Of a stretch of 64,000 nt of DNA, positions 1-64,000 are shown in pieces. Under the pieces are notes generated by a model. That model was not told the DNA's origin, did not search any database, and was given only the letters and a program-made list of their open reading frames with translations. This DNA comes from Corynebacterium sp. KPL1814 (GTDB taxonomy: Bacteria; Actinomycetota; Actinomycetes; Mycobacteriales; Mycobacteriaceae). The translations under genes and the position numbers were made by a program. Positions within the stretch are counted from its first letter, which is position 1, and the number at the start of each line of letters is the position of its first letter. The stretch is from positions 280,492 to 344,491 of the forward strand of contig NZ_KI515777.1 in NCBI RefSeq assembly GCF_000478175.1, written 5' to 3'.

Positions 1-1473
1 GGTTGCGTCCACTAGTGTGGTGTATCTGTAACCCGTGGTAAGCCTCGTGCCGGTGCACAATAAGGCGACCATCACGGGTACCTTTCGAATCAACTTCTAC
101 TTATCCTCGAAAGGAATGTAACCGCGATGGCCGCTAACCCCCATCATATCGATCCCACTGCGTATCTGGAAGAATTGCTCACCCAAGCCTCCCCAGACTT
201 GATGCGCCAGATGCTGACAGACTTCATTAACCAGATACTTTCGGCCCAGGCTGACACTGTCTGCGGCGCTGATTACGCCACGGTATCTCCACAACGGACT
301 AATACCCGCAATGGCTACCGCCACCGTCCCTTAGACACCAGGGTAGGAAGCATTGACGTTGCTATCCCGAAGCTACGTCACGGCGCATTCTTTCCCGACT
401 GGCTCTTAGAAAGGCGCACCCGCACCGAAAGAGCCCTGACTACCGTGATAGCCACGTGTTATCTCAAAGGGGTCTCCACTAGACGCATGAATGATTTGGT
501 GGCCACGCTGGGCATTAACAATCTGTCGAAATCACAAGTGTCTGACATGGCCAAAGAACTCGACGAGATGGTCGCTGACTTTAGAACCCGCCCACTGGAT
601 TCAGGGCCGTATTACTACCTGTCCTGTGACGCATTGACAATGAAAGTCCGCGAAGGCGGACGTGTCGTTAAAACCAGTGTGCTTATCGCTACCGGCGTTA
701 ACAAAGACGGCTACCGTGAACTACTAGGCATGCAGGTCGCAACATCAGAATCCGTGGAATCATGGACCGGATTCTTCCAAGACCTCAAAGCCCGTGGTCT
801 TGGCGAAGTCTATCTCGTCACCAGCGATGCGCACCTAGGAATCCAAGCTGCTGTTGGTCAAGTACTACCTACAGCCAGCTGGCAACGCTGCCGGACACAT
901 TTTGCTAAGAACCTGTCCTCAAAAGTGTCAAAACGCCAGTGGACAACACTATCGGGAATGTTTCACTCCATCTTCCAGCAAACCGACGCGCAAGCTACCT
1001 GGGACCAAGCCCGCCAGGTCGTAGATTTCTGCACCGAGCGTTTTCCCGACGCAGCCGACTACCTGGAAGAATCATTAGATGAGATACTCGCGTTTACAGC
1101 CACGCCCAAAGCTGTATGGACGAAGGTATGGTCCAATAATCCAACAGAGCGTTTGAACCGTGAAATCAGGCGGCGTACCGACGTTGTAGGAATATTTCCC
1201 AACCGCGCAGCAGTCATCCGCCTCGTCGGCGCCGTACTAGCTGAACAGCATGACGATTGGATTCAGCAGAAACGTTATATGTCACTAGCAAGCTTGGAAC
1301 ACACCCGACGAGCTACCAATACCATCCACGCCAACGACGCAGACACCATCAAGGCAGCCTCCTAATGAACCAACATCAACCCCGAGACGGACCCCAACAC
1401 CGCCCCTGACACTGTCCCCCCCCCGATCCACCGATTCAGAAAGGACAGATACACCACTCCACCGGACTTGACC
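1..1473 (+). mobile_element. IS256-family insertion sequence
   Basis: The element holds one transposase gene between imperfect inverted ends. The left end (about 1-29, GGTTGCGTCC ... GTGGTGTATCTGT) matches the reverse complement of the right end (about 1445-1473, ACAGATACACCAC ... GGACTTGACC). The left boundary coincides with the window edge, so the exact first base cannot be fixed. A second, truncated right end of the same type lies at 2673-2701. Confidence 0.8.
127..1365 (+). CDS. IS256-family (mutator-type) transposase
   Basis: This 412-residue protein has the usual length of IS256 transposases and is read without frameshifts, so the element could be active. The N-terminal part contains the [24 protein letters not shown] block typical of the family (only the recognisable core is quoted: RNGYR and IPKLR). 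The DDE core follows, with SCDAL (first Asp), VTSDAH (second Asp) and [13 protein letters not shown] (Glu near residue 345) near the C-terminus, plus the C-x2-H-like [11 protein letters not shown] segment. An ATG with AAAGGAATG upstream supports the start. It acts in cis on the element's own inverted ends. Confidence 0.93.
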
Positions 1474-1504
1474 ATTCCGGCGCGATCGATCCGCTAGGGA
1501 GCAA

Positions 1505-1587
1505 GTGGACACCGCGACTTTGGGCGCATTTGTGCGCCAGCAGCGAAAGCATCGTGGGCTGACGCAGTTGGATGTCGCTGAGGGACC
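1505..1587 (+). pseudogene. 5' fragment of an XRE/HipB-like helix-turn-helix regulator
   Basis: A GTG start behind AGGGAG opens a frame reading VDTATLGAFVRQQRKHRGLT, followed by QLDVAEG. This is the first helix and turn of an XRE-type DNA-binding domain as found in HipB-like antitoxins. The frame then runs into the TGACCCC end of the following IS3-type element and stops at 1615. No 3' part of the gene is seen in the window. It is a broken regulator, perhaps of a lost toxin-antitoxin module. Confidence 0.6.
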
Positions 1588-1654
1588 TGACCCCTGTTTG
1601 GTAGACACCTGATATCCAGCCCGGTTGGGTTGGGAAGAAAGGTAATCTACCACC

Positions 1655-1954
1655 ATGCCTAGGTACTCCGAACAGTTCAAACGTGATGCTGTGGCCCTCT
1701 ACGAAAACAATGAGGACCTCTCACTTCACGCGGCTTCAGCAGAGCTTGGAGTCAATCGTTCCTCACTTTATTCCTGGATCAAGCAGTACGGCACCGGCAA
1801 ACGCGCCCGCACGAAGACCCTGCGTGACAAGGCCCAGGCGACGACTGATTCCGAACGGATCCGCCAGCTAGAAAAAGAAGTCTCTAAGCTGCGCGAAGAA
1901 CGCGATATCCTGCGCAAGGCCGCGAAATATTTTGCCGAAGAGACACGCTGGTAA
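1655..1954 (+). CDS. IS3-family transposase OrfA
   Basis: This 99-residue protein has a helix-turn-helix in the first half (RYSEQFKRDAVALYEN, then LGVNRSSLYSWIKQYG) and a C-terminal leucine-zipper-like coiled coil (IRQLEKEVSKLREERDILRKAAKYFAEE). This is the standard layout of IS3 OrfA, which binds the inverted ends and pairs with OrfB. The AGAAAGG ribosome site lies about 12 bases before the ATG. OrfA is complete, but its partner is truncated directly downstream. Confidence 0.9.
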   Translation: MPRYSEQFKRDAVALYENNEDLSLHAASAELGVNRSSLYSWIKQYGTGKRARTKTLRDKAQATTDSERIRQLEKEVSKLREERDILRKAAKYFAEETRW

Positions 1955-2037
1955 TCCACTTCCAGTTTGTCTATGACCACCGAACCGAGTACTCGGCTCA
2001 CACGGATGTGCCACGTGTTAAAGCTCAATGTGCCTGA
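1951..2037 (+). pseudogene. Remnant of IS3 OrfB (N-terminal piece)
   Basis: In the frame expected after frameshifting from OrfA, the sequence reads VIHFQFVYDHRTEYSAHTD and then a few more residues. It resembles the usual OrfB opening (xxFQFVxDHRxxF). It ends at a TGA inside the GCCTGACCCC junction. The catalytic DDE domain is missing. Confidence 0.6.
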
Positions 2038-2044
2038 CCCCCGG

Positions 2045-2177
2045 AAAGTGGACGTATTGTTCTCTTAGACAGCCACACCATCGCGTGTGAACTGTTCCCA
2101 GTACGTAGACATGGTCGTAGATTACAATTGCGCCAAGCCGACTAGGCCGGTATCAGATGGCCACCAGACAGTGGTCA
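2045..2177 (-). pseudogene. Inverted relic of the same IS3 left end and orfA start
   Basis: Read on the minus strand, the sequence begins TGACCACTGTCTGG (compare TGACCCCTGTTTGG at 1588). It continues through a GTAATCTACGACC leader to an ATG that gives MSTYWEQFTRDGVAV and then a stop, against MPRYSEQFKRDAVALYEN in the intact orfA. It is a decayed second copy facing the first. Confidence 0.7.
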
Positions 2178-2297
2178 TCTCCGAGGGCAGGAGAGCACGC
2201 GAATCCCCGCCAAACAACGCAAGAATAAACGATGACAAAACGTTTCGTCAGGATGCCGACATGGGGTTAGTGTCCGGCAGACAATTTTACTCGCCGA

Positions 2298-2471
2298 TTA
2301 TTCCTGATGCCTGTTTTTGATGCGGTTGACCAGTACTGCTCCAACTATGGTGAGCAGTATGAGGACGAAAAATCCGAGGATCGACTTGTTTGCGATGCCA
2401 ACATAACTTGAAATTGCCAGCCCAAATAGTGCAACGACAATCGCATTAGGAGTTACTTTATGCCTGTTCAT
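2298..2471 (-). CDS. Small two-helix membrane protein, function unknown
   Basis: The protein has 57 residues and starts MNRHKVTPNAIVVALFGL. Two hydrophobic stretches (about residues 9-28 and 32-51) are followed by a basic tail (NRIKNRHQE). The start is set by GAGG five bases before the ATG; an upstream in-frame ATG has no ribosome site. I do not recognise a family. It sits alone among IS remnants, so it may be imported DNA. A similar-sized two-helix ORF with a frameshift lies at 47558-47745 in the other accessory region. Confidence 0.5.
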   Translation of the reverse strand: MNRHKVTPNAIVVALFGLAISSYVGIANKSILGFFVLILLTIVGAVLVNRIKNRHQE

Positions 2472-2510
2472 TAGTCCTCTTTCACACTTGAGCATTAAGT
2501 GAGCCTGACC

Positions 2511-2701
2511 CCCGACAGAACGCCTGAATCGGGAAATCCGGCGGCGTACCGACGCTGTAGGGATCTTCCTTACCGCAGGTCTGTGATCCGCCTGGTCGGC
2601 TCTGTGCTAGCCGAACAACATGATAATTGGATCCAGCAAAAGCGCTACATATCTGTCCTCGACTCAGAAAGAACAGATACACCACTTCTACGGACTTGAC
2701 C
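2511..2701 (+). pseudogene. 3' remnant of a second IS256 copy
   Basis: The plus strand reads [17 protein letters not shown] and then, after a frame change around 2570-2585, SVIRLVGSVLAEQHDNWIQQ. These match the C-terminus of the intact transposase at 127-1365 ([17 protein letters not shown] and [21 protein letters not shown]). The right inverted end (2673-2701) is retained. The 5' part is absent. Confidence 0.85.
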
Positions 2702-2936
2702 ATCCCCGCCACTGACAAGGCATCGAGGATGATTTTTACTCATCCTTTCATCGCGATCCGAACCGGCTAGCACAGCAGGAAGTTGTGTACGGTCTTTCCC
2801 AGTCAAAGACCGGTAATCATCGTAAAAGAGTGGAAAAGGACCAGTACCACCAGCCCAGACCCTCTAACGAGACATCCTCAATCACGCATCCTGCTGTTTA
2901 GCCTCGAAGCTTTAAATTTGTGCGAACGTTCTCAGC
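2702..2936. other. Intergenic stretch without a recognisable gene
   Basis: No frame here has a plausible start with a ribosome site, and no strong terminator hairpin was found. It separates the IS cluster from the small ORF behind accD3. Confidence 0.4.
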
Positions 2937-3044
2937 TTAGAACGGCACGTTAATTGGCAGGCCTGCTGCGAACTGGTTGTACGCCCAGTAAGCGTAGCCA
3001 ATGATCTCACCAATCAGGTCGAGAGCGTAGAGCAAATTAAACAA
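2937..3044 (-). CDS. Candidate 35-residue amphipathic peptide
   Basis: A TTG start lies six bases behind AAAGGAGAA (minus strand). It opens a frame of 35 codons beginning MFNLLYALDLIGEIIGYAYW and ending LPINVPF. The peptide is rich in Leu, Ile, Tyr and Ala with two acidic residues, and could form one amphipathic or membrane helix. It lies 61 bp behind the accD3 stop in the same direction. Corynebacteria make several tiny envelope peptides (PorA, PorH, ProtX) that annotation often misses, but I see no similarity to those and no Ser residue for mycoloylation. The evidence is the ribosome site and the position, not homology. Confidence 0.45.
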   Translation of the reverse strand: MFNLLYALDLIGEIIGYAYWAYNQFAAGLPINVPF

Positions 3045-3105
3045 GGGATTCTCCTTTAGCTGTCACGAAACTATTATTTAGGTATCGCAACAGCGCAGCA
3101 CAGCG

Positions 3106-4662
3106 TTACATCGGCGCAATATTGTGCTTTTTAGGCAGGTCATGCGCCGACTTCGTAGCCAATTGCCGCAGCGCCTGGCGCAAGGCAATGCGCGACTGAT
3201 TCGGTTGAATCATGGCATCGAGGTAGCCGCGTTCCGCTGCCACGTAGGGCGCAGTCATGGTCTCATCGTAGAAGTCCATGAACATCTTCTTGGTCATCTC
3301 GCGCTGCTCTGGGGTCTCGGCGGCCTCGAGCTGCTTGCCCGCGATCATGACCACGGCGGCGGCCGCGCCCATGACGGCGATCTGCGCGGTAGGCCACGCC
3401 AAGTTAATATCGCCGCTCAAGTTCTTCGACCCCATGACGGCATAGGCGCCGCCGTAGGCCTTGCGCACGATGAGCGAGACCTTCGGCACGGTCGCTTCCA
3501 CGACGGCGAAGGCAAACTTCGCACCGCGGTGAATCAGGCCCACCTTCTCCTGTTCCACGCCCGGCAGGTAGCCGGGCGTATCGACGACAAAGACGAGAGG
3601 GACATTGTAGGCATCGCAGATGCGGATGAAGCGCGCGCCCTTATCGGCGGCATCGGCATCGATGCAGCCGGCCAAATGCATAGGATTATTAGCCACAAAG
3701 CCCACCGTTTTGCCGTCGATGCGACCAAAGGCGGTGATCATATTCGGCGCGAAGTTTTCTTGGATTTCGATGAGCTCATCGTCATCGCCAAGCTGGGTGA
3801 GCAGATCCATCATGTCGTAGCCGGCATTAGTGTCATCCGGCATAAAGGAATTTAGGTCCTCGTCTTCGGTGATTTCGGCATCAGAAGGCGCAGGGAAGGT
3901 CGGCGACTCATCAAAGCAAGTCAACGGCAAATGATCCAAAATATCGCGGACCATGTCAAAGGCGTCTTCTTCAGAATCCACCACCGCGGAGACGTTGCCG
4001 TTGAGCTCCTGCTGGCGGGCGCCGCCGAGTTCAGCGGAGGTGACGTCTTCACCGGTAACCTCACGGATGACGTTGGGACCGGTGACATACATTTCCGCTT
4101 CCTCATCCACCGCGATGACAAAGTCAGTGGTCACCGGCGCGTAGACCGCGCCGCCGGCGGATTTACCCATCATGATGGAAATCTGCGGGCTGCGGCCAGA
4201 TAGCGGCAACTGGCGGCGGGCAATTTCGGAATACATGGCCAACGAGGTCACCGCATCTTGGATGCGGGCGCCACCGGAATCTTGGATGCCAATGACTGGG
4301 CAGCCAATCTTGATGGCCATATCCATGATCTCGGTGACCTTCTTGCCAAAGGTCACGCCCACGGAACCGCCGTAGACCGTCTTATCGTGGGCATAGATGC
4401 ACACGGGCCGGCCGGATACGCGGCCATAGCCTGTGACCACGCCATCGGAATAAATGGCTTCCGGGTCACCCGGGGTCTTACCCAAGGAGCCGGTTTCCAC
4501 GAAAGAACCTTCATCCAAGAGCTCGTTGATGCGTTGGCGAGGGGTGGTACGGCCCGCCTCGTCGCGGCGTGTGCGGGAGCGATCGCTGCCTGGATCTTGC
4601 GCCTCTTCTAGGCGCTTGCGCAGGTCAGCGAGTTTCTCAGCGGTTGTTTGCTTGGCCGCCAC
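3106..4662 (-). CDS. accD3: Acyl-CoA carboxylase beta subunit for mycolate synthesis
   Basis: This carboxyltransferase of 518 residues transfers CO2 from biotinylated AccBC to a long-chain acyl-CoA, giving the extender unit that Pks13 condenses. In Corynebacterium it works in a complex with AccD2, AccBC and AccE. The carboxyltransferase fold is complete: IQDSGGARIQDAV and GKSAGGAVYAP oxyanion-type loops in the N-terminal half, and VDTPGYLPGVEQE and KAYGGAYAVMGSK in the C-terminal half. The GTG start is backed by AGGAGAAGATAC. The start overlaps the pks13 end by 26 bases, so the two are translated from one message. Confidence 0.95.
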   Translation of the reverse strand: MAAKQTTAEKLADLRKRLEEAQDPGSDRSRTRRDEAGRTTPRQRINELLDEGSFVETGSLGKTPGDPEAIYSDGVVTGYGRVSGRPVCIYAHDKTVYGGSVGVTFGKKVTEIMDMAIKIGCPVIGIQDSGGARIQDAVTSLAMYSEIARRQLPLSGRSPQISIMMGKSAGGAVYAPVTTDFVIAVDEEAEMYVTGPNVIREVTGEDVTSAELGGARQQELNGNVSAVVDSEEDAFDMVRDILDHLPLTCFDESPTFPAPSDAEITEDEDLNSFMPDDTNAGYDMMDLLTQLGDDDELIEIQENFAPNMITAFGRIDGKTVGFVANNPMHLAGCIDADAADKGARFIRICDAYNVPLVFVVDTPGYLPGVEQEKVGLIHRGAKFAFAVVEATVPKVSLIVRKAYGGAYAVMGSKNLSGDINLAWPTAQIAVMGAAAAVVMIAGKQLEAAETPEQREMTKKMFMDFYDETMTAPYVAAERGYLDAMIQPNQSRIALRQALRQLATKSAHDLPKKHNIAPM

Positions 4663-7600
4663 GTATCTTCTCCTCGATCCAATCGTTCATATGCTTGCCC
4701 ACGGTGCCAATAGCTGGCTCGTCCGGCACTGCCAAGTGATCACCAGGCAGCTGCACAATTTCTAGATCCTTAACGATAGCGCCCCAGCCGCCATCCGGAT
4801 CAATCTCAGCGTAGCGCGGCTCCAGCTCCACCGCACCGTCATGCATCCGCTCCGAGCGGAAGAGCAACACGGCAACGCTGACCTCGGCCCAGCGGTGGAA
4901 GTCGATCTTGGCCAAAATCTGGTTATCCACGAAGGACGCGCGCTGGTGCTCCAAGACACCGGCGGATAGGCCGTGTTCGGACGCATCCGTCGTGGCCAAG
5001 AATTCCGCCAGCATGGTCATCAGGGCATCCTCGCCCATGGTTTCCAGCATCTCGTACGGCGGCTCGAAATCTAGGCCATAGGTCTTTTTGGCAAAAGCGG
5101 CGTAGCGCTCCCACCGCGCGCGGGTTTCTTCCGGCGTATCCGGTGCCGGGTGGGCAGGCTGCGTGGTATCGAGCAAGGCTATAAACGCGACCTCCACACT
5201 GTCCTCACCGCGCTTGCTGCGCTCGGCCAGCTGGTAAGCCACCTCATATGCCAAGGCGCCGCCAAAGGACCAACCACCGAGGACGATCTTGCGGCCGCGC
5301 GCATAACGAATAATGTCCTCGATATAAGCAGCGGCTCGCTCTTCTAAGGAGCCTTCAATCCTTTCGACGCCATAGACAGCGACATCCGCTGGCAGCCGGC
5401 GGGTCAGCGGCTGGTAGACCACCGTGGTTCCACCGGCCGGGTGAAACATGAATACGGCGGGACCATCGGCCTCGCGCAGGACGCGAATATTGCCTTCCAC
5501 CTCGGTCTCAAGGCCCTCGCGGACCAAGTCAGCCAAGGTTTCCAATACCTCAGCATCGAGGACCTGCTGCGGGGTGACATCGATATGGGCGCGGTCGCGC
5601 AGCCGCTCAGCAATCTGTGCGGCCATCTCCGCAGAGATTTCCGGAAGCGGCGAAGTCACTCCCGCCGGGGCCTTGCCGGTAATGCTTGCCCACGTGCCAA
5701 AGACCATGCGCTCAGAAGCATCGCGCGGGGCAACGCCCACGCCCTTCTCCGCTGCCTCCGCAGCCTCGCTTGCTGCGGGCGCTGCGGGCTCTGAAACCGG
5801 TGCAACATCGCCGCCGCTGTTATCACTGTTATCGACGTGTCCGCCGGCAACGGCCTCTTCGACCATGGTGATGACGTCTGCCAAGGAGGCATCGCGAAGC
5901 GCCTGCACTTGCAACGGTGGAATCTGGAAGTCATTTTCCACGCGGTTTTTAATGCGCATGCCCATCAAGGAATCCAGGCCCAGGTCAATCAGTGGCAGCT
6001 CGCGCGGCAGATCCGAGACGTCATAGCCCATGGATTCGGACACGATAAGCGCCAGGCGGTCCTCGACGGTCTCTTGCCGCGGATCCCAGCGCACCGCATC
6101 TACGCCCGCCTCATCGACAGCCGTTTCTGGGGTGGTGTTGCTCTCTGGCACCGCTGCAACCCCAGGGATCGCACCCGCACCCAAGTCCAGGCCGGAGGCA
6201 AAACCTTCCGCCAAGAGCTCAGTGCGCGTGTCCTGCACGCTATAGACGGCAATGGACATGCCGCCGATGGACGTGGTGACGACGGTGGTAATTTCCCCGT
6301 ACGGCGGGAGATCGCGGTGTTCCTCCGCGGCCACGATGTGTGCCCCAGGCTGTACCGCTTCTGCGGCGGCCTCCACGATGGCCAGCGCGGACGGGGCTTG
6401 GTCAGCGTTGGTGGAAAAGGCCACCTTGCCCTCCGGCAAGTTCACGCGGGTGCCGGGCAGCCCGGAGACCCCGGCCGAAGGCCGCGCATTGGTCCAAAAA
6501 CGCTGGCGGTTGAACTGCGTGTACGGTGCTTCCGCATGCGCGCCCAAGCCCAATACGGCGGCGAAATTAACCGGAGTTCCCGTTACGTAGAGCTTGCTCA
6601 ACAGATCCAACAAGGACTCGGTGGGGTCCACCTTGCGCTTTAAGCTATACAGCAATTGCGCATCGGCCTTGCCCACGGCAAACGCGGTAGACATAAGCCC
6701 CATGAGCGCCACCGGGTTGGGCGAAATCTCCACCAGCTGGGTGTGCCCTGCGGCAAAGGCCTGTTCCGTAGCGTCCTGCAAATACACCGGGTAGCGGGTC
6801 ATGCGCAGCCAGTAATCCTCATCGTGGACGGTGGTGCCGGGGCGGTAGACCTCACCCTTATCCACGGAGGAAAAGAGCGTTGTGTGCAGCGGGTGGGCCT
6901 CCATGCCGGCGATGGCCGCTTCGAGTTCGCCCAAAATCGGGTCGACGGCAGAGGTATGCCCCGCGGCCTTCACGTTGAGCGCGCGGGCGAATTTGCCTTC
7001 CCCATCGAGTTTTTCCACCAGCTCCAGTACCGCCTGGCGCGGGCCACCCACGGTGGTCATGCCGGGGCCGGTATAGACGGCTGGCTCAATGGATGCATCG
7101 AGGGCGGCAATGTCCTCGGCAGACAGCTCGACGACTGCCATGGCTCCTTGCTCGGCATCGCTTAGCGATGCCTCTCCCTCACCCATCAAGCGCGCGCGGT
7201 GGCAGGCAATAATCATCGCATCCTGCGCGGAAATGCCACCTGCGGCATAGGCCGCAGCGATTTCACCCATGGACATGCCCATAACGCCCGCCGGGCGCAC
7301 GCCGAAGGAGGCCAATAGGTCCGTCAACGCGATCTGGATGGCGGTGATGGCAACCTGCGCCGTTTCCGTGTCATAGGTTTGGGAATCGTCTTTAACGATG
7401 TCCAGGATGGACCAGCCCGACTCGAAATCCACGATGGCATCGAGTTCTTTCAGCCGCTCGCTAAACAGCGGTGAGAGGGCGATCATGTCCTTCGCCATCT
7501 TGCGGTGTTGCGAGCCAAAGCCGGAATACACGAAGACCGGCCCCTGCACCTGCGGGGAATCCGCCGCGGCGATGCCGACAGACACCTTGCCCTCGGCCAC

Positions 7601-9400
7601 CTGGCGCAGGCGCTTAATGGCCTCTTCAATGGAGCTGGCCATGACGACGGCGCGCGAGCGCGCGTGGTTGCGGCGCGCGACCGTGCGCGCTACATCGGCT
7701 AAGTCTGGTTGTTCTGCCTCTAAGAAATCCGCGAGCAGGCTCGCCGCACGCGCGCGGCGAGAGGGCAAGAGGCCAGAGACCGGCAACGCCACCGTGTCGG
7801 TGGATAGCTGCGGCTCGCTGGTGCGCGGGGTGCCCTGGTAATCCGTCAATACGACGTGGGCATTCGTGCCGCCAAAGCCAAAGCCCGATACGCCGGCCAC
7901 CTTTTTCCCGGAGTATTCCGGCCACTCGCGCGGATCTTCAACGACCTCGAGGCGCTCGCCCACGAAATCGATGTAGCGATTGGGCCCGGAGTAATTGATA
8001 TTTGCCGGGATAATATCGTGCCGCATGGCTTCGATGACCTTGATAAGGCCCACGACGCCCGCGGCGGATTCGGAGTGGCCAATATTGGTCTTGGCAGAGC
8101 CCAAGAGCACCGGCGATTCAATCCCGCGCCCAGCACCCAGCACGCGACCAAGCGCGCTGGCCTCAATGGGATCGCCCAAGATGGTGCCCGTACCGTGAGC
8201 CTCCACATAATCCACGTCCTCGGGCGCCACGCCCGCATCCGCGTAGGCGCGGCGCAGTACGTCTTCTTGCGCTTCTGGGTTAGGCGCGGTCAGGCCATTC
8301 GAGTGGCCATCGGAATTGACGGCAGAGCCCTTGAGGACGGCTAGGACTTCATCGCCATCGGCTTCTGCATCCTCCAGGCGCTTAAGTACCAGCACACCGG
8401 CGGCATCGGCACGCACGATGCCATCGGCGTCATCAGAAAAAGCATGAATGGCGCTGGTAGGAGAGGTCACGCCAAGCTCCGAAAAAGCGGTGGAGGCGTG
8501 CGGGGCGGCCAAGATATTCACGCCACCCGCCAGTGCTACATCGGCGGCACCGGTGCGCAGATCCTTGATGGCATGATCGACCGCAACCAAGGAAGACGAG
8601 CAAGCCGTATCCACATTGATGGAGGGGCCGCGGAAATCCAGGGCATAGGAAATGCGATTGGCAACGACTGCCGAGGAATTACCCGTGAGCGCATAAGGAT
8701 GCATCTCCGTGGGATCGGCGGTAATCAGCATGCCGTAATCATTATTGGTCGAGCCCATGTACACGCCCGTGTGCGTGCCGCGCAGCTCATTGGCGGGAAG
8801 GCCAGCGTTTTCCAGCGCGTGCCATACCAACTCGAGCAGGATGCGCTGCTGCGGATCCATATTCGCGGCCTCCAACGGCGACAGGCCGAAGAACTCCGCA
8901 TCAAAAGATGCAACATCGTCGATATAACCGCCATCGGTATTGTGCTGCGCGATCTTCTCGCTCATTACCGGGTCGGCGCTGTACTCAGACCACCGCCCCA
9001 CCGGCAGCGGACCAGTGCCCGCGCGCGATTCTGCGAGCATGGTCCAGAACTCCGGCACATCTTTAGCGCCTGGGAAACGACCGGACAAGCCGATAACCGC
9101 AATATCTGACCCCTGCGCGGCGCGAGTTGTGCGCTGCACACGCGGTACATCGTCGCGGCGCCCCGCAGGCTCAGTAAGCAGGCGATTGGCTAGGAGCTCA
9201 ATCGTGGGATACTCATACGCCACCGTGGCATCGAGCCGCGTGCCTAAAAGATTTTCTAATTCACCCGACAGCACCACGGCATCTCGAGAGGAAAGACCAT
9301 AGTTTTCCAGTGGGGTGGAATCTAAAATCTCTGTGGCGGCAACGCCCGTGGCCTGGGATACCCAGTCACGCAGCCATGCACGAAGTTGCTCGATGGTCAT
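4637..9400 (-). CDS. pks13: Polyketide synthase Pks13 (mycolic acid condensase)
   Basis: The protein has 1587 residues and all domains of the mycolate condensase, in order: an N-terminal acyl-carrier domain (GLSSRDAV, Ser38), a ketosynthase (VDTACSSS Cys267, EAHGTGT His402, NIGHSESAAG His442), an acyltransferase (GMSMGE, Ser710), a C-terminal carrier domain (GLDSLMG, Ser1144) and a thioesterase (GGWSFGG Ser1378, GDHLAVPD His1555). No catalytic residue is missing. It joins the meromycoloyl chain delivered by FadD32 to the carboxyacyl chain made with AccD3, and its thioesterase passes the product to trehalose. A sigma-D-like promoter lies at 9445-9471, and AGGAAAG precedes the ATG. Confidence 0.97.
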   Translation of the reverse strand: MTIEQLRAWLRDWVSQATGVAATEILDSTPLENYGLSSRDAVVLSGELENLLGTRLDATVAYEYPTIELLANRLLTEPAGRRDDVPRVQRTTRAAQGSDIAVIGLSGRFPGAKDVPEFWTMLAESRAGTGPLPVGRWSEYSADPVMSEKIAQHNTDGGYIDDVASFDAEFFGLSPLEAANMDPQQRILLELVWHALENAGLPANELRGTHTGVYMGSTNNDYGMLITADPTEMHPYALTGNSSAVVANRISYALDFRGPSINVDTACSSSLVAVDHAIKDLRTGAADVALAGGVNILAAPHASTAFSELGVTSPTSAIHAFSDDADGIVRADAAGVLVLKRLEDAEADGDEVLAVLKGSAVNSDGHSNGLTAPNPEAQEDVLRRAYADAGVAPEDVDYVEAHGTGTILGDPIEASALGRVLGAGRGIESPVLLGSAKTNIGHSESAAGVVGLIKVIEAMRHDIIPANINYSGPNRYIDFVGERLEVVEDPREWPEYSGKKVAGVSGFGFGGTNAHVVLTDYQGTPRTSEPQLSTDTVALPVSGLLPSRRARAASLLADFLEAEQPDLADVARTVARRNHARSRAVVMASSIEEAIKRLRQVAEGKVSVGIAAADSPQVQGPVFVYSGFGSQHRKMAKDMIALSPLFSERLKELDAIVDFESGWSILDIVKDDSQTYDTETAQVAITAIQIALTDLLASFGVRPAGVMGMSMGEIAAAYAAGGISAQDAMIIACHRARLMGEGEASLSDAEQGAMAVVELSAEDIAALDASIEPAVYTGPGMTTVGGPRQAVLELVEKLDGEGKFARALNVKAAGHTSAVDPILGELEAAIAGMEAHPLHTTLFSSVDKGEVYRPGTTVHDEDYWLRMTRYPVYLQDATEQAFAAGHTQLVEISPNPVALMGLMSTAFAVGKADAQLLYSLKRKVDPTESLLDLLSKLYVTGTPVNFAAVLGLGAHAEAPYTQFNRQRFWTNARPSAGVSGLPGTRVNLPEGKVAFSTNADQAPSALAIVEAAAEAVQPGAHIVAAEEHRDLPPYGEITTVVTTSIGGMSIAVYSVQDTRTELLAEGFASGLDLGAGAIPGVAAVPESNTTPETAVDEAGVDAVRWDPRQETVEDRLALIVSESMGYDVSDLPRELPLIDLGLDSLMGMRIKNRVENDFQIPPLQVQALRDASLADVITMVEEAVAGGHVDNSDNSGGDVAPVSEPAAPAASEAAEAAEKGVGVAPRDASERMVFGTWASITGKAPAGVTSPLPEISAEMAAQIAERLRDRAHIDVTPQQVLDAEVLETLADLVREGLETEVEGNIRVLREADGPAVFMFHPAGGTTVVYQPLTRRLPADVAVYGVERIEGSLEERAAAYIEDIIRYARGRKIVLGGWSFGGALAYEVAYQLAERSKRGEDSVEVAFIALLDTTQPAHPAPDTPEETRARWERYAAFAKKTYGLDFEPPYEMLETMGEDALMTMLAEFLATTDASEHGLSAGVLEHQRASFVDNQILAKIDFHRWAEVSVAVLLFRSERMHDGAVELEPRYAEIDPDGGWGAIVKDLEIVQLPGDHLAVPDEPAIGTVGKHMNDWIEEKIRGGQANNR

Positions 9401-9444
9401 AAACCGTCTTTCCTAGTGGGGTTAATAGAACGACAAATACCTAT

Positions 9445-9471
9445 ATCGCTCTATTTTGTCACCTCGTTAAC
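9445..9471 (-). promoter_or_regulatory. Sigma-D-type promoter of pks13-accD3
   Basis: On the minus strand GTTAACG is followed by 16 bases and CGAT. The C. glutamicum sigma-D consensus is GTAAC(A/G)-N16-(C)GAT. The start of transcription would fall about 35-40 bases before the pks13 ATG. The -35 half is also part of a perfect 13-bp palindrome, CGTTAACTTAACG. Confidence 0.7.
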
Positions 9472-9490
9472 TTAACGTCCGAATCCGGCT

Positions 9491-11236
9491 TTAAGCTTGG
9501 TAGTCCTTTTTTGCTGCGCGGCGGGCAATCTTGTGCGAGGAGGTGCGCTTAATTTCGCCCGGCGCCTTCCACACGATATCGCTCGGGGTAATGCCGTGAT
9601 TCTTTGTTACGGCCGTGCGAATGACCTCGCTGGCTGCGGCGTCACCGGACGGATCCGCGTTATCGGCGCGCTCCACCAAGAGCACCAAGGACTCTGAATT
9701 CTCGCCCTCCACGGCAAAGGCGGCGATGGAATCTGGGCGCACGTGCGCGGATGCCTCCTGCACGGTGCCTTCAATATCTTGCGGGTAATGATTACGCCCG
9801 GCGATGACGATGAGATCCTTGAGGCGCCCGGTGATATACAGCTCGTCCTCAATGATGGTGGCGAGATCGCCGGTGGCCATCCACCAGTCATCTTCTGGCA
9901 GGCCATCCTGGATGCGCTCGCCCAGGGTATTGCGGAAGGCAGCCGCGGTTTCTTCCGGGCGGTTGAGATAGCCAGTTGCCATATTTTGTCCATGCACCCA
10001 GATTTCACCGATGGTGCCCTCTGGGACCTCGGCCTTGGTTTCAGGATCTACGATGGCCAAGTGCTGGAACGAGACGCCCTGGCCATTCGAGGCGAAGGCC
10101 ACCGTTGCAGCGGACTTTTCTTCAATAACAGCGTGCCCGTCCGCCAGTTTTTCGCGGTTGAAGTGGGAAATGACGGGGCGTTTTTCACCCTGCGCGGTAG
10201 CAACGATGAGGGTTGCTTCCGCCAAACCATAGGAGGGACGCAGCACGGAACGCTCGATGCTGAAGGTATCGAGGAATTTCTGCACCGCTGGTTCCGTCAC
10301 CGGTTCGGAACCAATGAGGATGCCATCAACGTTGGAGAAATCCGCGTCCTTGCCGTAGCGCGCGGCCAATTCCAGGGCGAAATTGGGCACGGCGGTATAG
10401 GTATTCTTCTCTTCACCCGGCTGGCGGCTGATGCGCTCAACCCACCGGTTGGGATGTTGGATGAAGTCGCGCGGGGTCATCATGTCCAATTCGATGCCCA
10501 GAATCGTGGCGAATAACGCCAGGATGATGCCCATATCGTGGTGCATCGGCAGCCACGAGACCACGCGCGGTGGGAACTGTAGGTTTACGGCCCGAAAGAT
10601 CTGCAGCACATTCACCAAAATCGCGCGGTTGCTGAGCTCCACGCCGGCGGGGGTGCGGGTGGAACCAGAGGTGTACTGCAAGAAGGCGGTGGACTCCACT
10701 CCCTCTCCAGCGACCGGCTTCCACGACGCTGCCAAGGAGTCAGGCAGCGCATTGATGGAGATGACGCGCGGGCGCTCCCGCTCGGTGGAGAAATAGGCGC
10801 GCACCGCCGCAGCCGATACGCGGTTGGTCAACACGATGGGGGGCTCGCAGTCAGCAAAGACCGCTTTGAGGTGATCCGCATGCCCCGGCTCATTCGGATC
10901 ATAGAGCGGGATCGGGGTCATGCCCGCATACAGCGCACCCAAGAAACCAAAGAGGTACTCAGGGGAGTTGCCCGCCAGAATGGCCACGCGGGTGCCGGGT
11001 TCTGCAACTTGTTGCAGGCGCGCTGCCACCACTTTGATCCGGGTATTGATCTCTTGGCGGCTGAGCTCACGGACGGTGTCTTCCTCACCGTAGAGCCACT
11101 GGCGCATGACTATCTGCGAGGTATCCGCGTCTGCTTCGTAGAGGGTCTCGGTCAGGCCTGCCAAGGTGAGCTCTGTGGGGAGGGCGATATTGCCCTCGGC
11201 GTCAAAAAACTTCCCCATGAGTTGCTGTAAATCCAT
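9491..11236 (-). CDS. fadD32: Fatty-acyl-AMP ligase FadD32
   Basis: This 581-residue adenylating enzyme activates meromycolic acid as acyl-AMP and loads it on the N-terminal carrier domain of Pks13. The P-loop-like AMP motif YTSGSTRTPAGVELS is present. WMATGDLATI and GRLKDLIVIAGRNHYPQDIE mark the hinge and C-terminal lid. The family-specific insertion that makes FAALs act without CoA lies in this frame, and its length equals that of mycobacterial and corynebacterial orthologs. It precedes pks13 by 90 bp and has its own sigma-D-like promoter at 11275-11300. Confidence 0.95.
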   Translation of the reverse strand: MDLQQLMGKFFDAEGNIALPTELTLAGLTETLYEADADTSQIVMRQWLYGEEDTVRELSRQEINTRIKVVAARLQQVAEPGTRVAILAGNSPEYLFGFLGALYAGMTPIPLYDPNEPGHADHLKAVFADCEPPIVLTNRVSAAAVRAYFSTERERPRVISINALPDSLAASWKPVAGEGVESTAFLQYTSGSTRTPAGVELSNRAILVNVLQIFRAVNLQFPPRVVSWLPMHHDMGIILALFATILGIELDMMTPRDFIQHPNRWVERISRQPGEEKNTYTAVPNFALELAARYGKDADFSNVDGILIGSEPVTEPAVQKFLDTFSIERSVLRPSYGLAEATLIVATAQGEKRPVISHFNREKLADGHAVIEEKSAATVAFASNGQGVSFQHLAIVDPETKAEVPEGTIGEIWVHGQNMATGYLNRPEETAAAFRNTLGERIQDGLPEDDWWMATGDLATIIEDELYITGRLKDLIVIAGRNHYPQDIEGTVQEASAHVRPDSIAAFAVEGENSESLVLLVERADNADPSGDAAASEVIRTAVTKNHGITPSDIVWKAPGEIKRTSSHKIARRAAKKDYQA

Positions 11237-11274
11237 CGATTCTCCTTTAGTAAATGCTTTTGTCTTAAAAAATT

Positions 11275-11300
11275 ATCGATGCTGTAGCGCCTCATGTTAC
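11275..11300 (-). promoter_or_regulatory. Sigma-D-type promoter of fadD32
   Basis: The minus strand reads GTAACA, 16 bases, CGAT, an exact fit to the published C. glutamicum sigma-D consensus. The -35 element overlaps the stop codon of the upstream cutinase-like gene. The start lies 39 bases downstream, behind AAAGGAG. Confidence 0.8.
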
Positions 11301-12217
11301 ACGGCGTCAATGACCTGGTGTGCCCAATCCACAACCCACTGATTTGCGGTAGTCCCATCAATCACACCGTCGTTGCTGGCGTATTGCGCGTGCACTCCAT
11401 TGGCCCCGATCAAATCCTTGGCGCGTTCCAGACCATTGCCCACGCCGGTGGGTGCATCACACACGGAGTCATCGGGGGCACAAATCTGGAAGGTCCTATC
11501 CGCGAGCTCACCGAAGCCGTGCGGGCGCGCGCCGCGCATAGTCGCTCCGGGCACGATGGGCTGAACGAGTCCGGAGACAGGTTCCAAGGCAATCTCGGCA
11601 CCGATTCCGCCGAGCTCGTGTCCCGGATTTTGGCCCACGCCGTTTTCACGCCGGCCGTCTGCGATCAACGCCACGCCCGCGATATTCTCTGCGGGGATTG
11701 CGCCTTCGCCACCACCAATGTCATCGGCCACATCGCCGGCGATGACCGCGCCTTGAGAAAAACCGCTCAAAATAAACTTGGTCTGCGGGCAGCTTTCATG
11801 CATGCCGCGCAGCTCCTCATTCATCTTCGCAGTGCCCTCATTGCGGGAATCGTCGTAGCTCATTTCCTCCTGCGCATTGATATTTTTAAATTGCGCAGTA
11901 TAAGGAAGGGTCCACACCTTTACATCATCCCCGTAGGCCTCCTGCAACGGCTGCGTAATAGACAGCATGAACGAGCGCGGATTAGCAGAAGGGTTGAGGG
12001 GATCATCGTCGGCGGCGGATTCCCAGGTACCTGGCGCAGAAATGAACTCCACACTCGGGCACCACTCCGGCTGGGATTCCTCCGGTGGTGCCGCGGAGTC
12101 TGGCTCCTCGGGAGCGCTAGGTCCCGCCGAGTCCGAGTTCGTGAGGTAATGCGCCGCCCCCGCGCCGATAACGACGAGAAGGACGAGGACGGCAACGACG
12201 GTTATGATTTTTCGCAT
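11297..12217 (-). CDS. Cutinase-like envelope lipase (Rv3802c family)
   Basis: The protein has 306 residues. An N-terminal membrane anchor (ITVVAVLVLLVVIGAGA) and a Pro/Glu-rich linker lead into a cutinase fold. The nucleophile motif GFSQGAVIAG (Ser) is intact, QICAPDDSVCDA would supply the Asp, and a His follows in the NGVHAQYASNDG segment. Mycobacterial Rv3802c, encoded next to fadD32, is an essential phospholipase/thioesterase that influences mycolate levels. Position and architecture here agree with that ortholog. It follows the DUF732-like gene by 34 bp in the cop1 unit. Confidence 0.88.
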   Translation of the reverse strand: MRKIITVVAVLVLLVVIGAGAAHYLTNSDSAGPSAPEEPDSAAPPEESQPEWCPSVEFISAPGTWESAADDDPLNPSANPRSFMLSITQPLQEAYGDDVKVWTLPYTAQFKNINAQEEMSYDDSRNEGTAKMNEELRGMHESCPQTKFILSGFSQGAVIAGDVADDIGGGEGAIPAENIAGVALIADGRRENGVGQNPGHELGGIGAEIALEPVSGLVQPIVPGATMRGARPHGFGELADRTFQICAPDDSVCDAPTGVGNGLERAKDLIGANGVHAQYASNDGVIDGTTANQWVVDWAHQVIDAV

Positions 12218-12250
12218 GAACTAGTTGTACCCGGAAAACCTCAAAGAAAG

Positions 12251-12778
12251 CTAGCAAAGAGCTGAACGTGCATTGTCCTGGAGTAGCTTTGTGAGCTCGT
12301 CAAAGTCCATGTCAGTGCGTTGCTGCTCAATCAGTTGTCCGGCCACCGCAGGAATGGTGATGTCATCCTCGCCGCAAGCGCCCTGGCCGGCGCCGAGGAG
12401 CTGATCTTCTACCCCTTCGACATTCACGCCGGAATCCTTTAACGAATCCAAGTACGCAGTCTCTTCCTTGGGCAGCTGCGCGGAGGGGATCTCTGAAATC
12501 TCGCGCGCACCGCGATCCTCTGGGGAGTTCGCTGAACGAGACCCATTCGTCGGCTCCGCGGATTCCTTGGAACCGTCCTTGGGTTCGGATGGCTCCTGCG
12601 AGGAGGAAGCGCTGCTGGATGCGGACTCGCTACTACTCGTGGTCGATTCTTCGGAGGTTTTTTCGCGCGACAGCGGCGCCACCGAGGTGTCATTGCCGGA
12701 GTCACTATCCACGGTGGCAGAGTCACACCCTGCCAATCCGAGGCATAAGACCGCTCCTACGAGGGCTAATTTACGCAT
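12251..12778 (-). CDS. DUF732-like lipoprotein
   Basis: This 175-residue protein has a lipoprotein signal (MRKLALVGAVLCLGLAGCDS, lipobox LAGC). A low-complexity Ser/Glu/Asn region covers about residues 25-95. A C-terminal domain of about 75 residues carries two cysteines (GQGACGEDD and ARSALC) and the helical pattern ETAYLDSLKDSGVNV seen in DUF732 proteins. It starts two bases after the cop1 stop, so it is co-translated with it. Its function is unknown. The corresponding C. glutamicum locus also has a small secreted protein between cop1 and the cutinase gene. Confidence 0.75.
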   Translation of the reverse strand: MRKLALVGAVLCLGLAGCDSATVDSDSGNDTSVAPLSREKTSEESTTSSSESASSSASSSQEPSEPKDGSKESAEPTNGSRSANSPEDRGAREISEIPSAQLPKEETAYLDSLKDSGVNVEGVEDQLLGAGQGACGEDDITIPAVAGQLIEQQRTDMDFDELTKLLQDNARSALC

Positions 12779-12780
12779 GC

Positions 12781-14730
12781 TTACTTCTTTTCAGTCTGTA
12801 CGCGGCCCATGACTTCACTGATCGTCCCGTGCTGGAACTCCTGCTTCAATCCACCAGCGGCGATTTCGGAGTAATCAGAAGTGGGCCAGCCAAACTCGCC
12901 TTGCTCCCAGCCCTTCTTACCCCATTCATCCATAATGGCGCCCTTCAAAATGTAGTGCGCGCCGGATTCTGGGGACCAGTAGATGGAGCCATGTTCAAAC
13001 TCCTGGAAGAAGCCGCCCTCTACCTTCTTCTCACCGTCCGTGGGGAAGCCCAGTGGGGAGTCAGCGCCACCCATGTCCTTGTACTTTTTGCCAATGGCAC
13101 CAAAGGAGACCTGGTTCTTGCCGTCCGGGTTGCGGGTCAGAATGCCACCTTGGAATTCCTGGACAAGGCCATCGCCCACCTTCTTTACCGGGCCAGTCGG
13201 GAACTTCAGATCGCCGCCTTCGTAGCCCTTCTCGCCCCACTTCTTGTACATGTCACCGGTAATTTCCCAGGCGCCGGTCTCTGGGCTCCAGTAAATGGAA
13301 CCGTGTTCAAAACGCACGAGGCGTCCCTTGCCATCCATCGTCTTAGTTTCACCGGTCTTAGGGAAGCCCAACCAGGAGGTGGGGCCACCGATTTCCGCAT
13401 AGCGGGCGCCGATGCGGCCGTACAGGGCGTGCGCACCATTCTCCGGGGACCAGTACGCCGTACCGGTTTCGAAGTCTTGTGCCTTGCCCTTACCGGCAAC
13501 ATCATATTCGTTATTCAGGCAGGAACCGAGTATGCCTTCTTTGGTGGCCTTGGCGATATCGCCTTCGGTATTACAATCCGCACCGCGGTCAGCCTTGTCA
13601 AGGTCGAGGGCATCAGCAATGTGCGGCCATGCATTTTGCATCTCAAATTGCCAGTATTCCCAGCTGTGCACGCCGGAGGGCCGGAATTCCACTACTGGTT
13701 CCACATTGGCGCGCTTCGCGTAATCCACGAAGGTCTGGGTGGACATCCGAGAGATAACTTCCAGCCCCATGCCGGCCAGACTTGCCTGTCCCTTGGCCAC
13801 CGAGTCTTCCTGGCCAAAGTCGTCCTTGCCGTTACCAGCAGAGACATAGACCTGCATGTCCTTGAGGTTTTCGATGCCCAGCTTCGGATCGTGGTCGATC
13901 CAATCCTGCGAGCCGGGCTCGCCCCACATCTTGCGGGAATCGTAGCCGCCAGCATCGCGCTGCGCAGCCATGATGGCCTGTGGCATGCCACGGGTAGTCA
14001 TATCGAGGTAGCCGGAGAACGAACCCACGAAATCAAACAAGTGCGGGTTACGCTCCGCCAAGTTGACCGCTGCGGTACCGCCCATGGACAGCCCAGTCAC
14101 CGCGCGCTTCTGGTTGGAGCGGTATTCATGATCCAAAATTGGCACCAATTCCTTGGTAAGGAAAGTCTCCCACTTGTAGTTCTTTCCCGCATCCGGCTGC
14201 TGCCAGTCGGAGTAGAAGGAAGATTCGCCGCCCACCGGCATGATGAGGTTGACGTTGCGATCCGCATACTGGTTGAGGATATTGGTCTCAATGGTCCAGC
14301 CGGACTCGTCATCGCGGGCGCGCAGGCCATCAAGTGCCCATACCTCTGGGAACTTCTTCTCCGGCTGCGAATACCAGTCGCGCGCGAGCTGGATCTGCAC
14401 CTTCTGCTCGTGATCCGGCATGGCTGCGGACTGGATATAAACCATCAGGTGACGGTTGGACAGGTACTCCACACGGTTGATCTTTACGCCACCCGGCAGC
14501 CCCTCCACCTGTGGGTATTCGGTCTCCACTGGGGTACGGGCCGGCGGATCCTTAGGCGCAAAGTGATCAGACAGGCTGCTGCCGTTGCCTGGCTGAGCGG
14601 AGCTCATGTCACCAAGAGAGCTTTGGGCGGTGGCGTTGGGCAGCAGGGCAAGTCCAACGGCAATGGCGGTCGGCATGGCTGCTACCGCGAGCCCCTTACG
14701 GACCTTGCCCGGGGAAGTGTTTTTGCGCAT
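12781..14730 (-). CDS. cop1: Mycolyltransferase Cop1 (PS1/antigen 85 type) with LGFP repeats
   Basis: This secreted 649-residue corynomycolyl transferase moves mycolate from trehalose monomycolate to trehalose and arabinogalactan. It has an N-terminal signal peptide (basic start, hydrophobic core, cut near residue 35). The esterase domain has TGLSMGG with Ser215, and the GVHSWEYWQFEM segment carries the His. About four LGFP repeats follow (SWLGFPKTGE, LKFPTGPVKK, SPLGFPTDGEKK, FGWPTSDYSE), thought to bind the cell wall. Unlike CmtB it carries this wall-binding tail. The upstream region 14731-15013 ends at an IS3 insertion. Confidence 0.95.
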   Translation of the reverse strand: MRKNTSPGKVRKGLAVAAMPTAIAVGLALLPNATAQSSLGDMSSAQPGNGSSLSDHFAPKDPPARTPVETEYPQVEGLPGGVKINRVEYLSNRHLMVYIQSAAMPDHEQKVQIQLARDWYSQPEKKFPEVWALDGLRARDDESGWTIETNILNQYADRNVNLIMPVGGESSFYSDWQQPDAGKNYKWETFLTKELVPILDHEYRSNQKRAVTGLSMGGTAAVNLAERNPHLFDFVGSFSGYLDMTTRGMPQAIMAAQRDAGGYDSRKMWGEPGSQDWIDHDPKLGIENLKDMQVYVSAGNGKDDFGQEDSVAKGQASLAGMGLEVISRMSTQTFVDYAKRANVEPVVEFRPSGVHSWEYWQFEMQNAWPHIADALDLDKADRGADCNTEGDIAKATKEGILGSCLNNEYDVAGKGKAQDFETGTAYWSPENGAHALYGRIGARYAEIGGPTSWLGFPKTGETKTMDGKGRLVRFEHGSIYWSPETGAWEITGDMYKKWGEKGYEGGDLKFPTGPVKKVGDGLVQEFQGGILTRNPDGKNQVSFGAIGKKYKDMGGADSPLGFPTDGEKKVEGGFFQEFEHGSIYWSPESGAHYILKGAIMDEWGKKGWEQGEFGWPTSDYSEIAAGGLKQEFQHGTISEVMGRVQTEKK

Positions 14731-15012
14731 AGGTAAACGTCCTTGAAGATTTACCGCGGCCGCATTCCGAAGGTTCCCCTCCTCCGGACTGCTACCTGCG
14801 GCGTGAGCTGTCTATTGTGCGCTTAAGTTTAAGTTGAACTTGAAGCTTTGGAAAGGCTGACACGCCGTGCAAAGTTATATCACCATTTATCTCGATGCAG
14901 AGGCTGTCCCCCGGAATCGCCCAATAAGCAATCTCCCAGCTTAACCACAGACTGGACTCTCACCAAGAAACCACTAAGATAACCACAGCATGCATGAGGT
15001 TACCCTCGTTTA
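14731..15012. promoter_or_regulatory. cop1 upstream region, AT-rich dyad, bounded by an IS
   Basis: These 282 bases hold the cop1 leader. An AT-rich segment at about 14820-14846 contains tandem and inverted AAGTT units (TTAAGTTTAAGTTGAACTTG). A GGAGGAGGGG purine run lies about 40 bases before the start codon. I could not find the GTAAC-N16-CGAT pattern that marks fadD32, pks13 and cmtB. An IS3 element begins at about 15014, so distal control sequences may have been separated from the gene. Confidence 0.4.
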
Positions 15013-15054
15013 GTGGACACCCTATTTGTGCGGATTTTGTGTCCGTAAGAGAGG

Positions 15055-15372
15055 ATGTTCATTGTGAGTCAACAACGCCAGAAATACACGCCGGAGTACC
15101 GGCGTGAAGCCGCAAACCTAGTAATCGAGTCAGAACGCCCGATTGCTCATGTAGCGAAAGAAATTGGTGTCGCACCTGGCCTTTTAGGTCGGTGGGTGAA
15201 AAATGAGCGTCAACGCCGAGGATCCTCTGATGGGCTAAGCGAGGCTGATCTTCGTGCTGAGAACGCTCGTCTGCGTCGTGAGCTGGCAGAAGCCAAGATG
15301 GATAACGAGTTTTTGTCAAAAGCGACAGCCTTCTTCGCCGCAAAGCAACGCGATCAGAAAAGTTCGAATTAA
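15055..15372 (+). CDS. IS3-family transposase OrfA
   Basis: This protein of up to 105 residues (a GTG three codons in is an alternative start) has a helix-turn-helix (YTPEYRREAANLVIES ... VAKEIGVAPGLLGRWVKNE) and a C-terminal coiled coil (LRAENARLRRELAEAKMDNEFLSKATAFFA). GAGAGG lies just upstream. Its stop overlaps the orfB start as TAATG, which would couple translation. Confidence 0.92.
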   Translation: MFIVSQQRQKYTPEYRREAANLVIESERPIAHVAKEIGVAPGLLGRWVKNERQRRGSSDGLSEADLRAENARLRRELAEAKMDNEFLSKATAFFAAKQRDQKSSN

Positions 15373-16272
15373 TGCAGCAGGAGAAGGCGAATTTCAGTAT
15401 CAAGCGCATGGCACGCCTTTTGAAGGTATCTCGGTCTGGATACTACAAATGGGCCCATATGCAGCAGCAACGCTTATCCGGTAAGGATGATCGTGCAGCA
15501 TTTTACGATGATGTTGATCGCAAGATTCATCAGATCTGGAAAAGACTCCAACGAGGTCTACGGTGCCCCGCGAATCACCGCAGAACTAGGTGAGCGCTAC
15601 CAGATTGTTCTTAACCGCAAGACTGTGGCTAAGCGGATGCGCCTGATGGGAATTGAAGGAATTTCACCGCGTGCCTTCGTCCCAGCGACAACGATTCAAT
15701 CTAAACGTAAGTCGAGTCTTCCTGACCTGGTAAAGCGCATGTTTGATACCGGCGAGCTCAATCGAGTATGGATGTCAGACATTACCTACCTGCGAACCGG
15801 CGAGGGTTGGTTGTACTTATGCGCAGTTCGCGATGGTCATTCCCGCAGGGTGCTGGGCTGGGCTATGGATAGCGTGCAAGATACATTCCTGGTCGAACGA
15901 GCACTGCGGATGGCACATACACTGCGTGGTGACGTTCCTGACGGGCTGGTGTTTCACGCCGACCGGGGAACACAATTTACCAGCGAGCAGCTCTGGGAGG
16001 TGTGCCGCAACCTAGGTGTTGCTCAGTCTGTGGGGCGTACTGGGGTGTGTTTCGATAATGCGATGGCTGAGTCGTTCTGGTCGACGCTTAAGACCGAGTT
16101 CTACGACCGGAAGCGCTGGCCAACCCGCGATGCTGCGCGTCAGGCCGTTGCCTACTGGATTGAAGCCGTCTACAACCGTCGGCGCCGGCACTCCGCACTC
16201 GGGATGGTCAGCCCCGTCGATTTCGAGAACCACACCAGCCTAACCACCAGCAGAAAAGAAATAGCTGCCTAA
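15372..16272 (+). pseudogene. IS3-family transposase OrfB, frameshifted
   Basis: The first frame gives MQQEKANFSIKRMARLLKVS ... DVDRKIHQIWK and is then lost. The frame that continues gives KDSNEVYGAPRITAEL through to the end, with the rve catalytic core intact: WMSDITYL (Asp), FHADRGTQFTS (Asp) and DNAMAESFWSTLKTE (Glu). The two join if one A is removed from the AAAA run at about 15539-15542. This is unlike the programmed frameshift of IS3, which sits at the orfA/orfB border, so it is most likely a mutation or a read error. Confidence 0.85.
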
Positions 16273-16365
16273 CCACTAGGTAGCTCCACTACGTGTCCAC
16301 GATTTGCGGGCAACCCCATGCACAAAAGTGCACCCTGTAAACATCCCCTACCCAAAGCGAAAGAT

Positions 16366-17190
16366 ATGAAAAACATAAAGACCAAAATCACCGCCGGACT
16401 CATCGCCCTCACCACAAGCCTCACCATGGCCCAGACTGCAAATGCGGACCAAGGCAAGGAAATGGTCACCTTCGGCGATTCCTTCACCGCCAACGGCGGC
16501 GCACCAGGAGACCGAGGATCAGCCTCTCCATATAAGCGCCCCTTCCACCCCTGCTTCAACGACAAACACAACTGGGCGCACCAAACCGCCAACAACCTCG
16601 ACCACAACCTCGCCGACTACTCCTGCAACGGAACCAGCGTCTGGATCAACCAATACGTCGACGACGCCATCGAAAAAGGCAACATCGGCCAAGACACCAA
16701 AGAAGTAGTGTTCATGTACGGCGGTCTCCAGCAAGGAACCTACTTCGATGCCCTAGCCAACGCCACCCTCCCCGACGTTCCCAAAGCCTCCACCTACCGC
16801 GGACTACTAGACTTCCAATTCAACAAAATTCGTAAAGCCGCACCCAACGCCCGCATCACCATGGTCAATTACGTCCCAATGACCGTCAACGACACCCTGT
16901 GCGTTGTAAACCACGACCAGCTGCAGCTCCCAGTAACTATCCCGGGCGCAACAATCGCAGAAGACGAATTCAACCGCGAAATCGGACGCGCAGCACACGA
17001 CCTCGGAGTCAACTTCATCAACCTCCACGACCAAGCAAAGACCCACGACCCCTGCCAACCAGACACCAACCAGCGATGGGCCACGCTCGTGCAGACCCCA
17101 ACCGCCCCATCCGTCATGCCACTACACCCAACAGACGTAGGACACGACGGAATGACCCAAATCATTACCCGAGAACTCCAAAACCACTAA
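16366..17190 (+). CDS. Secreted SGNH/GDSL-type hydrolase
   Basis: The mature part follows a signal peptide (MKNIKTKITAGLIALTTSLT, cut after ANA). Block I is VTFGDSFTANGG with the nucleophile Ser. Block V is LHPTDVGHDGM, with the His of the catalytic pair. Six cysteines could form disulfides, as in secreted actinobacterial SGNH lipases. The start at 16366 is chosen for the signal peptide. An in-frame ATG at 16318 directly abuts the IS end. Codons are strongly C/A-biased (AAC, CCA, GAC), unlike the neighbours, and IS material lies on both sides, which suggests import. The substrate is unknown; esterified lipids are likely. Confidence 0.8.
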   Translation: MKNIKTKITAGLIALTTSLTMAQTANADQGKEMVTFGDSFTANGGAPGDRGSASPYKRPFHPCFNDKHNWAHQTANNLDHNLADYSCNGTSVWINQYVDDAIEKGNIGQDTKEVVFMYGGLQQGTYFDALANATLPDVPKASTYRGLLDFQFNKIRKAAPNARITMVNYVPMTVNDTLCVVNHDQLQLPVTIPGATIAEDEFNREIGRAAHDLGVNFINLHDQAKTHDPCQPDTNQRWATLVQTPTAPSVMPLHPTDVGHDGMTQIITRELQNH

Positions 17191-17278
17191 CCAAAGCACG
17201 AACCCGCAACACCACCGAAAACGCCATGAACTAGTCCCCAAGAGTTAGACGGGTTTAATTCAAGAAGGTTTGGGGAGC

Positions 17279-17317
17279 AAGGGCCTGACTCCGATATTGC
17301 ATCGGGGTCAGGCCCTT
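17279..17317. repeat. GGGCCTGAC dyad at an IS scar
   Basis: The arms AAGGGCCTGACTCCGAT and ATCGGGGTCAGGCCCTT pair with one G-T wobble around a five-base loop. The dyad sits directly behind the stop of the IS3 relic on the minus strand. It belongs to the same motif family as the dyads at 47503-47547 and 47917-47957. Confidence 0.7.
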
Positions 17318-17320
17318 AAG

Positions 17321-17705
17321 TCATTGTTGGGTGCGTTCGGTGTTGTACCACTGGATGTAATCTTCGATCGCCTGGGTGAACTCCTCGACGGTGCTGAAGT
17401 CTTCTCCGTGGTATGTCTCGCTTTTCAGGTGACCGAAAGCGTTCTCTATTACTGCGTTGTCGTAGCAGTTGGCTGTACGCGACATCGACTGAACGCCGCC
17501 GTTGTCGTGGATCAATGTCCGCCAGGTTGAATGCTGGTATTGGAAGCCTTCATCTGTATTTTTCAGCTAGGCATTTTCGGCCGGCAACAGTTCGTTTTTG
17601 CGACGCTGTTTGTCTCCTTCAGTAAGCCCCTCCGGCTTGGTGCCCCTGCCCTGTTCGAAACGCTCCACCATTTGCTCGCGCTGCGTTTCACTTAGCGAAC
17701 TTCAT
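17321..17705 (-). pseudogene. IS3-family relic with internal deletion
   Basis: The minus strand first reads like an OrfA (SETQREQMVERFEQGRGTKP, then KQRRKNELLPAENA and a stop at the next codon). Without changing frame it continues as the end of an OrfB: LKNTDEGFQYQHSTWRTLI, then SMSRTANCYDNAVIENAFGH with the catalytic Glu and YIQWYNTERTQQ at the end. About 250 codons between the OrfA coiled coil and the last catalytic block are gone. The element is inactive. Confidence 0.8.
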
Positions 17706-17720
17706 AGTCCCAAAGAAAAA

Positions 17721-17770
17721 TGCTCCCCACTAGTTGGTAGCTGATTTCTCAGTCCAACTACTGGGGAGCA
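17721..17770 (-). terminator. Intrinsic terminator of cmtB
   Basis: Arms of 17 bases (TGCTCCCCAGTAGTTGG and its partner, one mismatch) enclose a 16-base loop. On the minus strand they are followed by TTTTTCTTT, and they lie 35 bases behind the cmtB stop. Confidence 0.8.
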
Positions 17771-17805
17771 GTTCAAACGGCGCGGGGATAGTCCGTTAGT
17801 GAGCC

Positions 17806-18840
17806 TTACCAGGCATTCAAAGCGTTGAGAACGCGTGGCTTGGAAGCATTGAGCTGGTAGTCCCATTGGTACCAGTTATGCAAGCCCTCGGCCGGGTAGC
17901 TCACCGTTGGGTTCAGACCCTGCAGTCGAGCGGCGCCTTCCCAAGCGCGGGTGGTCAGCTGAGAACCAACCTCCAGTGCGACACCCGGTGCTTGGAACTT
18001 CGGTGGGAGGGTTTCCTTATCCAATTGACCCGGCATACCGGATGCGGCTGAAATATAAACATCGGTACCACCATCGCGCAGCTGCGGAATCAGCATGAGC
18101 GGGTCATTCTGGAAACGCCTTGGGTTAAATAGGGAACCGTACATGGCGTTGACATTGAACCCGCCTACATCCAGCATGGCCAAACGAAGGACAGTCTGGG
18201 CACCTGGAACCGTCATAGTCAAGTAACCAGAGTAGGACAGTACCTGCTTGAACTGGTCAGTGTGCTTAGCAGCCAAAGTCATGGCGGAACCGGCACCCAT
18301 GGAGAGGCCAGCGATCGCATTGTTGTTGCGGGCCACGCCAAAGTTCTGCTCGAGGTAGGCAGGAAGCTCCTGGGTAAGGAAGGTCTCCCACTTGTAGTTA
18401 ACCGGATCGTTCGGATCATACTTGCCCGGTGCCTGCCAGTCGGCATAGAAAGAAGACTCGCCACCTGCCGGCATCACGAGGGTGAGGTTGCTGTCCGAGT
18501 AGGTCTTTGCGGCATTAACCTCGCTATGCGGGCTAACCCAGCCGCTGGTTGCGTAGGTAGCGCGCATGCCATCCAATAGGTAGAAACCAGCGTTGCCGCC
18601 ATTCTTTGCGGACTGAATCTGTACCGGGATATTACGGTTCATGGACGGGGACCAGACATCACAGCGCTGAACCCAAAATGCAACTGGGTCCCATTCACAG
18701 GTGCCAGTATTATCCGGACGCAGCCAATCGCGGTTTCCCGCGTGTGCCTGCTGCGTGCCGCCTGCCACTACGGCGAGGCCAAGCGCTACGGCCACCGCCA
18801 TGATGACCGATAGGACGCGTCCCCTCAAAGATGCAGTCAT
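17806..18840 (-). CDS. cmtB: Mycolyltransferase CmtB (antigen 85 type)
   Basis: This 344-residue secreted enzyme transfers corynomycolates between trehalose and the cell wall. A signal peptide (GRVLSVIMAVAVALGLAVVAG, cut near AHA) is followed by a single esterase domain. It has LVMPAGGESSFYADW, AGLSMGAGSAM with Ser180, and GLHNWYQWDYQL with the His. There are no LGFP repeats. The start is at MTASLRGR because GGAGGAGAAAG sits directly before it; an in-frame upstream start lacks a ribosome site. In other corynebacteria cmtB lies next to cop1; here 3 kb of mobile DNA lies between them. A sigma-D-like promoter is at 18883-18909. Confidence 0.93.
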   Translation of the reverse strand: MTASLRGRVLSVIMAVAVALGLAVVAGGTQQAHAGNRDWLRPDNTGTCEWDPVAFWVQRCDVWSPSMNRNIPVQIQSAKNGGNAGFYLLDGMRATYATSGWVSPHSEVNAAKTYSDSNLTLVMPAGGESSFYADWQAPGKYDPNDPVNYKWETFLTQELPAYLEQNFGVARNNNAIAGLSMGAGSAMTLAAKHTDQFKQVLSYSGYLTMTVPGAQTVLRLAMLDVGGFNVNAMYGSLFNPRRFQNDPLMLIPQLRDGGTDVYISAASGMPGQLDKETLPPKFQAPGVALEVGSQLTTRAWEGAARLQGLNPTVSYPAEGLHNWYQWDYQLNASKPRVLNALNAW

Positions 18841-18882
18841 CTTTCTCCTCCACAAAGTACTCAATTATTGTTCTTTGGCTTT

Positions 18883-18909
18883 ATCGCTGGGAACCTGTGA
18901 ATCGTTAAC
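18883..18909 (-). promoter_or_regulatory. Sigma-D-type promoter of cmtB
   Basis: GTTAACG, 16 bases, CGAT on the minus strand, followed by AAAG. The same arrangement and spacing occurs before pks13. It lies 43 bases before the cmtB start. Confidence 0.7.
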
Positions 18910-18979
18910 ACCCCTCAGCGAAAACCTCACTGAAAGGCAGTGTAGTTCACTCACAGGCTTTTTGCCTCATTATCAACCA

Positions 18980-20701
18980 TCATTGCAGGTAATCCCCCGG
19001 ATCGGAGGAAAAGGTTAGGGTCCTTCCCTCTGTCAGGGAAAATTTAATATTTTCTAAGAATCGGCCCCAGGTTAGCGGTTGCCTATAGGTGGCAAAGAGT
19101 TTCTGGAAATTGGCATCATTAAGCGCAGTGCGTGCTTGCCACGCGGAATCTTTATCCTGCCCCAGCAATAGGGAGTCAATATCCACTGCAGAATCGGCAA
19201 TCTGCCACGCCACACCAAGGCTCTTATCATGGCCAATGCGCCCGCCCTCGATGCGGGGCTGGCGCGCTGCTAGGGGATTACTGAGCCCAATTTCATCGAG
19301 CACGCGCACCTCAAGCGGGGCATTCATAGAAGTAAGACCGAGGCTAAGAAAATACACAGTGGGAGGATCGGAGCGTTCCGGATCCGCGGGCACCGTCGTC
19401 CACGATGGCTGGCCCCCTTCCTTGATATAGCGGAAGGTCATGGCATCGCCGGCTGCCAAGTCCTGCACCGCTTTTTCGTAGTCATTCATCAAATCCATAC
19501 CCAGGAAATCCTCGGCCCGGCGAGGTGGTTCCTGCCGGTTGGTGATATCGGTCCAATAGTCCCGCTCATCCACAACAGTAAGCTTCCCCGCGTACGCAGC
19601 GCGGTCTACCGGGTGGCCATGCACGACAATAACGAGAGCCCACACCGCAGAGAATACGGCAGCCCACCAGGTTCGTAAATTAACTACGAAGATGGGCAGG
19701 AGCGCGGCAAAAAGCGGAAGCAGCAACATGCGTCCATGCATAAAATCGCCGCCCACGTGCACAACATACAAGGCATGCAAAAGCGCAGCGCCCAAGAATA
19801 TATAAACCACAGTCTGCAGCGAGCGCAGCGCCGGCGGGCGAAAATTGGCTTTCCATAGCGCCGCCACTGCCAGCACGATGAGTGGGAGGTACAGCGCGTA
19901 GGGCACCATAAAGTCACCCAGATACGCAAACCCTTTGCCCCACGCGGAACCGGCCGCGGATTTCGCAACGGCGGTATGAGGCGTAAGCAGGCCGTAGTAG
20001 CCCATGCGGAAGACTTGATACCCCAGGGGCAGGGGCAAGGCGGCAGCGATAACCTTCCACGAACGCGTGCTCACTATGAGTACAACGCCAACCAAGCCGC
20101 CATACAGGGCGAGCTCAGGGCGAATGAGCCAGGACAGCCCCGCCCAGAATGCCAACCCATACACGAGAGGATCGGGCGGCAATTCTTGTCGCGGTCGCGC
20201 CCATGAAATCAGCATCCACCACAAGACGGCCAAGTAGAAAAGACACAGGCTCCATTCCAAGCCGGAGGTAAAAAAGTCCCGTGCCGGTGGCAGGGCCAGA
20301 TACACCAAGGCACCAGCGGGAAGAACAATTCCCTTGTGCATGCTTGCCGATGCCCACGTGCCCACCACCATCGCCGCAACCGCCAGGATAAGCCCGAGGT
20401 AGATGGCGATCGTTTCGAGCTCAGCACCGCTTACCCACCGCGCCACAAAGATGAGGTATTGCCAGACCGTGGAGGTATTGGCCTCGACGCGCTCGCCCAC
20501 ATTGAACACAGGCTCGTTGCCGGCCTCTAAGTTGCGGACGGTGCGCAGGACGATGAGTCCATCATCGGCGATCCAGCGGCGGGCAAAGCCACCCCACAAA
20601 GAAAAAACACCGATAATAAGAACCGAGGCGGGTACGCTCCAACGTACGATTCTCTTGTTACCGGTGTTAACCACGTGGGGTGAGTATATCAGGTCCCTCA
20701 A
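18980..20701 (-). CDS. aftB: Arabinofuranosyltransferase AftB
   Basis: This 573-residue GT-C membrane enzyme adds the terminal beta-1,2-arabinofuranose residues of arabinogalactan, the sites that receive mycolates. About ten transmembrane segments fill residues 20-400, with RWIADDGLIVLRTVRNL in the first outer loop. The Asp pair there is the usual GT-C catalytic position. A soluble C-terminal domain of about 170 residues follows. The start is uncertain: the TTG at 20701 follows AGAAGATC, and a GTG ten codons in is possible. It is the last gene of the glfT2-PAP2-ubiA-aftB unit. Confidence 0.85.
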   Translation of the reverse strand: MRDLIYSPHVVNTGNKRIVRWSVPASVLIIGVFSLWGGFARRWIADDGLIVLRTVRNLEAGNEPVFNVGERVEANTSTVWQYLIFVARWVSGAELETIAIYLGLILAVAAMVVGTWASASMHKGIVLPAGALVYLALPPARDFFTSGLEWSLCLFYLAVLWWMLISWARPRQELPPDPLVYGLAFWAGLSWLIRPELALYGGLVGVVLIVSTRSWKVIAAALPLPLGYQVFRMGYYGLLTPHTAVAKSAAGSAWGKGFAYLGDFMVPYALYLPLIVLAVAALWKANFRPPALRSLQTVVYIFLGAALLHALYVVHVGGDFMHGRMLLLPLFAALLPIFVVNLRTWWAAVFSAVWALVIVVHGHPVDRAAYAGKLTVVDERDYWTDITNRQEPPRRAEDFLGMDLMNDYEKAVQDLAAGDAMTFRYIKEGGQPSWTTVPADPERSDPPTVYFLSLGLTSMNAPLEVRVLDEIGLSNPLAARQPRIEGGRIGHDKSLGVAWQIADSAVDIDSLLLGQDKDSAWQARTALNDANFQKLFATYRQPLTWGRFLENIKFSLTEGRTLTFSSDPGDYLQ

Positions 20702-20736
20702 GATCTTCTAGTTCAACACGTCTATGCCACCGCTGC

Positions 20737-21717
20737 TTAGACCAATGGCATGATGTAGACGGCCATGGCGATGCAGGCCAGCCAAGCGATGGCGAGGATC
20801 TGCAGGGTGCGGTCCCCCAACGCGATTTCTTCCGGCGCACCACCTTGGCCGCGGTCCACGTCGGCGGCATAGCGCAGGATGGCGATGGTAAACGGCACCA
20901 TGGAAATCTGGTACCACACACCACCAGAGGTTGCGGCATTAGCCAGTTCAAAGCCCCACAGGGAGTAGAAGACCACCACGGCGGTGGCCGCTAGCGTCCA
21001 GACAAAGCGCAAGTAGGTCGGCGTATAGCCCTGCAAGGATTTGCGAATCTTCGCACCGGTCTTTTCCACCAGTAGGATTTCGGCATAGCGCTTACCGGAG
21101 GCCATAAACAGCGAGCCAAAGGCAGCAACCAGCAAGAACCACTGCGAAAGCTCAATATCGGCGGCCACGCCGCCGGCCATGGTGCGCAGCATGAATCCGG
21201 AGGACACCAGCGCAATATCGATGACCGGAATATGCTTCCAGCCAAAGCAATAGCCCAGCTGCAGGGCGATATAAACCGCCATGACGATGGCTAGCTCTAG
21301 TCCAGCGGTGGCCAAAAAAGACAGCCCGATGGACAGGCCAACGAGCACCACAGCCATGACATAGGCCACCTTGATGGGCAGCACGCCCGAGGCAATCGGG
21401 CGGAAGCGCTTGGTCGGGTGCTCCTGGTCCTCGCGCCAATCCTTGGCGTCATTAATCAGGTAGATGGAAGAAGCGCCGAGGCAGAAGACGATGAAGGCTA
21501 GGAGGACATCGACAAGCACGCGCCCGTGAAAGAGCGAGTCCGCACCGGCCGCAGCGGGCGCGGCCAGCACGAGAATGTTTTTTACCCATTGCTTCGGGCG
21601 CAGGGCCTTGACCATGCCATCGGCCAAATTCTTCGGCGGCTTGCGCTTGCGTCCGGTATCGACGCCGGACGTATGCGGCTCCGAATGGAGAAAGTGCTGG
21701 TTGCCGTCCTCACTCAT
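20737..21717 (-). CDS. ubiA: Decaprenyl-phosphate phosphoribosyltransferase (UbiA family)
   Basis: This 326-residue polytopic prenyltransferase joins phosphoribose (from PRPP) to decaprenyl phosphate, the first committed step towards the arabinose donor DPA. The Mg-diphosphate motif INDAKDWREDQEHPTKRFRP is complete, and a second acidic motif is in GWKHIPVIDIALVSSGF. Nine membrane segments are predicted. The cytoplasmic N-terminus of about 35 residues is hydrophilic. The start overlaps the end of the PAP2 gene by eight bases. Confidence 0.92.
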   Translation of the reverse strand: MSEDGNQHFLHSEPHTSGVDTGRKRKPPKNLADGMVKALRPKQWVKNILVLAAPAAAGADSLFHGRVLVDVLLAFIVFCLGASSIYLINDAKDWREDQEHPTKRFRPIASGVLPIKVAYVMAVVLVGLSIGLSFLATAGLELAIVMAVYIALQLGYCFGWKHIPVIDIALVSSGFMLRTMAGGVAADIELSQWFLLVAAFGSLFMASGKRYAEILLVEKTGAKIRKSLQGYTPTYLRFVWTLAATAVVVFYSLWGFELANAATSGGVWYQISMVPFTIAILRYAADVDRGQGGAPEEIALGDRTLQILAIAWLACIAMAVYIMPLV

Positions 21718-22228
21718 GCGTCTTTCCCTTCGTCATTGCCCGCGCGGTAGCAGCGCCAATGGCTGCGCCCGCAACGGTATCGGTTGGATAGTGCACCCCG
21801 AGCACCATACGCGATGCCATCATCACCGGCACTCCCACAAGCGGTGCCTTGGACCCCGTCAGGCGGGATAGGCCCACCAAAAAGGCCGTGGTGGAGGTGG
21901 CATGCGAGGACGGGAAGGATAGGCGCGAGGGGGTTTTGACCCCAACGCGCACGTAGGAATAATCGGGCCGCTTGCGCCGGACGATGCGCTTGAGCACCAC
22001 GCTTGCCGCATGCGCGGTAAACGCCGCGGCACCGATCCGAATCCACTCCTCCCGGCGTTGCTTGTCCAAACTGGCCCCAAGTGCCGCGCCACCCATCCAG
22101 CCCAGGGCGTGCTCGCCCAAGTGGCTTAATCCGCGGGCGGCGGGCAGCACTCCCGGCACGTCAAAGGCGGCGTTCTGGATGGACTCCAAGACGTGGGATT
22201 CTGCGATGGAAAGCTTATTGGGCATCAA
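21710..22228 (-). CDS. PAP2-type membrane phosphatase (Rv3807c type)
   Basis: This 172-residue protein has the three acid-phosphatase motifs: KRIVRRKRPD, FPSSHATST and SRMVLGVHYPTD. The mycobacterial ortholog lies at the same place, and its proposed substrate is decaprenyl-phosphoribose-5-phosphate, the UbiA product. The enzyme would then make decaprenyl-phosphoribose for epimerisation by DprE1/DprE2. It overlaps glfT2 upstream and ubiA downstream, so the three are translationally linked. Confidence 0.88.
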   Translation of the reverse strand: MMPNKLSIAESHVLESIQNAAFDVPGVLPAARGLSHLGEHALGWMGGAALGASLDKQRREEWIRIGAAAFTAHAASVVLKRIVRRKRPDYSYVRVGVKTPSRLSFPSSHATSTTAFLVGLSRLTGSKAPLVGVPVMMASRMVLGVHYPTDTVAGAAIGAATARAMTKGKTHE

Positions 22229-24167
22229 AAACCTTCTTCCAGGAGGACCGCGCGGTCAATTCCGGCAACGCGGCGCGGTATTGTGCCCGCAGGTCATCGA
22301 AGTTCTCTTCGATTTCTTTCAGCAGGCTGCGGGTTTCAACGATAAGCTCCTTGGCCAAATCGCGGTCGCGCTTGCGGAAGGCCACGCCCGTGCCGCCGGC
22401 CGTGGAAACGGTGGCGGAGTCAACGCGGGAAAGGGTAAACCAGCGCGCCTCGTCCGGGGTGAGGTTCAGCTGTGGCGCCGCGTGATGCGCGGGATCCTCC
22501 TTGCTCAGCAGGTGCTTAAGCCCCTTTGCTGCCCACGGCAGCTTCTTGACCTTGGCCAAGCGCCCGCCCACATTGCGGGTGGGAACGCCCGGCGCGCCGG
22601 TCGGCGCCGGCAGCTGGTCTGCGGATTCGATGATGACCGCATCCGAGTAGTTCTTGCGGATCTCCGCGATGCGCGGCAGCGAGGTATCCAAGATATCGAA
22701 GAGGTGGTCCGGTCCCGCCAGGAAGTCCTTCATGGCCTCAATTTGGATGGCCATGGTGGAGTATTCCATGCACATGGTGTGCTTGAGCGTGGACTTAAAG
22801 ATGGACTTGGTAATGCCAGATACTGCGCCATCGTGGTACAGCGAGGCCACGATCAAGCGGTTGCGCAGGTGGAAATAGGCCTGCCAGTCAATGGCATCGT
22901 CCTTATCCGCCCAAGCCATGTGCCAGATGGCCGCGCCCGGCCAGGTCACCGTGGAGAAGCCATTGCGGGCGGCGCGCAGGGAGTACTCGGTATCGTCCCA
23001 CTTGATAAACAGCGGCAGTGGCTGACCGTTGGTCTCTGCCACCACGCGCGGGAAGAGGCACATCCACCAGCCGTTATATTCCACGTCCACGCGGCGGTGC
23101 AGCGCGCGAGAATCGTACTTCTTTGGATCCACATGGGTTTCTGGCGTGCCAATGGCGCGCAGCGGGTACTTGGCAAAGTCGTGGTCATACACGGCATGCG
23201 GCGCGGCGCCCCACATGAAATCGGAGCGGTTGACCTGCTCACCGGTGGTGCGCAGCTGGGAGCGTTCCTGCAGGTTGAGCATCTGCCCGCCAACGATGAT
23301 CGGCTTTTCCGCATAGCGTGCGGCTTGCACCGCGCGCAGCACGGAGTCCGGTTCGATGGCAATGTCATCGTCCATATACAAGATGAAGGGCGAATCCGTA
23401 TTCTCCAGCGCCTCGTACATAATGCGGGAATAGCCGCCGGAGCCGCCCAGGTTGCCCTGACGGAATTCGCGGAAACGCTCGCCAAAGTGGGCCACCGCCT
23501 CGTCGTAACCCGGCTCATCGGCCGGGTGCTGGTTGCCTTGGTCCGGCATGAGGACGAAGTCAATGATCTCATCCACCACGGGATCTTCTGCCAGGGCCTG
23601 CAGGGCAGCGACGGCATCGGTGGGGCGGTTGAAGGTGGGAATACCGACGGCGACGCGCTTTTCGGAAGGGGCGAGCTCGGTGCCATCGGGAAGCGTTTGC
23701 GCCGCTGGGGCCTGCGGGGAGCACCAGGCTGCATCCGACACCGTGGTTTCCTTTTCCGCGGTGATATCGAACCACAGCCAGCCGCCGTCCTCGAAGTTTT
23801 TCAGCGGCAGCTCAAACTCGTGGTGGCCGGTGCCCACGAGGTGGTTGGCCACGGAGATGCGCTGGCCATCCTGCTTGGAACGGTACAAAGAAACGTTGGC
23901 CTGACCCTCGATCTCCAGGCTTAAAACCACCGAGCGCAATTGCGACCAGCGGCGCCAGTAGGAGGCTGGGAAGGCGTTGAAGTAGGTTTCAAAGGAGGCT
24001 TCCTCGCCGGCCGGGATGGTCACGGCGGTGCGGTTTGTCCAGCTCAAGCGCTCGCGGTTTTGCTCCGCCTCGATGAGGTAGAGCATGCGTACATCAAAGG
24101 GTTCGCCGCGCTTGGGCAGCAAGATTCGCTGCAGGGGCTCATAGGCCGAGGTGTTGTTGGCAGTCAC
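22215..24167 (-). CDS. glfT2: Galactofuranosyltransferase GlfT2
   Basis: This 650-residue GT2 enzyme polymerises the galactan chain from UDP-galactofuranose. An N-terminal beta-sandwich (about 1-160) precedes the GT-A domain. DDD at 266-268 (YMDDDIA) binds the metal and nucleotide, WDDTEYS at 390-396 is the catalytic acidic motif, and IWHMAW with His416 completes the metal site. A helical C-terminal domain follows. All three motifs match mycobacterial GlfT2. The start is a GTG with GGAG about 13 bases away. It heads the glfT2-PAP2-ubiA-aftB unit and draws its donor from Glf (29021-30217). Confidence 0.95.
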   Translation of the reverse strand: MTANNTSAYEPLQRILLPKRGEPFDVRMLYLIEAEQNRERLSWTNRTAVTIPAGEEASFETYFNAFPASYWRRWSQLRSVVLSLEIEGQANVSLYRSKQDGQRISVANHLVGTGHHEFELPLKNFEDGGWLWFDITAEKETTVSDAAWCSPQAPAAQTLPDGTELAPSEKRVAVGIPTFNRPTDAVAALQALAEDPVVDEIIDFVLMPDQGNQHPADEPGYDEAVAHFGERFREFRQGNLGGSGGYSRIMYEALENTDSPFILYMDDDIAIEPDSVLRAVQAARYAEKPIIVGGQMLNLQERSQLRTTGEQVNRSDFMWGAAPHAVYDHDFAKYPLRAIGTPETHVDPKKYDSRALHRRVDVEYNGWWMCLFPRVVAETNGQPLPLFIKWDDTEYSLRAARNGFSTVTWPGAAIWHMAWADKDDAIDWQAYFHLRNRLIVASLYHDGAVSGITKSIFKSTLKHTMCMEYSTMAIQIEAMKDFLAGPDHLFDILDTSLPRIAEIRKNYSDAVIIESADQLPAPTGAPGVPTRNVGGRLAKVKKLPWAAKGLKHLLSKEDPAHHAAPQLNLTPDEARWFTLSRVDSATVSTAGGTGVAFRKRDRDLAKELIVETRSLLKEIEENFDDLRAQYRAALPELTARSSWKKVFDAQ

Positions 24168-24265
24168 GATTGCTTCGATTCTCCAAACGATTCAAACAGT
24201 AGTCAGCGACCTAGCGTAGTTGCTTTCGCGCGCCTGCTCGGGTTTACACGCGGACAATAAAAGAA

Positions 24266-24290
24266 GGGCCGAGGAATTCCTCCTCGGCCC
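24266..24290 (-). terminator. Intrinsic terminator behind the pseudo-phosphatase gene
   Basis: A perfect 10-bp stem (GGGCCGAGGA and its complement, five-base loop) is followed on the minus strand by TTCTTTTATT. It insulates glfT2 from the upstream gene. Confidence 0.88.
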
Positions 24291-24310
24291 AGGGCTTATG
24301 GTGCCTCCCC

Positions 24311-24898
24311 TTATGCATTCACGCGCTCGGTTACCGGGTCGATGCCCAGCTTGTTCAGCATGTAGTAGACGCGGGCTTCTAGGTCATCGGCAAGCTCGCG
24401 GGCCTGCTCAACGGTCTCAGCCGGGGCGATGTCCCAGATTTTGATGTCCTTGCCGGCCTCATCGCGCTCGATCTCGCGTCCCAGGTAAACGATGTAGTCC
24501 GGCATGGCCACGGTGCGCACCTCTTCGAGGTACTTCTTAGGAGCTTGGCCCATGCCGCGCTCGCTCATGACGTGGGCCAGGTGGTCATTGCCGTCATTTT
24601 CCGGGTGCGCGGCGGCGGTATCGACGTAAAGCGCCTCCCCCGCGTGCTTCTTAGTGAGGTCCGCTGCGGCCTTGGCCAGGGCGTGGTTATTGCCCGCGGC
24701 GAAGCGAACGTGGATGCGGTGGGCGCCGAAGAACTCGCGCACCTCGCGCTCTACCAGCACGGGGATGAATTCCACGAGCTCGGCGTTGGCGGTGTGCTTG
24801 GCGATGACCTCGTCCAACTTCGTATCGATTTCAGCACGGGTATATCCGTGACCGTACTTGGTGTGCAGGTCATGACGGAGGGTTTCAAACTGGTTCAT
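24311..24898 (-). CDS. Low-molecular-weight-phosphatase-like protein without catalytic loop
   Basis: The protein has 195 residues. Its N-terminal 75 (TRAEIDTKLDEVIAKHTANA, then EFIPVLVEREVREFF) look like the three-helix dimerisation domain attached to some actinobacterial arsenate reductases. The rest follows the low-molecular-weight phosphatase/ArsC fold, with HVRFAAGNNHALAKA at the place of the usual C-x5-R loop, then PENDGNDHLAHVMSERGMG and MPDYIVYLG. No Cys or Arg is present in that loop, so phosphatase or arsenate reductase activity is not expected. A binding role is more likely. The start MNQFET follows AAAGGGG. Promoter and operator-like palindrome are at 24939-24982. Family assignment is by pattern only. 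Confidence 0.55.
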   Translation of the reverse strand: MNQFETLRHDLHTKYGHGYTRAEIDTKLDEVIAKHTANAELVEFIPVLVEREVREFFGAHRIHVRFAAGNNHALAKAAADLTKKHAGEALYVDTAAAHPENDGNDHLAHVMSERGMGQAPKKYLEEVRTVAMPDYIVYLGREIERDEAGKDIKIWDIAPAETVEQARELADDLEARVYYMLNKLGIDPVTERVNA

Positions 24899-24938
24899 TG
24901 TTATCCCCTTTCCTGAATTCTTCCCCCGTTTGCTTGTT

Positions 24939-24982
24939 GTTAACTTAAAGTTAACTTTACAACGTAGTGTGACATACGTCAA
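24939..24982 (-). promoter_or_regulatory. Sigma-A promoter overlapping a perfect palindrome
   Basis: The minus strand has TTGACG, 17 bases, TAAAGT. The -10 runs into GTTAACTTTAAGTTAAC, a perfect palindrome with 8-bp arms (24939-24955) where transcription should start. That position suits a repressor. The core TTAAAGTTAA recurs at the same place before lsr2. Confidence 0.7.
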
Positions 24983-25025
24983 TTAGTTGGTCATCACCCA
25001 ATAGTTAGACCTCCCGTGGAGCAAG

Positions 25026-25053
25026 TTACGCGTGGGGCGCACTGGGCTATAGA
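25026..25053 (+). promoter_or_regulatory. Promoter of pabAB, leaderless type
   Basis: TTACGC, 16 bases, TATAGA. The -10 ends 11 bases before the ATG at 25065 and no ribosome site is present, so the message probably starts within a few bases of the start codon. Confidence 0.55.
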
Positions 25054-25064
25054 CTCTGCCTTTG

Positions 25065-26912
25065 ATGATCCTGCTCATTGATAATTACGACTCGTACACG
25101 TTTAACCTTGCGCACCTCATCGCTGAGGTCTCCGGAACCGAGCCCCTCGTCGTTCCCGCGGGCGAGGCCGCCGACATCCCAGATCGCGTGCGCGCCGGCG
25201 AATTCAGCCACGTGGTTATCTCCCCTGGCCCCGGAACCCCGGAGGAAAACAACGACTTCGGCATGTCCCGGCGCGTTATCGAGGCGGCCGCCGCAGCGCG
25301 AATCCCCCTGCTCGGCGTCTGCCTTGGCCACCAGGGGCTGGCGATGCTCGCCGGCGCCCGCATACGCCGCGCGCCCGAACCGCGCCACGGCTTCGTGTCC
25401 ACCATTAGCCACTCCGGCGAGGGGATTTTCGCCTCCATCCCGCAGAACTTTCAGGCGGTGCGCTACCACTCGCTGCACATTGAGCCTGCCCCGGGCATCA
25501 CCGTGCACGCCCGCAGCGAAGATGGCACCGTCCAAGCCCTCAAGGTCGATGGCCTGCCGCATTGGGGCGTGCAATTCCACCCCGAATCGGTACTCACCCG
25601 GCACGGCGCGACCCTGCTGCGCAACTTCCTCGGCGGTTTTCGCCTCCTCCACCGCGAGGTCCCCGGCGCGATTGACTGCCCACGGGTCTTCGCGGCGCTG
25701 CAGGCAGACGGCACCGACGCCTTCTTCCTCGACTCCGCCGACGCGCGCGGGCGCTATAGCATTCTTGGCGATGCCACCGGTCCGCTTAGCCAATCCTTTC
25801 GCTACCGGCTTGGCGAAGCCCCCGATATCCTCACCGCCCTCGAGCGCGAGCTATCCACGCAGGTCTTTGACGCGCCGGATTTGCCGTTTACCGGCGGGGT
25901 GGTAGGTTTCCTCGGCTACGAATGCGCGCAGCTTACCCTGCCCATCCAGCTGCGCCACCGCTCGCCGTATCCCGATGCCTACTTCATCCGGCCGCAGTCC
26001 TTCCTTATCTACGACCACCACCGGCAAATGGCGCACCTATGCTGCCTGGATGGCGACGGCGCGCAGGGCCTTCTCGACCGGTTGGAGGCAGCCCTGGAGG
26101 GCGGGCAGGTGGGAAACGAGGGGGCATCGGCAAGCGCGGGCGCCTGGCGCGCCACCGACTACCTTGACCGAATCCAGCGCGCCCAAGAGCTCTTGCACGC
26201 TGGGGAAAGCTACGAGGTATGCCTGACCGATACCTATACCGCGCAGGCCACCGGCGATATTTATGCTGCGCTGCGCCGGCACAACCCGGCACCGTACGCG
26301 GCGCATCTGGTCTTCGACGGCGTGGAAATCTGCAGCGCCTCGCCCGAGCGTTTCCTTAGCGTGCGCGATAACCGCGTCGAGGCCAAGCCCATCAAGGGCA
26401 CCATTCCAGCCCACCAGGACCCCGCGCTGCTTCGCGATGACCCCAAAACCCGCGCCGAGAACCTCATGATCGTGGACCTTTTGCGCAACGATTTATCCCG
26501 CGTGTGCGAGCCCGGCACCGTGCGCGTTCCGGGGTTGATGAACGTGGAAAGCTATGCCACCGTGCACCAGCTCGTCTCCACGATCACCGGCCAATTGCGC
26601 CCCGGCGCCACCGCGCTCGACGCCATCCGCGCCGCCTTCCCGCCCGGTTCTATGACCGGCGCGCCGAAGCTGCGCACCTGCGAGATTATCGATGCCCTCG
26701 AGGCAGGACCCCGCGGCGTCTATTCCGGCATCGTGGGCTACCTCGGGTATTCCGGCGAGGCTGATTTCAGCGTGGTCATCCGCACCGCGGTGCGCGCGGG
26801 TTCCGAGGTCACCGTCGGCGCCGGCGGGGCCATCGTCCTCGATTCCGATCCCGCAGCCGAGCTGGCCGAAAGAAACCTCAAGGCCCAATCGGTCCTCGGG
26901 GCGTGGTCATGA
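25065..26912 (+). CDS. pabAB: Aminodeoxychorismate synthase, PabA-PabB fusion
   Basis: This fused enzyme of 615 residues makes 4-amino-4-deoxychorismate from chorismate and glutamine for folate. The N-terminal glutamine amidotransferase covers about 1-190: NYDSYTF, the nucleophile in GVCLGHQG, and VQFHPESVLT with the His/Glu pair. The chorismate-binding PabB half follows (FTGGVVGFLGYE, KPIKGTIPAHQDP, PPGSMTGAPKLRTCEIID). Both active sites look intact. Such fusions are usual in actinobacteria. It overlaps pabC by ATGA. Confidence 0.93.
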   Translation: MILLIDNYDSYTFNLAHLIAEVSGTEPLVVPAGEAADIPDRVRAGEFSHVVISPGPGTPEENNDFGMSRRVIEAAAAARIPLLGVCLGHQGLAMLAGARIRRAPEPRHGFVSTISHSGEGIFASIPQNFQAVRYHSLHIEPAPGITVHARSEDGTVQALKVDGLPHWGVQFHPESVLTRHGATLLRNFLGGFRLLHREVPGAIDCPRVFAALQADGTDAFFLDSADARGRYSILGDATGPLSQSFRYRLGEAPDILTALERELSTQVFDAPDLPFTGGVVGFLGYECAQLTLPIQLRHRSPYPDAYFIRPQSFLIYDHHRQMAHLCCLDGDGAQGLLDRLEAALEGGQVGNEGASASAGAWRATDYLDRIQRAQELLHAGESYEVCLTDTYTAQATGDIYAALRRHNPAPYAAHLVFDGVEICSASPERFLSVRDNRVEAKPIKGTIPAHQDPALLRDDPKTRAENLMIVDLLRNDLSRVCEPGTVRVPGLMNVESYATVHQLVSTITGQLRPGATALDAIRAAFPPGSMTGAPKLRTCEIIDALEAGPRGVYSGIVGYLGYSGEADFSVVIRTAVRAGSEVTVGAGGAIVLDSDPAAELAERNLKAQSVLGAWS

Positions 26913-27661
26913 GCTCCTATATCTGGCGCGACGGCGCCTTCATCCCCTGCACCCCACCGGCTATCCCCTGCGCCGTGGCCGATTCTTGGCGGCATTCGCA
27001 AGGCCGCACGCACGGTCTCCACCTGCACTTGGAGCGCTTCGAATCCGCCGCCGGGACCTTGCCCGCAGGCTTCGTTCCCGCCATGCTGGAGCTGCTTTCA
27101 GGCGGCGAGCTCTTTCCCCGCATTGCCCTCATAGCCGACGAGCTATACCTCGATATCCGGCCCGCACCGGCTCCGCGCGCCCACACGCGCCTTACCTACG
27201 TTAAGGCCCCCGATCCCCGCGTGCAGCCTCTCATTAAAGGCCCGGACTTGCCCGCCCTGGCCGCCTACCGCAGCCGGTATCAGGAAAGCGGCACCGATGA
27301 CACCGCGATTGTCGATGCCCACGGCGCCATCGCAGAAACCACCACCGGCGCGCTCATCGCCTGGGACGGCGACACGCTCCTGCTTCCCACCGACGTGCGC
27401 CTGCCCAGCGTGACCCTGCGCCAGGTCCTGCACCGCTGCAAAGAATTGGGGATTTCCACCGCGCAGCGCCCGTTGACCCCAGCACTCGCTGCGGAATGTC
27501 CCCTGTGGTTTATCAACTCGCTGCACGGCATTAGCCCCGTCAGCTCCATACACACACCACACGACACCATCACTCCACCGCCGCACCCGGAGGCCGCAAT
27601 CTGGCAAAACTGGTGGTGGCAGGGTTTTAACCCCGAAACCATGGGTGAACACTACACATAA
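26909..27661 (+). CDS. pabC: Aminodeoxychorismate lyase (PLP fold type IV)
   Basis: This 250-residue protein splits 4-amino-4-deoxychorismate into p-aminobenzoate and pyruvate. The class IV aminotransferase layout is visible: Arg-rich HLHLERFESAAG near residue 40, a Lys in LIKGPDL at the expected cofactor position, AETTTGALIAWDGDTLLLP, and the SVTLRQVL helix. Sequence similarity to E. coli PabC is low, and the call rests partly on the overlap with pabAB. The start at 26909 (ATGA) is preferred to an in-frame start two codons earlier. Confidence 0.85.
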   Translation: MSSYIWRDGAFIPCTPPAIPCAVADSWRHSQGRTHGLHLHLERFESAAGTLPAGFVPAMLELLSGGELFPRIALIADELYLDIRPAPAPRAHTRLTYVKAPDPRVQPLIKGPDLPALAAYRSRYQESGTDDTAIVDAHGAIAETTTGALIAWDGDTLLLPTDVRLPSVTLRQVLHRCKELGISTAQRPLTPALAAECPLWFINSLHGISPVSSIHTPHDTITPPPHPEAAIWQNWWWQGFNPETMGEHYT

Positions 27662-27750
27662 CACTCAACACAACACTCAACATGTGCAGTGTTGTGTTGA
27701 GTGTTGAGTGTTGAGTGTTGTGTTGGTGTTGTGTTGAGTGTTGGGTGTTC
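27660..27750. repeat. TGTTGAG-type low-complexity repeat with long inverted arms
   Basis: The left part is built of AACACTCAACACAAC units and the right part of the complementary TGTTGTGTTGAGTGTTGAG units, joined by a short TGTGCAG spacer. The right half repeats the heptamer GTGTTGA several times. The stretch lies between the converging pabC and esterase genes and can fold into several alternative hairpins, so it may work as a two-way terminator. Confidence 0.75.
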
Positions 27751-27789
27751 ACGCCGCGCTTTCCTTTAGCTCCGGCAGATCGCGGCCTT

Positions 27790-28719
27790 TTAGCTTTGGC
27801 CTCGCAACGCACGTTTCAATTCGCTGCCAATAATGGTGCGCGCGATCAATGCATCCGAAATAATCCCGCCCATCTGGACGAACGGATGGACCTGGCCCTT
27901 AAATTCGATAGAGCTTACTACATTTCCCGCATTGAGCATCCGCTCAACGTAGTCACTTACTTCAGAGACCAACGGATCGAGTTCACCGGTGATCACAGTC
28001 GCTGGGGGCAGCCCCGCCAGATCGCCATTCCTGCCGGGAGACATACGTATATCCGTGCGGTCTGCAGCGCCAGCATAAGAATCGTAAAAATAGTTAAGGC
28101 GCCGCCGGGTGAGGTAGTAGCCGTCGCTAAAATCCGAATGGGATTGCGTGTCAAAGGTGGATAAATCCATGACGGGATAGATCAACACTTGATGAGCCAG
28201 CTGATCGCGGAGTTCTTGTGCGATGACCGCTGCGATATTGCCGCCCGCACTGTCTCCGCCCACGGCAACGCGCGCTGGATCGACACCAACTCTCAATTCT
28301 CCTTGTAGCACCCCGTCTACTACCGCCCGGCAATCATCTAATGGTGCTGGGAAGGGGTGTTCCGGTGCACGGCGATAGTGCACGCTGATACAGATGATTC
28401 CCGATTCTGCGGCAATATCACGCACGGTTGTATCCGTGGTTTCTAAATCCCCCAGCACCCAGCCGCCGCCGTGGAAGAAGATGAAGGCGGGCTCTGCTGG
28501 TGGGGCATCAGAAAGCGTGAGCCCCTCCGGTACATAAACCCGCACCGTGACACCGCGCACCGAAGTCTCATATACGGAAGCCATCGGGGTTTTCTTGCCC
28601 CAAGCCGCTGCCGTCTTCAGCTGGGCGGCACGGTTTTCTTCTGGGGTACGCGTGTCCAGCTGTGGGGAGTTCCTGTTCAGGTCGAGGAATTTTTGGGCTT
28701 CGGGCTGAATAAACACCAT
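27790..28719 (-). CDS. HSL-family alpha/beta hydrolase (esterase/lipase)
   Basis: This 309-residue cytoplasmic esterase has the hormone-sensitive-lipase oxyanion motif FFHGGGWVLGD, the nucleophile motif GGDSAGGNIA, the Asp in TGELDPLVSEV and the His in KGQVHPFVQ. All catalytic residues are present. The N-terminal 45 residues form a cap (QKFLDLNRNSPQLDTRTPEE). No signal peptide is seen. It starts 24 bp behind a small basic-protein gene in the same direction. The natural substrate cannot be told. Confidence 0.88.
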   Translation of the reverse strand: MVFIQPEAQKFLDLNRNSPQLDTRTPEENRAAQLKTAAAWGKKTPMASVYETSVRGVTVRVYVPEGLTLSDAPPAEPAFIFFHGGGWVLGDLETTDTTVRDIAAESGIICISVHYRRAPEHPFPAPLDDCRAVVDGVLQGELRVGVDPARVAVGGDSAGGNIAAVIAQELRDQLAHQVLIYPVMDLSTFDTQSHSDFSDGYYLTRRRLNYFYDSYAGAADRTDIRMSPGRNGDLAGLPPATVITGELDPLVSEVSDYVERMLNAGNVVSSIEFKGQVHPFVQMGGIISDALIARTIIGSELKRALRGQS

Positions 28720-28742
28720 AAAGATACTTTCCAGTACTGCAC

Positions 28743-28958
28743 CTAATGAGCGATGCGAGCACTCATAATAGCTGGGTTGAATAGCGGAAAGGCCCGCCGG
28801 GTGTTCCGGCAGGCCTTCTTTGCTTGCTGCTTTTTCTTATCGGGAATGCGCGTTGCGCGGCTGCGCAGTTTCAAATGCTCCTGGAGCCGCTCCGGGGACA
28901 TCTTCCACATGCTGCGGTCCGCGTGCCCGGGCTTGGTGTATTTCTTGCGTTGAGCCAT
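28743..28958 (-). CDS. Small basic protein, function unknown
   Basis: This 71-residue, Lys/Arg-rich protein begins MAQRKKYTKPGHADRSMWKM. A near-perfect Shine-Dalgarno sequence, AGGAGGTGA, lies before the ATG, which argues for strong expression. TATGCT about 30 bases further up could be the -10. Residues 20-55 are likely helical. A GC-rich hairpin (GGCCTGCCGG/CCCGGCGGGCC) lies inside the last third of the frame. I do not recognise a domain. Confidence 0.65.
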   Translation of the reverse strand: MAQRKKYTKPGHADRSMWKMSPERLQEHLKLRSRATRIPDKKKQQAKKACRNTRRAFPLFNPAIMSARIAH

Positions 28959-29020
28959 GCCGTCACCTCCTAACCTGTGAGGTGACTAAGCATAGCGTGC
29001 CCAGGGCAGATTAGCAGCTC

Positions 29021-30277
<1,257 letters not shown>

Positions 30278-30291
30278 TCACAGTTGTCACA

Positions 30292-30318
30292 CTCGTAGCA
30301 TCACTATCAACTGTTAAC
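30292..30318 (-). promoter_or_regulatory. Possible sigma-D-like promoter of glf
   Basis: GTTAACA, 16 bases, CGAG on the minus strand. The spacing equals that of the pks13 and cmtB promoters, but the -10 half has G in place of T. It lies in the 157-bp divergent region between glf and the amidase gene. Confidence 0.35.
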
Positions 30319-30374
30319 TTTTGGCTACCGTTTTTACAGCTACATCGGCACTTACTCAACCCAGGGAGAATAGA

Positions 30375-32276
30375 GTGAAGCAACGACGTCGACTAGTCCC
30401 CACGAGGTCAACGTGGACCACACCCGTCATCGCGACGGTTTCCTCCATTGCCCTCGTCATGGCGGCCGCATTCGGCGGCCAGCAGGTCCTTAAAACCCAG
30501 GACTCCGGTTCTGGCGGACCCATCGAGGTGAAAAACGCCTCAGAAAGCTTTAGTAACGCCGACTCCGTCGTCGTTGATGATCCCGCCGTAGCAGCGCAAG
30601 GCGATGGCGAGGGCCCACGTGCCGTCAAGCACTTCCACCGCGACGAGGCGTTCAACATGTTCGCCGTGACCTGGGAGGGCAAGCGCGACGTGCACTCCTT
30701 CGTCCGCTCCAAGCAGGAGGACGGCTCCTGGAGCGAGTGGTTCGATATGGATGCCATGAACTACGGTGATGGCAAGAACGGTACCGAGCTTATTTACGTG
30801 GGCGATACCAACGATGTGCAGGTATCCATGGCCAATGTAGACCTAGTAACCGGTTCCAACCTGGATGACGATGCTGAGTTGCCCGATAAAGCAGCCGGCG
30901 CTGCGGATGCCAACCGCGCCGCCTCACAGCCTTCTAACGTCGGCGATATCGCCCCTGTAGCTGATAAAAACAACACCGACCGCACCACCGTGTCGGACCT
31001 GGATGCCGTCTTTATGGACGGCAATGCCCAAGAAGGCCAAGCCATCGAACCTACTGCTGCCACCGATGGCATGCCCAAGGTAGTGTCCCGCTCTGGGTGG
31101 GGCGCCGATGAATCCAAGCGCTGCCAACAGCCCACCTACGATGACGGCATCAAGGCGATGACGCTGCACCACACCGCGGGCTCCAATAACTACACCCCGG
31201 CACAGGCTGCCGCACAGGTTCGCGCTGCCTACGAGTACCACGCCCAGAATCTGGGCTGGTGCGATATTGGATACAACGTGCTCGTGGATAAGTTCGGTAC
31301 CATCTACGAGGGCCGCTACGGCGGGCTGGACAAGGCCGTCCAGGGCGCACACGTTGGTGGCTTCAACTCCCATAACTGGGGTATTTCCATGATTGGCAAC
31401 TACGAAATTGAGGAGCCATCACAGAAGATGCTGAACTCGGTGGCAGAAATTGCCGGGTGGAAGGCAGCAATTTCCGGCATCGATCCCACGGGCACCGCTA
31501 CCCTGACCTCTGGCGGCTTTGGCGGCTCCCGCTTTCCAGCCGGTGCGCAGGCAACCGTGCCTGCCTTCAGCGGTCACAATGATTTCCACTACACCCAGTG
31601 CCCGGGTCGCTACACCGTGCAGCACTGGGACGAGATCCGCAAGAACACCAAAAAGAAGTACGACGCTGTTAAGGCTGGCGGTAACTCCGCAGCAATGAAC
31701 TGGGATAAGAAGTCGCCATCGAGTGGCGGCGATCATTCCACCTCGGGAGATACCACCTCTTCCATCGCTGGTGTCGATGTCCCAGTATCGACCATCCAGG
31801 CCTTGGCTGGCATCGCCGCCACCGTGTTCGGCGTCTTGGTTGCCAATGACCGCGTAGCGCAGCCGGATGCCGATAAGAAGGTTGCGGGTGAGCTTACCGT
31901 CGGCGAGATTCCGAAGATCGTCAACAAGGTTGTGCAGCTTTCTAATAACGAAGGCCTCAAGGAATCCTGGACCTCCGTCCTGAACGCCTTTGGCCCAGTC
32001 TTGGGTCTCGCCGTTGGCGGACCGGACACCACCGATTCCGGCAAGATTATGTACCAGCTCTTCAAAAACGGTGTGGTCCTCTCCTCTGAGGACTCTGGTG
32101 CAAAGGCCTTGACCGGAGAGATTGCCAAGAAGTGGGCGGAAGGCGATAACGCTTCCAAGCTAGGGCTGCCCACCACAAACGAGATGAAAGACGGCAAGGA
32201 GATCCGCGTCCAGTTCCAGGGCGGCGAGATTGTCTACAACATGGATACCGAAAAGGTAGACATTTACACCGACTAG
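30375..32276 (+). CDS. Secreted N-acetylmuramoyl-L-alanine amidase with LGFP-type C-terminus
   Basis: This 633-residue protein starts at GTG 30375, behind AGGGAGAA. A membrane signal (VIATVSSIALVMAAAFGG) is followed by a 200-residue linker region. The peptidoglycan-recognition/amidase_2 domain covers about residues 235-430: SRSGWGADES, MTLHHTAGSNNY (zinc His), CDIGYNVLVDKFGTIYEGR and HNDFHYTQCPGR (zinc His/Cys). A C-terminal segment with KLGLPTTNEMKDG resembles an LGFP unit. The mycobacterial counterpart next to glf is Rv3811. It probably trims peptidoglycan under the mycolate layer. Confidence 0.88.
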   Translation: MKQRRRLVPTRSTWTTPVIATVSSIALVMAAAFGGQQVLKTQDSGSGGPIEVKNASESFSNADSVVVDDPAVAAQGDGEGPRAVKHFHRDEAFNMFAVTWEGKRDVHSFVRSKQEDGSWSEWFDMDAMNYGDGKNGTELIYVGDTNDVQVSMANVDLVTGSNLDDDAELPDKAAGAADANRAASQPSNVGDIAPVADKNNTDRTTVSDLDAVFMDGNAQEGQAIEPTAATDGMPKVVSRSGWGADESKRCQQPTYDDGIKAMTLHHTAGSNNYTPAQAAAQVRAAYEYHAQNLGWCDIGYNVLVDKFGTIYEGRYGGLDKAVQGAHVGGFNSHNWGISMIGNYEIEEPSQKMLNSVAEIAGWKAAISGIDPTGTATLTSGGFGGSRFPAGAQATVPAFSGHNDFHYTQCPGRYTVQHWDEIRKNTKKKYDAVKAGGNSAAMNWDKKSPSSGGDHSTSGDTTSSIAGVDVPVSTIQALAGIAATVFGVLVANDRVAQPDADKKVAGELTVGEIPKIVNKVVQLSNNEGLKESWTSVLNAFGPVLGLAVGGPDTTDSGKIMYQLFKNGVVLSSEDSGAKALTGEIAKKWAEGDNASKLGLPTTNEMKDGKEIRVQFQGGEIVYNMDTEKVDIYTD

Positions 32277-32295
32277 CCTCCCCGTGGAGCGGGAG

Positions 32296-33126
32296 TTAGA
32301 ACCAGCGCTCCAAAACCTTCGCCACGCCCGCCTGGTGGTTGGCCACGGTGACCGCATCAGCGGCCGCCTTCACCGCCGGGAGGGCGTTTTCCATTGCCAC
32401 CCCGCAACCGGCCCAGGTGAGCATCTCAATATCGTTGGGCATATCCCCAAAAGCAATGGTCTCTTCCTGCGCTATCCCATGCTGCTTAGCCAACCACTCC
32501 ACGCCGCGGCGCTTGGTGACATTGGGGGCCGCGACCTCTAATACACCCTCCTGCATGGAATAGGTAATATGCGCCAGCTCCGGATCAATATGTGGAGCAA
32601 TCAAGTCGTAGAGTTCCGGCGCAGAATAATCCGTATTGCGGATAAGCAGCTTGACCACTGGCTGCGCCACCAGTTCGCCCACGCTCACCACGCCAAAGCC
32701 CTCAAAGAGGGCATTTTCGGAGTAGTGAGGGTCGACCACGAAGAGCTGATCGGGGGCATCGGCAAGCGAACCGCCCGCCCGCTCTGCGCCAAAGCCAACC
32801 GCGCCGAGGACGCGCTGCGCTACCGTCACCACCTCTTCTAGCGCGTCTGGATAAAGCTCCCGCGCGGATAGCACGCGGTCTTCCGCGGAATCATAGAGCA
32901 CCGCCCCATTTGAGGTCACGCATACCGGGCGCACCGTGAGCTGCTCCAGCACCGGCTCTATCCAGCGAAAGGGCCTGCCGGTGGACAAAGCAAAATAAGC
33001 ACCCTGCTGCACCGCCCGCGCCACTGCGTCGCGGTTGCGACGCGGGACGCGATGATTGCGGTCCAGCAGGGTGCCGTCAATATCACTCGCGATGAGCCGA
33101 GGGGCCCGGGTAGGGAAAGTATCCAT
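32296..33126 (-). CDS. HAD-superfamily hydrolase, Cof type
   Basis: This 276-residue phosphatase has all HAD motifs: SDIDGTLLDRN (nucleophile Asp), ALSTGRPFRW (Thr), a Lys in the C2 cap region, and AFGDMPNDIEMLTWAG (metal Asp pair). The C2 cap lies at about residues 85-190. The RRGVEWLAKQHGI segment is typical of the Cof/YidA group, which acts on sugar or cofactor phosphates. It follows glpK by 22 bp and may belong to the glycerol operon, perhaps acting on a glycerol or sugar phosphate. Confidence 0.88.
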   Translation of the reverse strand: MDTFPTRAPRLIASDIDGTLLDRNHRVPRRNRDAVARAVQQGAYFALSTGRPFRWIEPVLEQLTVRPVCVTSNGAVLYDSAEDRVLSARELYPDALEEVVTVAQRVLGAVGFGAERAGGSLADAPDQLFVVDPHYSENALFEGFGVVSVGELVAQPVVKLLIRNTDYSAPELYDLIAPHIDPELAHITYSMQEGVLEVAAPNVTKRRGVEWLAKQHGIAQEETIAFGDMPNDIEMLTWAGCGVAMENALPAVKAAADAVTVANHQAGVAKVLERWF

Positions 33127-33148
33127 ACCCGCGAGTTTACTTCAGGAC

Positions 33149-34696
33149 TTAGAAGTCCAACTCATCCTCATCGGAGTCTTCCCAGTTCAAGGAACGCTTG
33201 ATAGCGCGCTTCCATTCACCGTAGAGGTAATCTACCTCTTCTTGCTCCATCTTGGGCTTGAATACGGTGAGGTCACCGCGCTGGGTATCCAGGATGCTGA
33301 GGTCTTCCCAGAAGCCATTGTCCAAACCGGCAGCAACAGCGGCGCCGGTTGCGGTGGTCTCAATGTTCTTCGGGCGGTGTACCTCAACGCCCAAGATGTC
33401 AGCCTGGAATTGCATGAGCAGCTCGTTGGTGGTCATGCCACCATCCACGCGCAGCTCGGTGATTTCCACACCGGAGTCCGCCACCATGGCATCTGCCACA
33501 TCGCGGGTCTGGTAAGCGGTTGCCTCGAGGACGGCGCGGGCCAGGTGTCCACGGTTGGCAAAGCGGGTCAGGCCCACGATGACGCCGCGGGCATCGGGAC
33601 GCCAGTGCGGGGCGAAGAGGCCGGAGAACGCCGGAACAATGTAAACGCCACCATTGTCCTTGGTCTCCCGAGCCAGGTTCTCAATGGCAGAGGAATTAGG
33701 AATGAGCTGCAGGTTATCGCGCAGCCACTGCACCAAGGAGCCACCCATGGATACGGAGCCTTCCAGTGCGTATACGGGGCGCTCGCCCTCGCGCTGGAAG
33801 CAGACGGTGGTCAGCAGACCGTTATCGGAGAACTTCGGGGTGGTACCGGTGTTCAGCAGCAGGAAGAGGCCAGTGCCGTAGGTGTTCTTCGCGGAACCAG
33901 CACGGAAGCAGCCTTGACCGAACATAGCGGACTGTTGGTCCCCCAGGATGGCGCGAATAGGTACGCCGGCGAGGGAACCGCGCTCCCGAACGGTACGGAA
34001 ATCACCCAGGGACGGGCGAATCTCCGGCAGCATGGACATCGGGATGCCCATTTCCTTGCACAGTTCTTCGTCCCACTCCAGCTTTTCGATGTCCATGAGG
34101 AGCGTACGCGAAGCGTTCGTCACGTCCGTTGCGTGCAGCGCTTCCATATCGCCGTCTCCCTCGGCACCGCCGGTCAGGTTCCACAGCAGCCAGGAGTCAA
34201 TGGTGCCGAAGAGCAATTCGCCCTTTTCAGCGCGCTCGCGGACGCCATCGACATTGTCGAGGATCCACTTAACCTTCGGGCCGGCGGGGTAGGAATTGAT
34301 CAGCAGGCCGGTGCGGCGGCGCCACTTATCCGGGCCCTCTTCACCAGCCAGTTCCTTACAGATAGCGGAGGTGCGGGTGTCCTGCCAGACGATGGCGTTG
34401 TAAACGGGCTCGCCAGTGTCCTTATCCCACACAACGGTGGTTTCGCGCTGGTTGGTGATACCGACGGAGTCGATATCTTCTACTGTTATATCGCCATTGG
34501 CCAAAGCCTCCCCCACAGCACGGCGGGTGTTGCTCCAGATCTCCTGCGGGTCGTGTTCTACCCAACCCTTTTCTGGGAAGATCTGCTCGTGCTCGAGCTG
34601 GCCCACGGATACCTGATCGCCATCGTGGTCGAAGATGATGCAGCGGGTTGAGGTGGTTCCCTGGTCAATAGCTGCGACGTATTTCTTATCACTCAT
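33149..34696 (-). CDS. glpK: Glycerol kinase
   Basis: This 515-residue FGGY kinase phosphorylates glycerol to sn-glycerol 3-phosphate with ATP. The N-terminal phosphate loop [15 protein letters not shown], the substrate block [15 protein letters not shown] and the FGGY signature regions [16 protein letters not shown] and [19 protein letters not shown] are intact. It forms one unit with glpD and glpF; the start lies 29 bp behind glpF. Confidence 0.97.
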
Positions 34697-34725
34697 GTGT
34701 CTAATTTCTCCTGTTTAGGGTTGGA

Positions 34726-35463
34726 TTAAAGCGCAATGGACAGTAGACCAACGGCGACGGCTGAAAGCAGCGGGCCAACAATCGGCACCCAAGCATAGCC
34801 CCAATTAGCGCTGCCCTTGTCCTTAATGGGCAGGACGAAGGCGTACATCAAGCGTGGACCCAAGTCACGGACCGGGTTGATGGCGTATCCCGTAGGCGTA
34901 CCCAGGGACAGACCGACGGCGACAACAACGAACGCCACACCGAAGTAGCTCAGTGGTCCCAGCTCGCCGCCGGCAGGGCCGAAGGCGATGAACATCAACA
35001 ATACGGAGGTGGCGATGAACTCGGTTACCGTATTCCAGCCATTGTGTGGGTGAGCGGGGGCAGTGAGGAAGATCCCCGCTGTTTCAGAATTGGCACCGGT
35101 GACATTGCCCTCTTCGTCGTAGTTATTCGCATCGAAGAGCTGCTTGAATGCGGCCCATGCCAGGAAAGCACCGAGCATAGCACCCAGGATTTGGCCCAGC
35201 ACGTAGAACGGAACCAAGTTCCATTCGAGCGAACCATTGAGCGCGAGCATAAGCGTTACCGCAGGGTTCAAGTGACCGCCGGTTGGGTCAGCGACGCTGG
35301 CGCCGACGAAGACGCCCATGCCCCAACCCAAGGCGATGACAATCCAGTCGGAGCCACGGGCACCCGAAGTGCGGAGGTTTACCAGCGCACACACGCCGTT
35401 ACCAAGAAGCATCAGCAACGTGGTGCCGATAAACTCCCACAAAAATGCGTCAGATCCAGCCAT
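34726..35463 (-). CDS. glpF: Glycerol uptake facilitator (aquaglyceroporin)
   Basis: This 245-residue MIP channel lets glycerol enter by diffusion. Six membrane helices and two half-helices are present. The first pore motif is GGHLNPAVTLML. The second is GYAINPVRDLGPR, i.e. NPV where NPA is the rule. The Arg and Asp (RD) of the glycerol-type filter are kept. It sits between glpD and glpK, 12 bp behind glpD. Confidence 0.95.
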   Translation of the reverse strand: MAGSDAFLWEFIGTTLLMLLGNGVCALVNLRTSGARGSDWIVIALGWGMGVFVGASVADPTGGHLNPAVTLMLALNGSLEWNLVPFYVLGQILGAMLGAFLAWAAFKQLFDANNYDEEGNVTGANSETAGIFLTAPAHPHNGWNTVTEFIATSVLLMFIAFGPAGGELGPLSYFGVAFVVVAVGLSLGTPTGYAINPVRDLGPRLMYAFVLPIKDKGSANWGYAWVPIVGPLLSAVAVGLLSIAL

Positions 35464-35475
35464 TAGCGCCTCCCC

Positions 35476-37200
35476 TTATCCTTGAGTCTCGGTCGGACGA
35501 GCGGAGCCAGCGCGGACCAGAATGTCGTTAGCTTCGCGGTCGGTTACAGCTGCCTCGGCAGCCAGCTCGGCCTCGGTGTGCTTGGTGAAGGTATCCACCT
35601 CGAGCTGCTTGTCATCCTCGCTCCAATCCAGCAGCGGAGCAACGAAGTCCGCAACAGCAGGAGCTGCGTTGACGCCACGGTCACCGAACTCGATGGCAAC
35701 GCGGAGGCGACGGGTCAAGATATCGTCCAAGTGCAGCGCACCCTCGTGGGTGACGGCGTAGCGCACCTCAGCCCAGAGGTAGGACTCTGCGCCAGGAACG
35801 GGCTCGAGCAAGGACTCATCATCCTGCGCAGGTGCCAGAACCTCGCCCAAAAGTGATCCGTAGCGGCCAAGCAGGTGCTCGATGAAGTCCTCGCTCAGGT
35901 TGTAGCGGCGGGCCAGGGTAGGAATCTGGTTGGCCAGCGCGTGGTAGCCGGCAGCACCCAGGATCGGGGTGTGCTCGGTAATGGACTCCGGCACCTTGCC
36001 GCCGAGTTCTTCCACGGCCAGGTCAACTGCATCCTTACCGATGACGCGGTAGGTGGTGTACTTACCGCCGGCAACGGACACCATGCCTGGGGCTACGCGA
36101 GCCACGGCGTGGTTGCGGGACAGGTTGGTGGTGGAGTCAGACTTACCGGACAGCAGCGGGCGCAGACCGGAGTAGACACCGACGATGTCATCGCGGGTAA
36201 TCTGGCGGCGCACGCGCTGGTTGACCTGATCCAGGATGTAGTCAATATCCGCCTTGGTGGGGGCGGGATCCGGAAGGGACAGTCCCTTTTCCCAATCGGT
36301 ATCGGTGGTACCGATGATCCAGTAATCGCCCCATGGAATGACGAAGAGGACGGACTTTTCGGTCACGAAGCACAGTGCTGCTTCTGCATCCAGGGCATCC
36401 TTAGGCACAACGATGTGCACACCCTTGGAAGCGTGAACGGTGAACTTGCCTTCCACGCCGGCCAGCTCCTGGATCTTGTCGTTCCAGACACCGGTGGCGT
36501 TGATGAAGACCTTACCGCGTACGGTGGCCTCGCGGCCGGTGGCGGTATCGCGGACCTTGGCGCCAACTACGCGGCCGCCGCGATCCTTGTCAAAGCCGAT
36601 GACCTCGGTATTGGTGCGCACATCGGCGCCGTACTCAGCGGCGCTGCGCAGCACGGTCATGGTGTGGCGAGCATCGTCCACCAAGGTGTCATAGTAACGC
36701 ACGCCGCCGACGATGGCGTCTTCCTTCAGGCCCGGGGTGACCTTGAGGGCGCCCTTGCGGGTGAGGTGCTTTTGCATCGGCACGCTCTTTGCACCACCCA
36801 TGAGGTCATACAGGGTAAAGCCGCCGAACATCATGACGCGCTCCCATACGTGGTGGGTGAGCGGGAAGATGAACTTCAGCGGCTTGACTAGGTGGGGAGC
36901 CAACGTGGACATGTTGAGCTCGCGCTCCTTCAGGGACTCTGCCACGAGGCGGAAGTCAAACATTGCAAGGTAGCGCAGGCCACCATGGAACATCTTGGAA
37001 GAGCGGGAAGAGGTACCTGCGGCGAAGTCGCGGGACTCCAGCACTGCAGTCTTCAAACCGCGGGTTGCTGCATCTAGTGCCGCGCCGGCACCTACGGAGC
37101 CACCACCGATGATGACGACGTCATAGTCTTCATCCGCGTAGCCATTCCACACATTTTCAAAATATTCGGGGTTAAAGGATTGGTTGCTTTGCTGGGTCAT
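35476..37200 (-). CDS. glpD: Aerobic glycerol-3-phosphate dehydrogenase
   Basis: This 574-residue FAD enzyme of the membrane face oxidises glycerol 3-phosphate to dihydroxyacetone phosphate and feeds electrons to menaquinone. The FAD motif VVIIGGGSVGAGAALDAATRG, the RSSKMFHGGLRYL loop and FINATGVWNDKIQ are present. The DAO_C domain covers the last 150 residues. The start is MTQQSNQ at 37200: AGGAG lies 12 bases before it, while the in-frame ATG at 37212 directly touches the AGGAG. The 260 bp upstream show no operator that I recognise. Confidence 0.95.
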   Translation of the reverse strand: MTQQSNQSFNPEYFENVWNGYADEDYDVVIIGGGSVGAGAALDAATRGLKTAVLESRDFAAGTSSRSSKMFHGGLRYLAMFDFRLVAESLKERELNMSTLAPHLVKPLKFIFPLTHHVWERVMMFGGFTLYDLMGGAKSVPMQKHLTRKGALKVTPGLKEDAIVGGVRYYDTLVDDARHTMTVLRSAAEYGADVRTNTEVIGFDKDRGGRVVGAKVRDTATGREATVRGKVFINATGVWNDKIQELAGVEGKFTVHASKGVHIVVPKDALDAEAALCFVTEKSVLFVIPWGDYWIIGTTDTDWEKGLSLPDPAPTKADIDYILDQVNQRVRRQITRDDIVGVYSGLRPLLSGKSDSTTNLSRNHAVARVAPGMVSVAGGKYTTYRVIGKDAVDLAVEELGGKVPESITEHTPILGAAGYHALANQIPTLARRYNLSEDFIEHLLGRYGSLLGEVLAPAQDDESLLEPVPGAESYLWAEVRYAVTHEGALHLDDILTRRLRVAIEFGDRGVNAAPAVADFVAPLLDWSEDDKQLEVDTFTKHTEAELAAEAAVTDREANDILVRAGSARPTETQG

Positions 37201-37457
37201 TAGAGACCGCATCTCCTTCCTTGGTGCTCATGTGTGCTTGCTCCGACAAACAATGAATGAGATGGCGTAAGCACAGCTAAAAGCAGGTTTTGGATGATTC
37301 ATGATGGCGACTATTGCACTCTGAAAAATAGAGCCAATATCTCCTATCTCCTATGCTAGAGGTCACCGGTTAAACATTCACTAGAGGTTTCTCACACGTA
37401 ACTTCCGGCCCCGTAAGCAGTCAATTTCCGCCCTTTGCTTAGACACCCAAAAGGAAA

Positions 37458-37479
37458 ACCACCCCCCTGCGGGGGTGGT
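37458..37479 (-). terminator. Intrinsic terminator behind the acyltransferase-HAD gene
   Basis: A perfect 9-bp stem (ACCACCCCC and complement, four-base loop) is followed on the minus strand by TTTTCCTTTT. It ends the serS-acyltransferase unit and separates it from glpD. Confidence 0.92.
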
Positions 37480-37500
37480 AACGCCAACGTTTGCGCCCGG

Positions 37501-39132
37501 CTAATCTTTTTGTAGCCGGGCCATCGCTTCCAAAACCTCGGACATACCTGCGCGCTCGGCGGAATACGTCACAGCCTGCGCCTCCTTGACCACCTCGATG
37601 GGTGCGGTCTCTAGAGCAACGACCGGGATGTGATTCAAGAATTCTTCATCCCCTGGCTCATTACCAAAGACCAATGTCTCGCTCGGCTTGGCGTCCAAAT
37701 CATCTAGGATGCAGTCCACGCCGGCGGCGGCCGTGGCCGAGGTAACCTTCATCGCTTCCTTGTCCACGAGCAGCTTTTCGGCCTGCTCATCAAGCTCGAT
37801 ATGCCACACCGCCTGCGGGACATCGAGATCCGCATCGCACGACACCACGATAAGTACCTCCGCCGCGGGGTAGATGCCTTCTAGCGCCGCCTTCAACCGC
37901 GGGGTCAGGGCATCGTCCTCCCAGTTCAGTGCGCTTTGGTGCGCCACCACTACGCGCGGGATATCAGAAAACTGGGCCTTGAGCCGGTGCGGCAGGCGGG
38001 AAACGATCAGCCGCGATTGGGTCGCTGCGGCGAGCAGTCCTTGCTCTACCACGGATCCTTCCCAGATCTCCTTGCTGCTTGCGGCAATAGAGGCCTGGGC
38101 CTGCGCTACGTCGGACTTCAATTGCGCCATGACATCGGCGACCTTATCCTTGCCTTCATCCAAGCCACGGGTCGCCTCCTCCACCACGGCATTGAGATTG
38201 GTTTTGACCCAATCCAAGGTATCGGCCGCGATGTGCTTCTTTTCCTGGGGCTCGTCGCCAACGTGTTCTTCCTGGCCTTCCTTACCTTTGGCAGAGGCCA
38301 TGTGGTTGCGCACGAGTTCAACGGTGGAAACGGAAACGCGCTCTTTGAGCCCTACCAGGTCATCTCGCAAACGACGCACCCGGTGCCGCTCCGTTTCCAC
38401 CTCCGCGTCGCGCGCTTCGGCTTCTTCCAGCGTCGGGGCGGAACCGCCCTTGCGCGCGGGAACCCAATATTCGCCGGCGGGCATCGGGCCGAACTCCGCC
38501 TCATAATCCTCCCAAAGCCCTTCTAAGCCCTCCTGCATGCGGCGGCGGATTTCTGCGGTATCGGCTTCTGGATCCCCGGTGGGGTAATACGGCTCGAGCG
38601 CGGTAATAAAGACCGGAGTCTTGGTGCGTCCCAAGTTCTTCTTGTGGCCCTTCGTCCACAGGCGCTGCGAACCGAACATCACCTGCGGGACAACCGGCAC
38701 GCCGGCTTCAAAAGCGATGCGGGATGCGCCGGTTTTCATGCTGCGGATTTCAAAGCTGCGGGAAATCGTGCCTTCAGAAAAGACGCCGACGAGCTCGCCG
38801 GCTTCGGCAAGCTCCACCGCCTTGCGCAAGGACTCTTTGCCATCGATGCGATCTACCGGCACGTGCCCCATGGCGCGCAGCAGGGCACCCACGCCCGGGG
38901 CACTAAAGATGCTGGCCTTGGCCAGAAAGCGCACCAAACGCTTTTTGCGATAGGCAATGAACGCACCGAAGAGAAAATCCATATACCCGGTGTGATTGCA
39001 CACGAGGACGGCACCGCCGTCATCAGGAATATTTTCTTCCCCCGACAGGCGCATCTGTAGGCCTTGGGCCAAGGTGAGGCCGCGCCCAATGTGGGTGATT
39101 TGGCGGTACAAGAAATTCGTCGCAGCGTTCAT
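37501..39132 (-). CDS. Fusion of PlsC-type acyltransferase and HAD-like domain
   Basis: This 543-residue protein has two parts. Residues about 1-225 are a lysophosphatidate acyltransferase: CNHTGYMDF carries the NH-x4-D catalytic motif, and FSEGTISRS is the glycerophosphate-binding block. A helical linker of about 120 residues follows. Residues about 385-543 look like the end of a Cof-type HAD phosphatase (TAAAGVDCILDDL, LVFGNEPGDEEFLNHIPVVAL, AERAGMSEVLEAM), where NEPGDEE stands at the place of the usual GDxxND. The first HAD motif (DxDGT) is absent, so this half is probably not catalytic. It lies 27 bp behind serS. Confidence 0.8.
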   Translation of the reverse strand: MNAATNFLYRQITHIGRGLTLAQGLQMRLSGEENIPDDGGAVLVCNHTGYMDFLFGAFIAYRKKRLVRFLAKASIFSAPGVGALLRAMGHVPVDRIDGKESLRKAVELAEAGELVGVFSEGTISRSFEIRSMKTGASRIAFEAGVPVVPQVMFGSQRLWTKGHKKNLGRTKTPVFITALEPYYPTGDPEADTAEIRRRMQEGLEGLWEDYEAEFGPMPAGEYWVPARKGGSAPTLEEAEARDAEVETERHRVRRLRDDLVGLKERVSVSTVELVRNHMASAKGKEGQEEHVGDEPQEKKHIAADTLDWVKTNLNAVVEEATRGLDEGKDKVADVMAQLKSDVAQAQASIAASSKEIWEGSVVEQGLLAAATQSRLIVSRLPHRLKAQFSDIPRVVVAHQSALNWEDDALTPRLKAALEGIYPAAEVLIVVSCDADLDVPQAVWHIELDEQAEKLLVDKEAMKVTSATAAAGVDCILDDLDAKPSETLVFGNEPGDEEFLNHIPVVALETAPIEVVKEAQAVTYSAERAGMSEVLEAMARLQKD

Positions 39133-39159
39133 GGTGCTCCTTTAGCTTTGCTTCGCAGG

Positions 39160-40416
39160 CTACTGCGGCGTGAGAACATCCTTGCCCACAAATGGGCGCA
39201 AGGCCTCTGGAACAACGACGGAGCCATCGGCTTGTTGGTGGTTTTCCAAAATCGCCACGATCCAACGGGTGGTGGCCAGGGTGCCGTTCAAGGTGGCGGC
39301 TACCTGTGTTTTCCCGTTCTCATCACGGTAGCGGGTGGATAGACGGCGGGCCTGGAAGGTGGTGCAATTGGAAGTAGAGGTCAGCTCGCGGTAGGTGCCT
39401 TGGGTTGGTACCCACGCCTCGTTATCGAATTTGCGGGCAGCCGAAGAGCCCAAGTCACCGCCGGCGATATCGATGGTGCGGTACGGCAATTCCATCGCAG
39501 CCAGCATTTCCTTTTCCATGTTGAGGAGCTTTTGGTGCATGTCCTCGGCGTCTTCCGGCTTGCAATAGACAAACATTTCTAGCTTGTCGAATTGGTGCAC
39601 GCGCAGGATGCCGCGCGTGTCCTTGCCGTGGGAACCGGCCTCCCGGCGGAAGCAGGAGGACCAGCCGGCGTACTGCAGAGGGCCATTGGACAAATCGATG
39701 ATCTCATCCTTGTGGTAGCCAGCCAGGGCTACCTCGGAGGTGCCCACGAGGTAGCGATCATCGGCCGGAAGGTAGTAGATCTCATCGGAGTGCTGGCCCA
39801 AAAAGCCCGTGCCGGCCATGATCTCTGGGCGCACGAGGACCGGCGGGATCATCAACTGGAAGCCGGCTTCCCGTGCCTTTTGCGCCGCCAGCATCAGCAT
39901 TCCCAGCTGCAGGAAGGCGCCATCGCCGGTGAGGTAGTAGAAGCGGGCACCGCCGACCTTCGCACCGCGCTTGACGTCAATGAGCCCCAGGGACTCGCCA
40001 AGCTCAAGGTGGTCCTTAGGCTCGAAATCGAAGTGCGGGATCTCGCCTACTTCTTCAACGAGAACAAAGTCATCTTCGCCGCCGGCGGGCGCGCCTTCGA
40101 CGACGTTATCGATCTTGTACTGCAGCTCTTCCACCGTGGCCTCAGCAGCGGATCGAGCCTCTTCTGCCTCTTTTACCTTGGCTTTCAGCTCATCTGCGCC
40201 TTCCAGCAACGCCGAGCGCTCTTCCGGGGAGGCCTGACCAATCTTCTTCCCCAGGGATTTCTGCTGGGAACGCACCTCGTCTGCCTTCTGGATGGCAGAG
40301 CGACGCTTCTCATCGGCGGCAAGGAGCTGATCCACGAGCGAGGGGTCTTCCCCACGGGTGACCTGAGAGGCGCGGACAACGTCTGGGTTTTCACGGAGTA
40401 GCTTGAGATCAATCAC
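39160..40416 (-). CDS. serS: Seryl-tRNA synthetase
   Basis: This 418-residue class II synthetase charges tRNA-Ser and supplies Ser-tRNA for selenocysteine where used. The N-terminal antiparallel coiled coil (about 28-105, [20 protein letters not shown]) binds the tRNA long arm. The class II motifs are present: motif 2 ([22 protein letters not shown]) and motif 3 ([18 protein letters not shown]). It starts with GTG. The divergent GntR gene starts 65 bp away. Confidence 0.97.
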
Positions 40417-40481
40417 GGGACTGATTCTAGCGCACTGCCATTGCCTTGCCGTGGTAATAACCAGCGAATTATTATGGAATC

Positions 40482-41231
40482 ATGTCCTCCCTAGAATTGC
40501 CGGCCCGCGAAATCAGCGATGGCCCCACCCCCAAGTACGCCCAGTTGCACGATATTCTGGAGGAATTATGTAATACCACCCTCAAACCCGGTGATATCCT
40601 CCCCGGTGAGAGACTCCTGGAGGAGACCTACGGTGTCTCCCGCATTACGGTGCGCCGGGCCATTGGGGATCTCGTTGCCGCCGGAAAATTGCGCCGCGTG
40701 CGCGGTAAGGGAACCTTCGTTGCCCCCAACCCCTTGGTATCGCGCCTGCATCTGGCTTCTTTTTCTGATGAAATGAGCGCCCAGAACGTGGTGGCTTCCT
40801 CCAAGATCCTCAACAGCGGCCGCGCCAGCGCACCGGAGGCGGCCACCAACTTCTTTGGCACCCCTGCCACAGAGGAACAGATTCATTTGCGCCGGCTGCG
40901 CTTGGGCGATGGCGAGCCTTATTCCATCGATGACGGCTGGTACAACTCCACCTTTGCGCCGAGCCTGCTGGAAAATGACACCTATAACTCGGTGTACTCG
41001 ATTTTGGATAAGACGTTTGGTGTCCCCATCACGGACGCGGACCAGACCGTATCCGCCATTGCCGCCAATGAGGAGATTGCGCCGCTTCTCGATGTCCCCG
41101 TGGGTTCCCCATTGCTGCACATCGTGCGCTGCTCGCGTTCGGGGGATAAGCCCGTGGAATGGTGTTCCTCGGTCTACCGCACCGATAGGTACCACCTGAA
41201 TACCCGCGTTTCCCGGGATACCTCAATCTAG
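40482..41231 (+). CDS. GntR-family regulator of the HutC/UTRA type
   Basis: This 249-residue regulator has an N-terminal winged helix (YAQLHDILEELCNTTLKPGD, then SRITVRRAIGDLVAAGKLRRVRGKGTFV) and a C-terminal UTRA effector domain (about 85-245, EEQIHLRRLRLGDGEPY, then YNSVYSILDKTFGVPITDADQTV). UTRA domains bind small sugars, amino sugars or similar ligands. The target is not clear, since neither neighbour is an obvious catabolic operon. TATTAT with only a few bases to the ATG suggests a leaderless message. Confidence 0.92.
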   Translation: MSSLELPAREISDGPTPKYAQLHDILEELCNTTLKPGDILPGERLLEETYGVSRITVRRAIGDLVAAGKLRRVRGKGTFVAPNPLVSRLHLASFSDEMSAQNVVASSKILNSGRASAPEAATNFFGTPATEEQIHLRRLRLGDGEPYSIDDGWYNSTFAPSLLENDTYNSVYSILDKTFGVPITDADQTVSAIAANEEIAPLLDVPVGSPLLHIVRCSRSGDKPVEWCSSVYRTDRYHLNTRVSRDTSI

Positions 41232-41258
41232 AAAAGACCCTGCTTAAGAGGTAATATA

Positions 41259-42308
41259 ATGGGCCTTATGAAGAAATCACCTGCGTGGCGTTCCGCTGTG
41301 GCCGTCCAGATTGCCTTGATCTCAGCAATCGCGGCGGCCGTTTTCATGGGCATCTACGGCATTGTCAGCAACCACGGCTCCAACGGGGCCGATAATACGG
41401 CCTCTTCCGAGCAGTCCTCTGAGGGCGGTGCGGATGGCTCGGGATCCTCCGATCCGAAGACGGAGCCTTTTACCTCCGCTTCTGCCGGATCCTGCGTGAC
41501 GTGGGATATTAACGAGGATGGCTCTGCCGCTTCCTTCAAGGAGGTGGAATGCTCGGAGCAGCACCGCTTCGAGGTCTCCACCGTGGAGGATCTCAGCGTC
41601 TACCCCACCAGTGAATTCGGCCCGGATGCCTCACGGCCCGCGCTCACCCGCCAGCACCAGCTGCGCGATGAGCTCTGTGAATCCGCCACGGTGAGCTACC
41701 TGCACAGCAAGTGGGATCCGCACGGCAAATACGATATTGCTTCCATCCTGCCGCCGGAATCCGCGTGGGATAACGGTGACCGCACCCTGCTGTGCGGCCT
41801 ACAGACCACCGATGATCACGGCGTGCCGCAGTTGACCACCGGCAATGTTGAGGCCTCCGAGCAGGCCAATTTGGCCAAGCCGGGCGAATGCTTGGCCATC
41901 GATGATCAGCAGGTACCGCACGTCGTGGACTGCGGCCAGCCACACCAGCTGGAGACGGTATCCGTCATCGACCTGGGCAAGAAATTCCCCGACGCGTACC
42001 CGGATGGCAAGGAGATGGATAAATTCCTCTCGGATTCCTGCACCGCCGCCGCCGAGGATTACCTGGGCGGGGAGGAGCAGCTCTACCAATCCACGCTGCA
42101 ACCGTTCTGGGGCACCGTGTCTGAAGAGTCCTGGAATGGCGGCACCAAGTCCGTGAACTGTTCGCTCGTCCACGCCCGCGATGATGGCGGCTTTTCCTCC
42201 ATCACCGGCGCCGCCACCGGTGGCCGCCAGGCGCTATCCATCGATGGCAACCCGCCGGAGGAGCGCCCAGAGCGCAACCCGATTCGCGATGATAAGCCGG
42301 CGCCGTAA
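41259..42308 (+). CDS. Membrane-anchored protein with septum-formation-type domains
   Basis: The protein has 349 residues. A single N-terminal membrane segment (about 11-33, VAVQIALISAIAAAVFMG) precedes a Ser/Gly/Asp-rich linker. Two extracytoplasmic copies of a Cys-containing module follow (GSCVTWDINEDG ... VECSEQHRFEV, and GECLAIDDQQ ... VDCGQPHQLETV), matching the septum formation family pattern of GxCV plus CxxPHxxEV. AAGAGG precedes the start. It reads into the zincin gene without a gap (TAAATG). Confidence 0.75.
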   Translation: MGLMKKSPAWRSAVAVQIALISAIAAAVFMGIYGIVSNHGSNGADNTASSEQSSEGGADGSGSSDPKTEPFTSASAGSCVTWDINEDGSAASFKEVECSEQHRFEVSTVEDLSVYPTSEFGPDASRPALTRQHQLRDELCESATVSYLHSKWDPHGKYDIASILPPESAWDNGDRTLLCGLQTTDDHGVPQLTTGNVEASEQANLAKPGECLAIDDQQVPHVVDCGQPHQLETVSVIDLGKKFPDAYPDGKEMDKFLSDSCTAAAEDYLGGEEQLYQSTLQPFWGTVSEESWNGGTKSVNCSLVHARDDGGFSSITGAATGGRQALSIDGNPPEERPERNPIRDDKPAP

Positions 42309-42656
42309 ATGTATTCCGTATCGGAAGAACGCTTCGAGGAAATGGTCAATGACGCCCTCGATCAAGTGCCCGATGAATTCGTGCGCAAAATGCGCAACCT
42401 GGTGATCATGGTGGAAGAAGAAAACCCCGATGATCCCACCTTGCTGGGGCTCTATGAGGGCGTCGCTTTGCCTCGGCGCACCTTCGACCACACCGGGTAT
42501 TTACCCGATGCGATCTTCATCTACCGCAACACCCTGCAGCGCTGGAGTACGTCAGAAGAAGACTTGGCCGAGCAGGTCAAGGTCACGGTCTTCCACGAGC
42601 TCGGCCATTACTTTGGCATGGAAGAACACGAACTGCACCGGCTGGGCTGGGGCTAA
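42309..42656 (+). CDS. Small zincin-type metallopeptidase
   Basis: This 115-residue protein belongs to the short metallopeptidase family once called DUF1025. The zinc site is VFHELGHYFGMEEHEL, i.e. HExxH with a further Glu/His downstream. The N-terminal half (FEEMVNDALDQVPDEFVRKM) is family-typical. The ATG directly follows the stop of the preceding gene, so translation is coupled. The stop overlaps that of the converging histidine phosphatase gene. Confidence 0.85.
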   Translation: MYSVSEERFEEMVNDALDQVPDEFVRKMRNLVIMVEEENPDDPTLLGLYEGVALPRRTFDHTGYLPDAIFIYRNTLQRWSTSEEDLAEQVKVTVFHELGHYFGMEEHELHRLGWG

Positions 42657-43306
42657 AGTTCGATATCTGCCCAGCGGGTAAGCGTCCACTCGCCGAATTT
42701 CTTGCCGCGCGGCTCCATCACGGTAAAGCGGCAATTGGGCATGTACCCGGTATAGGCAAAGTCCGCATCCGCGCCGGTGGCATGCTTGGTTACCACCCGG
42801 ATGGCGGCGCCGTGGCTGACGAGGATGACATCGCGGTCATCGGCAAGCTGCGCCGCAATCTCTTCCAACGCGGGCTGGAAACGCGACAGCACGTCCTGAA
42901 GCCGCTCGCCGCCTTCCATGGCGGCCTGGCTATCGCCATAGCACCAGCCGCGCATGGCCGAATCGTGGCTGCGGTGGGCGGCCTCGCTGGCATCGAGCTC
43001 CCAATCGCCGGCGAAAATCTCCTGCACATTCGGGATGACATCGATGGGAATGGAAAAGCGCGGCAGGTTCCGCTCCTGTTCAAAAGCGCGCGCCGCCAAG
43101 GTGGCGGTCTGCTGCGCCCGCAGCGCAATCGAGCACTTGAATTCGACCTCGCGATCGCCCACAAACCCCGCTAGTTCCCGGCCCACCTCCGTGGCCTGGT
43201 TGCGCCCCAGATCCGTAAGCTCCGCGCCCGGCGGCCGGGTATCAAGCAGCCGGGAGACGTTGGAATGGGTTTGGCCATGGCGCAGCAGGATGATTCTTCC
43301 AGTCAT
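42653..43306 (-). CDS. Histidine phosphatase (phosphoglycerate mutase-like)
   Basis: This 217-residue protein has the catalytic LLRHGQTHSNVSRLLDTRP, an Arg in ALRAQQTATLAARAFE, a Glu near VQEIFAGDWE and the second His in ILVSHGAAIRVV. The members next to pheA in corynebacteria are annotated as phosphoglycerate-mutase-like with unproved substrates. It lies 10 bp behind pheA in the same direction. Confidence 0.9.
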   Translation of the reverse strand: MTGRIILLRHGQTHSNVSRLLDTRPPGAELTDLGRNQATEVGRELAGFVGDREVEFKCSIALRAQQTATLAARAFEQERNLPRFSIPIDVIPNVQEIFAGDWELDASEAAHRSHDSAMRGWCYGDSQAAMEGGERLQDVLSRFQPALEEIAAQLADDRDVILVSHGAAIRVVTKHATGADADFAYTGYMPNCRFTVMEPRGKKFGEWTLTRWADIEL

Positions 43307-43315
43307 GCGTCCAGA

Positions 43316-44224
43316 TTATTGACCCCTGCGCGCCCTCGCCACCCAGGCATCCGCCTCAGCCAAGTCCCGCGGTGGATGGCCGGCGGGCGTCGCGGTGGGC
43401 CAAGAGCCCAAAAAGCGCAGTTCCTCCGCCCGCAACCACACCGCGCGCAGGGCCTCAGCAACCGGCTGGTCATCGATATGCCCAATCAAGTCCACATAGA
43501 AGCGGTAGGTGCCAAAGGTCTGGCGCGTCGGCCGCGACTCGATCCGGGAGAGATCCACCCCGCGATGGGCAAAGTCTTGTAAGGCCCCCACCAGGGTTCC
43601 CGGTTGGTTGGGCAAGGTGAAAATGACGCTGGTGCGATCCTGGCCGGTGCGCGCGGTCGGGCGCCCCGGCAGGCCCACCAGTACAAAGCGGGTGGCCGCG
43701 CCCTGCACGTCGGCCACGCCGCTCGCCTTGGTTTCTAGGCCGAAGATTTCTGCCGCCCGCGCTGGTGCCGCCGCCGCGTCGACCTCCCCGCGCGCTACGG
43801 CCTGCGCCGCCGCCGCATTCGAGCTAGCCGGCACGAATTCCACGCCCGGCGCGTTCTCTGCTACCCAGCCGCGGATTTGTTGGAAGGCCACCGGGTGCGT
43901 GCTCAGGCGCGCGATGTCTTTCGTTCCCGGGCGGGTCATGATGCTGAAGGTAACGGGGATATCTACCTCGCGGTAAATCTGTACGGGATCGCCTTCTACC
44001 AGTGCATCAAAGGTCGTCGTCACCGCACCATCCACGGAATTTTCGATGGCGACGCAGGCATAATCGGCCTGCCCGGCGCGCACGGCCGCCACCGCCGCCG
44101 ATGGCGAGTCCACCGGTAGGGCCTCTACGGTCTCCCCTCGCTCTTCCCACTCGGTAGCGAATTTGTGCACGGCGGCCTCCGTGAACGTACCGGCGGGGCC
44201 TAAGAATGCGATGGTTGTAGTCAT
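43316..44224 (-). CDS. pheA: Prephenate dehydratase
   Basis: This enzyme of 302 residues converts prephenate to phenylpyruvate for phenylalanine. The catalytic part has FLGPAGTFTEAAV at the start, IENSVDGAV, and the GAATRFVLVG motif with the key Thr-Arg-Phe. A C-terminal ACT domain with GALQDFAHRGVDLSRIESRP gives feedback control by phenylalanine. No chorismate mutase domain is attached, as usual in corynebacteria. ATG 44224 behind AAGGTGA is preferred to the in-frame GTG three codons upstream. Confidence 0.94.
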   Translation of the reverse strand: MTTTIAFLGPAGTFTEAAVHKFATEWEERGETVEALPVDSPSAAVAAVRAGQADYACVAIENSVDGAVTTTFDALVEGDPVQIYREVDIPVTFSIMTRPGTKDIARLSTHPVAFQQIRGWVAENAPGVEFVPASSNAAAAQAVARGEVDAAAAPARAAEIFGLETKASGVADVQGAATRFVLVGLPGRPTARTGQDRTSVIFTLPNQPGTLVGALQDFAHRGVDLSRIESRPTRQTFGTYRFYVDLIGHIDDQPVAEALRAVWLRAEELRFLGSWPTATPAGHPPRDLAEADAWVARARRGQ

Positions 44225-44257
44225 GCCCGTCACCTTAGCCCACTAGACTGGTGCGCC

Positions 44258-45394
44258 ATGGGCTTTTCCATAGAACGACTCCGCGCGGATGTGCAGGGCA
44301 TGGGCCCCGCAGAACACGGTTTTACCTACCTGGATCTGCAGCGCGCGCCTACCCTCACCGGCCGGCTGCGCGGGTGGGTCCTATCTGCAAAGGATCTCAA
44401 CGATGTCGCGGGCATGCCCACCACTATGGGCAATGCCAAGCGCACGTACTATCCCGCGGTCAGCGACCCGTTCATCGCGGCATTGGAAAAGCAGGGCGCC
44501 ATATTCATTGGCAAGTCCTCCACCCCGGAGTTGGGCTTGCGCGTCGATACCGAACCGGTAGATCTTCCCCACCCCGATAATCCCCTTTATCCAGGCCGCA
44601 CCCCGGGTGGTTCTTCTGGCGGCGCGGCCGTCCAGGTAGCCCGCGGCCTCGTGCGCGCGGCCCAGGCCAGCGATGGCGGCGGTTCCATTCGTGTTCCCGC
44701 GGCGGCCTGCGGGGTCGTGGGGTTTAAGCCTGCGGGCAGCAGCCTCGGCACGGAGGGGTTTATTACCCGCACCGTGGCCGATAATGCGTTCCTGCACGGC
44801 CACCGCATGATCACCCCGCGCGCCCGCATTGGGCTCTTGCTGGAGCCGCTTTTTGCCGCGACCCGGGTGGAGGCCCACCACCTGCGGGCGGCACGCGAGG
44901 CCGCAGATCGGCTGCGCGCCGCGGGGTTCGAGGTCGTCCTCATTGCGCCGTATCCGCAGGCAGGGGTCACGTTTGCGCACTTCCGCGAGATCTTTACCTC
45001 CCGGTTTGTGGGGCTGCCGCAGGCAGAAGGCTACGCGGCTTGGGTGGCCCAGCAAGGCGCCACCGTGTCCGCCGCCGAGCTAAGCGCGGCGCAACGCCAT
45101 GTCCGCCACCTCCCGGAGCTCTTGGCGCAGCAGTGGCGGGTCGATGCCATCGTCACGCCTATGCTCACCGCGGATCCCCCGCCGCGGGGGCATTTCCTGT
45201 CCCTTCCGCACGCGGAGAATTTCGACGCCCAAACGCGCTGGTCCCCGTGGGCCTCGCTGTTTAATATGGCCCGATTGCCCGCCATTTCCGTTCCTTGGGC
45301 GATCCCCGCGCACCCGCCCGTCGGCGTGCATGTGGGAGGCATTACGCTTTCCGATGCCCGACTTTTAGGCCTCGCCCACATCCTGCACCCATGA
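44258..45394 (+). CDS. Amidase-signature hydrolase
   Basis: This 378-residue enzyme of the amidase-signature family has the Ser-Ser-Lys triad regions: Lys in LSAKDLNDVAGMPTTMG, TPGGSSGGAAVQVA, and DGGGSIRVPAAACGVVGFKPA. It is shorter than GatA (about 490 residues) and lacks the C-terminal part needed for the tRNA-dependent complex, so it probably acts on small amides. TAGACT ends eight bases before the ATG with no ribosome site, as in leaderless genes. It overlaps the CPBP gene by ATGA. Confidence 0.88.
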   Translation: MGFSIERLRADVQGMGPAEHGFTYLDLQRAPTLTGRLRGWVLSAKDLNDVAGMPTTMGNAKRTYYPAVSDPFIAALEKQGAIFIGKSSTPELGLRVDTEPVDLPHPDNPLYPGRTPGGSSGGAAVQVARGLVRAAQASDGGGSIRVPAAACGVVGFKPAGSSLGTEGFITRTVADNAFLHGHRMITPRARIGLLLEPLFAATRVEAHHLRAAREAADRLRAAGFEVVLIAPYPQAGVTFAHFREIFTSRFVGLPQAEGYAAWVAQQGATVSAAELSAAQRHVRHLPELLAQQWRVDAIVTPMLTADPPPRGHFLSLPHAENFDAQTRWSPWASLFNMARLPAISVPWAIPAHPPVGVHVGGITLSDARLLGLAHILHP

Positions 45395-46101
45395 CTAAGA
45401 ACCTACGCGCCGAGCTGCTCATCGTCCTGACCCTGACCTTTGGTATTTCCGGGGTCAGGGCGGTGCTGCGGCTTATCAATTCACTGGCCGCCCCGCAGCC
45501 GCTCAATGAGCAATCCGTCACGCTCAACTCCAGCCAATCCAGCCTGGCGTGGGTGGATTTGGGCCTGCAATTGTGCTCGGCGGCGGTCCTTTTTGCCTAT
45601 GGTGGGCTAGCGCTTTTCCTGCTGGCGAAAGACCACATTAAACCGGCCGCCTACCGCGCCTCTGATTGGTTGCACGGCGCAGGACTCGCCGCGCTCATCG
45701 GCATCCCGGGCCTAGTTTTGTATTTCGCCGCGGTGCAGCTTGGCTGGAGCAAAGAGGTCATCCCCGGTGACTTCGATAATGCGTGGTTAGAGATTCCGGT
45801 GTCCCTCATCAAGGCCGCCGCCAATGCCTTTGCGGAAGAGACCGTGGTGGTCATGTGGCTGATGACCAGGCTGCGCCAGGCGCGCTGGTCGCTGCCGGCA
45901 GCCTTGGCGGCAAGCTCCATCCTGCGCGGTTCATATCACCTGTACCAAGGGGTATCGGCCGGTTTTGGCAATATCATCATGGGCGTAATCTACGGCTACT
46001 ACTATCACCGCACCGGCCGGGTGTGGCCACTTGTCATCGCGCACTTTCTTATCGATGCCATCGCTTTCCTCGGCTATTCCTTCGGTCTTTCCGTACTTTA
46101 A
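45391..46101 (+). CDS. CPBP-family intramembrane protease
   Basis: This 236-residue membrane protein has about seven hydrophobic segments and the three CPBP motifs: AEETVVVMWLMTRL (Glu-Glu), SSILRGSYHLYQG (Arg/His) and HFLIDAIAF (His). The family includes Rce1-like proteases and bacteriocin self-immunity proteins. The ATG at 45391 overlaps the stop of the amidase gene, so the longer in-frame extension is not used. Confidence 0.88.
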   Translation: MTKNLRAELLIVLTLTFGISGVRAVLRLINSLAAPQPLNEQSVTLNSSQSSLAWVDLGLQLCSAAVLFAYGGLALFLLAKDHIKPAAYRASDWLHGAGLAALIGIPGLVLYFAAVQLGWSKEVIPGDFDNAWLEIPVSLIKAAANAFAEETVVVMWLMTRLRQARWSLPAALAASSILRGSYHLYQGVSAGFGNIIMGVIYGYYYHRTGRVWPLVIAHFLIDAIAFLGYSFGLSVL

Positions 46102-46160
46102 GTATGGCGTGCTCGCGAGGAAAGCGAGGGAATTGGCCGGCGCCTTGTAAGGTATAGCGC

Positions 46161-47423
46161 ATGACTGAATCAGGACGAGATCCGCATCGGGAGGCGCGCC
46201 GCGCTGGCGATAGCTCATCCAGTGAGTTCGTCCTTGGGGCCGATGGCCGTCCCCTCAAGGACCGCTACGGTCGGCCCATCCGCCGCCGGCCACGCACGAA
46301 TCGTGCCGAGCCGCAGCAACGCATCCCACGCCAGGAAACCCCCACCCGCTACCCCAGCCAGTACCGGGCCCAGCAGCGTTCCGCGCAGCAGCCACCACAG
46401 CGGCCACCACGGCGATCGCAGCCACAATCGCCGCAGCAGCTGCAACAGCGCTACCAACCACAGCAAGCGCAACAACCGCCCCGCCGCCATTCCAAGCCGC
46501 ACAGCCGCCGGAAAAAGACCAATCCGGTTAAGCAATTCTTTGGCTGCGCCGGCATCTTTGTCCTCGTCGTCGTGGTGTGCAGCCTCATCTTCGCACTGTG
46601 GGCCGATACGCGCCTGACCCGCGTGGATGCCTTCCCGGATGAGCAGGTGGCCAATACCTCCGGCACCAATTGGCTGTTGGTGGGATCCGATTCCCGCCAG
46701 GGCCTGTCCGAAGAGGATCAACAAGCGCTCGGCACCGGTGGCGATGTGGGCGAGGGACGCACCGATACCATCATGCTCCTGCATATCCCGCGCTCCGGCC
46801 AAGCCCAACTGGTCTCCATTCCACGCGATAGCTACGTGGAAGTACCCGGCTTCGGCATGGATAAGATCAATGCCGCCTTTGCCTACGGCGGGCCAAAGCT
46901 CCTAGCACAAACCGTGGAGGGCAATACTGGCCTGCACATTGACCACTATGCCGAAATTGGCATGGGTGGCTTGGCCAATGTGGTCGATTCCGTCGGCGGC
47001 GTTGATATCTGCGTGCCAGAGCCTATTAATGACCCGCTGGCGGGCATCGATCTGCAGGAAGGCTGCCAGAAGCTAGAGGGCGGCGATGCGCTGGGGTATG
47101 TGCGCACCCGCGCCACCGCGATGGGCGACCTGGACCGCGTGCAGCGCCAGCGCGAGTTCTTCGCAGCGCTCCTAGATAAGATCACCTCCCCGGCCACGCT
47201 GATTAACCCCTTCCGGTCTATTTCCCTGATCAACCACACCGCCTCCTCTTTCATCGTGGGCGATGGCGACCACGTATGGCACTTGGCCCGCGTGGCGCTC
47301 GCAATGGGCTCCGGCGTGGATACGGAAACCGTCCCCATCGGCGGGTTCCAGGACACCGTCGTGGGCAATGTCGTACTCTGGGACGATGAAGGCGCCCAAC
47401 AGCTCTGGGACTCCATGAAATAG
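46161..47423 (+). CDS. LCP-family cell-wall glycopolymer ligase
   Basis: This 420-residue LytR-CpsA-Psr protein has a cytoplasmic Gln/Pro/Arg-rich N-terminus (about 1-118), one membrane span (about 127-147, CAGIFVLVVVVCSLIFALWA) and the extracytoplasmic LCP domain. Motifs are LLVGSDSRQG, GRTDTIMLLHIP, LVSIPRDSYVEVP and YVRTRAT with the phosphate-binding Arg residues. In C. glutamicum an LCP protein attaches arabinogalactan to peptidoglycan, which fits this envelope-rich window. The Gln-rich tail is unusually repetitive. Confidence 0.92.
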   Translation: MTESGRDPHREARRAGDSSSSEFVLGADGRPLKDRYGRPIRRRPRTNRAEPQQRIPRQETPTRYPSQYRAQQRSAQQPPQRPPRRSQPQSPQQLQQRYQPQQAQQPPRRHSKPHSRRKKTNPVKQFFGCAGIFVLVVVVCSLIFALWADTRLTRVDAFPDEQVANTSGTNWLLVGSDSRQGLSEEDQQALGTGGDVGEGRTDTIMLLHIPRSGQAQLVSIPRDSYVEVPGFGMDKINAAFAYGGPKLLAQTVEGNTGLHIDHYAEIGMGGLANVVDSVGGVDICVPEPINDPLAGIDLQEGCQKLEGGDALGYVRTRATAMGDLDRVQRQREFFAALLDKITSPATLINPFRSISLINHTASSFIVGDGDHVWHLARVALAMGSGVDTETVPIGGFQDTVVGNVVLWDDEGAQQLWDSMK

Positions 47424-47454
47424 CCAGGAATTCTAATGTAAATCGGGTGCTCGA

Positions 47455-47486
47455 GCGGGGCCTGGCGAAACGAGGCCAGGCCCCGC
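47455..47486 (+). terminator. Hairpin behind the LCP gene
   Basis: A perfect 12-bp stem (GCGGGGCCTGGC and complement) with an eight-base loop lies 31 bases behind the LCP stop. It is not followed by a T run, so it may be a terminator of the strong-stem kind or part of the GGGGTCAGG dyad cluster. Confidence 0.65.
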
Positions 47487-47502
47487 CCAAACTAGGGCTA
47501 CA

Positions 47503-47547
47503 GACCCCGGAACACTTCACAACCCCAACGATTTACTGTCCGGGGTC
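47503..47547. repeat. GACCCCGGA ... TCCGGGGTC dyad
   Basis: Perfect 9-bp arms are separated by 27 bases, and AGG follows on the right as in the other members of this motif family. It lies at the border of the accessory island. Confidence 0.65.
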
Positions 47548-47557
47548 AGGCCTGAAC

Positions 47558-47745
47558 TCAATCGTCGTAACGGAAAAACATTATTGAGAAACCAGCAAGT
47601 GTGGTTGCTATAAAGAATTCAGGGAGAATTCTCCATTCCACAGGATCCATAGAGATCATCCTAATTATGCCAAGCATAAGACTATTGCGCTGACGGCTGC
47701 GCAAGCCCAAGCTATGCGCTGAGGCCCTGAGTTTTTCTTGTTCAT
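47558..47745 (-). pseudogene. Small two-helix membrane protein, frameshifted
   Basis: A start behind AGGCGGGTAAAAGC gives MNKKNSGPQRIAWACAAVSA and then IVLCLA and a stop. In the next frame the sequence continues as MLGIIRMISMDPVEWRILPE and ends SIMFFRYDD. A single missing base near 47678 would join the two into a protein of about 62 residues with two membrane helices. It lies behind the MFS gene on the same strand. No family was recognised. Confidence 0.45.
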
Positions 47746-48004
47746 GCTTTTACCCGCCTCTTGCTGTAATACTTACCTCGGAGAGAGTGAATTGCTAGCA
47801 CTTCGAGGAGACGTCAACTAGGAAGTCACTCTACCCCAGCCCCCCTCATCGCCAAGGCAAGTGCCTTGCCCGTGATTCCTCCACTCCGAAGGGACGCTTC
47901 ATCTTGCCCTGACATGGGGCCTGACCCCCGGATAGAGGACACGCCGGGGTCAGGCCCGGTCGTTGTAGATCTGTGTTTGAGTCATTGGTAGATGACCTTG
48001 GGAC
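47746..48004. other. Island spacer with hairpins
   Basis: No gene was found. It contains a short perfect dyad (GGCAAG-TGC-CTTGCC near 47853) and the GGGCCTGACCCC dyad listed separately. Confidence 0.4.
47917..47957. repeat. GGGCCTGACCCCCGG dyad
   Basis: GGGCCTGACCCCCGG and CCGGGGTCAGGCCC face each other across 12 bases, with a single bulge. It could be a pair of IS ends whose interior was lost, or a terminator for the MFS gene, which ends at 48005. Confidence 0.7.
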
Positions 48005-49279
48005 TTACGCGCATACGGGGAGTAAATTGAACTCGGATGCTTTAGGTAGTGTGCGCAAGACTGAACTTGCCGCTATCAAACAGGAGATAACCGAGCACAG
48101 AGCGCATAGTGCCATGCTTGCCTGAAAACCAATTGCAGCGAGGAATGCACCCGCGCTGGCGGAGGCGATGATTGGTAGCAATCCCATCATCAAACGCGCT
48201 CCTGCCGAGCATTTTCCTATTTTTTCGGGAGGCGCTGATAACGCAAGCAGTCCTCCGGAGTATGAGTTGCACGCAATGGAGGGAACTACGATCAAAAATG
48301 CTGCAACGGCGATAAGTGGCCAATACTGAGAAAATACAAGAAGAAACAGGTACCACAGTAGCTCCCAAAGCATCGTTGCTCGGATGATGTTTCTTCCTGG
48401 CAATTGCTTGATGAGGCGGTCTTGAAGAAGTCCTCCAACAATCATTCCAAGGGTAAACATGGTTGAGGTGAGGCCGATTATCCAACCATCAACTTTGAGG
48501 TATGCCAGCCATAGGTCAATGGACGCGATGAGGAAAAAGTTGGCGAAGTTGGAGAAGATATCGATGCTGAAGATTGTTCGAAGCATTGGATATTTCCAAA
48601 TCCAAGCCAAAGAATATTTGCTATCGGACCAAAACTGTCTAAACGAATACCGTTGCTCACTGTTTTTCCTCCCCAGGTCCGTACTGATGGTTCTTGAAGC
48701 ATAAAGCGGACCCAACCCACACAACGTTTGCGCAATAAAGGGAATAACCGGGGCTAGACCGTAGAGAAAGCCTCCTAAAGGTAGTCCGACCATCCAGATA
48801 ATGTTGTCTCGAGTTTGGTTACGGCCTTGCGCTTGAACAAGCAAATTTTCGGGAATGATGAATCTCAAAATGGCGTTGGTTAGGCCTCCGAACGTGCCTG
48901 TAATCATTCCTGCAAACAGGCTAAAGAAGAACAAAAGTGGGAAATTGAATTTGCCCAAGTAAAGCAGTAGCGAGAAGGTTGACCAGATACCAATTTGGCT
49001 CAGCCCGTAGAAGAGAAGTAACTTCTTCTTGTTAAAACGATCGATGATCATCCCGGCTGGGATCGTCATGATCATCGAGCCTGCCGAGCTTGCGGCTCCA
49101 ATCACTCCCGCTTGACTTAGGCTTCCAGTGAGGTAGTAGCTCGCAAGCGAAATAGGGATAGCCACGAGGGATGCCCCCAAGGCGCTTGCTGTATCAGCGA
49201 AGAACCACCGTAGATAGTCAGGATGGTTCTTGCGTACGATGGTCCAAAATTTTTGATCAGAAGGCTTATAATCCTGCAT
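48005..49279 (-). CDS. MFS transporter, accessory
   Basis: This 424-residue, 12-helix permease has SLASYYLTGSLSQAGVIGAA and AGMIIDRFNKKKLLL, the loop between helices 2 and 3 typical of drug-type MFS exporters. Its codons are much more A/T-rich than the core genes around it (many AAA, ATT, TTT), and it lies between dyads and broken ORFs, so it is likely imported. GAGAGG precedes the ATG at 49279; a TTG four codons earlier is possible. The substrate is not predictable. Confidence 0.85.
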   Translation of the reverse strand: MQDYKPSDQKFWTIVRKNHPDYLRWFFADTASALGASLVAIPISLASYYLTGSLSQAGVIGAASSAGSMIMTIPAGMIIDRFNKKKLLLFYGLSQIGIWSTFSLLLYLGKFNFPLLFFFSLFAGMITGTFGGLTNAILRFIIPENLLVQAQGRNQTRDNIIWMVGLPLGGFLYGLAPVIPFIAQTLCGLGPLYASRTISTDLGRKNSEQRYSFRQFWSDSKYSLAWIWKYPMLRTIFSIDIFSNFANFFLIASIDLWLAYLKVDGWIIGLTSTMFTLGMIVGGLLQDRLIKQLPGRNIIRATMLWELLWYLFLLVFSQYWPLIAVAAFLIVVPSIACNSYSGGLLALSAPPEKIGKCSAGARLMMGLLPIIASASAGAFLAAIGFQASMALCALCSVISCLIAASSVLRTLPKASEFNLLPVCA

Positions 49280-49367
49280 CGTGCCTCTCAATATTTGACA
49301 ACCGCGACTGAAAGCTCATGCGCGCAGCATGAACCCAGCGTCGGATTTCCGAAATGGGTAATTCTCA

Positions 49368-49400
49368 CGGGTCAACCTCTTGACCCGCCGCAACTTGCGG
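49368..49400. promoter_or_regulatory. Two adjoining perfect palindromes before the MFS gene
   Basis: CGGGTCAA-CCTC-TTGACCCG (49368-49387) is followed at once by CCGCAA-C-TTGCGG (49388-49400). They lie about 90-120 bases before the MFS start. They may be operators or an attenuator-like pair of stems. Confidence 0.5.
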
Positions 49401-49462
49401 TATGTCAAATGAGATTTATTGATGCAGTAAGGTGAACATGCTGTGCTCCAGGTACTATGCCA

Positions 49463-49585
49463 TTAATTTCGGATCAGTGCCGATAAACTTCCACGCAATA
49501 AACTCACTAATTCTCTTGGGGTAGGAGCTTGCTCTTGAAGAACTGGATGGAAGCCATAATAGGTGGCCCCAGTTTCATCACTCAT
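49463..49585 (-). CDS. Candidate 40-residue peptide upstream of the MFS gene
   Basis: MSDETGATYYGFHPVLQEQA is followed by PTPRELVSLLRGSLSALIRN and a TAA. An amphipathic helix is likely in the second half. The ribosome site is weak, but a good sigma-A promoter lies about 80 bases upstream. The same frame stays open for 48 more codons after the TAA. It may be a real peptide or the decayed start of a larger protein. Confidence 0.35.
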   Translation of the reverse strand: MSDETGATYYGFHPVLQEQAPTPRELVSLLRGSLSALIRN

Positions 49586-49661
49586 GATTTCGAAATCTCA
49601 TGGTAGCCACTTTCGAAAGCTGTAGAGCATGACATGGGTCACTATCTGCGACACATCTCAC

Positions 49662-49690
49662 ACAATAGGGGTACCTGTGCCTGCAGTCAA
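49662..49690 (-). promoter_or_regulatory. Sigma-A promoter of the island
   Basis: TTGACT, 17 bases, TATTGT on the minus strand. It points into the small ORF and the MFS gene. Confidence 0.65.
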
Positions 49691-50015
49691 TAGTTTTGCC
49701 TGAATTTCCGCTTTGTAAATTTGATTCCATCCGGTGCTGGCGGTGCGGCTGTCCGTATGGTTAGGCGGGGATTCCCTGAATGGATGACACTTTACTTATC
49801 GATGCATACCCCCCTCCTGACCGGTTGCGCTCATGGAATTTGCTCACCTCCAAGAGGCCGATCGTGGTTACTACCGCCGGAAAAGCATCAGCCCCGCACA
49901 AAACCCACTTCCCCTTGTACTACTAAATCTGAGATAACCACAGCGGCAAGACGCGCAAAAGCGGCCCTTTCCAGCACAAAGATGCGGAGGAAAAGACCGC
50001 TTTGGTGTGGTGCGT
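49691..50015. other. Intergenic stretch without a supported gene
   Basis: A plus-strand frame of 107 codons crosses this stretch, but its composition is not protein-like and it runs into the antisense end of the next gene. Nothing else was seen. Confidence 0.4.
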
Positions 50016-50936
50016 TTAGCGCAACGTCACCTGGCGGGACTTGATGTTTTCTAGCTGCTTGCGCTCTTCTGCGTTCAATTGCGCATCATTGGAGATTTCT
50101 TCTTCCAAGGCCTTTTCTACGCCCGCGAGCTTGTCCTCATAAGAGGAGTAATCAACCTCAGGCTGCACGTCAAAGACGGGAGCGATGAGGCCGTGAGTGC
50201 GGAATACTCCGGCAAACTTGGTGTCCTCGCCCAAGTTCAGCTCGCCGCGCGCGGCGACTCGCGCCAAGGCGTTGAGGAACGCGGCCTCATCGTCATTCGG
50301 GCGCACCCAGCGCACGTGCGCTTTGCCGCCGCCGGCATTGGCCCAAAAGGCGGTGCCGGTAATGTCCTTGCCCACCTGGTGGGATTCGATGACCGAGTCA
50401 TTGGCGGCGCGCATGGACTGCGATACCTCAGGGGTGACCTGCGCGCCTTCCGGGATCCACCAGCTGAAGTCCTGGCGGACTTCGATGTCGAGGGTGGTTG
50501 CGGCATCGATAAGCTCACTCAGCTCCGGCTGCGAGCCATCGGCCGCGGTTGATTCCAAGGTAGAGCCTGGTTCGTTGTTCTTTACCCAATTCAGGGCGAA
50601 GGCCAGATCCCGGCCGGGGTTATGAGTATGGGACTGTACCTGGAGTGCCACAAAAGCATCGCCGCCGAATTCCTCATCGCGGATCAGCGCAGCGGTGGCG
50701 CCCGGAAGGACGGTGGAGACGTAGACGTTCCTATCGCAGCCCTTCACGTCGAGCTTCGCAAAAGCGGAGGGCACGAACTCTTGCATGGCAACGAGGGAAG
50801 CCTCGGCCGCGAGACCGCTAAAGGGGCGCGGGTCCTTTTCCAAGGCGGCGCGCTCTTTGGCGCGGGCAGCAAGCTTCGCCTGACGGCGGGACATGCCCTC
50901 AGGCAGGTCTTCTTGTTTCTTTTTCTTCTTGGCCAT
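50016..50936 (-). CDS. DUF5926-family protein
   Basis: This 306-residue cytoplasmic protein has a very basic N-terminus (AKKKKKQEDLPEGMSRRQAK) and a conserved actinobacterial body (YVSTVLPGATAALIRDEEFG, RQDFSWWIPEG). It ends in a helical tail (KALEEEISNDAQLNAEERKQ). The function is unknown. It follows the GDPD gene by 20 bp. Confidence 0.8.
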   Translation of the reverse strand: MAKKKKKQEDLPEGMSRRQAKLAARAKERAALEKDPRPFSGLAAEASLVAMQEFVPSAFAKLDVKGCDRNVYVSTVLPGATAALIRDEEFGGDAFVALQVQSHTHNPGRDLAFALNWVKNNEPGSTLESTAADGSQPELSELIDAATTLDIEVRQDFSWWIPEGAQVTPEVSQSMRAANDSVIESHQVGKDITGTAFWANAGGGKAHVRWVRPNDDEAAFLNALARVAARGELNLGEDTKFAGVFRTHGLIAPVFDVQPEVDYSSYEDKLAGVEKALEEEISNDAQLNAEERKQLENIKSRQVTLR

Positions 50937-50956
50937 GCCTCCAAGATACCTGCTTT

Positions 50957-51660
50957 CTACAGCTCAATAGCGCGCAGGGCCACCTCCGGCTGATTGGTGG
51001 CAAGCATGTCTACGCCATTGGACCAAGCCCACTTCATGTCTTCTGGCTTATCAACGGTCCACATATACGTGGGCAAGCCTTGCGCCCCAATAATGGCCGC
51101 TTGCATCTTGGCGCGCAGCAGGGAAACCCCCAGGGCGCTCGGCCGCGACCACATGAAATCCGAGCGATTGAAATGGCGTTCCCAATCTCGGCGCAGGTAA
51201 ATGCGGTCAATATGCGGTGCCAAAATCTTCATGCGCCGGATGGCCTTATGGGAAAAAGAAATAACGTGCATGCGCGGATCCTCATCAAGCCCGGCGGCGC
51301 GCAGTCGTTCCATGACCCGCTTTTCCAAGGCGCTACCTTGCCCAGAGGGGTGCTTGGTTTCAATATAAAGGTGGTGAGGCTTGTCCCCCAGCATGGCCAG
51401 GAGATCATCGAGAAGCATCATGCGCTGCCCCTTGCCGATGTCGACCTCGCTCAGCTCCCGCCAGTCCATCGCCGAAACCCGCCCGGCGCGCCCCGTCGTT
51501 CGCTCCAAGGTGGGATCGTGCTGGACTACCACCTTGCCATCGCGGCTTAACCGCACATCGCACTCCACGCCATGGATGGGAAGCTCCATGGCCTTTTCAA
51601 AAGCTAAGGGGGATAGCTCCGGGTATTTTCCGGAATATCCCCTATGCGCGACGATGTGCA

Positions 51661-51661
<1 letters not shown>
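50957..51661 (-). CDS. Glycerophosphodiester phosphodiesterase
   Basis: This 234-residue TIM-barrel enzyme frees glycerol 3-phosphate from glycerophosphodiesters. The signature starts HIVAHRGYSGKYPE and continues with GVECDVRLSRDGKVVVQHDP, giving the metal Glu/Asp and the catalytic His pair. No signal peptide is seen. The start GTG overlaps the ldh stop (TAGTG), so the two are coupled. Confidence 0.93.
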
Positions 51662-52626
<965 letters not shown>

Positions 52627-52695
52627 CTAGCGGGGTTTTGCATGCGGAATGTTTCACACTGCGCAACGGAACATGTTCTGGGATAATGGGCAACC

Positions 52696-54438
52696 ATGAA
52701 ACGCGCCTTCAGCCGCGCTGCACTAATTTCTCTTGGCGTAGTCGCGGATCTCACGCCCGTCGTCCGCATGACCAGCCGGCAAACGTTGCCGCCCCATATG
52801 TCGGCCGGAATCTTAGGTGCAGAGCTGGCCACGTGGGCCGCGGTATCCCCGTCCCTGCTGCCCCGCCCGTGGTGGGTAACGGCTGCCAATGTATCTATCG
52901 GGCAGGCCATCGGACACCTCGGGGCGGCCTCGACGAGTTTCGTGCTCAACCGGCTGGGCAAGCGCCCGCAAGACCGCTTGGGACCGCAGCACCGCCAAAT
53001 TCTGCACTTAGCTATTGGCGCCGGCACCGCCTTCAATGCGGCGCTCTCGCTGCGCAACCAGGAAAAGCAGGCAGGTCTTGTCAATAAGCAACTGGTTCGC
53101 GGTCCGGCTACCGCTGCCATCGGCCTAGCCGCCGGCACCGCCGGATACGGCGCGCTGCTCTTGGTAGGCGAGGCCGCACAACTGACCGTGACCAAATTAT
53201 CGCGACAATTGGGCCGCTGGGTTCCAGCACTCGTGGCCTGGCCGGTCGTCACCGCAGGGCTAACCGTGGCCGCGGTAGGACTATCGGACCGCGTGGTATT
53301 CCGGCGCTGGATCCGTTCGCTCTCCCACAAGGCACAGCGCTTAAACAAGCAAATCTTTCCCGGCACCTCGATGCCCTGGGAGCCGGAGCGCTCCGGCAGC
53401 CCATGGTCACTTGAACCTTGGTCCGCGCTAGGGCAACAAGGGCGGCGCTTCGTCTCTAACGGCCCGCGCGCCCGCGATATTCGCAGCATCACCGGCACTC
53501 CCGCCAAAGAACCCATCCGCATTTATGCCGGCTATATCCCAGGGCGTTCCTTCGCCCAAGCAGCGAAGAAGGTGCGCTCAGAATTACAGCGCACCGGTGC
53601 ACTGCGCCGGGAAACCATCGTTATTCAGATGCCCGCAGGATCCGGGTGGATTAATAACTGGAGCGCAAGCGCCTACGAGTTTTTAACCGCCGGTGATTGC
53701 GTCACCGTCACCATGCAGTATTCCTACCTGCCCTCGGTTTTCGCCTACCTCGTGGATAAGAACGCGCCCAAGCGCGCCGCGGCCGAGCTCATTTCCGTGA
53801 TGCAAGAAGAAATTGACAAGCTCCCGGAAGAAGACCGCCCGCGTCTCTACCTTGCAGGAGAATCACTGGGTGCCTACGCCATTATGGATAACTTCCAGAA
53901 CAAGGAAGAACTCCTCGCCGCCTGCAACGGCGCGGTCTTTTCTGGCCCGCCGCGGATGACGCACTTTACCCAGCGCCTGCGCCGCGATATCGGCTCGCTC
54001 GAGCGGCTCCCCGTCATCGATGGCGGGCAACACGTCCGCTTTGTTGCCCAACCGGAGCACTCGCGCCGCGATGCCTTTGGCAACGATTTTTCCTCGACCT
54101 GGCGCCGGCCCCGGGTGCTCATCGCCCAGCATGCCTCCGATGCCATCGTGTGGTGGGACCTGAACCTAATGTTCCGCCGCCCCACCTGGATGCACGAACC
54201 CCAACCGGAGACACTCCGGGCGGATACGCTCCGCCACCTGCGCTGGGCGCCGTTTATTACCTGGTGGCAAATTGGCCTGGACCAGATCAACTCCCTGAAC
54301 GTCCCAGGCGGCCACGGGCATAACTACTTTCAGGAGATGCTCTGGTACTGGAACGAGGTCTTGGGCTCCCAATCGCGCCAGAAGCTCACCTCTAAGTTAG
54401 CCGGGAAAATCGCCGGTTTTATCCGGCTCGACGCCTAA
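52696..54438 (+). CDS. Membrane-bound alpha/beta hydrolase (Abhydrolase_9 type)
   Basis: This 580-residue protein has an N-terminal half (about 1-220) with four or five membrane spans and a C-terminal half holding a hydrolase domain with YLAGESLGAYAIMDNF (nucleophile Ser). The late His is in VPGGHGHNYFQEM. This two-part layout is an actinobacterial family of unknown substrate. Envelope lipids are possible given its membrane anchor. Its stop overlaps the msrA stop by four bases. Confidence 0.85.
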   Translation: MKRAFSRAALISLGVVADLTPVVRMTSRQTLPPHMSAGILGAELATWAAVSPSLLPRPWWVTAANVSIGQAIGHLGAASTSFVLNRLGKRPQDRLGPQHRQILHLAIGAGTAFNAALSLRNQEKQAGLVNKQLVRGPATAAIGLAAGTAGYGALLLVGEAAQLTVTKLSRQLGRWVPALVAWPVVTAGLTVAAVGLSDRVVFRRWIRSLSHKAQRLNKQIFPGTSMPWEPERSGSPWSLEPWSALGQQGRRFVSNGPRARDIRSITGTPAKEPIRIYAGYIPGRSFAQAAKKVRSELQRTGALRRETIVIQMPAGSGWINNWSASAYEFLTAGDCVTVTMQYSYLPSVFAYLVDKNAPKRAAAELISVMQEEIDKLPEEDRPRLYLAGESLGAYAIMDNFQNKEELLAACNGAVFSGPPRMTHFTQRLRRDIGSLERLPVIDGGQHVRFVAQPEHSRRDAFGNDFSSTWRRPRVLIAQHASDAIVWWDLNLMFRRPTWMHEPQPETLRADTLRHLRWAPFITWWQIGLDQINSLNVPGGHGHNYFQEMLWYWNEVLGSQSRQKLTSKLAGKIAGFIRLDA

Positions 54439-55082
54439 TCGCACTTCACACCAGTGCTGTGGTGCGGGCAGTAACCGTTCGGCACCTTGTGCAGATACTG
54501 CTGGTGTTCGTCTTCGGCCAAGTAGTACTCGCCAGAGTCCGTATCAGCTAAGCGTTTTACTTCGGTCGTGGTTTCCCCAAAACCAAATTCTTTGAGCTTA
54601 TCCGCGTAGCTATCCACGATTGCTTGGATCTCTTTCCGCTCTTCTTCGGTACGGGGATAAAACGCGGAACGGTACTGCGTGCCCACGTCATTTCCCTGGC
54701 GGAAGCCCTGCGTCGGATCGTGGGCTTCCAGGGCCTTCACCACGAGCTCGCGCAAGGAAATCTTCTCTGGGTCATAGGTGACTTCCACGGTTTCTGCATG
54801 GTTGGTTTGCCCGCGGCAGACCTCATAATACGTGGGGTTCGGAGTGGTACCGCCGGCGTAGCCCACGGACGTGGACTCAACACCGTCGGTCTCCCAGAAC
54901 ATCTTTTCCGCGCCCCAGAAACAGCCTAAGGCAATCAAGATCGATTTCTGGCCGTCCTTCCACGGGCCGGTAATTGGGGTATCCAGCACCGCATGCGGGG
55001 CGGGGTCTAAGACCGGCTCGCTGCGGCCCGGCAAGGCGTCTTCCGCAGCCACCATCTTCGGTTCTGGTTTAAACATCCACAT
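54435..55082 (-). CDS. msrA: Peptide methionine sulfoxide reductase A
   Basis: This 215-residue repair enzyme reduces the S-sulfoxide of methionine. ALGCFWGAEKMFWET carries the catalytic Cys, and TSVGYAGGTTPNPTYYEVC and HAETVEVTYDP follow. A C-terminal Cys pair (NGYCPHHSTGVKCD) serves the resolving step. It stands back to back with sodA, which fits a joint oxidative-stress role. Confidence 0.96.
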   Translation of the reverse strand: MWMFKPEPKMVAAEDALPGRSEPVLDPAPHAVLDTPITGPWKDGQKSILIALGCFWGAEKMFWETDGVESTSVGYAGGTTPNPTYYEVCRGQTNHAETVEVTYDPEKISLRELVVKALEAHDPTQGFRQGNDVGTQYRSAFYPRTEEERKEIQAIVDSYADKLKEFGFGETTTEVKRLADTDSGEYYLAEDEHQQYLHKVPNGYCPHHSTGVKCD

Positions 55083-55245
55083 CAGTTAAAGCTCCTTTCT
55101 CTATTTCCTTAATAACGTTGTACTGGGCAAATAGATTCCCGGGCCACTAAATATTCGCTGTATTTGCAGATTTCAAATTAATCATGGCGAAATCTTTCGA
55201 TCGTGCCTATCATCGGGACACGTACCCGAAGAAAGGATTACACAA

Positions 55246-55848
55246 ATGGCTGTTTACGAACTTCCTGACCTCCCATACGCATACGACGCACTGGAGCCAC
55301 ACATCTCCGCAGAGATTATGGAGCTCCACCACGACAAGCACCACGCAACCTACGTGAAGGGTGCTAACGCTGCCCTCGAGGCACTGGAAGAAGAGCGCAA
55401 CGGCGAGGCTAACCCAGACCGCATCCGCGCCCTGTCCAAGAACTTGGCATTCAACCTGGGTGGCCACACCAACCACTCCATCTTCTGGAAGAACCTGTCC
55501 CCGAACGGTGGCGGCCAGCCCACCGGCGAGCTGGCAGAAGCTATCGACCGCGACTTCGGTTCCTTCGAGAAGTTCCAGGCACACTTCGCTGGTGCCGCTA
55601 CCTCCCTGCAGGGTTCCGGCTGGGCAGTGCTGGGTTACGACCACATCGCTGACCGCCTGATCATCGAGCAGCTCACCGACCAGCAGGGCAACGTTTCCGT
55701 TGACTTCACCCCGCTGCTCATGCTCGATATGTGGGAGCACGCTTACTACCTGCAGTACAAGAACGTGAAGGCTGACTACGTAAAGGCCGCATGGAACGTC
55801 TTCAACTGGGACGACGTTGCAGAGCGTTACGCTGCAGCTAAGAAGTAA
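55246..55848 (+). CDS. sodA: Superoxide dismutase, Mn/Fe type
   Basis: This 200-residue enzyme has [16 protein letters not shown] with the first two metal His residues and [13 protein letters not shown] with the metal Asp and His. [17 protein letters not shown] has the Gln position usual for the Mn form in actinobacteria. AAAGGA lies eight bases before the ATG. Codon choice is strongly optimised, as in highly expressed genes. Confidence 0.97.
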
Positions 55849-55869
55849 CTTTTTAATTAGTTACCTTCT

Positions 55870-55896
55870 GCCGCCTTTCCTTGCTGGAAGGGCGGC
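55870..55896 (+). terminator. Intrinsic terminator of sodA
   Basis: An 11-bp stem (GCCGCCTTTCC and partner, one G-T pair) with a five-base loop is followed by ATTTTTAT. Confidence 0.92.
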
Positions 55897-55973
55897 ATTT
55901 TTATGCTTGCACTAACCCCATCAAGGGTGTGGCGAAATTTACACCGCCGCCTGTGAGGAGAATGCTGGTATGC

Positions 55974-57125
55974 ATGACCAGAAACCGGCGCGCCACCATC
56001 GCCATGCTCCTTTTGGGCTTGGCGGTGTTTTCTAGCCTCTATACCACCCAAGCAATTTTGCCCACGCTGGTAACGGATATGGGCATCTCGCACACGGAAG
56101 CGGCCATGACTGTTTCGGCCGCCACCGGCGCGTTGGCCATCTGCGTGGTTCCGGCGTCCATCCTTTCTGAGTGCTATGGGCGCGGGCGCATCCTCCTCAT
56201 CTCCGCCATCGCCGCCACCATCCTGGGCCTCGTGGTGCCCCTAGCCCAAGAGGGCTGGCAGCTCATTGCCCTGCGCGGGCTGCAGGGTGCGATGTTATCC
56301 GGCGCTCCGGCGACGGCGATGGCCTGGCTTTCAGAAGAGCTCGAGGATCATGCTTTGCCTAAAGCGATGGGACTTTATATCGCCGGCAATTCCGTGGGCG
56401 GGCTCACCGGCCGCATCATTCCCGCTGGCTTGGTGGAGTTTTCCTCATGGCGCTGGGCGATGCTCGGCTCCGCCGTGGTCTCCTTGGTCTTTGCCATTAC
56501 CTGTTGGCTCCTCCTGCCCGCCCAGCGGAATTTTCACCCCAAGCCAATCCACTTCCGCTCCGAGCTCAGCGCGGTCTTTGGGCACTGGGCGAATAAGGAT
56601 CTGGCCACACTATTTATCGTTGCCTTTTTATCCATGGGCACCTTCGTGTCTATGTATAACTTCCTCACCTTCCGCCTGACCGGGGATTTTGGCCTGTCCC
56701 CGGCGCTGGCTGGTTTTACCTTCCTGTTTTACCTCTCCGGCACGTGGTCCTCGGCCCGGGCGGGCACGCTGGTCGCCCGCATTGGGCACGGAAAAACCAT
56801 GGTCGGTTCCGCCGTGCTCTTTACCGTGGGCATTATCCTCTGCGCCGGCAACCTGGCCATGACGCTTATTGGCATGGTGTGCCTGACCGTCGGTTTCTTC
56901 GCGGTCCAATCCACCGCGTCCGGCTGGGTGGGGCAACTAGCCACCCATGACCGCGCCGAGGCGTCCTCAATGTACGTTTTCTGTTATTACCTGGGCTCTT
57001 CTATCGTGGGCGCATTGGCAGGCACGCTTTTCGATGCCCTCACCTGGCACCAATTCATCGCCTGCTTCACCGCCTTCGCGCTCGCTCTCACGGGGTTGAC
57101 TTGGACCAAACTTAAATCCGACTAA
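55974..57125 (+). CDS. MFS transporter, YnfM/AraJ-like
   Basis: This protein of 383 residues has 12 membrane helices. TLVTDMGISHTEAAMTVSAA and SILSECYGRGRILL mark helix 1-3 of the drug-type MFS. The start at 55974 has GAGGAG 13 bases upstream; ATG 55962 touches the GAGGAG and is less likely. The substrate is unknown. It is followed 10 bp on by another membrane protein gene. Confidence 0.85.
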   Translation: MTRNRRATIAMLLLGLAVFSSLYTTQAILPTLVTDMGISHTEAAMTVSAATGALAICVVPASILSECYGRGRILLISAIAATILGLVVPLAQEGWQLIALRGLQGAMLSGAPATAMAWLSEELEDHALPKAMGLYIAGNSVGGLTGRIIPAGLVEFSSWRWAMLGSAVVSLVFAITCWLLLPAQRNFHPKPIHFRSELSAVFGHWANKDLATLFIVAFLSMGTFVSMYNFLTFRLTGDFGLSPALAGFTFLFYLSGTWSSARAGTLVARIGHGKTMVGSAVLFTVGIILCAGNLAMTLIGMVCLTVGFFAVQSTASGWVGQLATHDRAEASSMYVFCYYLGSSIVGALAGTLFDALTWHQFIACFTAFALALTGLTWTKLKSD

Positions 57126-57135
57126 ACTCGGTTTT

Positions 57136-58434
57136 ATGCCTCAAGATAAGTGGTCGAGCCGCACCTGGCACCGCAAAGCCTCACGCCCCGTGTCCATCTG
57201 GATGATGGTCTTCATCGTGGTGGGCGCAGCGCACATATTCGTGCCCAATTATCGCTGGGTACTTATCCACCTCTTCACGTTGGGCCTGGTTACCAACAGC
57301 ATCGTGGTGTGGTCGCAGCACCTGACGGAAAAATTCGTCCAACAAAAACTGCCGGATTCCGCCCGCCCCAAACAGCTCGCGCGCATCTATATCCTCAATA
57401 TCGGCATCATCATCGCCGTGGCGGGCCAAATCCTCGTGCAGTTCTGGGATCACCACTGGATACTGACCCAGATTGGTGCCACGCTTATCGCGCTTGCCGT
57501 CTTATGGCACGGGGTGTCCCTGTTTACCCAGTGGCGCTCCGCCAAGGATAAGCGCTTCCGCCCAGTTGTCGGCGCCTATGTGCTATCCGCGCTGTGCCTA
57601 CCGGTAGGCGCGGTCTTCGGCGCAATCCTGGCTATCCACCCCGGCGATCCGCAGTTGCTCTTGGCCCATATCGCCGCCAATATCGGCGGTTTCATTGGCC
57701 TTGCCGCGGCAGGTTCGTTGACCATCCTCTTTCCCACCATCTGGCGCACGCAGGGCACTAACGAGCGCATGTCCTCTTCGTTCCTGCTGCTTACCCTGGG
57801 CGTGGTGGCAACGATCATCGGCGCGTTTCTGGACTTCCCGCAGCTCGGGCTGATTATCTATTGCATCGGCTGGATCCTGAGCCTGCAGCAGTGGCTTGGC
57901 AACGTCATCGACGTCGCCCGCGCTCCGCGCGACCGCGTTAACTTTGCCTCCGTCTCGGTGCTGATGGCCGCGCTCTGGCTGGTGCTATCTTTGGCGTACT
58001 ACACCACGCAGCACTTCCTCGTGGCAGAACCAGGGCTTCCGACGCTCGGCCTCGTGGTGGGCTTTGCGGCGCAGCTGCTCATCGGAGTCATGAGCTATCT
58101 TCTTCCCACCACCATGGGCGGCGGCCCCGGCGCGGTCCGCGCGGGGCTGCAAGAGCTGGATCGGTGGGGTCTGTTGCGCGCCACCTTCGTCAATGGCGGG
58201 CTGCTTATCTGGATCGGCACGGATATCTCCGTGCTTAAGGTAGTGGCCTCGCTGCTATGCATCGGCTCCTTGGCCATCTACCCCATTCTCATTGCCCGCG
58301 CGGTCAAGGCCCAAAAGCAGGTGTTGATGAAAAAGGCGGAAGGTCCCGAGCCAAAAACCATCGCGGACTGGAACCAAATCTATATCGGCCTTGGCATCCT
58401 GCTGTTCATATACGTTTTCATTGCCGCGCTCTAG
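57136..58434 (+). CDS. Polytopic membrane protein like the membrane half of actinobacterial copper nitrite reductases
   Basis: This 432-residue protein has about 11 membrane helices. His residues recur at helix ends: LIHLFTLGLVTNSIVVWSQH, VLWHGVSL, LLAHIAANIGGF. The pattern matches the N-terminal membrane part of actinobacterial multicopper-oxidase/nitrite-reductase proteins, but no cupredoxin domain follows here. The His residues could bind haem or copper. TAAACT ends seven bases before the ATG and no ribosome site is present, so it may be leaderless. Confidence 0.6.
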   Translation: MPQDKWSSRTWHRKASRPVSIWMMVFIVVGAAHIFVPNYRWVLIHLFTLGLVTNSIVVWSQHLTEKFVQQKLPDSARPKQLARIYILNIGIIIAVAGQILVQFWDHHWILTQIGATLIALAVLWHGVSLFTQWRSAKDKRFRPVVGAYVLSALCLPVGAVFGAILAIHPGDPQLLLAHIAANIGGFIGLAAAGSLTILFPTIWRTQGTNERMSSSFLLLTLGVVATIIGAFLDFPQLGLIIYCIGWILSLQQWLGNVIDVARAPRDRVNFASVSVLMAALWLVLSLAYYTTQHFLVAEPGLPTLGLVVGFAAQLLIGVMSYLLPTTMGGGPGAVRAGLQELDRWGLLRATFVNGGLLIWIGTDISVLKVVASLLCIGSLAIYPILIARAVKAQKQVLMKKAEGPEPKTIADWNQIYIGLGILLFIYVFIAAL

Positions 58435-59864
58435 AGCTCCGGGATTCCCGGCGCGCCGTCGCTCATCCACTCGCGCACTATCCGAGTGGCGTGCACATCG
58501 CCGGCGTTATAGTCCAAAAGGCGCTGCCGGACGCTCATGTCGCCCGCTAGGGCCTCCCGGCGCGCGTTCACGGATTCTTCGCCATCAAAGTCCTCGTCTG
58601 GCCACCGGAATCCCGCCACTGGGGCCACCACCTTGAGCCCCAGCCCAAAGGGCCCCGCGAAGGATCTCTTCACGTAGGCAAACATATCCACCCACTCCGG
58701 GGAAGAGATAAAGTCTTCTACTTCCCGTTCATCCACCTCTCGGAAGCGCTGCGCGGAACGGCGCATCCAGTGGTTTTCGCCGTGCGCGGAATAGCAATAG
58801 GCCGCAAAGGTCTTACCCTCCGCATGCGCTGTATCGCGCAACTGCATTAACCACCGCCAAAATTCGGCGAAGTTCTCCGCCTCAGCGCGTCCGCCCAGCG
58901 GCTCCCAAGTCACGAAGGGGTGGTACTCGCCCTCGAACCACGCGCCCCACAGGTAAGCGCCTTGGTCCATGTAGGCTTCCATGTCCACATCCACCTCAAT
59001 ATCCGCGCGCGGCACCGCCGTATCTCCGCGGCACAGCAGCGTCTGACCGGAGCGCCACGCGGCCGCGAGGCGGGAGGGCTCGCCCACATTGGCATCGATA
59101 AGCGCCTGCACCGTGGTAATGCCGCGCTCGCGGAAGGGGCGTGCGCGATCGCCCGGTAAGAAAAGGGAAATATCATCCGCCGCCACCAGCTCTTGCTCGC
59201 ACAAGGGCCAGAACCTACAGCTCGCGCACTCCTTGACCCGCACTGGTGCGGTGGGAAGCGGCTTATCCCAGGCGCGCTGCACGTCAAATTTCGCCGTCTC
59301 CGTGAAAAAGGCCTGCTGGCGGTCCTGACCGATGGCACCGCCGCGCCCGGAGTTCAGGCCCATATCCTCCAGGGCCTGGGCGGCGAGCGCCAGACGATAG
59401 CCATCGACGGCATGGTGGCGCGACTTATACGGAACCTCCATGGGTTCGCTCAGCCCAAGGCGATGAGTCGGTACGGCCAGCGTAGTTTTCTTTGGGTGCT
59501 TGCGCGCGACACGGTGGTTGCTCACAATAATGGGGGTATAGGAGCTGCCCTCTCGGAGAAGCAATTCCACGTGTACTTTCCACTTTTCGGTGGCAAAGAC
59601 CGCATTGGTGATGTGGGTATAGCCGGAGGCGATGGCCTCGAGCGTGGCCATGGCGCGTTCCCAATCATCGCCTTCTAGATCGATGCGCCGGAAACGGCCA
59701 GGGGATTTGCGCGGGAATAATTCCATGACCGCGTCCACGGCGGCGCTGTGGCGCTCGGCCCTAGCGATCGAGGATCGGGTGCGCGGAATCTCGGGGTGGG
59801 CGCGCCGCTGCACCAAGCGATAGCGGCACCCAACGAGATCCGAAGCTACAACGACATCCTCCAC
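58431..59864 (-). CDS. TM0106-family RecB-like nuclease
   Basis: This 477-residue protein has a RecB/Cas4-like N-terminal nuclease part with Cys residues near residue 8 and ECASCRFWPLCEQEL, a likely iron-sulfur or zinc site. The C-terminal half is an RNase-H-like domain (VDVDMEAYMDQGAYLWGAWF, FAAYCYSAHGENHW, LLDYNAGDVHATRIV). The final Asp of the exonuclease motif is in NAGDVHAT. The biological role of the family is unknown. It starts with GTG and converges on the preceding gene with a four-base overlap. Confidence 0.85.
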   Translation of the reverse strand: MEDVVVASDLVGCRYRLVQRRAHPEIPRTRSSIARAERHSAAVDAVMELFPRKSPGRFRRIDLEGDDWERAMATLEAIASGYTHITNAVFATEKWKVHVELLLREGSSYTPIIVSNHRVARKHPKKTTLAVPTHRLGLSEPMEVPYKSRHHAVDGYRLALAAQALEDMGLNSGRGGAIGQDRQQAFFTETAKFDVQRAWDKPLPTAPVRVKECASCRFWPLCEQELVAADDISLFLPGDRARPFRERGITTVQALIDANVGEPSRLAAAWRSGQTLLCRGDTAVPRADIEVDVDMEAYMDQGAYLWGAWFEGEYHPFVTWEPLGGRAEAENFAEFWRWLMQLRDTAHAEGKTFAAYCYSAHGENHWMRRSAQRFREVDEREVEDFISSPEWVDMFAYVKRSFAGPFGLGLKVVAPVAGFRWPDEDFDGEESVNARREALAGDMSVRQRLLDYNAGDVHATRIVREWMSDGAPGIPEL

Positions 59865-59932
59865 ACCGGGTGAGCTTAATAGAACAGCAAGGTAATGTTG
59901 AATCCAGACTCGATCGAACGTAAGGGAAAATA

Positions 59933-60565
59933 ATGAGTATCCTCAAGAAATTGAAAAAGGCTCGCCAGGAGGCACGCGCGCAGGCCAAGGCAGCGAAGGC
60001 GCGCGCCAAGGCTGAGGTAAAGGCCCAGTCGAAGGATCGTCGCCGCCAACAAAAGCTCCTTGCCAAGCAAGAAAAGCATCTTGTTAAGGCCGAAGAAAAG
60101 GGCCTCAAAAAGCGCCGGAAACACGAACAGAAAATGGCAGAAAAAGAACTGGAAAAGTTGCGCGAGGGCCACTTTAATGCCGGCAAGGTCAAGCGCTATG
60201 CAGGCGCATTGCGCACCGCCGCCCCGCTGTTGCTTCCCCTCGTTTATCGCGCATTTGTGGGACTGAAGTCCGAAAAAGAAAAGCGCAAGGCCCACAAAGC
60301 AGGCGTAAGTTCGGCGGAAATGGCCTCTTTTTCCGGTTACGGCGCCCCGCTCAAGGCACGCACCGCCGGCATCCGTAATTCCCTCAAGGATGTAGATCTG
60401 CCCAGTGGCTTCAAGCGGGACGTGCGCGAGCGCCTCGAAGAGGTTGATGCCGCGATCGATAACGCCGAATTCATGACGGAACAGCAGCGCCGCCGCGCGC
60501 ATAAGACCATTAGCGGAGAGATCGATTCCGTTACTGCGGAGATTCAACAGCGCCTGGGCGCTTAA
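59933..60565 (+). CDS. DUF6474-family protein
   Basis: This 210-residue protein has a long Lys/Ala-rich coiled coil (about 1-75, KKLKKARQEARAQAKAAKA) followed by a globular helical part with one weak hydrophobic segment (APLLLPLVYRAFVGL). AAGGGAA precedes the ATG. Corynebacterial homologs exist without known function. A terminator follows. Confidence 0.75.
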   Translation: MSILKKLKKARQEARAQAKAAKARAKAEVKAQSKDRRRQQKLLAKQEKHLVKAEEKGLKKRRKHEQKMAEKELEKLREGHFNAGKVKRYAGALRTAAPLLLPLVYRAFVGLKSEKEKRKAHKAGVSSAEMASFSGYGAPLKARTAGIRNSLKDVDLPSGFKRDVRERLEEVDAAIDNAEFMTEQQRRRAHKTISGEIDSVTAEIQQRLGA

Positions 60566-60586
60566 TTTCTCCTTTTCTTCCCACCA

Positions 60587-60620
60587 ATCGCCGTTCACCT
60601 TTCTTTAAGGTGGCGGCGAT
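60587..60620 (+). terminator. Intrinsic terminator
   Basis: ATCGCCG and CACCTT pair with AAGGTG and CGGCGAT around TCTTT, with a small internal bulge. ATTTTTAT follows. Confidence 0.88.
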
Positions 60621-60655
60621 ATTTTTATACGCAAGTGCCAATAAGTAAATTTTTA

Positions 60656-60701
60656 TTGTCTATTAATTTCCGCACTGGTAGAATTGAATTAAAGTTAATT
60701 C
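60656..60701 (+). promoter_or_regulatory. lsr2 promoter with an operator-like palindrome
   Basis: TTGTCT, 17 bases, TAGAAT. One base further on lies GAATTAA-AG-TTAATTC (60686-60701), a perfect palindrome over the expected start of transcription. Its centre TTAAAGTTAA is shared with the palindrome at 24939-24955. Confidence 0.75.
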
Positions 60702-60758
60702 AGATTCCAAATTCCGGTATTAGTCCAACATCTCGACGCAATAAACCTTGGAGGTACT

Positions 60759-61070
60759 ATGGCACGTCGCGAAATCACGCAATTTTATGATGACCTTGAT
60801 AATGAACTCATTGGTGAGGATGAATTAGAAGTAGTTCGCTTCAGCGTCAACGGGCGCAGCTACATCATGGATCTATCCCGCGACAATGCTCGCCGTTTCC
60901 ACGAGGCAATCGCCCCCTTTGTCGAGGCCGCACATGCCGCCCCCGATGCGGAATCCCCACAGGTCGATCCCCGCAAGGTCCGCGAATGGGCGAAAAAGCA
61001 GGGCCATGACGTAGCGCGCCGCGGCAAAATCCCCCAGGACATTATCGACGCCTACAACGCCGCCCACTAG
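60759..61070 (+). CDS. lsr2: Lsr2-type nucleoid-associated protein
   Basis: This 103-residue xenogeneic silencer bridges AT-rich DNA. The N-terminal beta-sheet oligomerisation domain ([20 protein letters not shown], then [11 protein letters not shown]) and the C-terminal DNA-binding domain ([20 protein letters not shown]) are present. In mycobacterial Lsr2 the minor-groove loop is RGR; here it reads RGK. GGAGG precedes the ATG. The AT-rich palindrome in its own promoter could be an autoregulation site. Confidence 0.93.
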
Positions 61071-61074
61071 GCCT

Positions 61075-61713
61075 TTACAGCACGCCCTGTTCCCTGGCGG
61101 CCGCCACTGCGGACGTGCGGGAGCGCACGCCCAACTTGTCATAAATGTGCACGAGGTGGGATTTCACCGTTGCCTCAGAAAGCATGAGGTCATGGCCAAT
61201 TTGTCGGTTCGAGGCCCCCGCAGCCACCAGTTGCAACACTTCTAGTTCGCGCGGGGTCAACGACGTGCGGGGCGTGCGGACCCGGGTCATGAGGCGGTCG
61301 GCCACGATGGGCGAGAGCGCAGAGTCCCCCTCCGCCGTCGAATGGACGGCATCCAAAAGCTCCTGCGGTGGGGCATCTTTCAAGAGGTAGCCCACCGCGC
61401 CTGCCTCGATGGCGCCGAGGATATCCGCATCGGTGTCGTAATTGGTGATGACCAGCACCTTGGGCGGCGTGCTCATGGAGGACCGAATCTGCGCGGTAGC
61501 TTCAACGCCACCCATAACGCGCGTTCCCTCCAGGCCCGCCCCGAACCGAAGGTCCATGAGGATGACATCGATACCGCCTGCTTGTGCCGCGGACACCGCC
61601 GCCTCCGCCGTCGCTACCTCGCCCACGACGTCGATATCTTCTGCGCCTTCGAGCACCGAACGCAGCCCCAGCCGCACGATCTCGTGGTCATCTGCCAAAA
61701 GGACCCGAATCAC
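61075..61713 (-). CDS. hrrA: Response regulator, HrrA-like (NarL/LuxR type)
   Basis: This 212-residue regulator has a receiver domain with phosphoacceptor Asp54 (VILMDLRFG), Asp10/11 in LLADDHE and Lys in YLLKDAPP. A LuxR-type helix-turn-helix follows (LTPRELEVLQLVAAGASNRQ, then SEATVKSHLVHIYDKLGVRS). Length, sequence style and position near sodA/msrA agree with HrrA, which activates haem oxygenase and controls haem-related genes in corynebacteria. The GTG start is fixed by AGGAGGGATGTC; the longer in-frame start has no ribosome site. Confidence 0.8.
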   Translation of the reverse strand: MIRVLLADDHEIVRLGLRSVLEGAEDIDVVGEVATAEAAVSAAQAGGIDVILMDLRFGAGLEGTRVMGGVEATAQIRSSMSTPPKVLVITNYDTDADILGAIEAGAVGYLLKDAPPQELLDAVHSTAEGDSALSPIVADRLMTRVRTPRTSLTPRELEVLQLVAAGASNRQIGHDLMLSEATVKSHLVHIYDKLGVRSRTSAVAAAREQGVL

Positions 61714-61750
61714 GACATCCCTCCTATCGATGTTTTTCTCAACCAAAAGT

Positions 61751-62914
61751 TTAATCTACCGCCTTATCAAAGGGCATACTAACTGACACAGCCGTTCCCT
61801 CCCCCGGCGCGGATTCTATGACCACCTCGCCGCCCAGCTCCTGCGCGCGGCGCCGCATGGCAGAAAGGCCGATATGCCCCAGGCCCGTCGGCGCGCTTTC
61901 CACCGTCGCGGGATCAAAACCCTGCCCATTATCCACTACATCCACGCGCACCTCGTCGGTTTCATAGGTGACGGTGATCCGGGCGCGGCTGGCATGGGCA
62001 TGCTTGACGATGTTCCCCACCGCTCCCTGTGCAATCCGCAATAGCGCCGCCTCTATTTTCATCGGCAACTGTTGCTCCGCGCCTTCGCTTTCGACCTCCA
62101 CCTGGAACCCCGCCGTAGCGGCGAAGTTTTCCGCCATGCGCGTCAGCGCCGCCTCGAGGGAGGTCTCCGTTAGTGTGGGCGGCTGCAGCGCCGCAATCAT
62201 GGCACGCGCCTCATGCAGGTTATCCGCTGCGGCCCGCCGCGCAAGCTCAATGCGCCTGCGTGCGGCAGCAATGTCTTCTTTATCCAGATCCCGGTCGGCG
62301 GAGTGCAGGAGCATCTGAATCGATGACAGCCCCTGGGCCAAGGTGTCATGAATCTCGTGGGCGATGCGCTGGCGCTCGGCCACCATGCCCGCGTCTCGTT
62401 CCGTGGCCGCCAACTGCGTACGAGTTTCTACTAGCTCCCGGTTCATGCGCGATAGGGTGCGAAACGCATACGTAATCGCCACGGTTACCAGTGCCGAGAC
62501 CGCCGGGCCCATCACTCCACCAAAGGTCAGGCCTCCCGGTATTTGCACCACGACGGTGAGCACGGTAGCGCCGATGACGCACAGGATTCCTGCGGTCATA
62601 TCCAGCACAGTCAGGTACAAAAAGTACATGACGAATACCAGATAGATGGCGGCGGGAGCCACAAATAAATCCGCACCCCATAACACCGTGAGGATGCTGA
62701 TCCACAAGTAGCGCATGGGTCGCGGCCACTGCTCCGCATAGATCGATCCCGCAAAGTAGACGGCCGCGAACCCCACCAATAGCAATAGGTTGATAAGGGA
62801 CTGGGATAGCGGCATCTTCACCGAGGTAAAAATACCCACCACCAGCAGGACCGCCGTCAAGAAATGAATGCCGGTGCGTAGCGCATCGGTATCCCGATCT
62901 AGTGTGGAGCTCAT
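61751..62914 (-). CDS. hrrS: Sensor histidine kinase, HrrS-like
   Basis: This 387-residue kinase has five or six membrane helices (about 15-150) and almost no extracytoplasmic part, which suits sensing within the membrane as proposed for HrrS. Next come a HisKA_3 dimerisation domain (RIAHEIHDTLAQGLSSIQ, phosphoacceptor His186) and an HATPase domain (VGNIVKHAHASRARITV, VDVVDNGQGFDP, GLGHIGLSAMRRRA). The gene precedes hrrA by 37 bp. Its start codon overlaps that of the divergent lipoprotein gene. Confidence 0.8.
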   Translation of the reverse strand: MSSTLDRDTDALRTGIHFLTAVLLVVGIFTSVKMPLSQSLINLLLLVGFAAVYFAGSIYAEQWPRPMRYLWISILTVLWGADLFVAPAAIYLVFVMYFLYLTVLDMTAGILCVIGATVLTVVVQIPGGLTFGGVMGPAVSALVTVAITYAFRTLSRMNRELVETRTQLAATERDAGMVAERQRIAHEIHDTLAQGLSSIQMLLHSADRDLDKEDIAAARRRIELARRAAADNLHEARAMIAALQPPTLTETSLEAALTRMAENFAATAGFQVEVESEGAEQQLPMKIEAALLRIAQGAVGNIVKHAHASRARITVTYETDEVRVDVVDNGQGFDPATVESAPTGLGHIGLSAMRRRAQELGGEVVIESAPGEGTAVSVSMPFDKAVD

Positions 62915-63443
62915 GCGCAAAAGCCTACTTGTCCTTCTCACCCTGACCGGAATAGGGATCGCGGGATGCCAGACCGAGCAAGCAGACCAGGACGAATCGG
63001 GAGACGAGGTGGCATCGGAAAGCGCCGCCATCAACGTGGAACAGACCGCAGAGGTCAATGAATGGAGCGATTGTCCCTATATCGATCCCGGTTGGTTGGA
63101 AAATACCAACGGCGAGCGCCTGACCAAGCAGGGCATCGACACGCGCTTTCCCACCCCCGCGTGCGTCTTTTGGTCTTATCAGGACCACCCGCAAGCTACC
63201 GTCATCGTGCGCGATATGCCCACCGTAGAAGACGCCCGCGCCGCGGTGGATTGGGCCGCGCCAATCGATGCCACCGAGCCCGCCTCCTTTGCAGGCTGGG
63301 AAGGCGGACGGGGCATCGTCAATGAGCAGGCCGTCTACGCCGTGCAAAAGGATACCCACGCGGTGCTGGTGTGGAGCAATCAGCAACAGACCTTCAAGTC
63401 CGAGCAGATTGCCCAGGAAGCGATTGCCAATTTAGGGCTTTAA
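62913..63443 (+). CDS. DUF2020-type lipoprotein
   Basis: This 176-residue protein begins MRKSLLVLLTLTGIGIAGCQ, a lipoprotein signal with lipobox IAGC. The mature part has CPYIDPGWLENTNGERLTKQ and PTPACVFWSYQDHP, the Cys pair and WSY-like core of DUF2020 proteins. GGAG four bases before the ATG fixes the start, which overlaps the hrrS start codon head to head. Function unknown; an envelope or sensing role next to HrrS is only a guess. Confidence 0.8.
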   Translation: MRKSLLVLLTLTGIGIAGCQTEQADQDESGDEVASESAAINVEQTAEVNEWSDCPYIDPGWLENTNGERLTKQGIDTRFPTPACVFWSYQDHPQATVIVRDMPTVEDARAAVDWAAPIDATEPASFAGWEGGRGIVNEQAVYAVQKDTHAVLVWSNQQQTFKSEQIAQEAIANLGL

Positions 63444-63592
63444 ACCGCGACGTCGTTATAGGGCATCATCGGCGAAACCCAGGGGAAGACGATCTCCATA
63501 AGGAGGAAGAAGACTCCCACAGCAATGGCAATGGCAAGCAGCGCCTTCACTGGCTTCGGCCCTGGCAATAGATTCCACAAAGCGCGATACAT
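63440..63592 (-). CDS. 50-residue single-helix membrane protein coupled to the sortase gene
   Basis: The frame MYRALWNLLPGPKPVKALLA continues with one membrane helix (LLAIAIAVGVFFLLMEIVF) and ends MMPYNDVAV. Its ATG overlaps the sortase stop as TAATG, and its stop overlaps the lipoprotein stop. Small membrane proteins of this size are often found behind class E sortase genes in actinobacteria. A structural or partner role for the sortase is possible. Confidence 0.7.
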   Translation of the reverse strand: MYRALWNLLPGPKPVKALLAIAIAVGVFFLLMEIVFPWVSPMMPYNDVAV

Positions 63593-64000
63593 TACTTAGC
63601 TTCCTTTCCAACTTCCATCGCGTGCACAATCATGCGCTCGGCGTTGGAAAATTGCGGGTGACAGGTGGTCAGAGTCAGCATTCCCCGCGTGGGGTCTGCT
63701 TCAGTCCCCGGCACGGGGTCGATCACTGAGACATCGCCAGGCGTGGTGATATGCCTGCCGGCAACATGGGTATATTCTTCTGGTACTTCATCGAAGCAAT
63801 CCGCATGCTCGCCATCGATGGGCAGCACCTTGTAGGTAATCTTTTCCGTGTGGGTTTCGATGATGATGTCATCGCAGGTGTGCAATGAACCCAAATCATT
63901 GAATGGGGCACCCTTGCCCACGCGGTGCCCAGCTACCGCAAAATTCCCTAATTCACCTGGCATTTGCGTGTCCTCATAGTGGCCAGGGCCGCGCAATAAA
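63592..64000 (-). CDS. Class E-like sortase, C-terminal part (runs off the window)
   Basis: The visible 135 residues contain GPGHYEDTQMPGELGNFAVAGHR with the catalytic His, PFNDLGSLHTCDDI, and LTLTTCHPQFSNAERM with the catalytic Cys and Arg. The N-terminal membrane anchor must lie beyond 64000. Housekeeping sortases of this kind in corynebacteria attach proteins to peptidoglycan. Confidence 0.9.
   Translation of the reverse strand, partial: LLRGPGHYEDTQMPGELGNFAVAGHRVGKGAPFNDLGSLHTCDDIIIETHTEKITYKVLPIDGEHADCFDEVPEEYTHVAGRHITTPGDVSVIDPVPGTEADPTRGMLTLTTCHPQFSNAERMIVHAMEVGKEAK

Follow-up and report, generated by a model that had tools for sequence, protein, structure and literature searches.

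Bacteria that bear mycolates respond to envelope stress through the sigma factor sigmaD. In Corynebacterium glutamicum, sigmaD dependence has been published for fadD2, cmt2, rsdA and Pcg0441, as has the cleavage of RsdA upon envelope damage, and overexpression of sigD raises pks. The excerpted part of Dostalova et al. 2019 (PMC6338062) describes sigmaD promoters with GTAAC[A/G] at -35 and GAT at -10, and gives PrsdA as GTAAC-15-CTCGAT, i.e. GTAACR-N16-CGAT; within that part, fadD2 (fadD32) and cmt2 figure among 11 proven promoters, pks is not among them, and cross-species conservation is mentioned only for cmt1, cmt2 and rsdA. The promoter Pcg0441 (lpd), as portrayed in excerpts of a second study (PMC11588781), carries GCTAACG and an unusual -10, GTT, and is strong with sigmaD but almost inactive with sigmaH; in a simulation, Arg175 of sigmaD contacts the G at -36, which the authors interpreted as distorted binding, an atypical single case.

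The sites under study, both in the window (the whole stretch of 64,000 nucleotides analysed, from Corynebacterium sp. KPL1814) and across the genus, resemble the C. glutamicum promoters, as far as the excerpt of PMC6338062 goes, in having the same -10 and spacing and, at the canonical sites, the same -35, with fadD2 and cmt2 common to both; they differ from that set in the pks13 sites and in the frequent occurrence of a shifted form, GHTAAC. The shifted G is also found in Pcg0441, which however has a different -10 and stands, in the excerpts of PMC11588781, as a single case, whereas here the form is recurring. On the strength of sequence comparison, we consider it probable (roughly 0.8) that the window sites are envelope-stress ECF sigmaD promoters in which a G is usable at either of two adjacent positions before a fixed TAAC.

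Predicted sites in the mycolate block and in the genome

Table 1. Positions of the predicted sigmaD-type sites and of the genes discussed (window coordinates, except for sigD).
Feature	Position	Strand	Remarks
fadD32 sigmaD-type site	11275..11300	minus	GTAACA-N16-CGAT, canonical register; promoter of the orthologue fadD2 proven in C. glutamicum
pks13-accD3 sigmaD-type site	9445..9471	minus	GTTAACG-N16-CGAT, shifted register; genus conservation
cmtB (cmt2) sigmaD-type site	18883..18909	minus	GTTAACG-N16-CGAT, shifted register; cmt2 promoter proven in C. glutamicum
Fourth sigmaD-type site	3084..3109	minus	GTAACG-N16-CGAT, canonical register; overlaps accD3 stop codon
Unannotated 35-codon ORF behind the fourth site	2937..3044	minus	TTG start, AAAGGAG preceding
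accD3	3106..4662	minus	acyl-CoA carboxylase carboxyltransferase
pks13	4637..9400	minus	mycolate condensase
fadD32	9491..11236	minus	fatty-acid AMP ligase; C. glutamicum name fadD2
cop1-type gene	12781..14730	minus	mycoloyltransferase with LGFP repeats
cmtB/cmt2	17806..18840	minus	mycoloyltransferase (Esterase, PF00756)
sigD	C5:136239-136808		PrsdA signature inside the ORF; 253-codon ORF in rsdA position

The original prediction had named three strings, 39-45 bases before the start codons of fadD32, pks13 and cmtB, and these are indeed present on the minus strand at the same coordinates (Table 1); between CGAT and the start codon lie 38 nt for fadD32, 44 nt for pks13 and 42 nt for cmt2. A fourth site, at the end of accD3, was absent from that prediction. 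All four sites carry the GAT of the sigmaD consensus -10, within CGAT, and the window sites match the spacing of PrsdA. The -35 consensus GTAAC[A/G] fits fadD32 and the fourth site; the pks13 and cmt2 sites read TTAACG in the same register, with a G one base outward. The TAA within the fadD32 site doubles as stop codon for the cutinase-family gene upstream.

The TAACR-N16-CGAT core occurs five times in the 64 kb of the window, always on the minus strand and within the mycolate block, against 0.55 expected, and none of 100 shuffles got to five; for the full GTTAACG-N16-CGAT string, found at pks13 and cmt2, the expectation in shuffles is 0.04. No core site is found between -240 and +30 of the window cop1-type gene, nor is there one ahead of the start in the upstream region of a third mycoloyltransferase gene of the same genome (C3:347437).

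In the 2.5 Mb genome, KTAACR-N16-CGAT has 16 matches versus 19 for the reversed pattern, so that an enrichment of the plain pattern was not found. Four of the 16, as judged from ORF context, precede pks13, fadD32, cmt2 and rsdA, the last lying inside the sigD ORF, and another is the fourth site, ahead of the small ORF. One match is located ~25 nt ahead of a 6-phosphogluconolactonase gene, one 187 nt ahead of a translation-GTPase gene and one (L014) at an ORF end, ~24 nt ahead of another ORF of unknown family; the remaining eight fall inside or against coding sequence. Matches before unrelated genes, which the original prediction would have counted against itself if equal in number, thus amount to up to three, versus four to five before envelope genes. 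The pattern by itself is not rare in the genome, and the sigmaD reading relies on the fixed spacing and the conservation.

The genome has seven matches to sigma-70 region 2 (PF04542). The assignment of the sigma gene in Table 1 as SigD, and of the 253-codon ORF as a putative RsdA, rests on the PrsdA signature and on position: this ORF has no Pfam match, and RsdA_SigD_bd (PF16751) has no match in this genome, just as it has none in the 14 genomes taken as controls. Among the best-scoring 30 of 93 sigD loci, the recognition-helix string GAVRVAQHRA is found in 30 of 30, and the rsdA site is missing in two (L169, L170). A FadD32 match (E 1e-90) is missing in 8 of 101 genomes and a SigD match (E 1e-40) likewise in 8 of 101, with five genomes in common (Fisher 3.7e-5, 101 genomes).

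Position of the G in the -35 element across Corynebacterium

We have analysed 311 upstream regions from 80 named loci (80 for fadD32, 79 for pks13, 78 for cop1 and 74 for cmt2), cmt2 being counted only in the 74 loci whose best match was not cop1-like and the cop1 region of L077 being left out of the counts. The TAAC[AG]-N16-CGAT core is present in 94 of the 311 regions, namely 17/80 for fadD32, 44/79 for pks13, 31/74 for cmt2 and 2/78 for cop1, whereas other spacers from 11 to 21 yield 0-2 matches each and the antisense strand of the same regions none at N16 and 0-1 at the other spacers in that range. The attribution to sigmaD put forward in the original prediction is well supported by this conservation at N16 only, together with the consensus and spacing of PrsdA, the identity of the genes and the presence of sigD, and the three window sites are best read as sigmaD promoters. 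Conservation is not uniform among close relatives: of the four named loci nearest to the window, three (L061, L062 and L064) have GTAAT in place of GTAAC at fadD32, GTAAC being kept in the fourth, that of C. macginleyi (L063), where the pks13 site is broken, and in G006. Moreover, conservation of the fadD32 and rsdA sites is partly a coding constraint, because GTAA overlaps a stop codon in the former and the latter lies within sigD codons.

The N16 matches comprise 41 GTAACR, 50 GHTAACR and 3 HHTAACR forms, with the shifted GHTAAC accounting for 31 of 44 pks13 sites and 17 of 31 cmt2 sites. The distance from TAAC to CGAT is constant, and it is the G that shifts one base outward, giving either GTAAC or G[T/C/A]TAAC. 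Of the 53 sites in which no G stands directly before TAAC, 50 have a G at the next base outward, as compared with only 9 of the 41 in which it does (Fisher 1.1e-13), and a background of 0.391 for an outer G beside any HTAACR in the loci. When relatives are collapsed at 80% FadD32 identity, with the window in, the figures become 19/22 versus 5/22 (Fisher 4.8e-5), and at 75% identity 14/17 versus 5/20 (Fisher 8.3e-4). Three sites (L080, L083 and L121) have G at neither position.

Mapped onto a FadD32 tree of the quick kind, the data require at least four switches of register at pks13 and at least three at cmt2; one clade displays AGTAAC, GGTAAC, GATAAC and GCTAAC before pks13, and GTTAAC, GCTAAC and GATAAC each occur at pks13 and cmt2 across many lineages. 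The original prediction had seen in GTTAAC an extra T that may mark a lineage-specific form. The variant is real, but an inserted T is ruled out by the constant TAAC-CGAT spacing, and the form is spread over many lineages; a lineage change of sigma specificity is ruled out as well, since both registers are found together in one genome with one sigD and the recognition helix is unchanged in the 30 sigD loci read. The register of the G is an alternative position at the level of the promoter, and not the sigma specificity of a lineage. The genus comparison suggests that the key G may occupy either of two adjacent positions, and we propose a regular second -35 form with G at -36. Among the papers listed in a literature search none contained GTTAAC, and a further search for the GTTAAC/GCTAAC/GATAAC variant gave no paper, most subscription papers being outside the reach of both.

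We have also tallied 61 whole genomes with the pattern ending in CGATA, using N13 as the same-codon-frame control for N16. GHTAACR has 126 matches at N16 versus 66 at N13, and HHTAACR 91 versus 119. Five of the 61 genomes are without a sigD match and have the same trend (GH 9 versus 4, HH 5 versus 11); since these five, too few in number, did not differ, the genome-wide N16 excess is not shown to be sigmaD-specific.

Alternative readings of the sites

The count of 16 matches against 19 for the reversed control would be that of chance matches, which are hardly conceivable as the source of a 16-nt spacer in 94 of 311 regions, with at most two at any other spacer and none antisense. Another reading of the RTAAC strings involves MtrA, a response regulator of the envelope: each string would be one half of its operator, for which the C. 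glutamicum consensus consists of two RTAACAAT copies in direct repeat (RTAACAAT-ttn-RTAACAAT, period 11 nt; PMC3353115, in excerpt). Going by that excerpt, the likeness lies in RTAAC and in an envelope-related regulon; MtrA differs in requiring the other half 11 nt away and in not requiring CGAT. Among 97 sites, two, both at cmt2 (L132 and L139), have another RTAAC at +11, and by eye the GDSL-lipase sites (C3:338177 in this genome, and L202-L204) match the repeat as well as the sigmaD pattern. However, the second half at +/-11 is missing in 95 of the 97 (the 94 plus the three of the window, all three of which lack the repeat), which rules MtrA out as a general explanation; TTAAC and CTAAC violate the R before TAAC, and CGAT at exactly 16 nt is left unexplained. 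Overall, we regard MtrA as very unlikely.

The same low standing applies to another ECF sigma factor (sigmaH, sigmaE or sigmaM) reading the GTTAAC sites, even though promoters shared by sigmaH and sigmaD have been published and PF04542 counts seven sigma genes. The published sigmaH consensus has GGAA[T/C] at -35 and GTT at -10, and neither GGAA nor GTT occurs at these positions in the window GTTAAC sites, nor is this consensus found at any of the three window sites; the behaviour of Pcg0441 towards the two factors, as excerpted from PMC11588781, also argues against it. A less remote, though still unlikely, alternative is that the shifted sites are real sigmaD sites whose outer G does not replace G-35 and is kept for another reason, such as a further RNA polymerase contact, an overlapping housekeeping promoter or base composition. 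Indeed, the background of 0.391 is high, a TGnnAnAAT-like string (a pattern picked by eye), possibly a nested sigmaA -10, is seen in 21 of 45 pks13 sites, and the sigD-less genomes follow the general trend. Against this, the outer G drops to 9/41, or 5/22 after collapsing, when G-35 is present, and thus tracks the loss of G-35.

A possible sigmaD response and a small ORF behind accD3

In the sigmaD reading, the promoters would consist of a CGAT(A) -10 and a TAAC[AG] -35 core, 16 nt apart, and region 4 of sigmaD would require one G just upstream of TAAC, which could either adjoin the T (GTAAC), as is the case for fadD32 and rsdA, or stand a single base further away (G[T/C/A]TAAC), as for pks13 and cmt2. 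The likely contact is a conserved recognition-helix arginine (Arg175, sigmaH numbering) that would bond G-35 or G-36. Upon envelope damage RsdA would be cleaved, and the sigmaD so freed would jointly step up the activation of mycolates by fadD32, their condensation by pks13-accD3 and their transfer by cmt2, with rsdA, itself under sigmaD, resetting the response. We infer that transcription proceeds from these sites in Corynebacterium sp. KPL1814 and that G-36 has a function and is not simply put up with by sigmaD. It seems to us somewhat favoured that the -35 has two registers, with one obligatory G read by the same arginine, that drift between them passes via a GG intermediate while spacing and sigma factor stay the same, that strict GTAAC searches undercount the regulon, and that a peptide of ~35 residues may belong to it. 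If sigmaD does read one G in either register, then predicting its regulon from GTAAC only would give an incomplete list, notably for the pks13-accD3 operon, because 31 of 44 pks13 sites are shifted; a contact simulated in one promoter would become a general rule, showing how an ECF promoter drifts and yet stays functional.

The candidate peptide is encoded by the unannotated ORF behind the fourth site, for which Pfam and NCBIfam searches gave no match. Its family carries the signature MLSSxLDLxGDIINYIVW..., and a core site is found at the equivalent place in 11 of 77 accD3-downstream regions, the window being counted in.

Sigma-D-type sites in the window and across the genus

The mycolate block contains fadD32, pks13, accD3 and two mycoloyltransferase genes of the cop1 and cmt2 types (identified by Pfam and named after the original prediction and C. 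glutamicum). The original prediction that fadD32, pks13 and cmt2 share a promoter signature is right, its three strings being present exactly where it had placed them, and their assignment to sigmaD is, at the level of sequence, well supported. Their core, TAACR-N16-CGAT, is matched five times in the window, always on the minus strand and inside this block (0.55 expected; none of 100 shuffles reached five), one match being probably due to chance. The genome-wide scan that had been proposed gives no excess for the plain pattern (16 matches versus 19 for its reverse), so that match counts by themselves prove nothing and the proof lies in conservation. At both canonical sites, 11275-11300 and 3084-3109, the TAA of GTAAC doubles as the stop codon of the upstream gene.

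Putative promoter sites and reading frames in and beside the mycolate block
Feature	Positions	Strand	Remark
fadD32 site	11275-11300	-	GTAACA-N16-CGAT
pks13 site	9445-9471	-	GTTAACG-N16-CGAT
cmt2 (cmtB) site	18883-18909	-	GTTAACG-N16-CGAT
Fourth site	3084-3109	-	GTAACG-N16-CGATA; overlaps accD3 stop codon
Fifth core match	5807-5831	-	inside pks13; probably chance
35-codon ORF	2937-3044	-	unannotated; directly behind accD3; family MLSSxLDLxGDIINYIVW...
ORF	127-1365	+	end of mycolate block; presumably transposase-like (by eye)
ORF	1655-1954	+	end of mycolate block; presumably transposase-like (by eye)

The window's lineage, which we take to be the C. accolens group, was compared with 80 named Corynebacterium loci fetched by FadD32 alignment (the best 80 of 235), the nearest named species being C. 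macginleyi (92% FadD32 identity; other records reach 97%). In these, pks13 and cop1 were each found in 79 loci and cmt2 was accepted in 74, with identical order of the mycolate genes in the 20 of 80 loci viewed. The nearest complete relative carries a second, frame-broken mycoloyltransferase gene copy (G006:C1:283901-284203, locus L225).

The core occurs in 94 of 311 upstream regions (-240 to +30), namely 17 of 80 for fadD32, 44 of 79 for pks13, 31 of 74 for cmt2 and 2 of 78 for cop1, while each spacer of 11-15 and 17-21 gives 0-2 matches per form and the antisense strand 0-1 in the same 311 regions. Outside the scanned regions the loci hold 14 further core matches, all but one on the plus strand; 10 of these 13 plus-strand matches are sites behind accD3. 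Of the four nearest named loci, three have GTAAT at fadD32, and GTAAT[AG]-N16-CGAT is found in 13 of 80 fadD32 regions, which suggests that C or T may be allowed at the fifth -35 position (compare the sigmaH consensus GGAA[T/C]). In C. macginleyi the pks13 site is broken. A TGnnAnAAT-like string, a pattern picked by eye, lies in or near the spacer of 21 of 45 pks13 sites and may be a nested housekeeping -10 element. In eight loci (L113, L117, L118, L120, L123, L125, L126 and L130) CGAT stands just 13 nt 5' of the pks13 start and inspection by eye reveals no clear Shine-Dalgarno sequence, so that a sigmaD transcript there could have almost no leader.

In C. glutamicum, sigmaD promoters are described as having GTAAC[A/G] at -35 and GAT at -10, with 11 directly proven, including those of fadD2 (fadD32), cmt2 and rsdA (PMC6338062). 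That source reports PrsdA (GTAAC-15-CTCGAT) as kept in 37 of 38 species, but for most other species it identified no consensus in front of the homologous genes and, besides rsdA, found cross-species conservation only at cmt1 and cmt2. Overexpression of sigD is reported to raise pks (PMC5508688), and envelope damage to trigger proteolysis that frees SigmaD from RsdA (PMC11175481).

Position of the G relative to TAAC

The original prediction read GTTAAC as a variant with an extra T. The variant is real, its explanation is different: both forms have equal spacers, which rules out a T insertion, and TAAC is the anchor beside which the G shifts from -35 (canonical register, GTAACR) to -36 (shifted register, GHTAACR, with T, C or A in between). 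Among the 94 core sites, 41 have G directly before TAAC, 50 have it only one base further out and 3 have neither. The outer base is G in 50 of 53 sites lacking the inner G versus 9 of 41 having it (Fisher 1.1e-13), the background rate beside any HTAACR in the loci being 0.391. Collapsing kin by FadD32 identity, the window counted in, gives 43/46 versus 6/33 at 97%, 24/27 versus 5/26 at 90%, 19/22 versus 5/22 at 80% (4.8e-5) and 14/17 versus 5/20 at 75% (8.3e-4). A quick FadD32 tree implies at least four register switches at pks13 and at least three at cmt2; a single clade has AGTAAC, GGTAAC, GATAAC and GCTAAC upstream of pks13, so that the drift may pass through GG.

Across 61 genomes, GHTAACR-N16-CGATA was counted 126 times versus 66 with N13, a control shifted by one codon with the frame kept, and HHTAACR 91 versus 119 (Fisher 1e-5, or 2e-5 without five MtrA-like sites spotted by eye, related genomes not being independent). 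Five genomes without a sigD match show the same trend (9 versus 4 and 5 versus 11), hence this test alone does not implicate sigmaD. In other species, further shifted sites stand ahead of mycoloyltransferase genes, recognised by Pfam in L205 and L220 and by an identical flank in L206. A conserved GATAAC-N16-CGATATCG precedes a GDSL lipase/acylhydrolase gene (own C3:338177, L201:478-505; L202-L204), and fits equally well the RTAAC direct repeat of the response regulator MtrA (11-nt period).

SigmaD and its predicted contact

The KPL1814 genome has seven sigma genes (PF04542), of which one, on contig C5, carries the PrsdA signature GTAACAGAATGCGCGCCTTGCTCGAT within its coding sequence and is followed, at the rsdA position, by a 253-codon ORF. 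Among the 30 best-scoring of 93 sigD loci, a PrsdA-type site is found in 28 and the recognition helix string GAVRVAQHRA in all 30. SigD (E 1e-40) and FadD32 (E 1e-90) are each matched in 93 of 101 genomes, five lacking both (Fisher 3.7e-5). G017 has FadD32 and no sigD match, G013 and G077 the reverse, at these thresholds.

Since the helix string is the same in all 30 loci and this genome combines shifted sites (pks13, cmt2) with canonical ones (rsdA, fadD32), a single protein would have to read both registers, the likely contact being Arg175 on G-35 or G-36. In the simulations described in PMC11588781, Arg175 bonds G-35 in PrsdA and, in Pcg0441 (GCTAACG, C at -35), contacts the non-template G at -36 as well as the G opposite C-35; the same paper reports high activity of Pcg0441 with sigmaD and next to none with sigmaH. 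The authors termed this promoter atypical; our sequence counts suggest that this register is a common form and not an oddity.

The site behind accD3

The fourth site lies 39 nt ahead of the small ORF, and similar ORFs (28-39 codons) follow accD3 in 44 of 77 Corynebacterium regions, the window counted in and the search pattern built from members already seen; a core site precedes them in 11 of the 77. Substitutions are biased to third positions (497 versus 261 and 141). The three members tried have no Pfam or NCBIfam match. The genus's known small porins are described as sitting elsewhere, between groEL2 and ppk2 (PMC3792995, PMC5944148). The predicted product is possibly a small mycomembrane peptide or porin.
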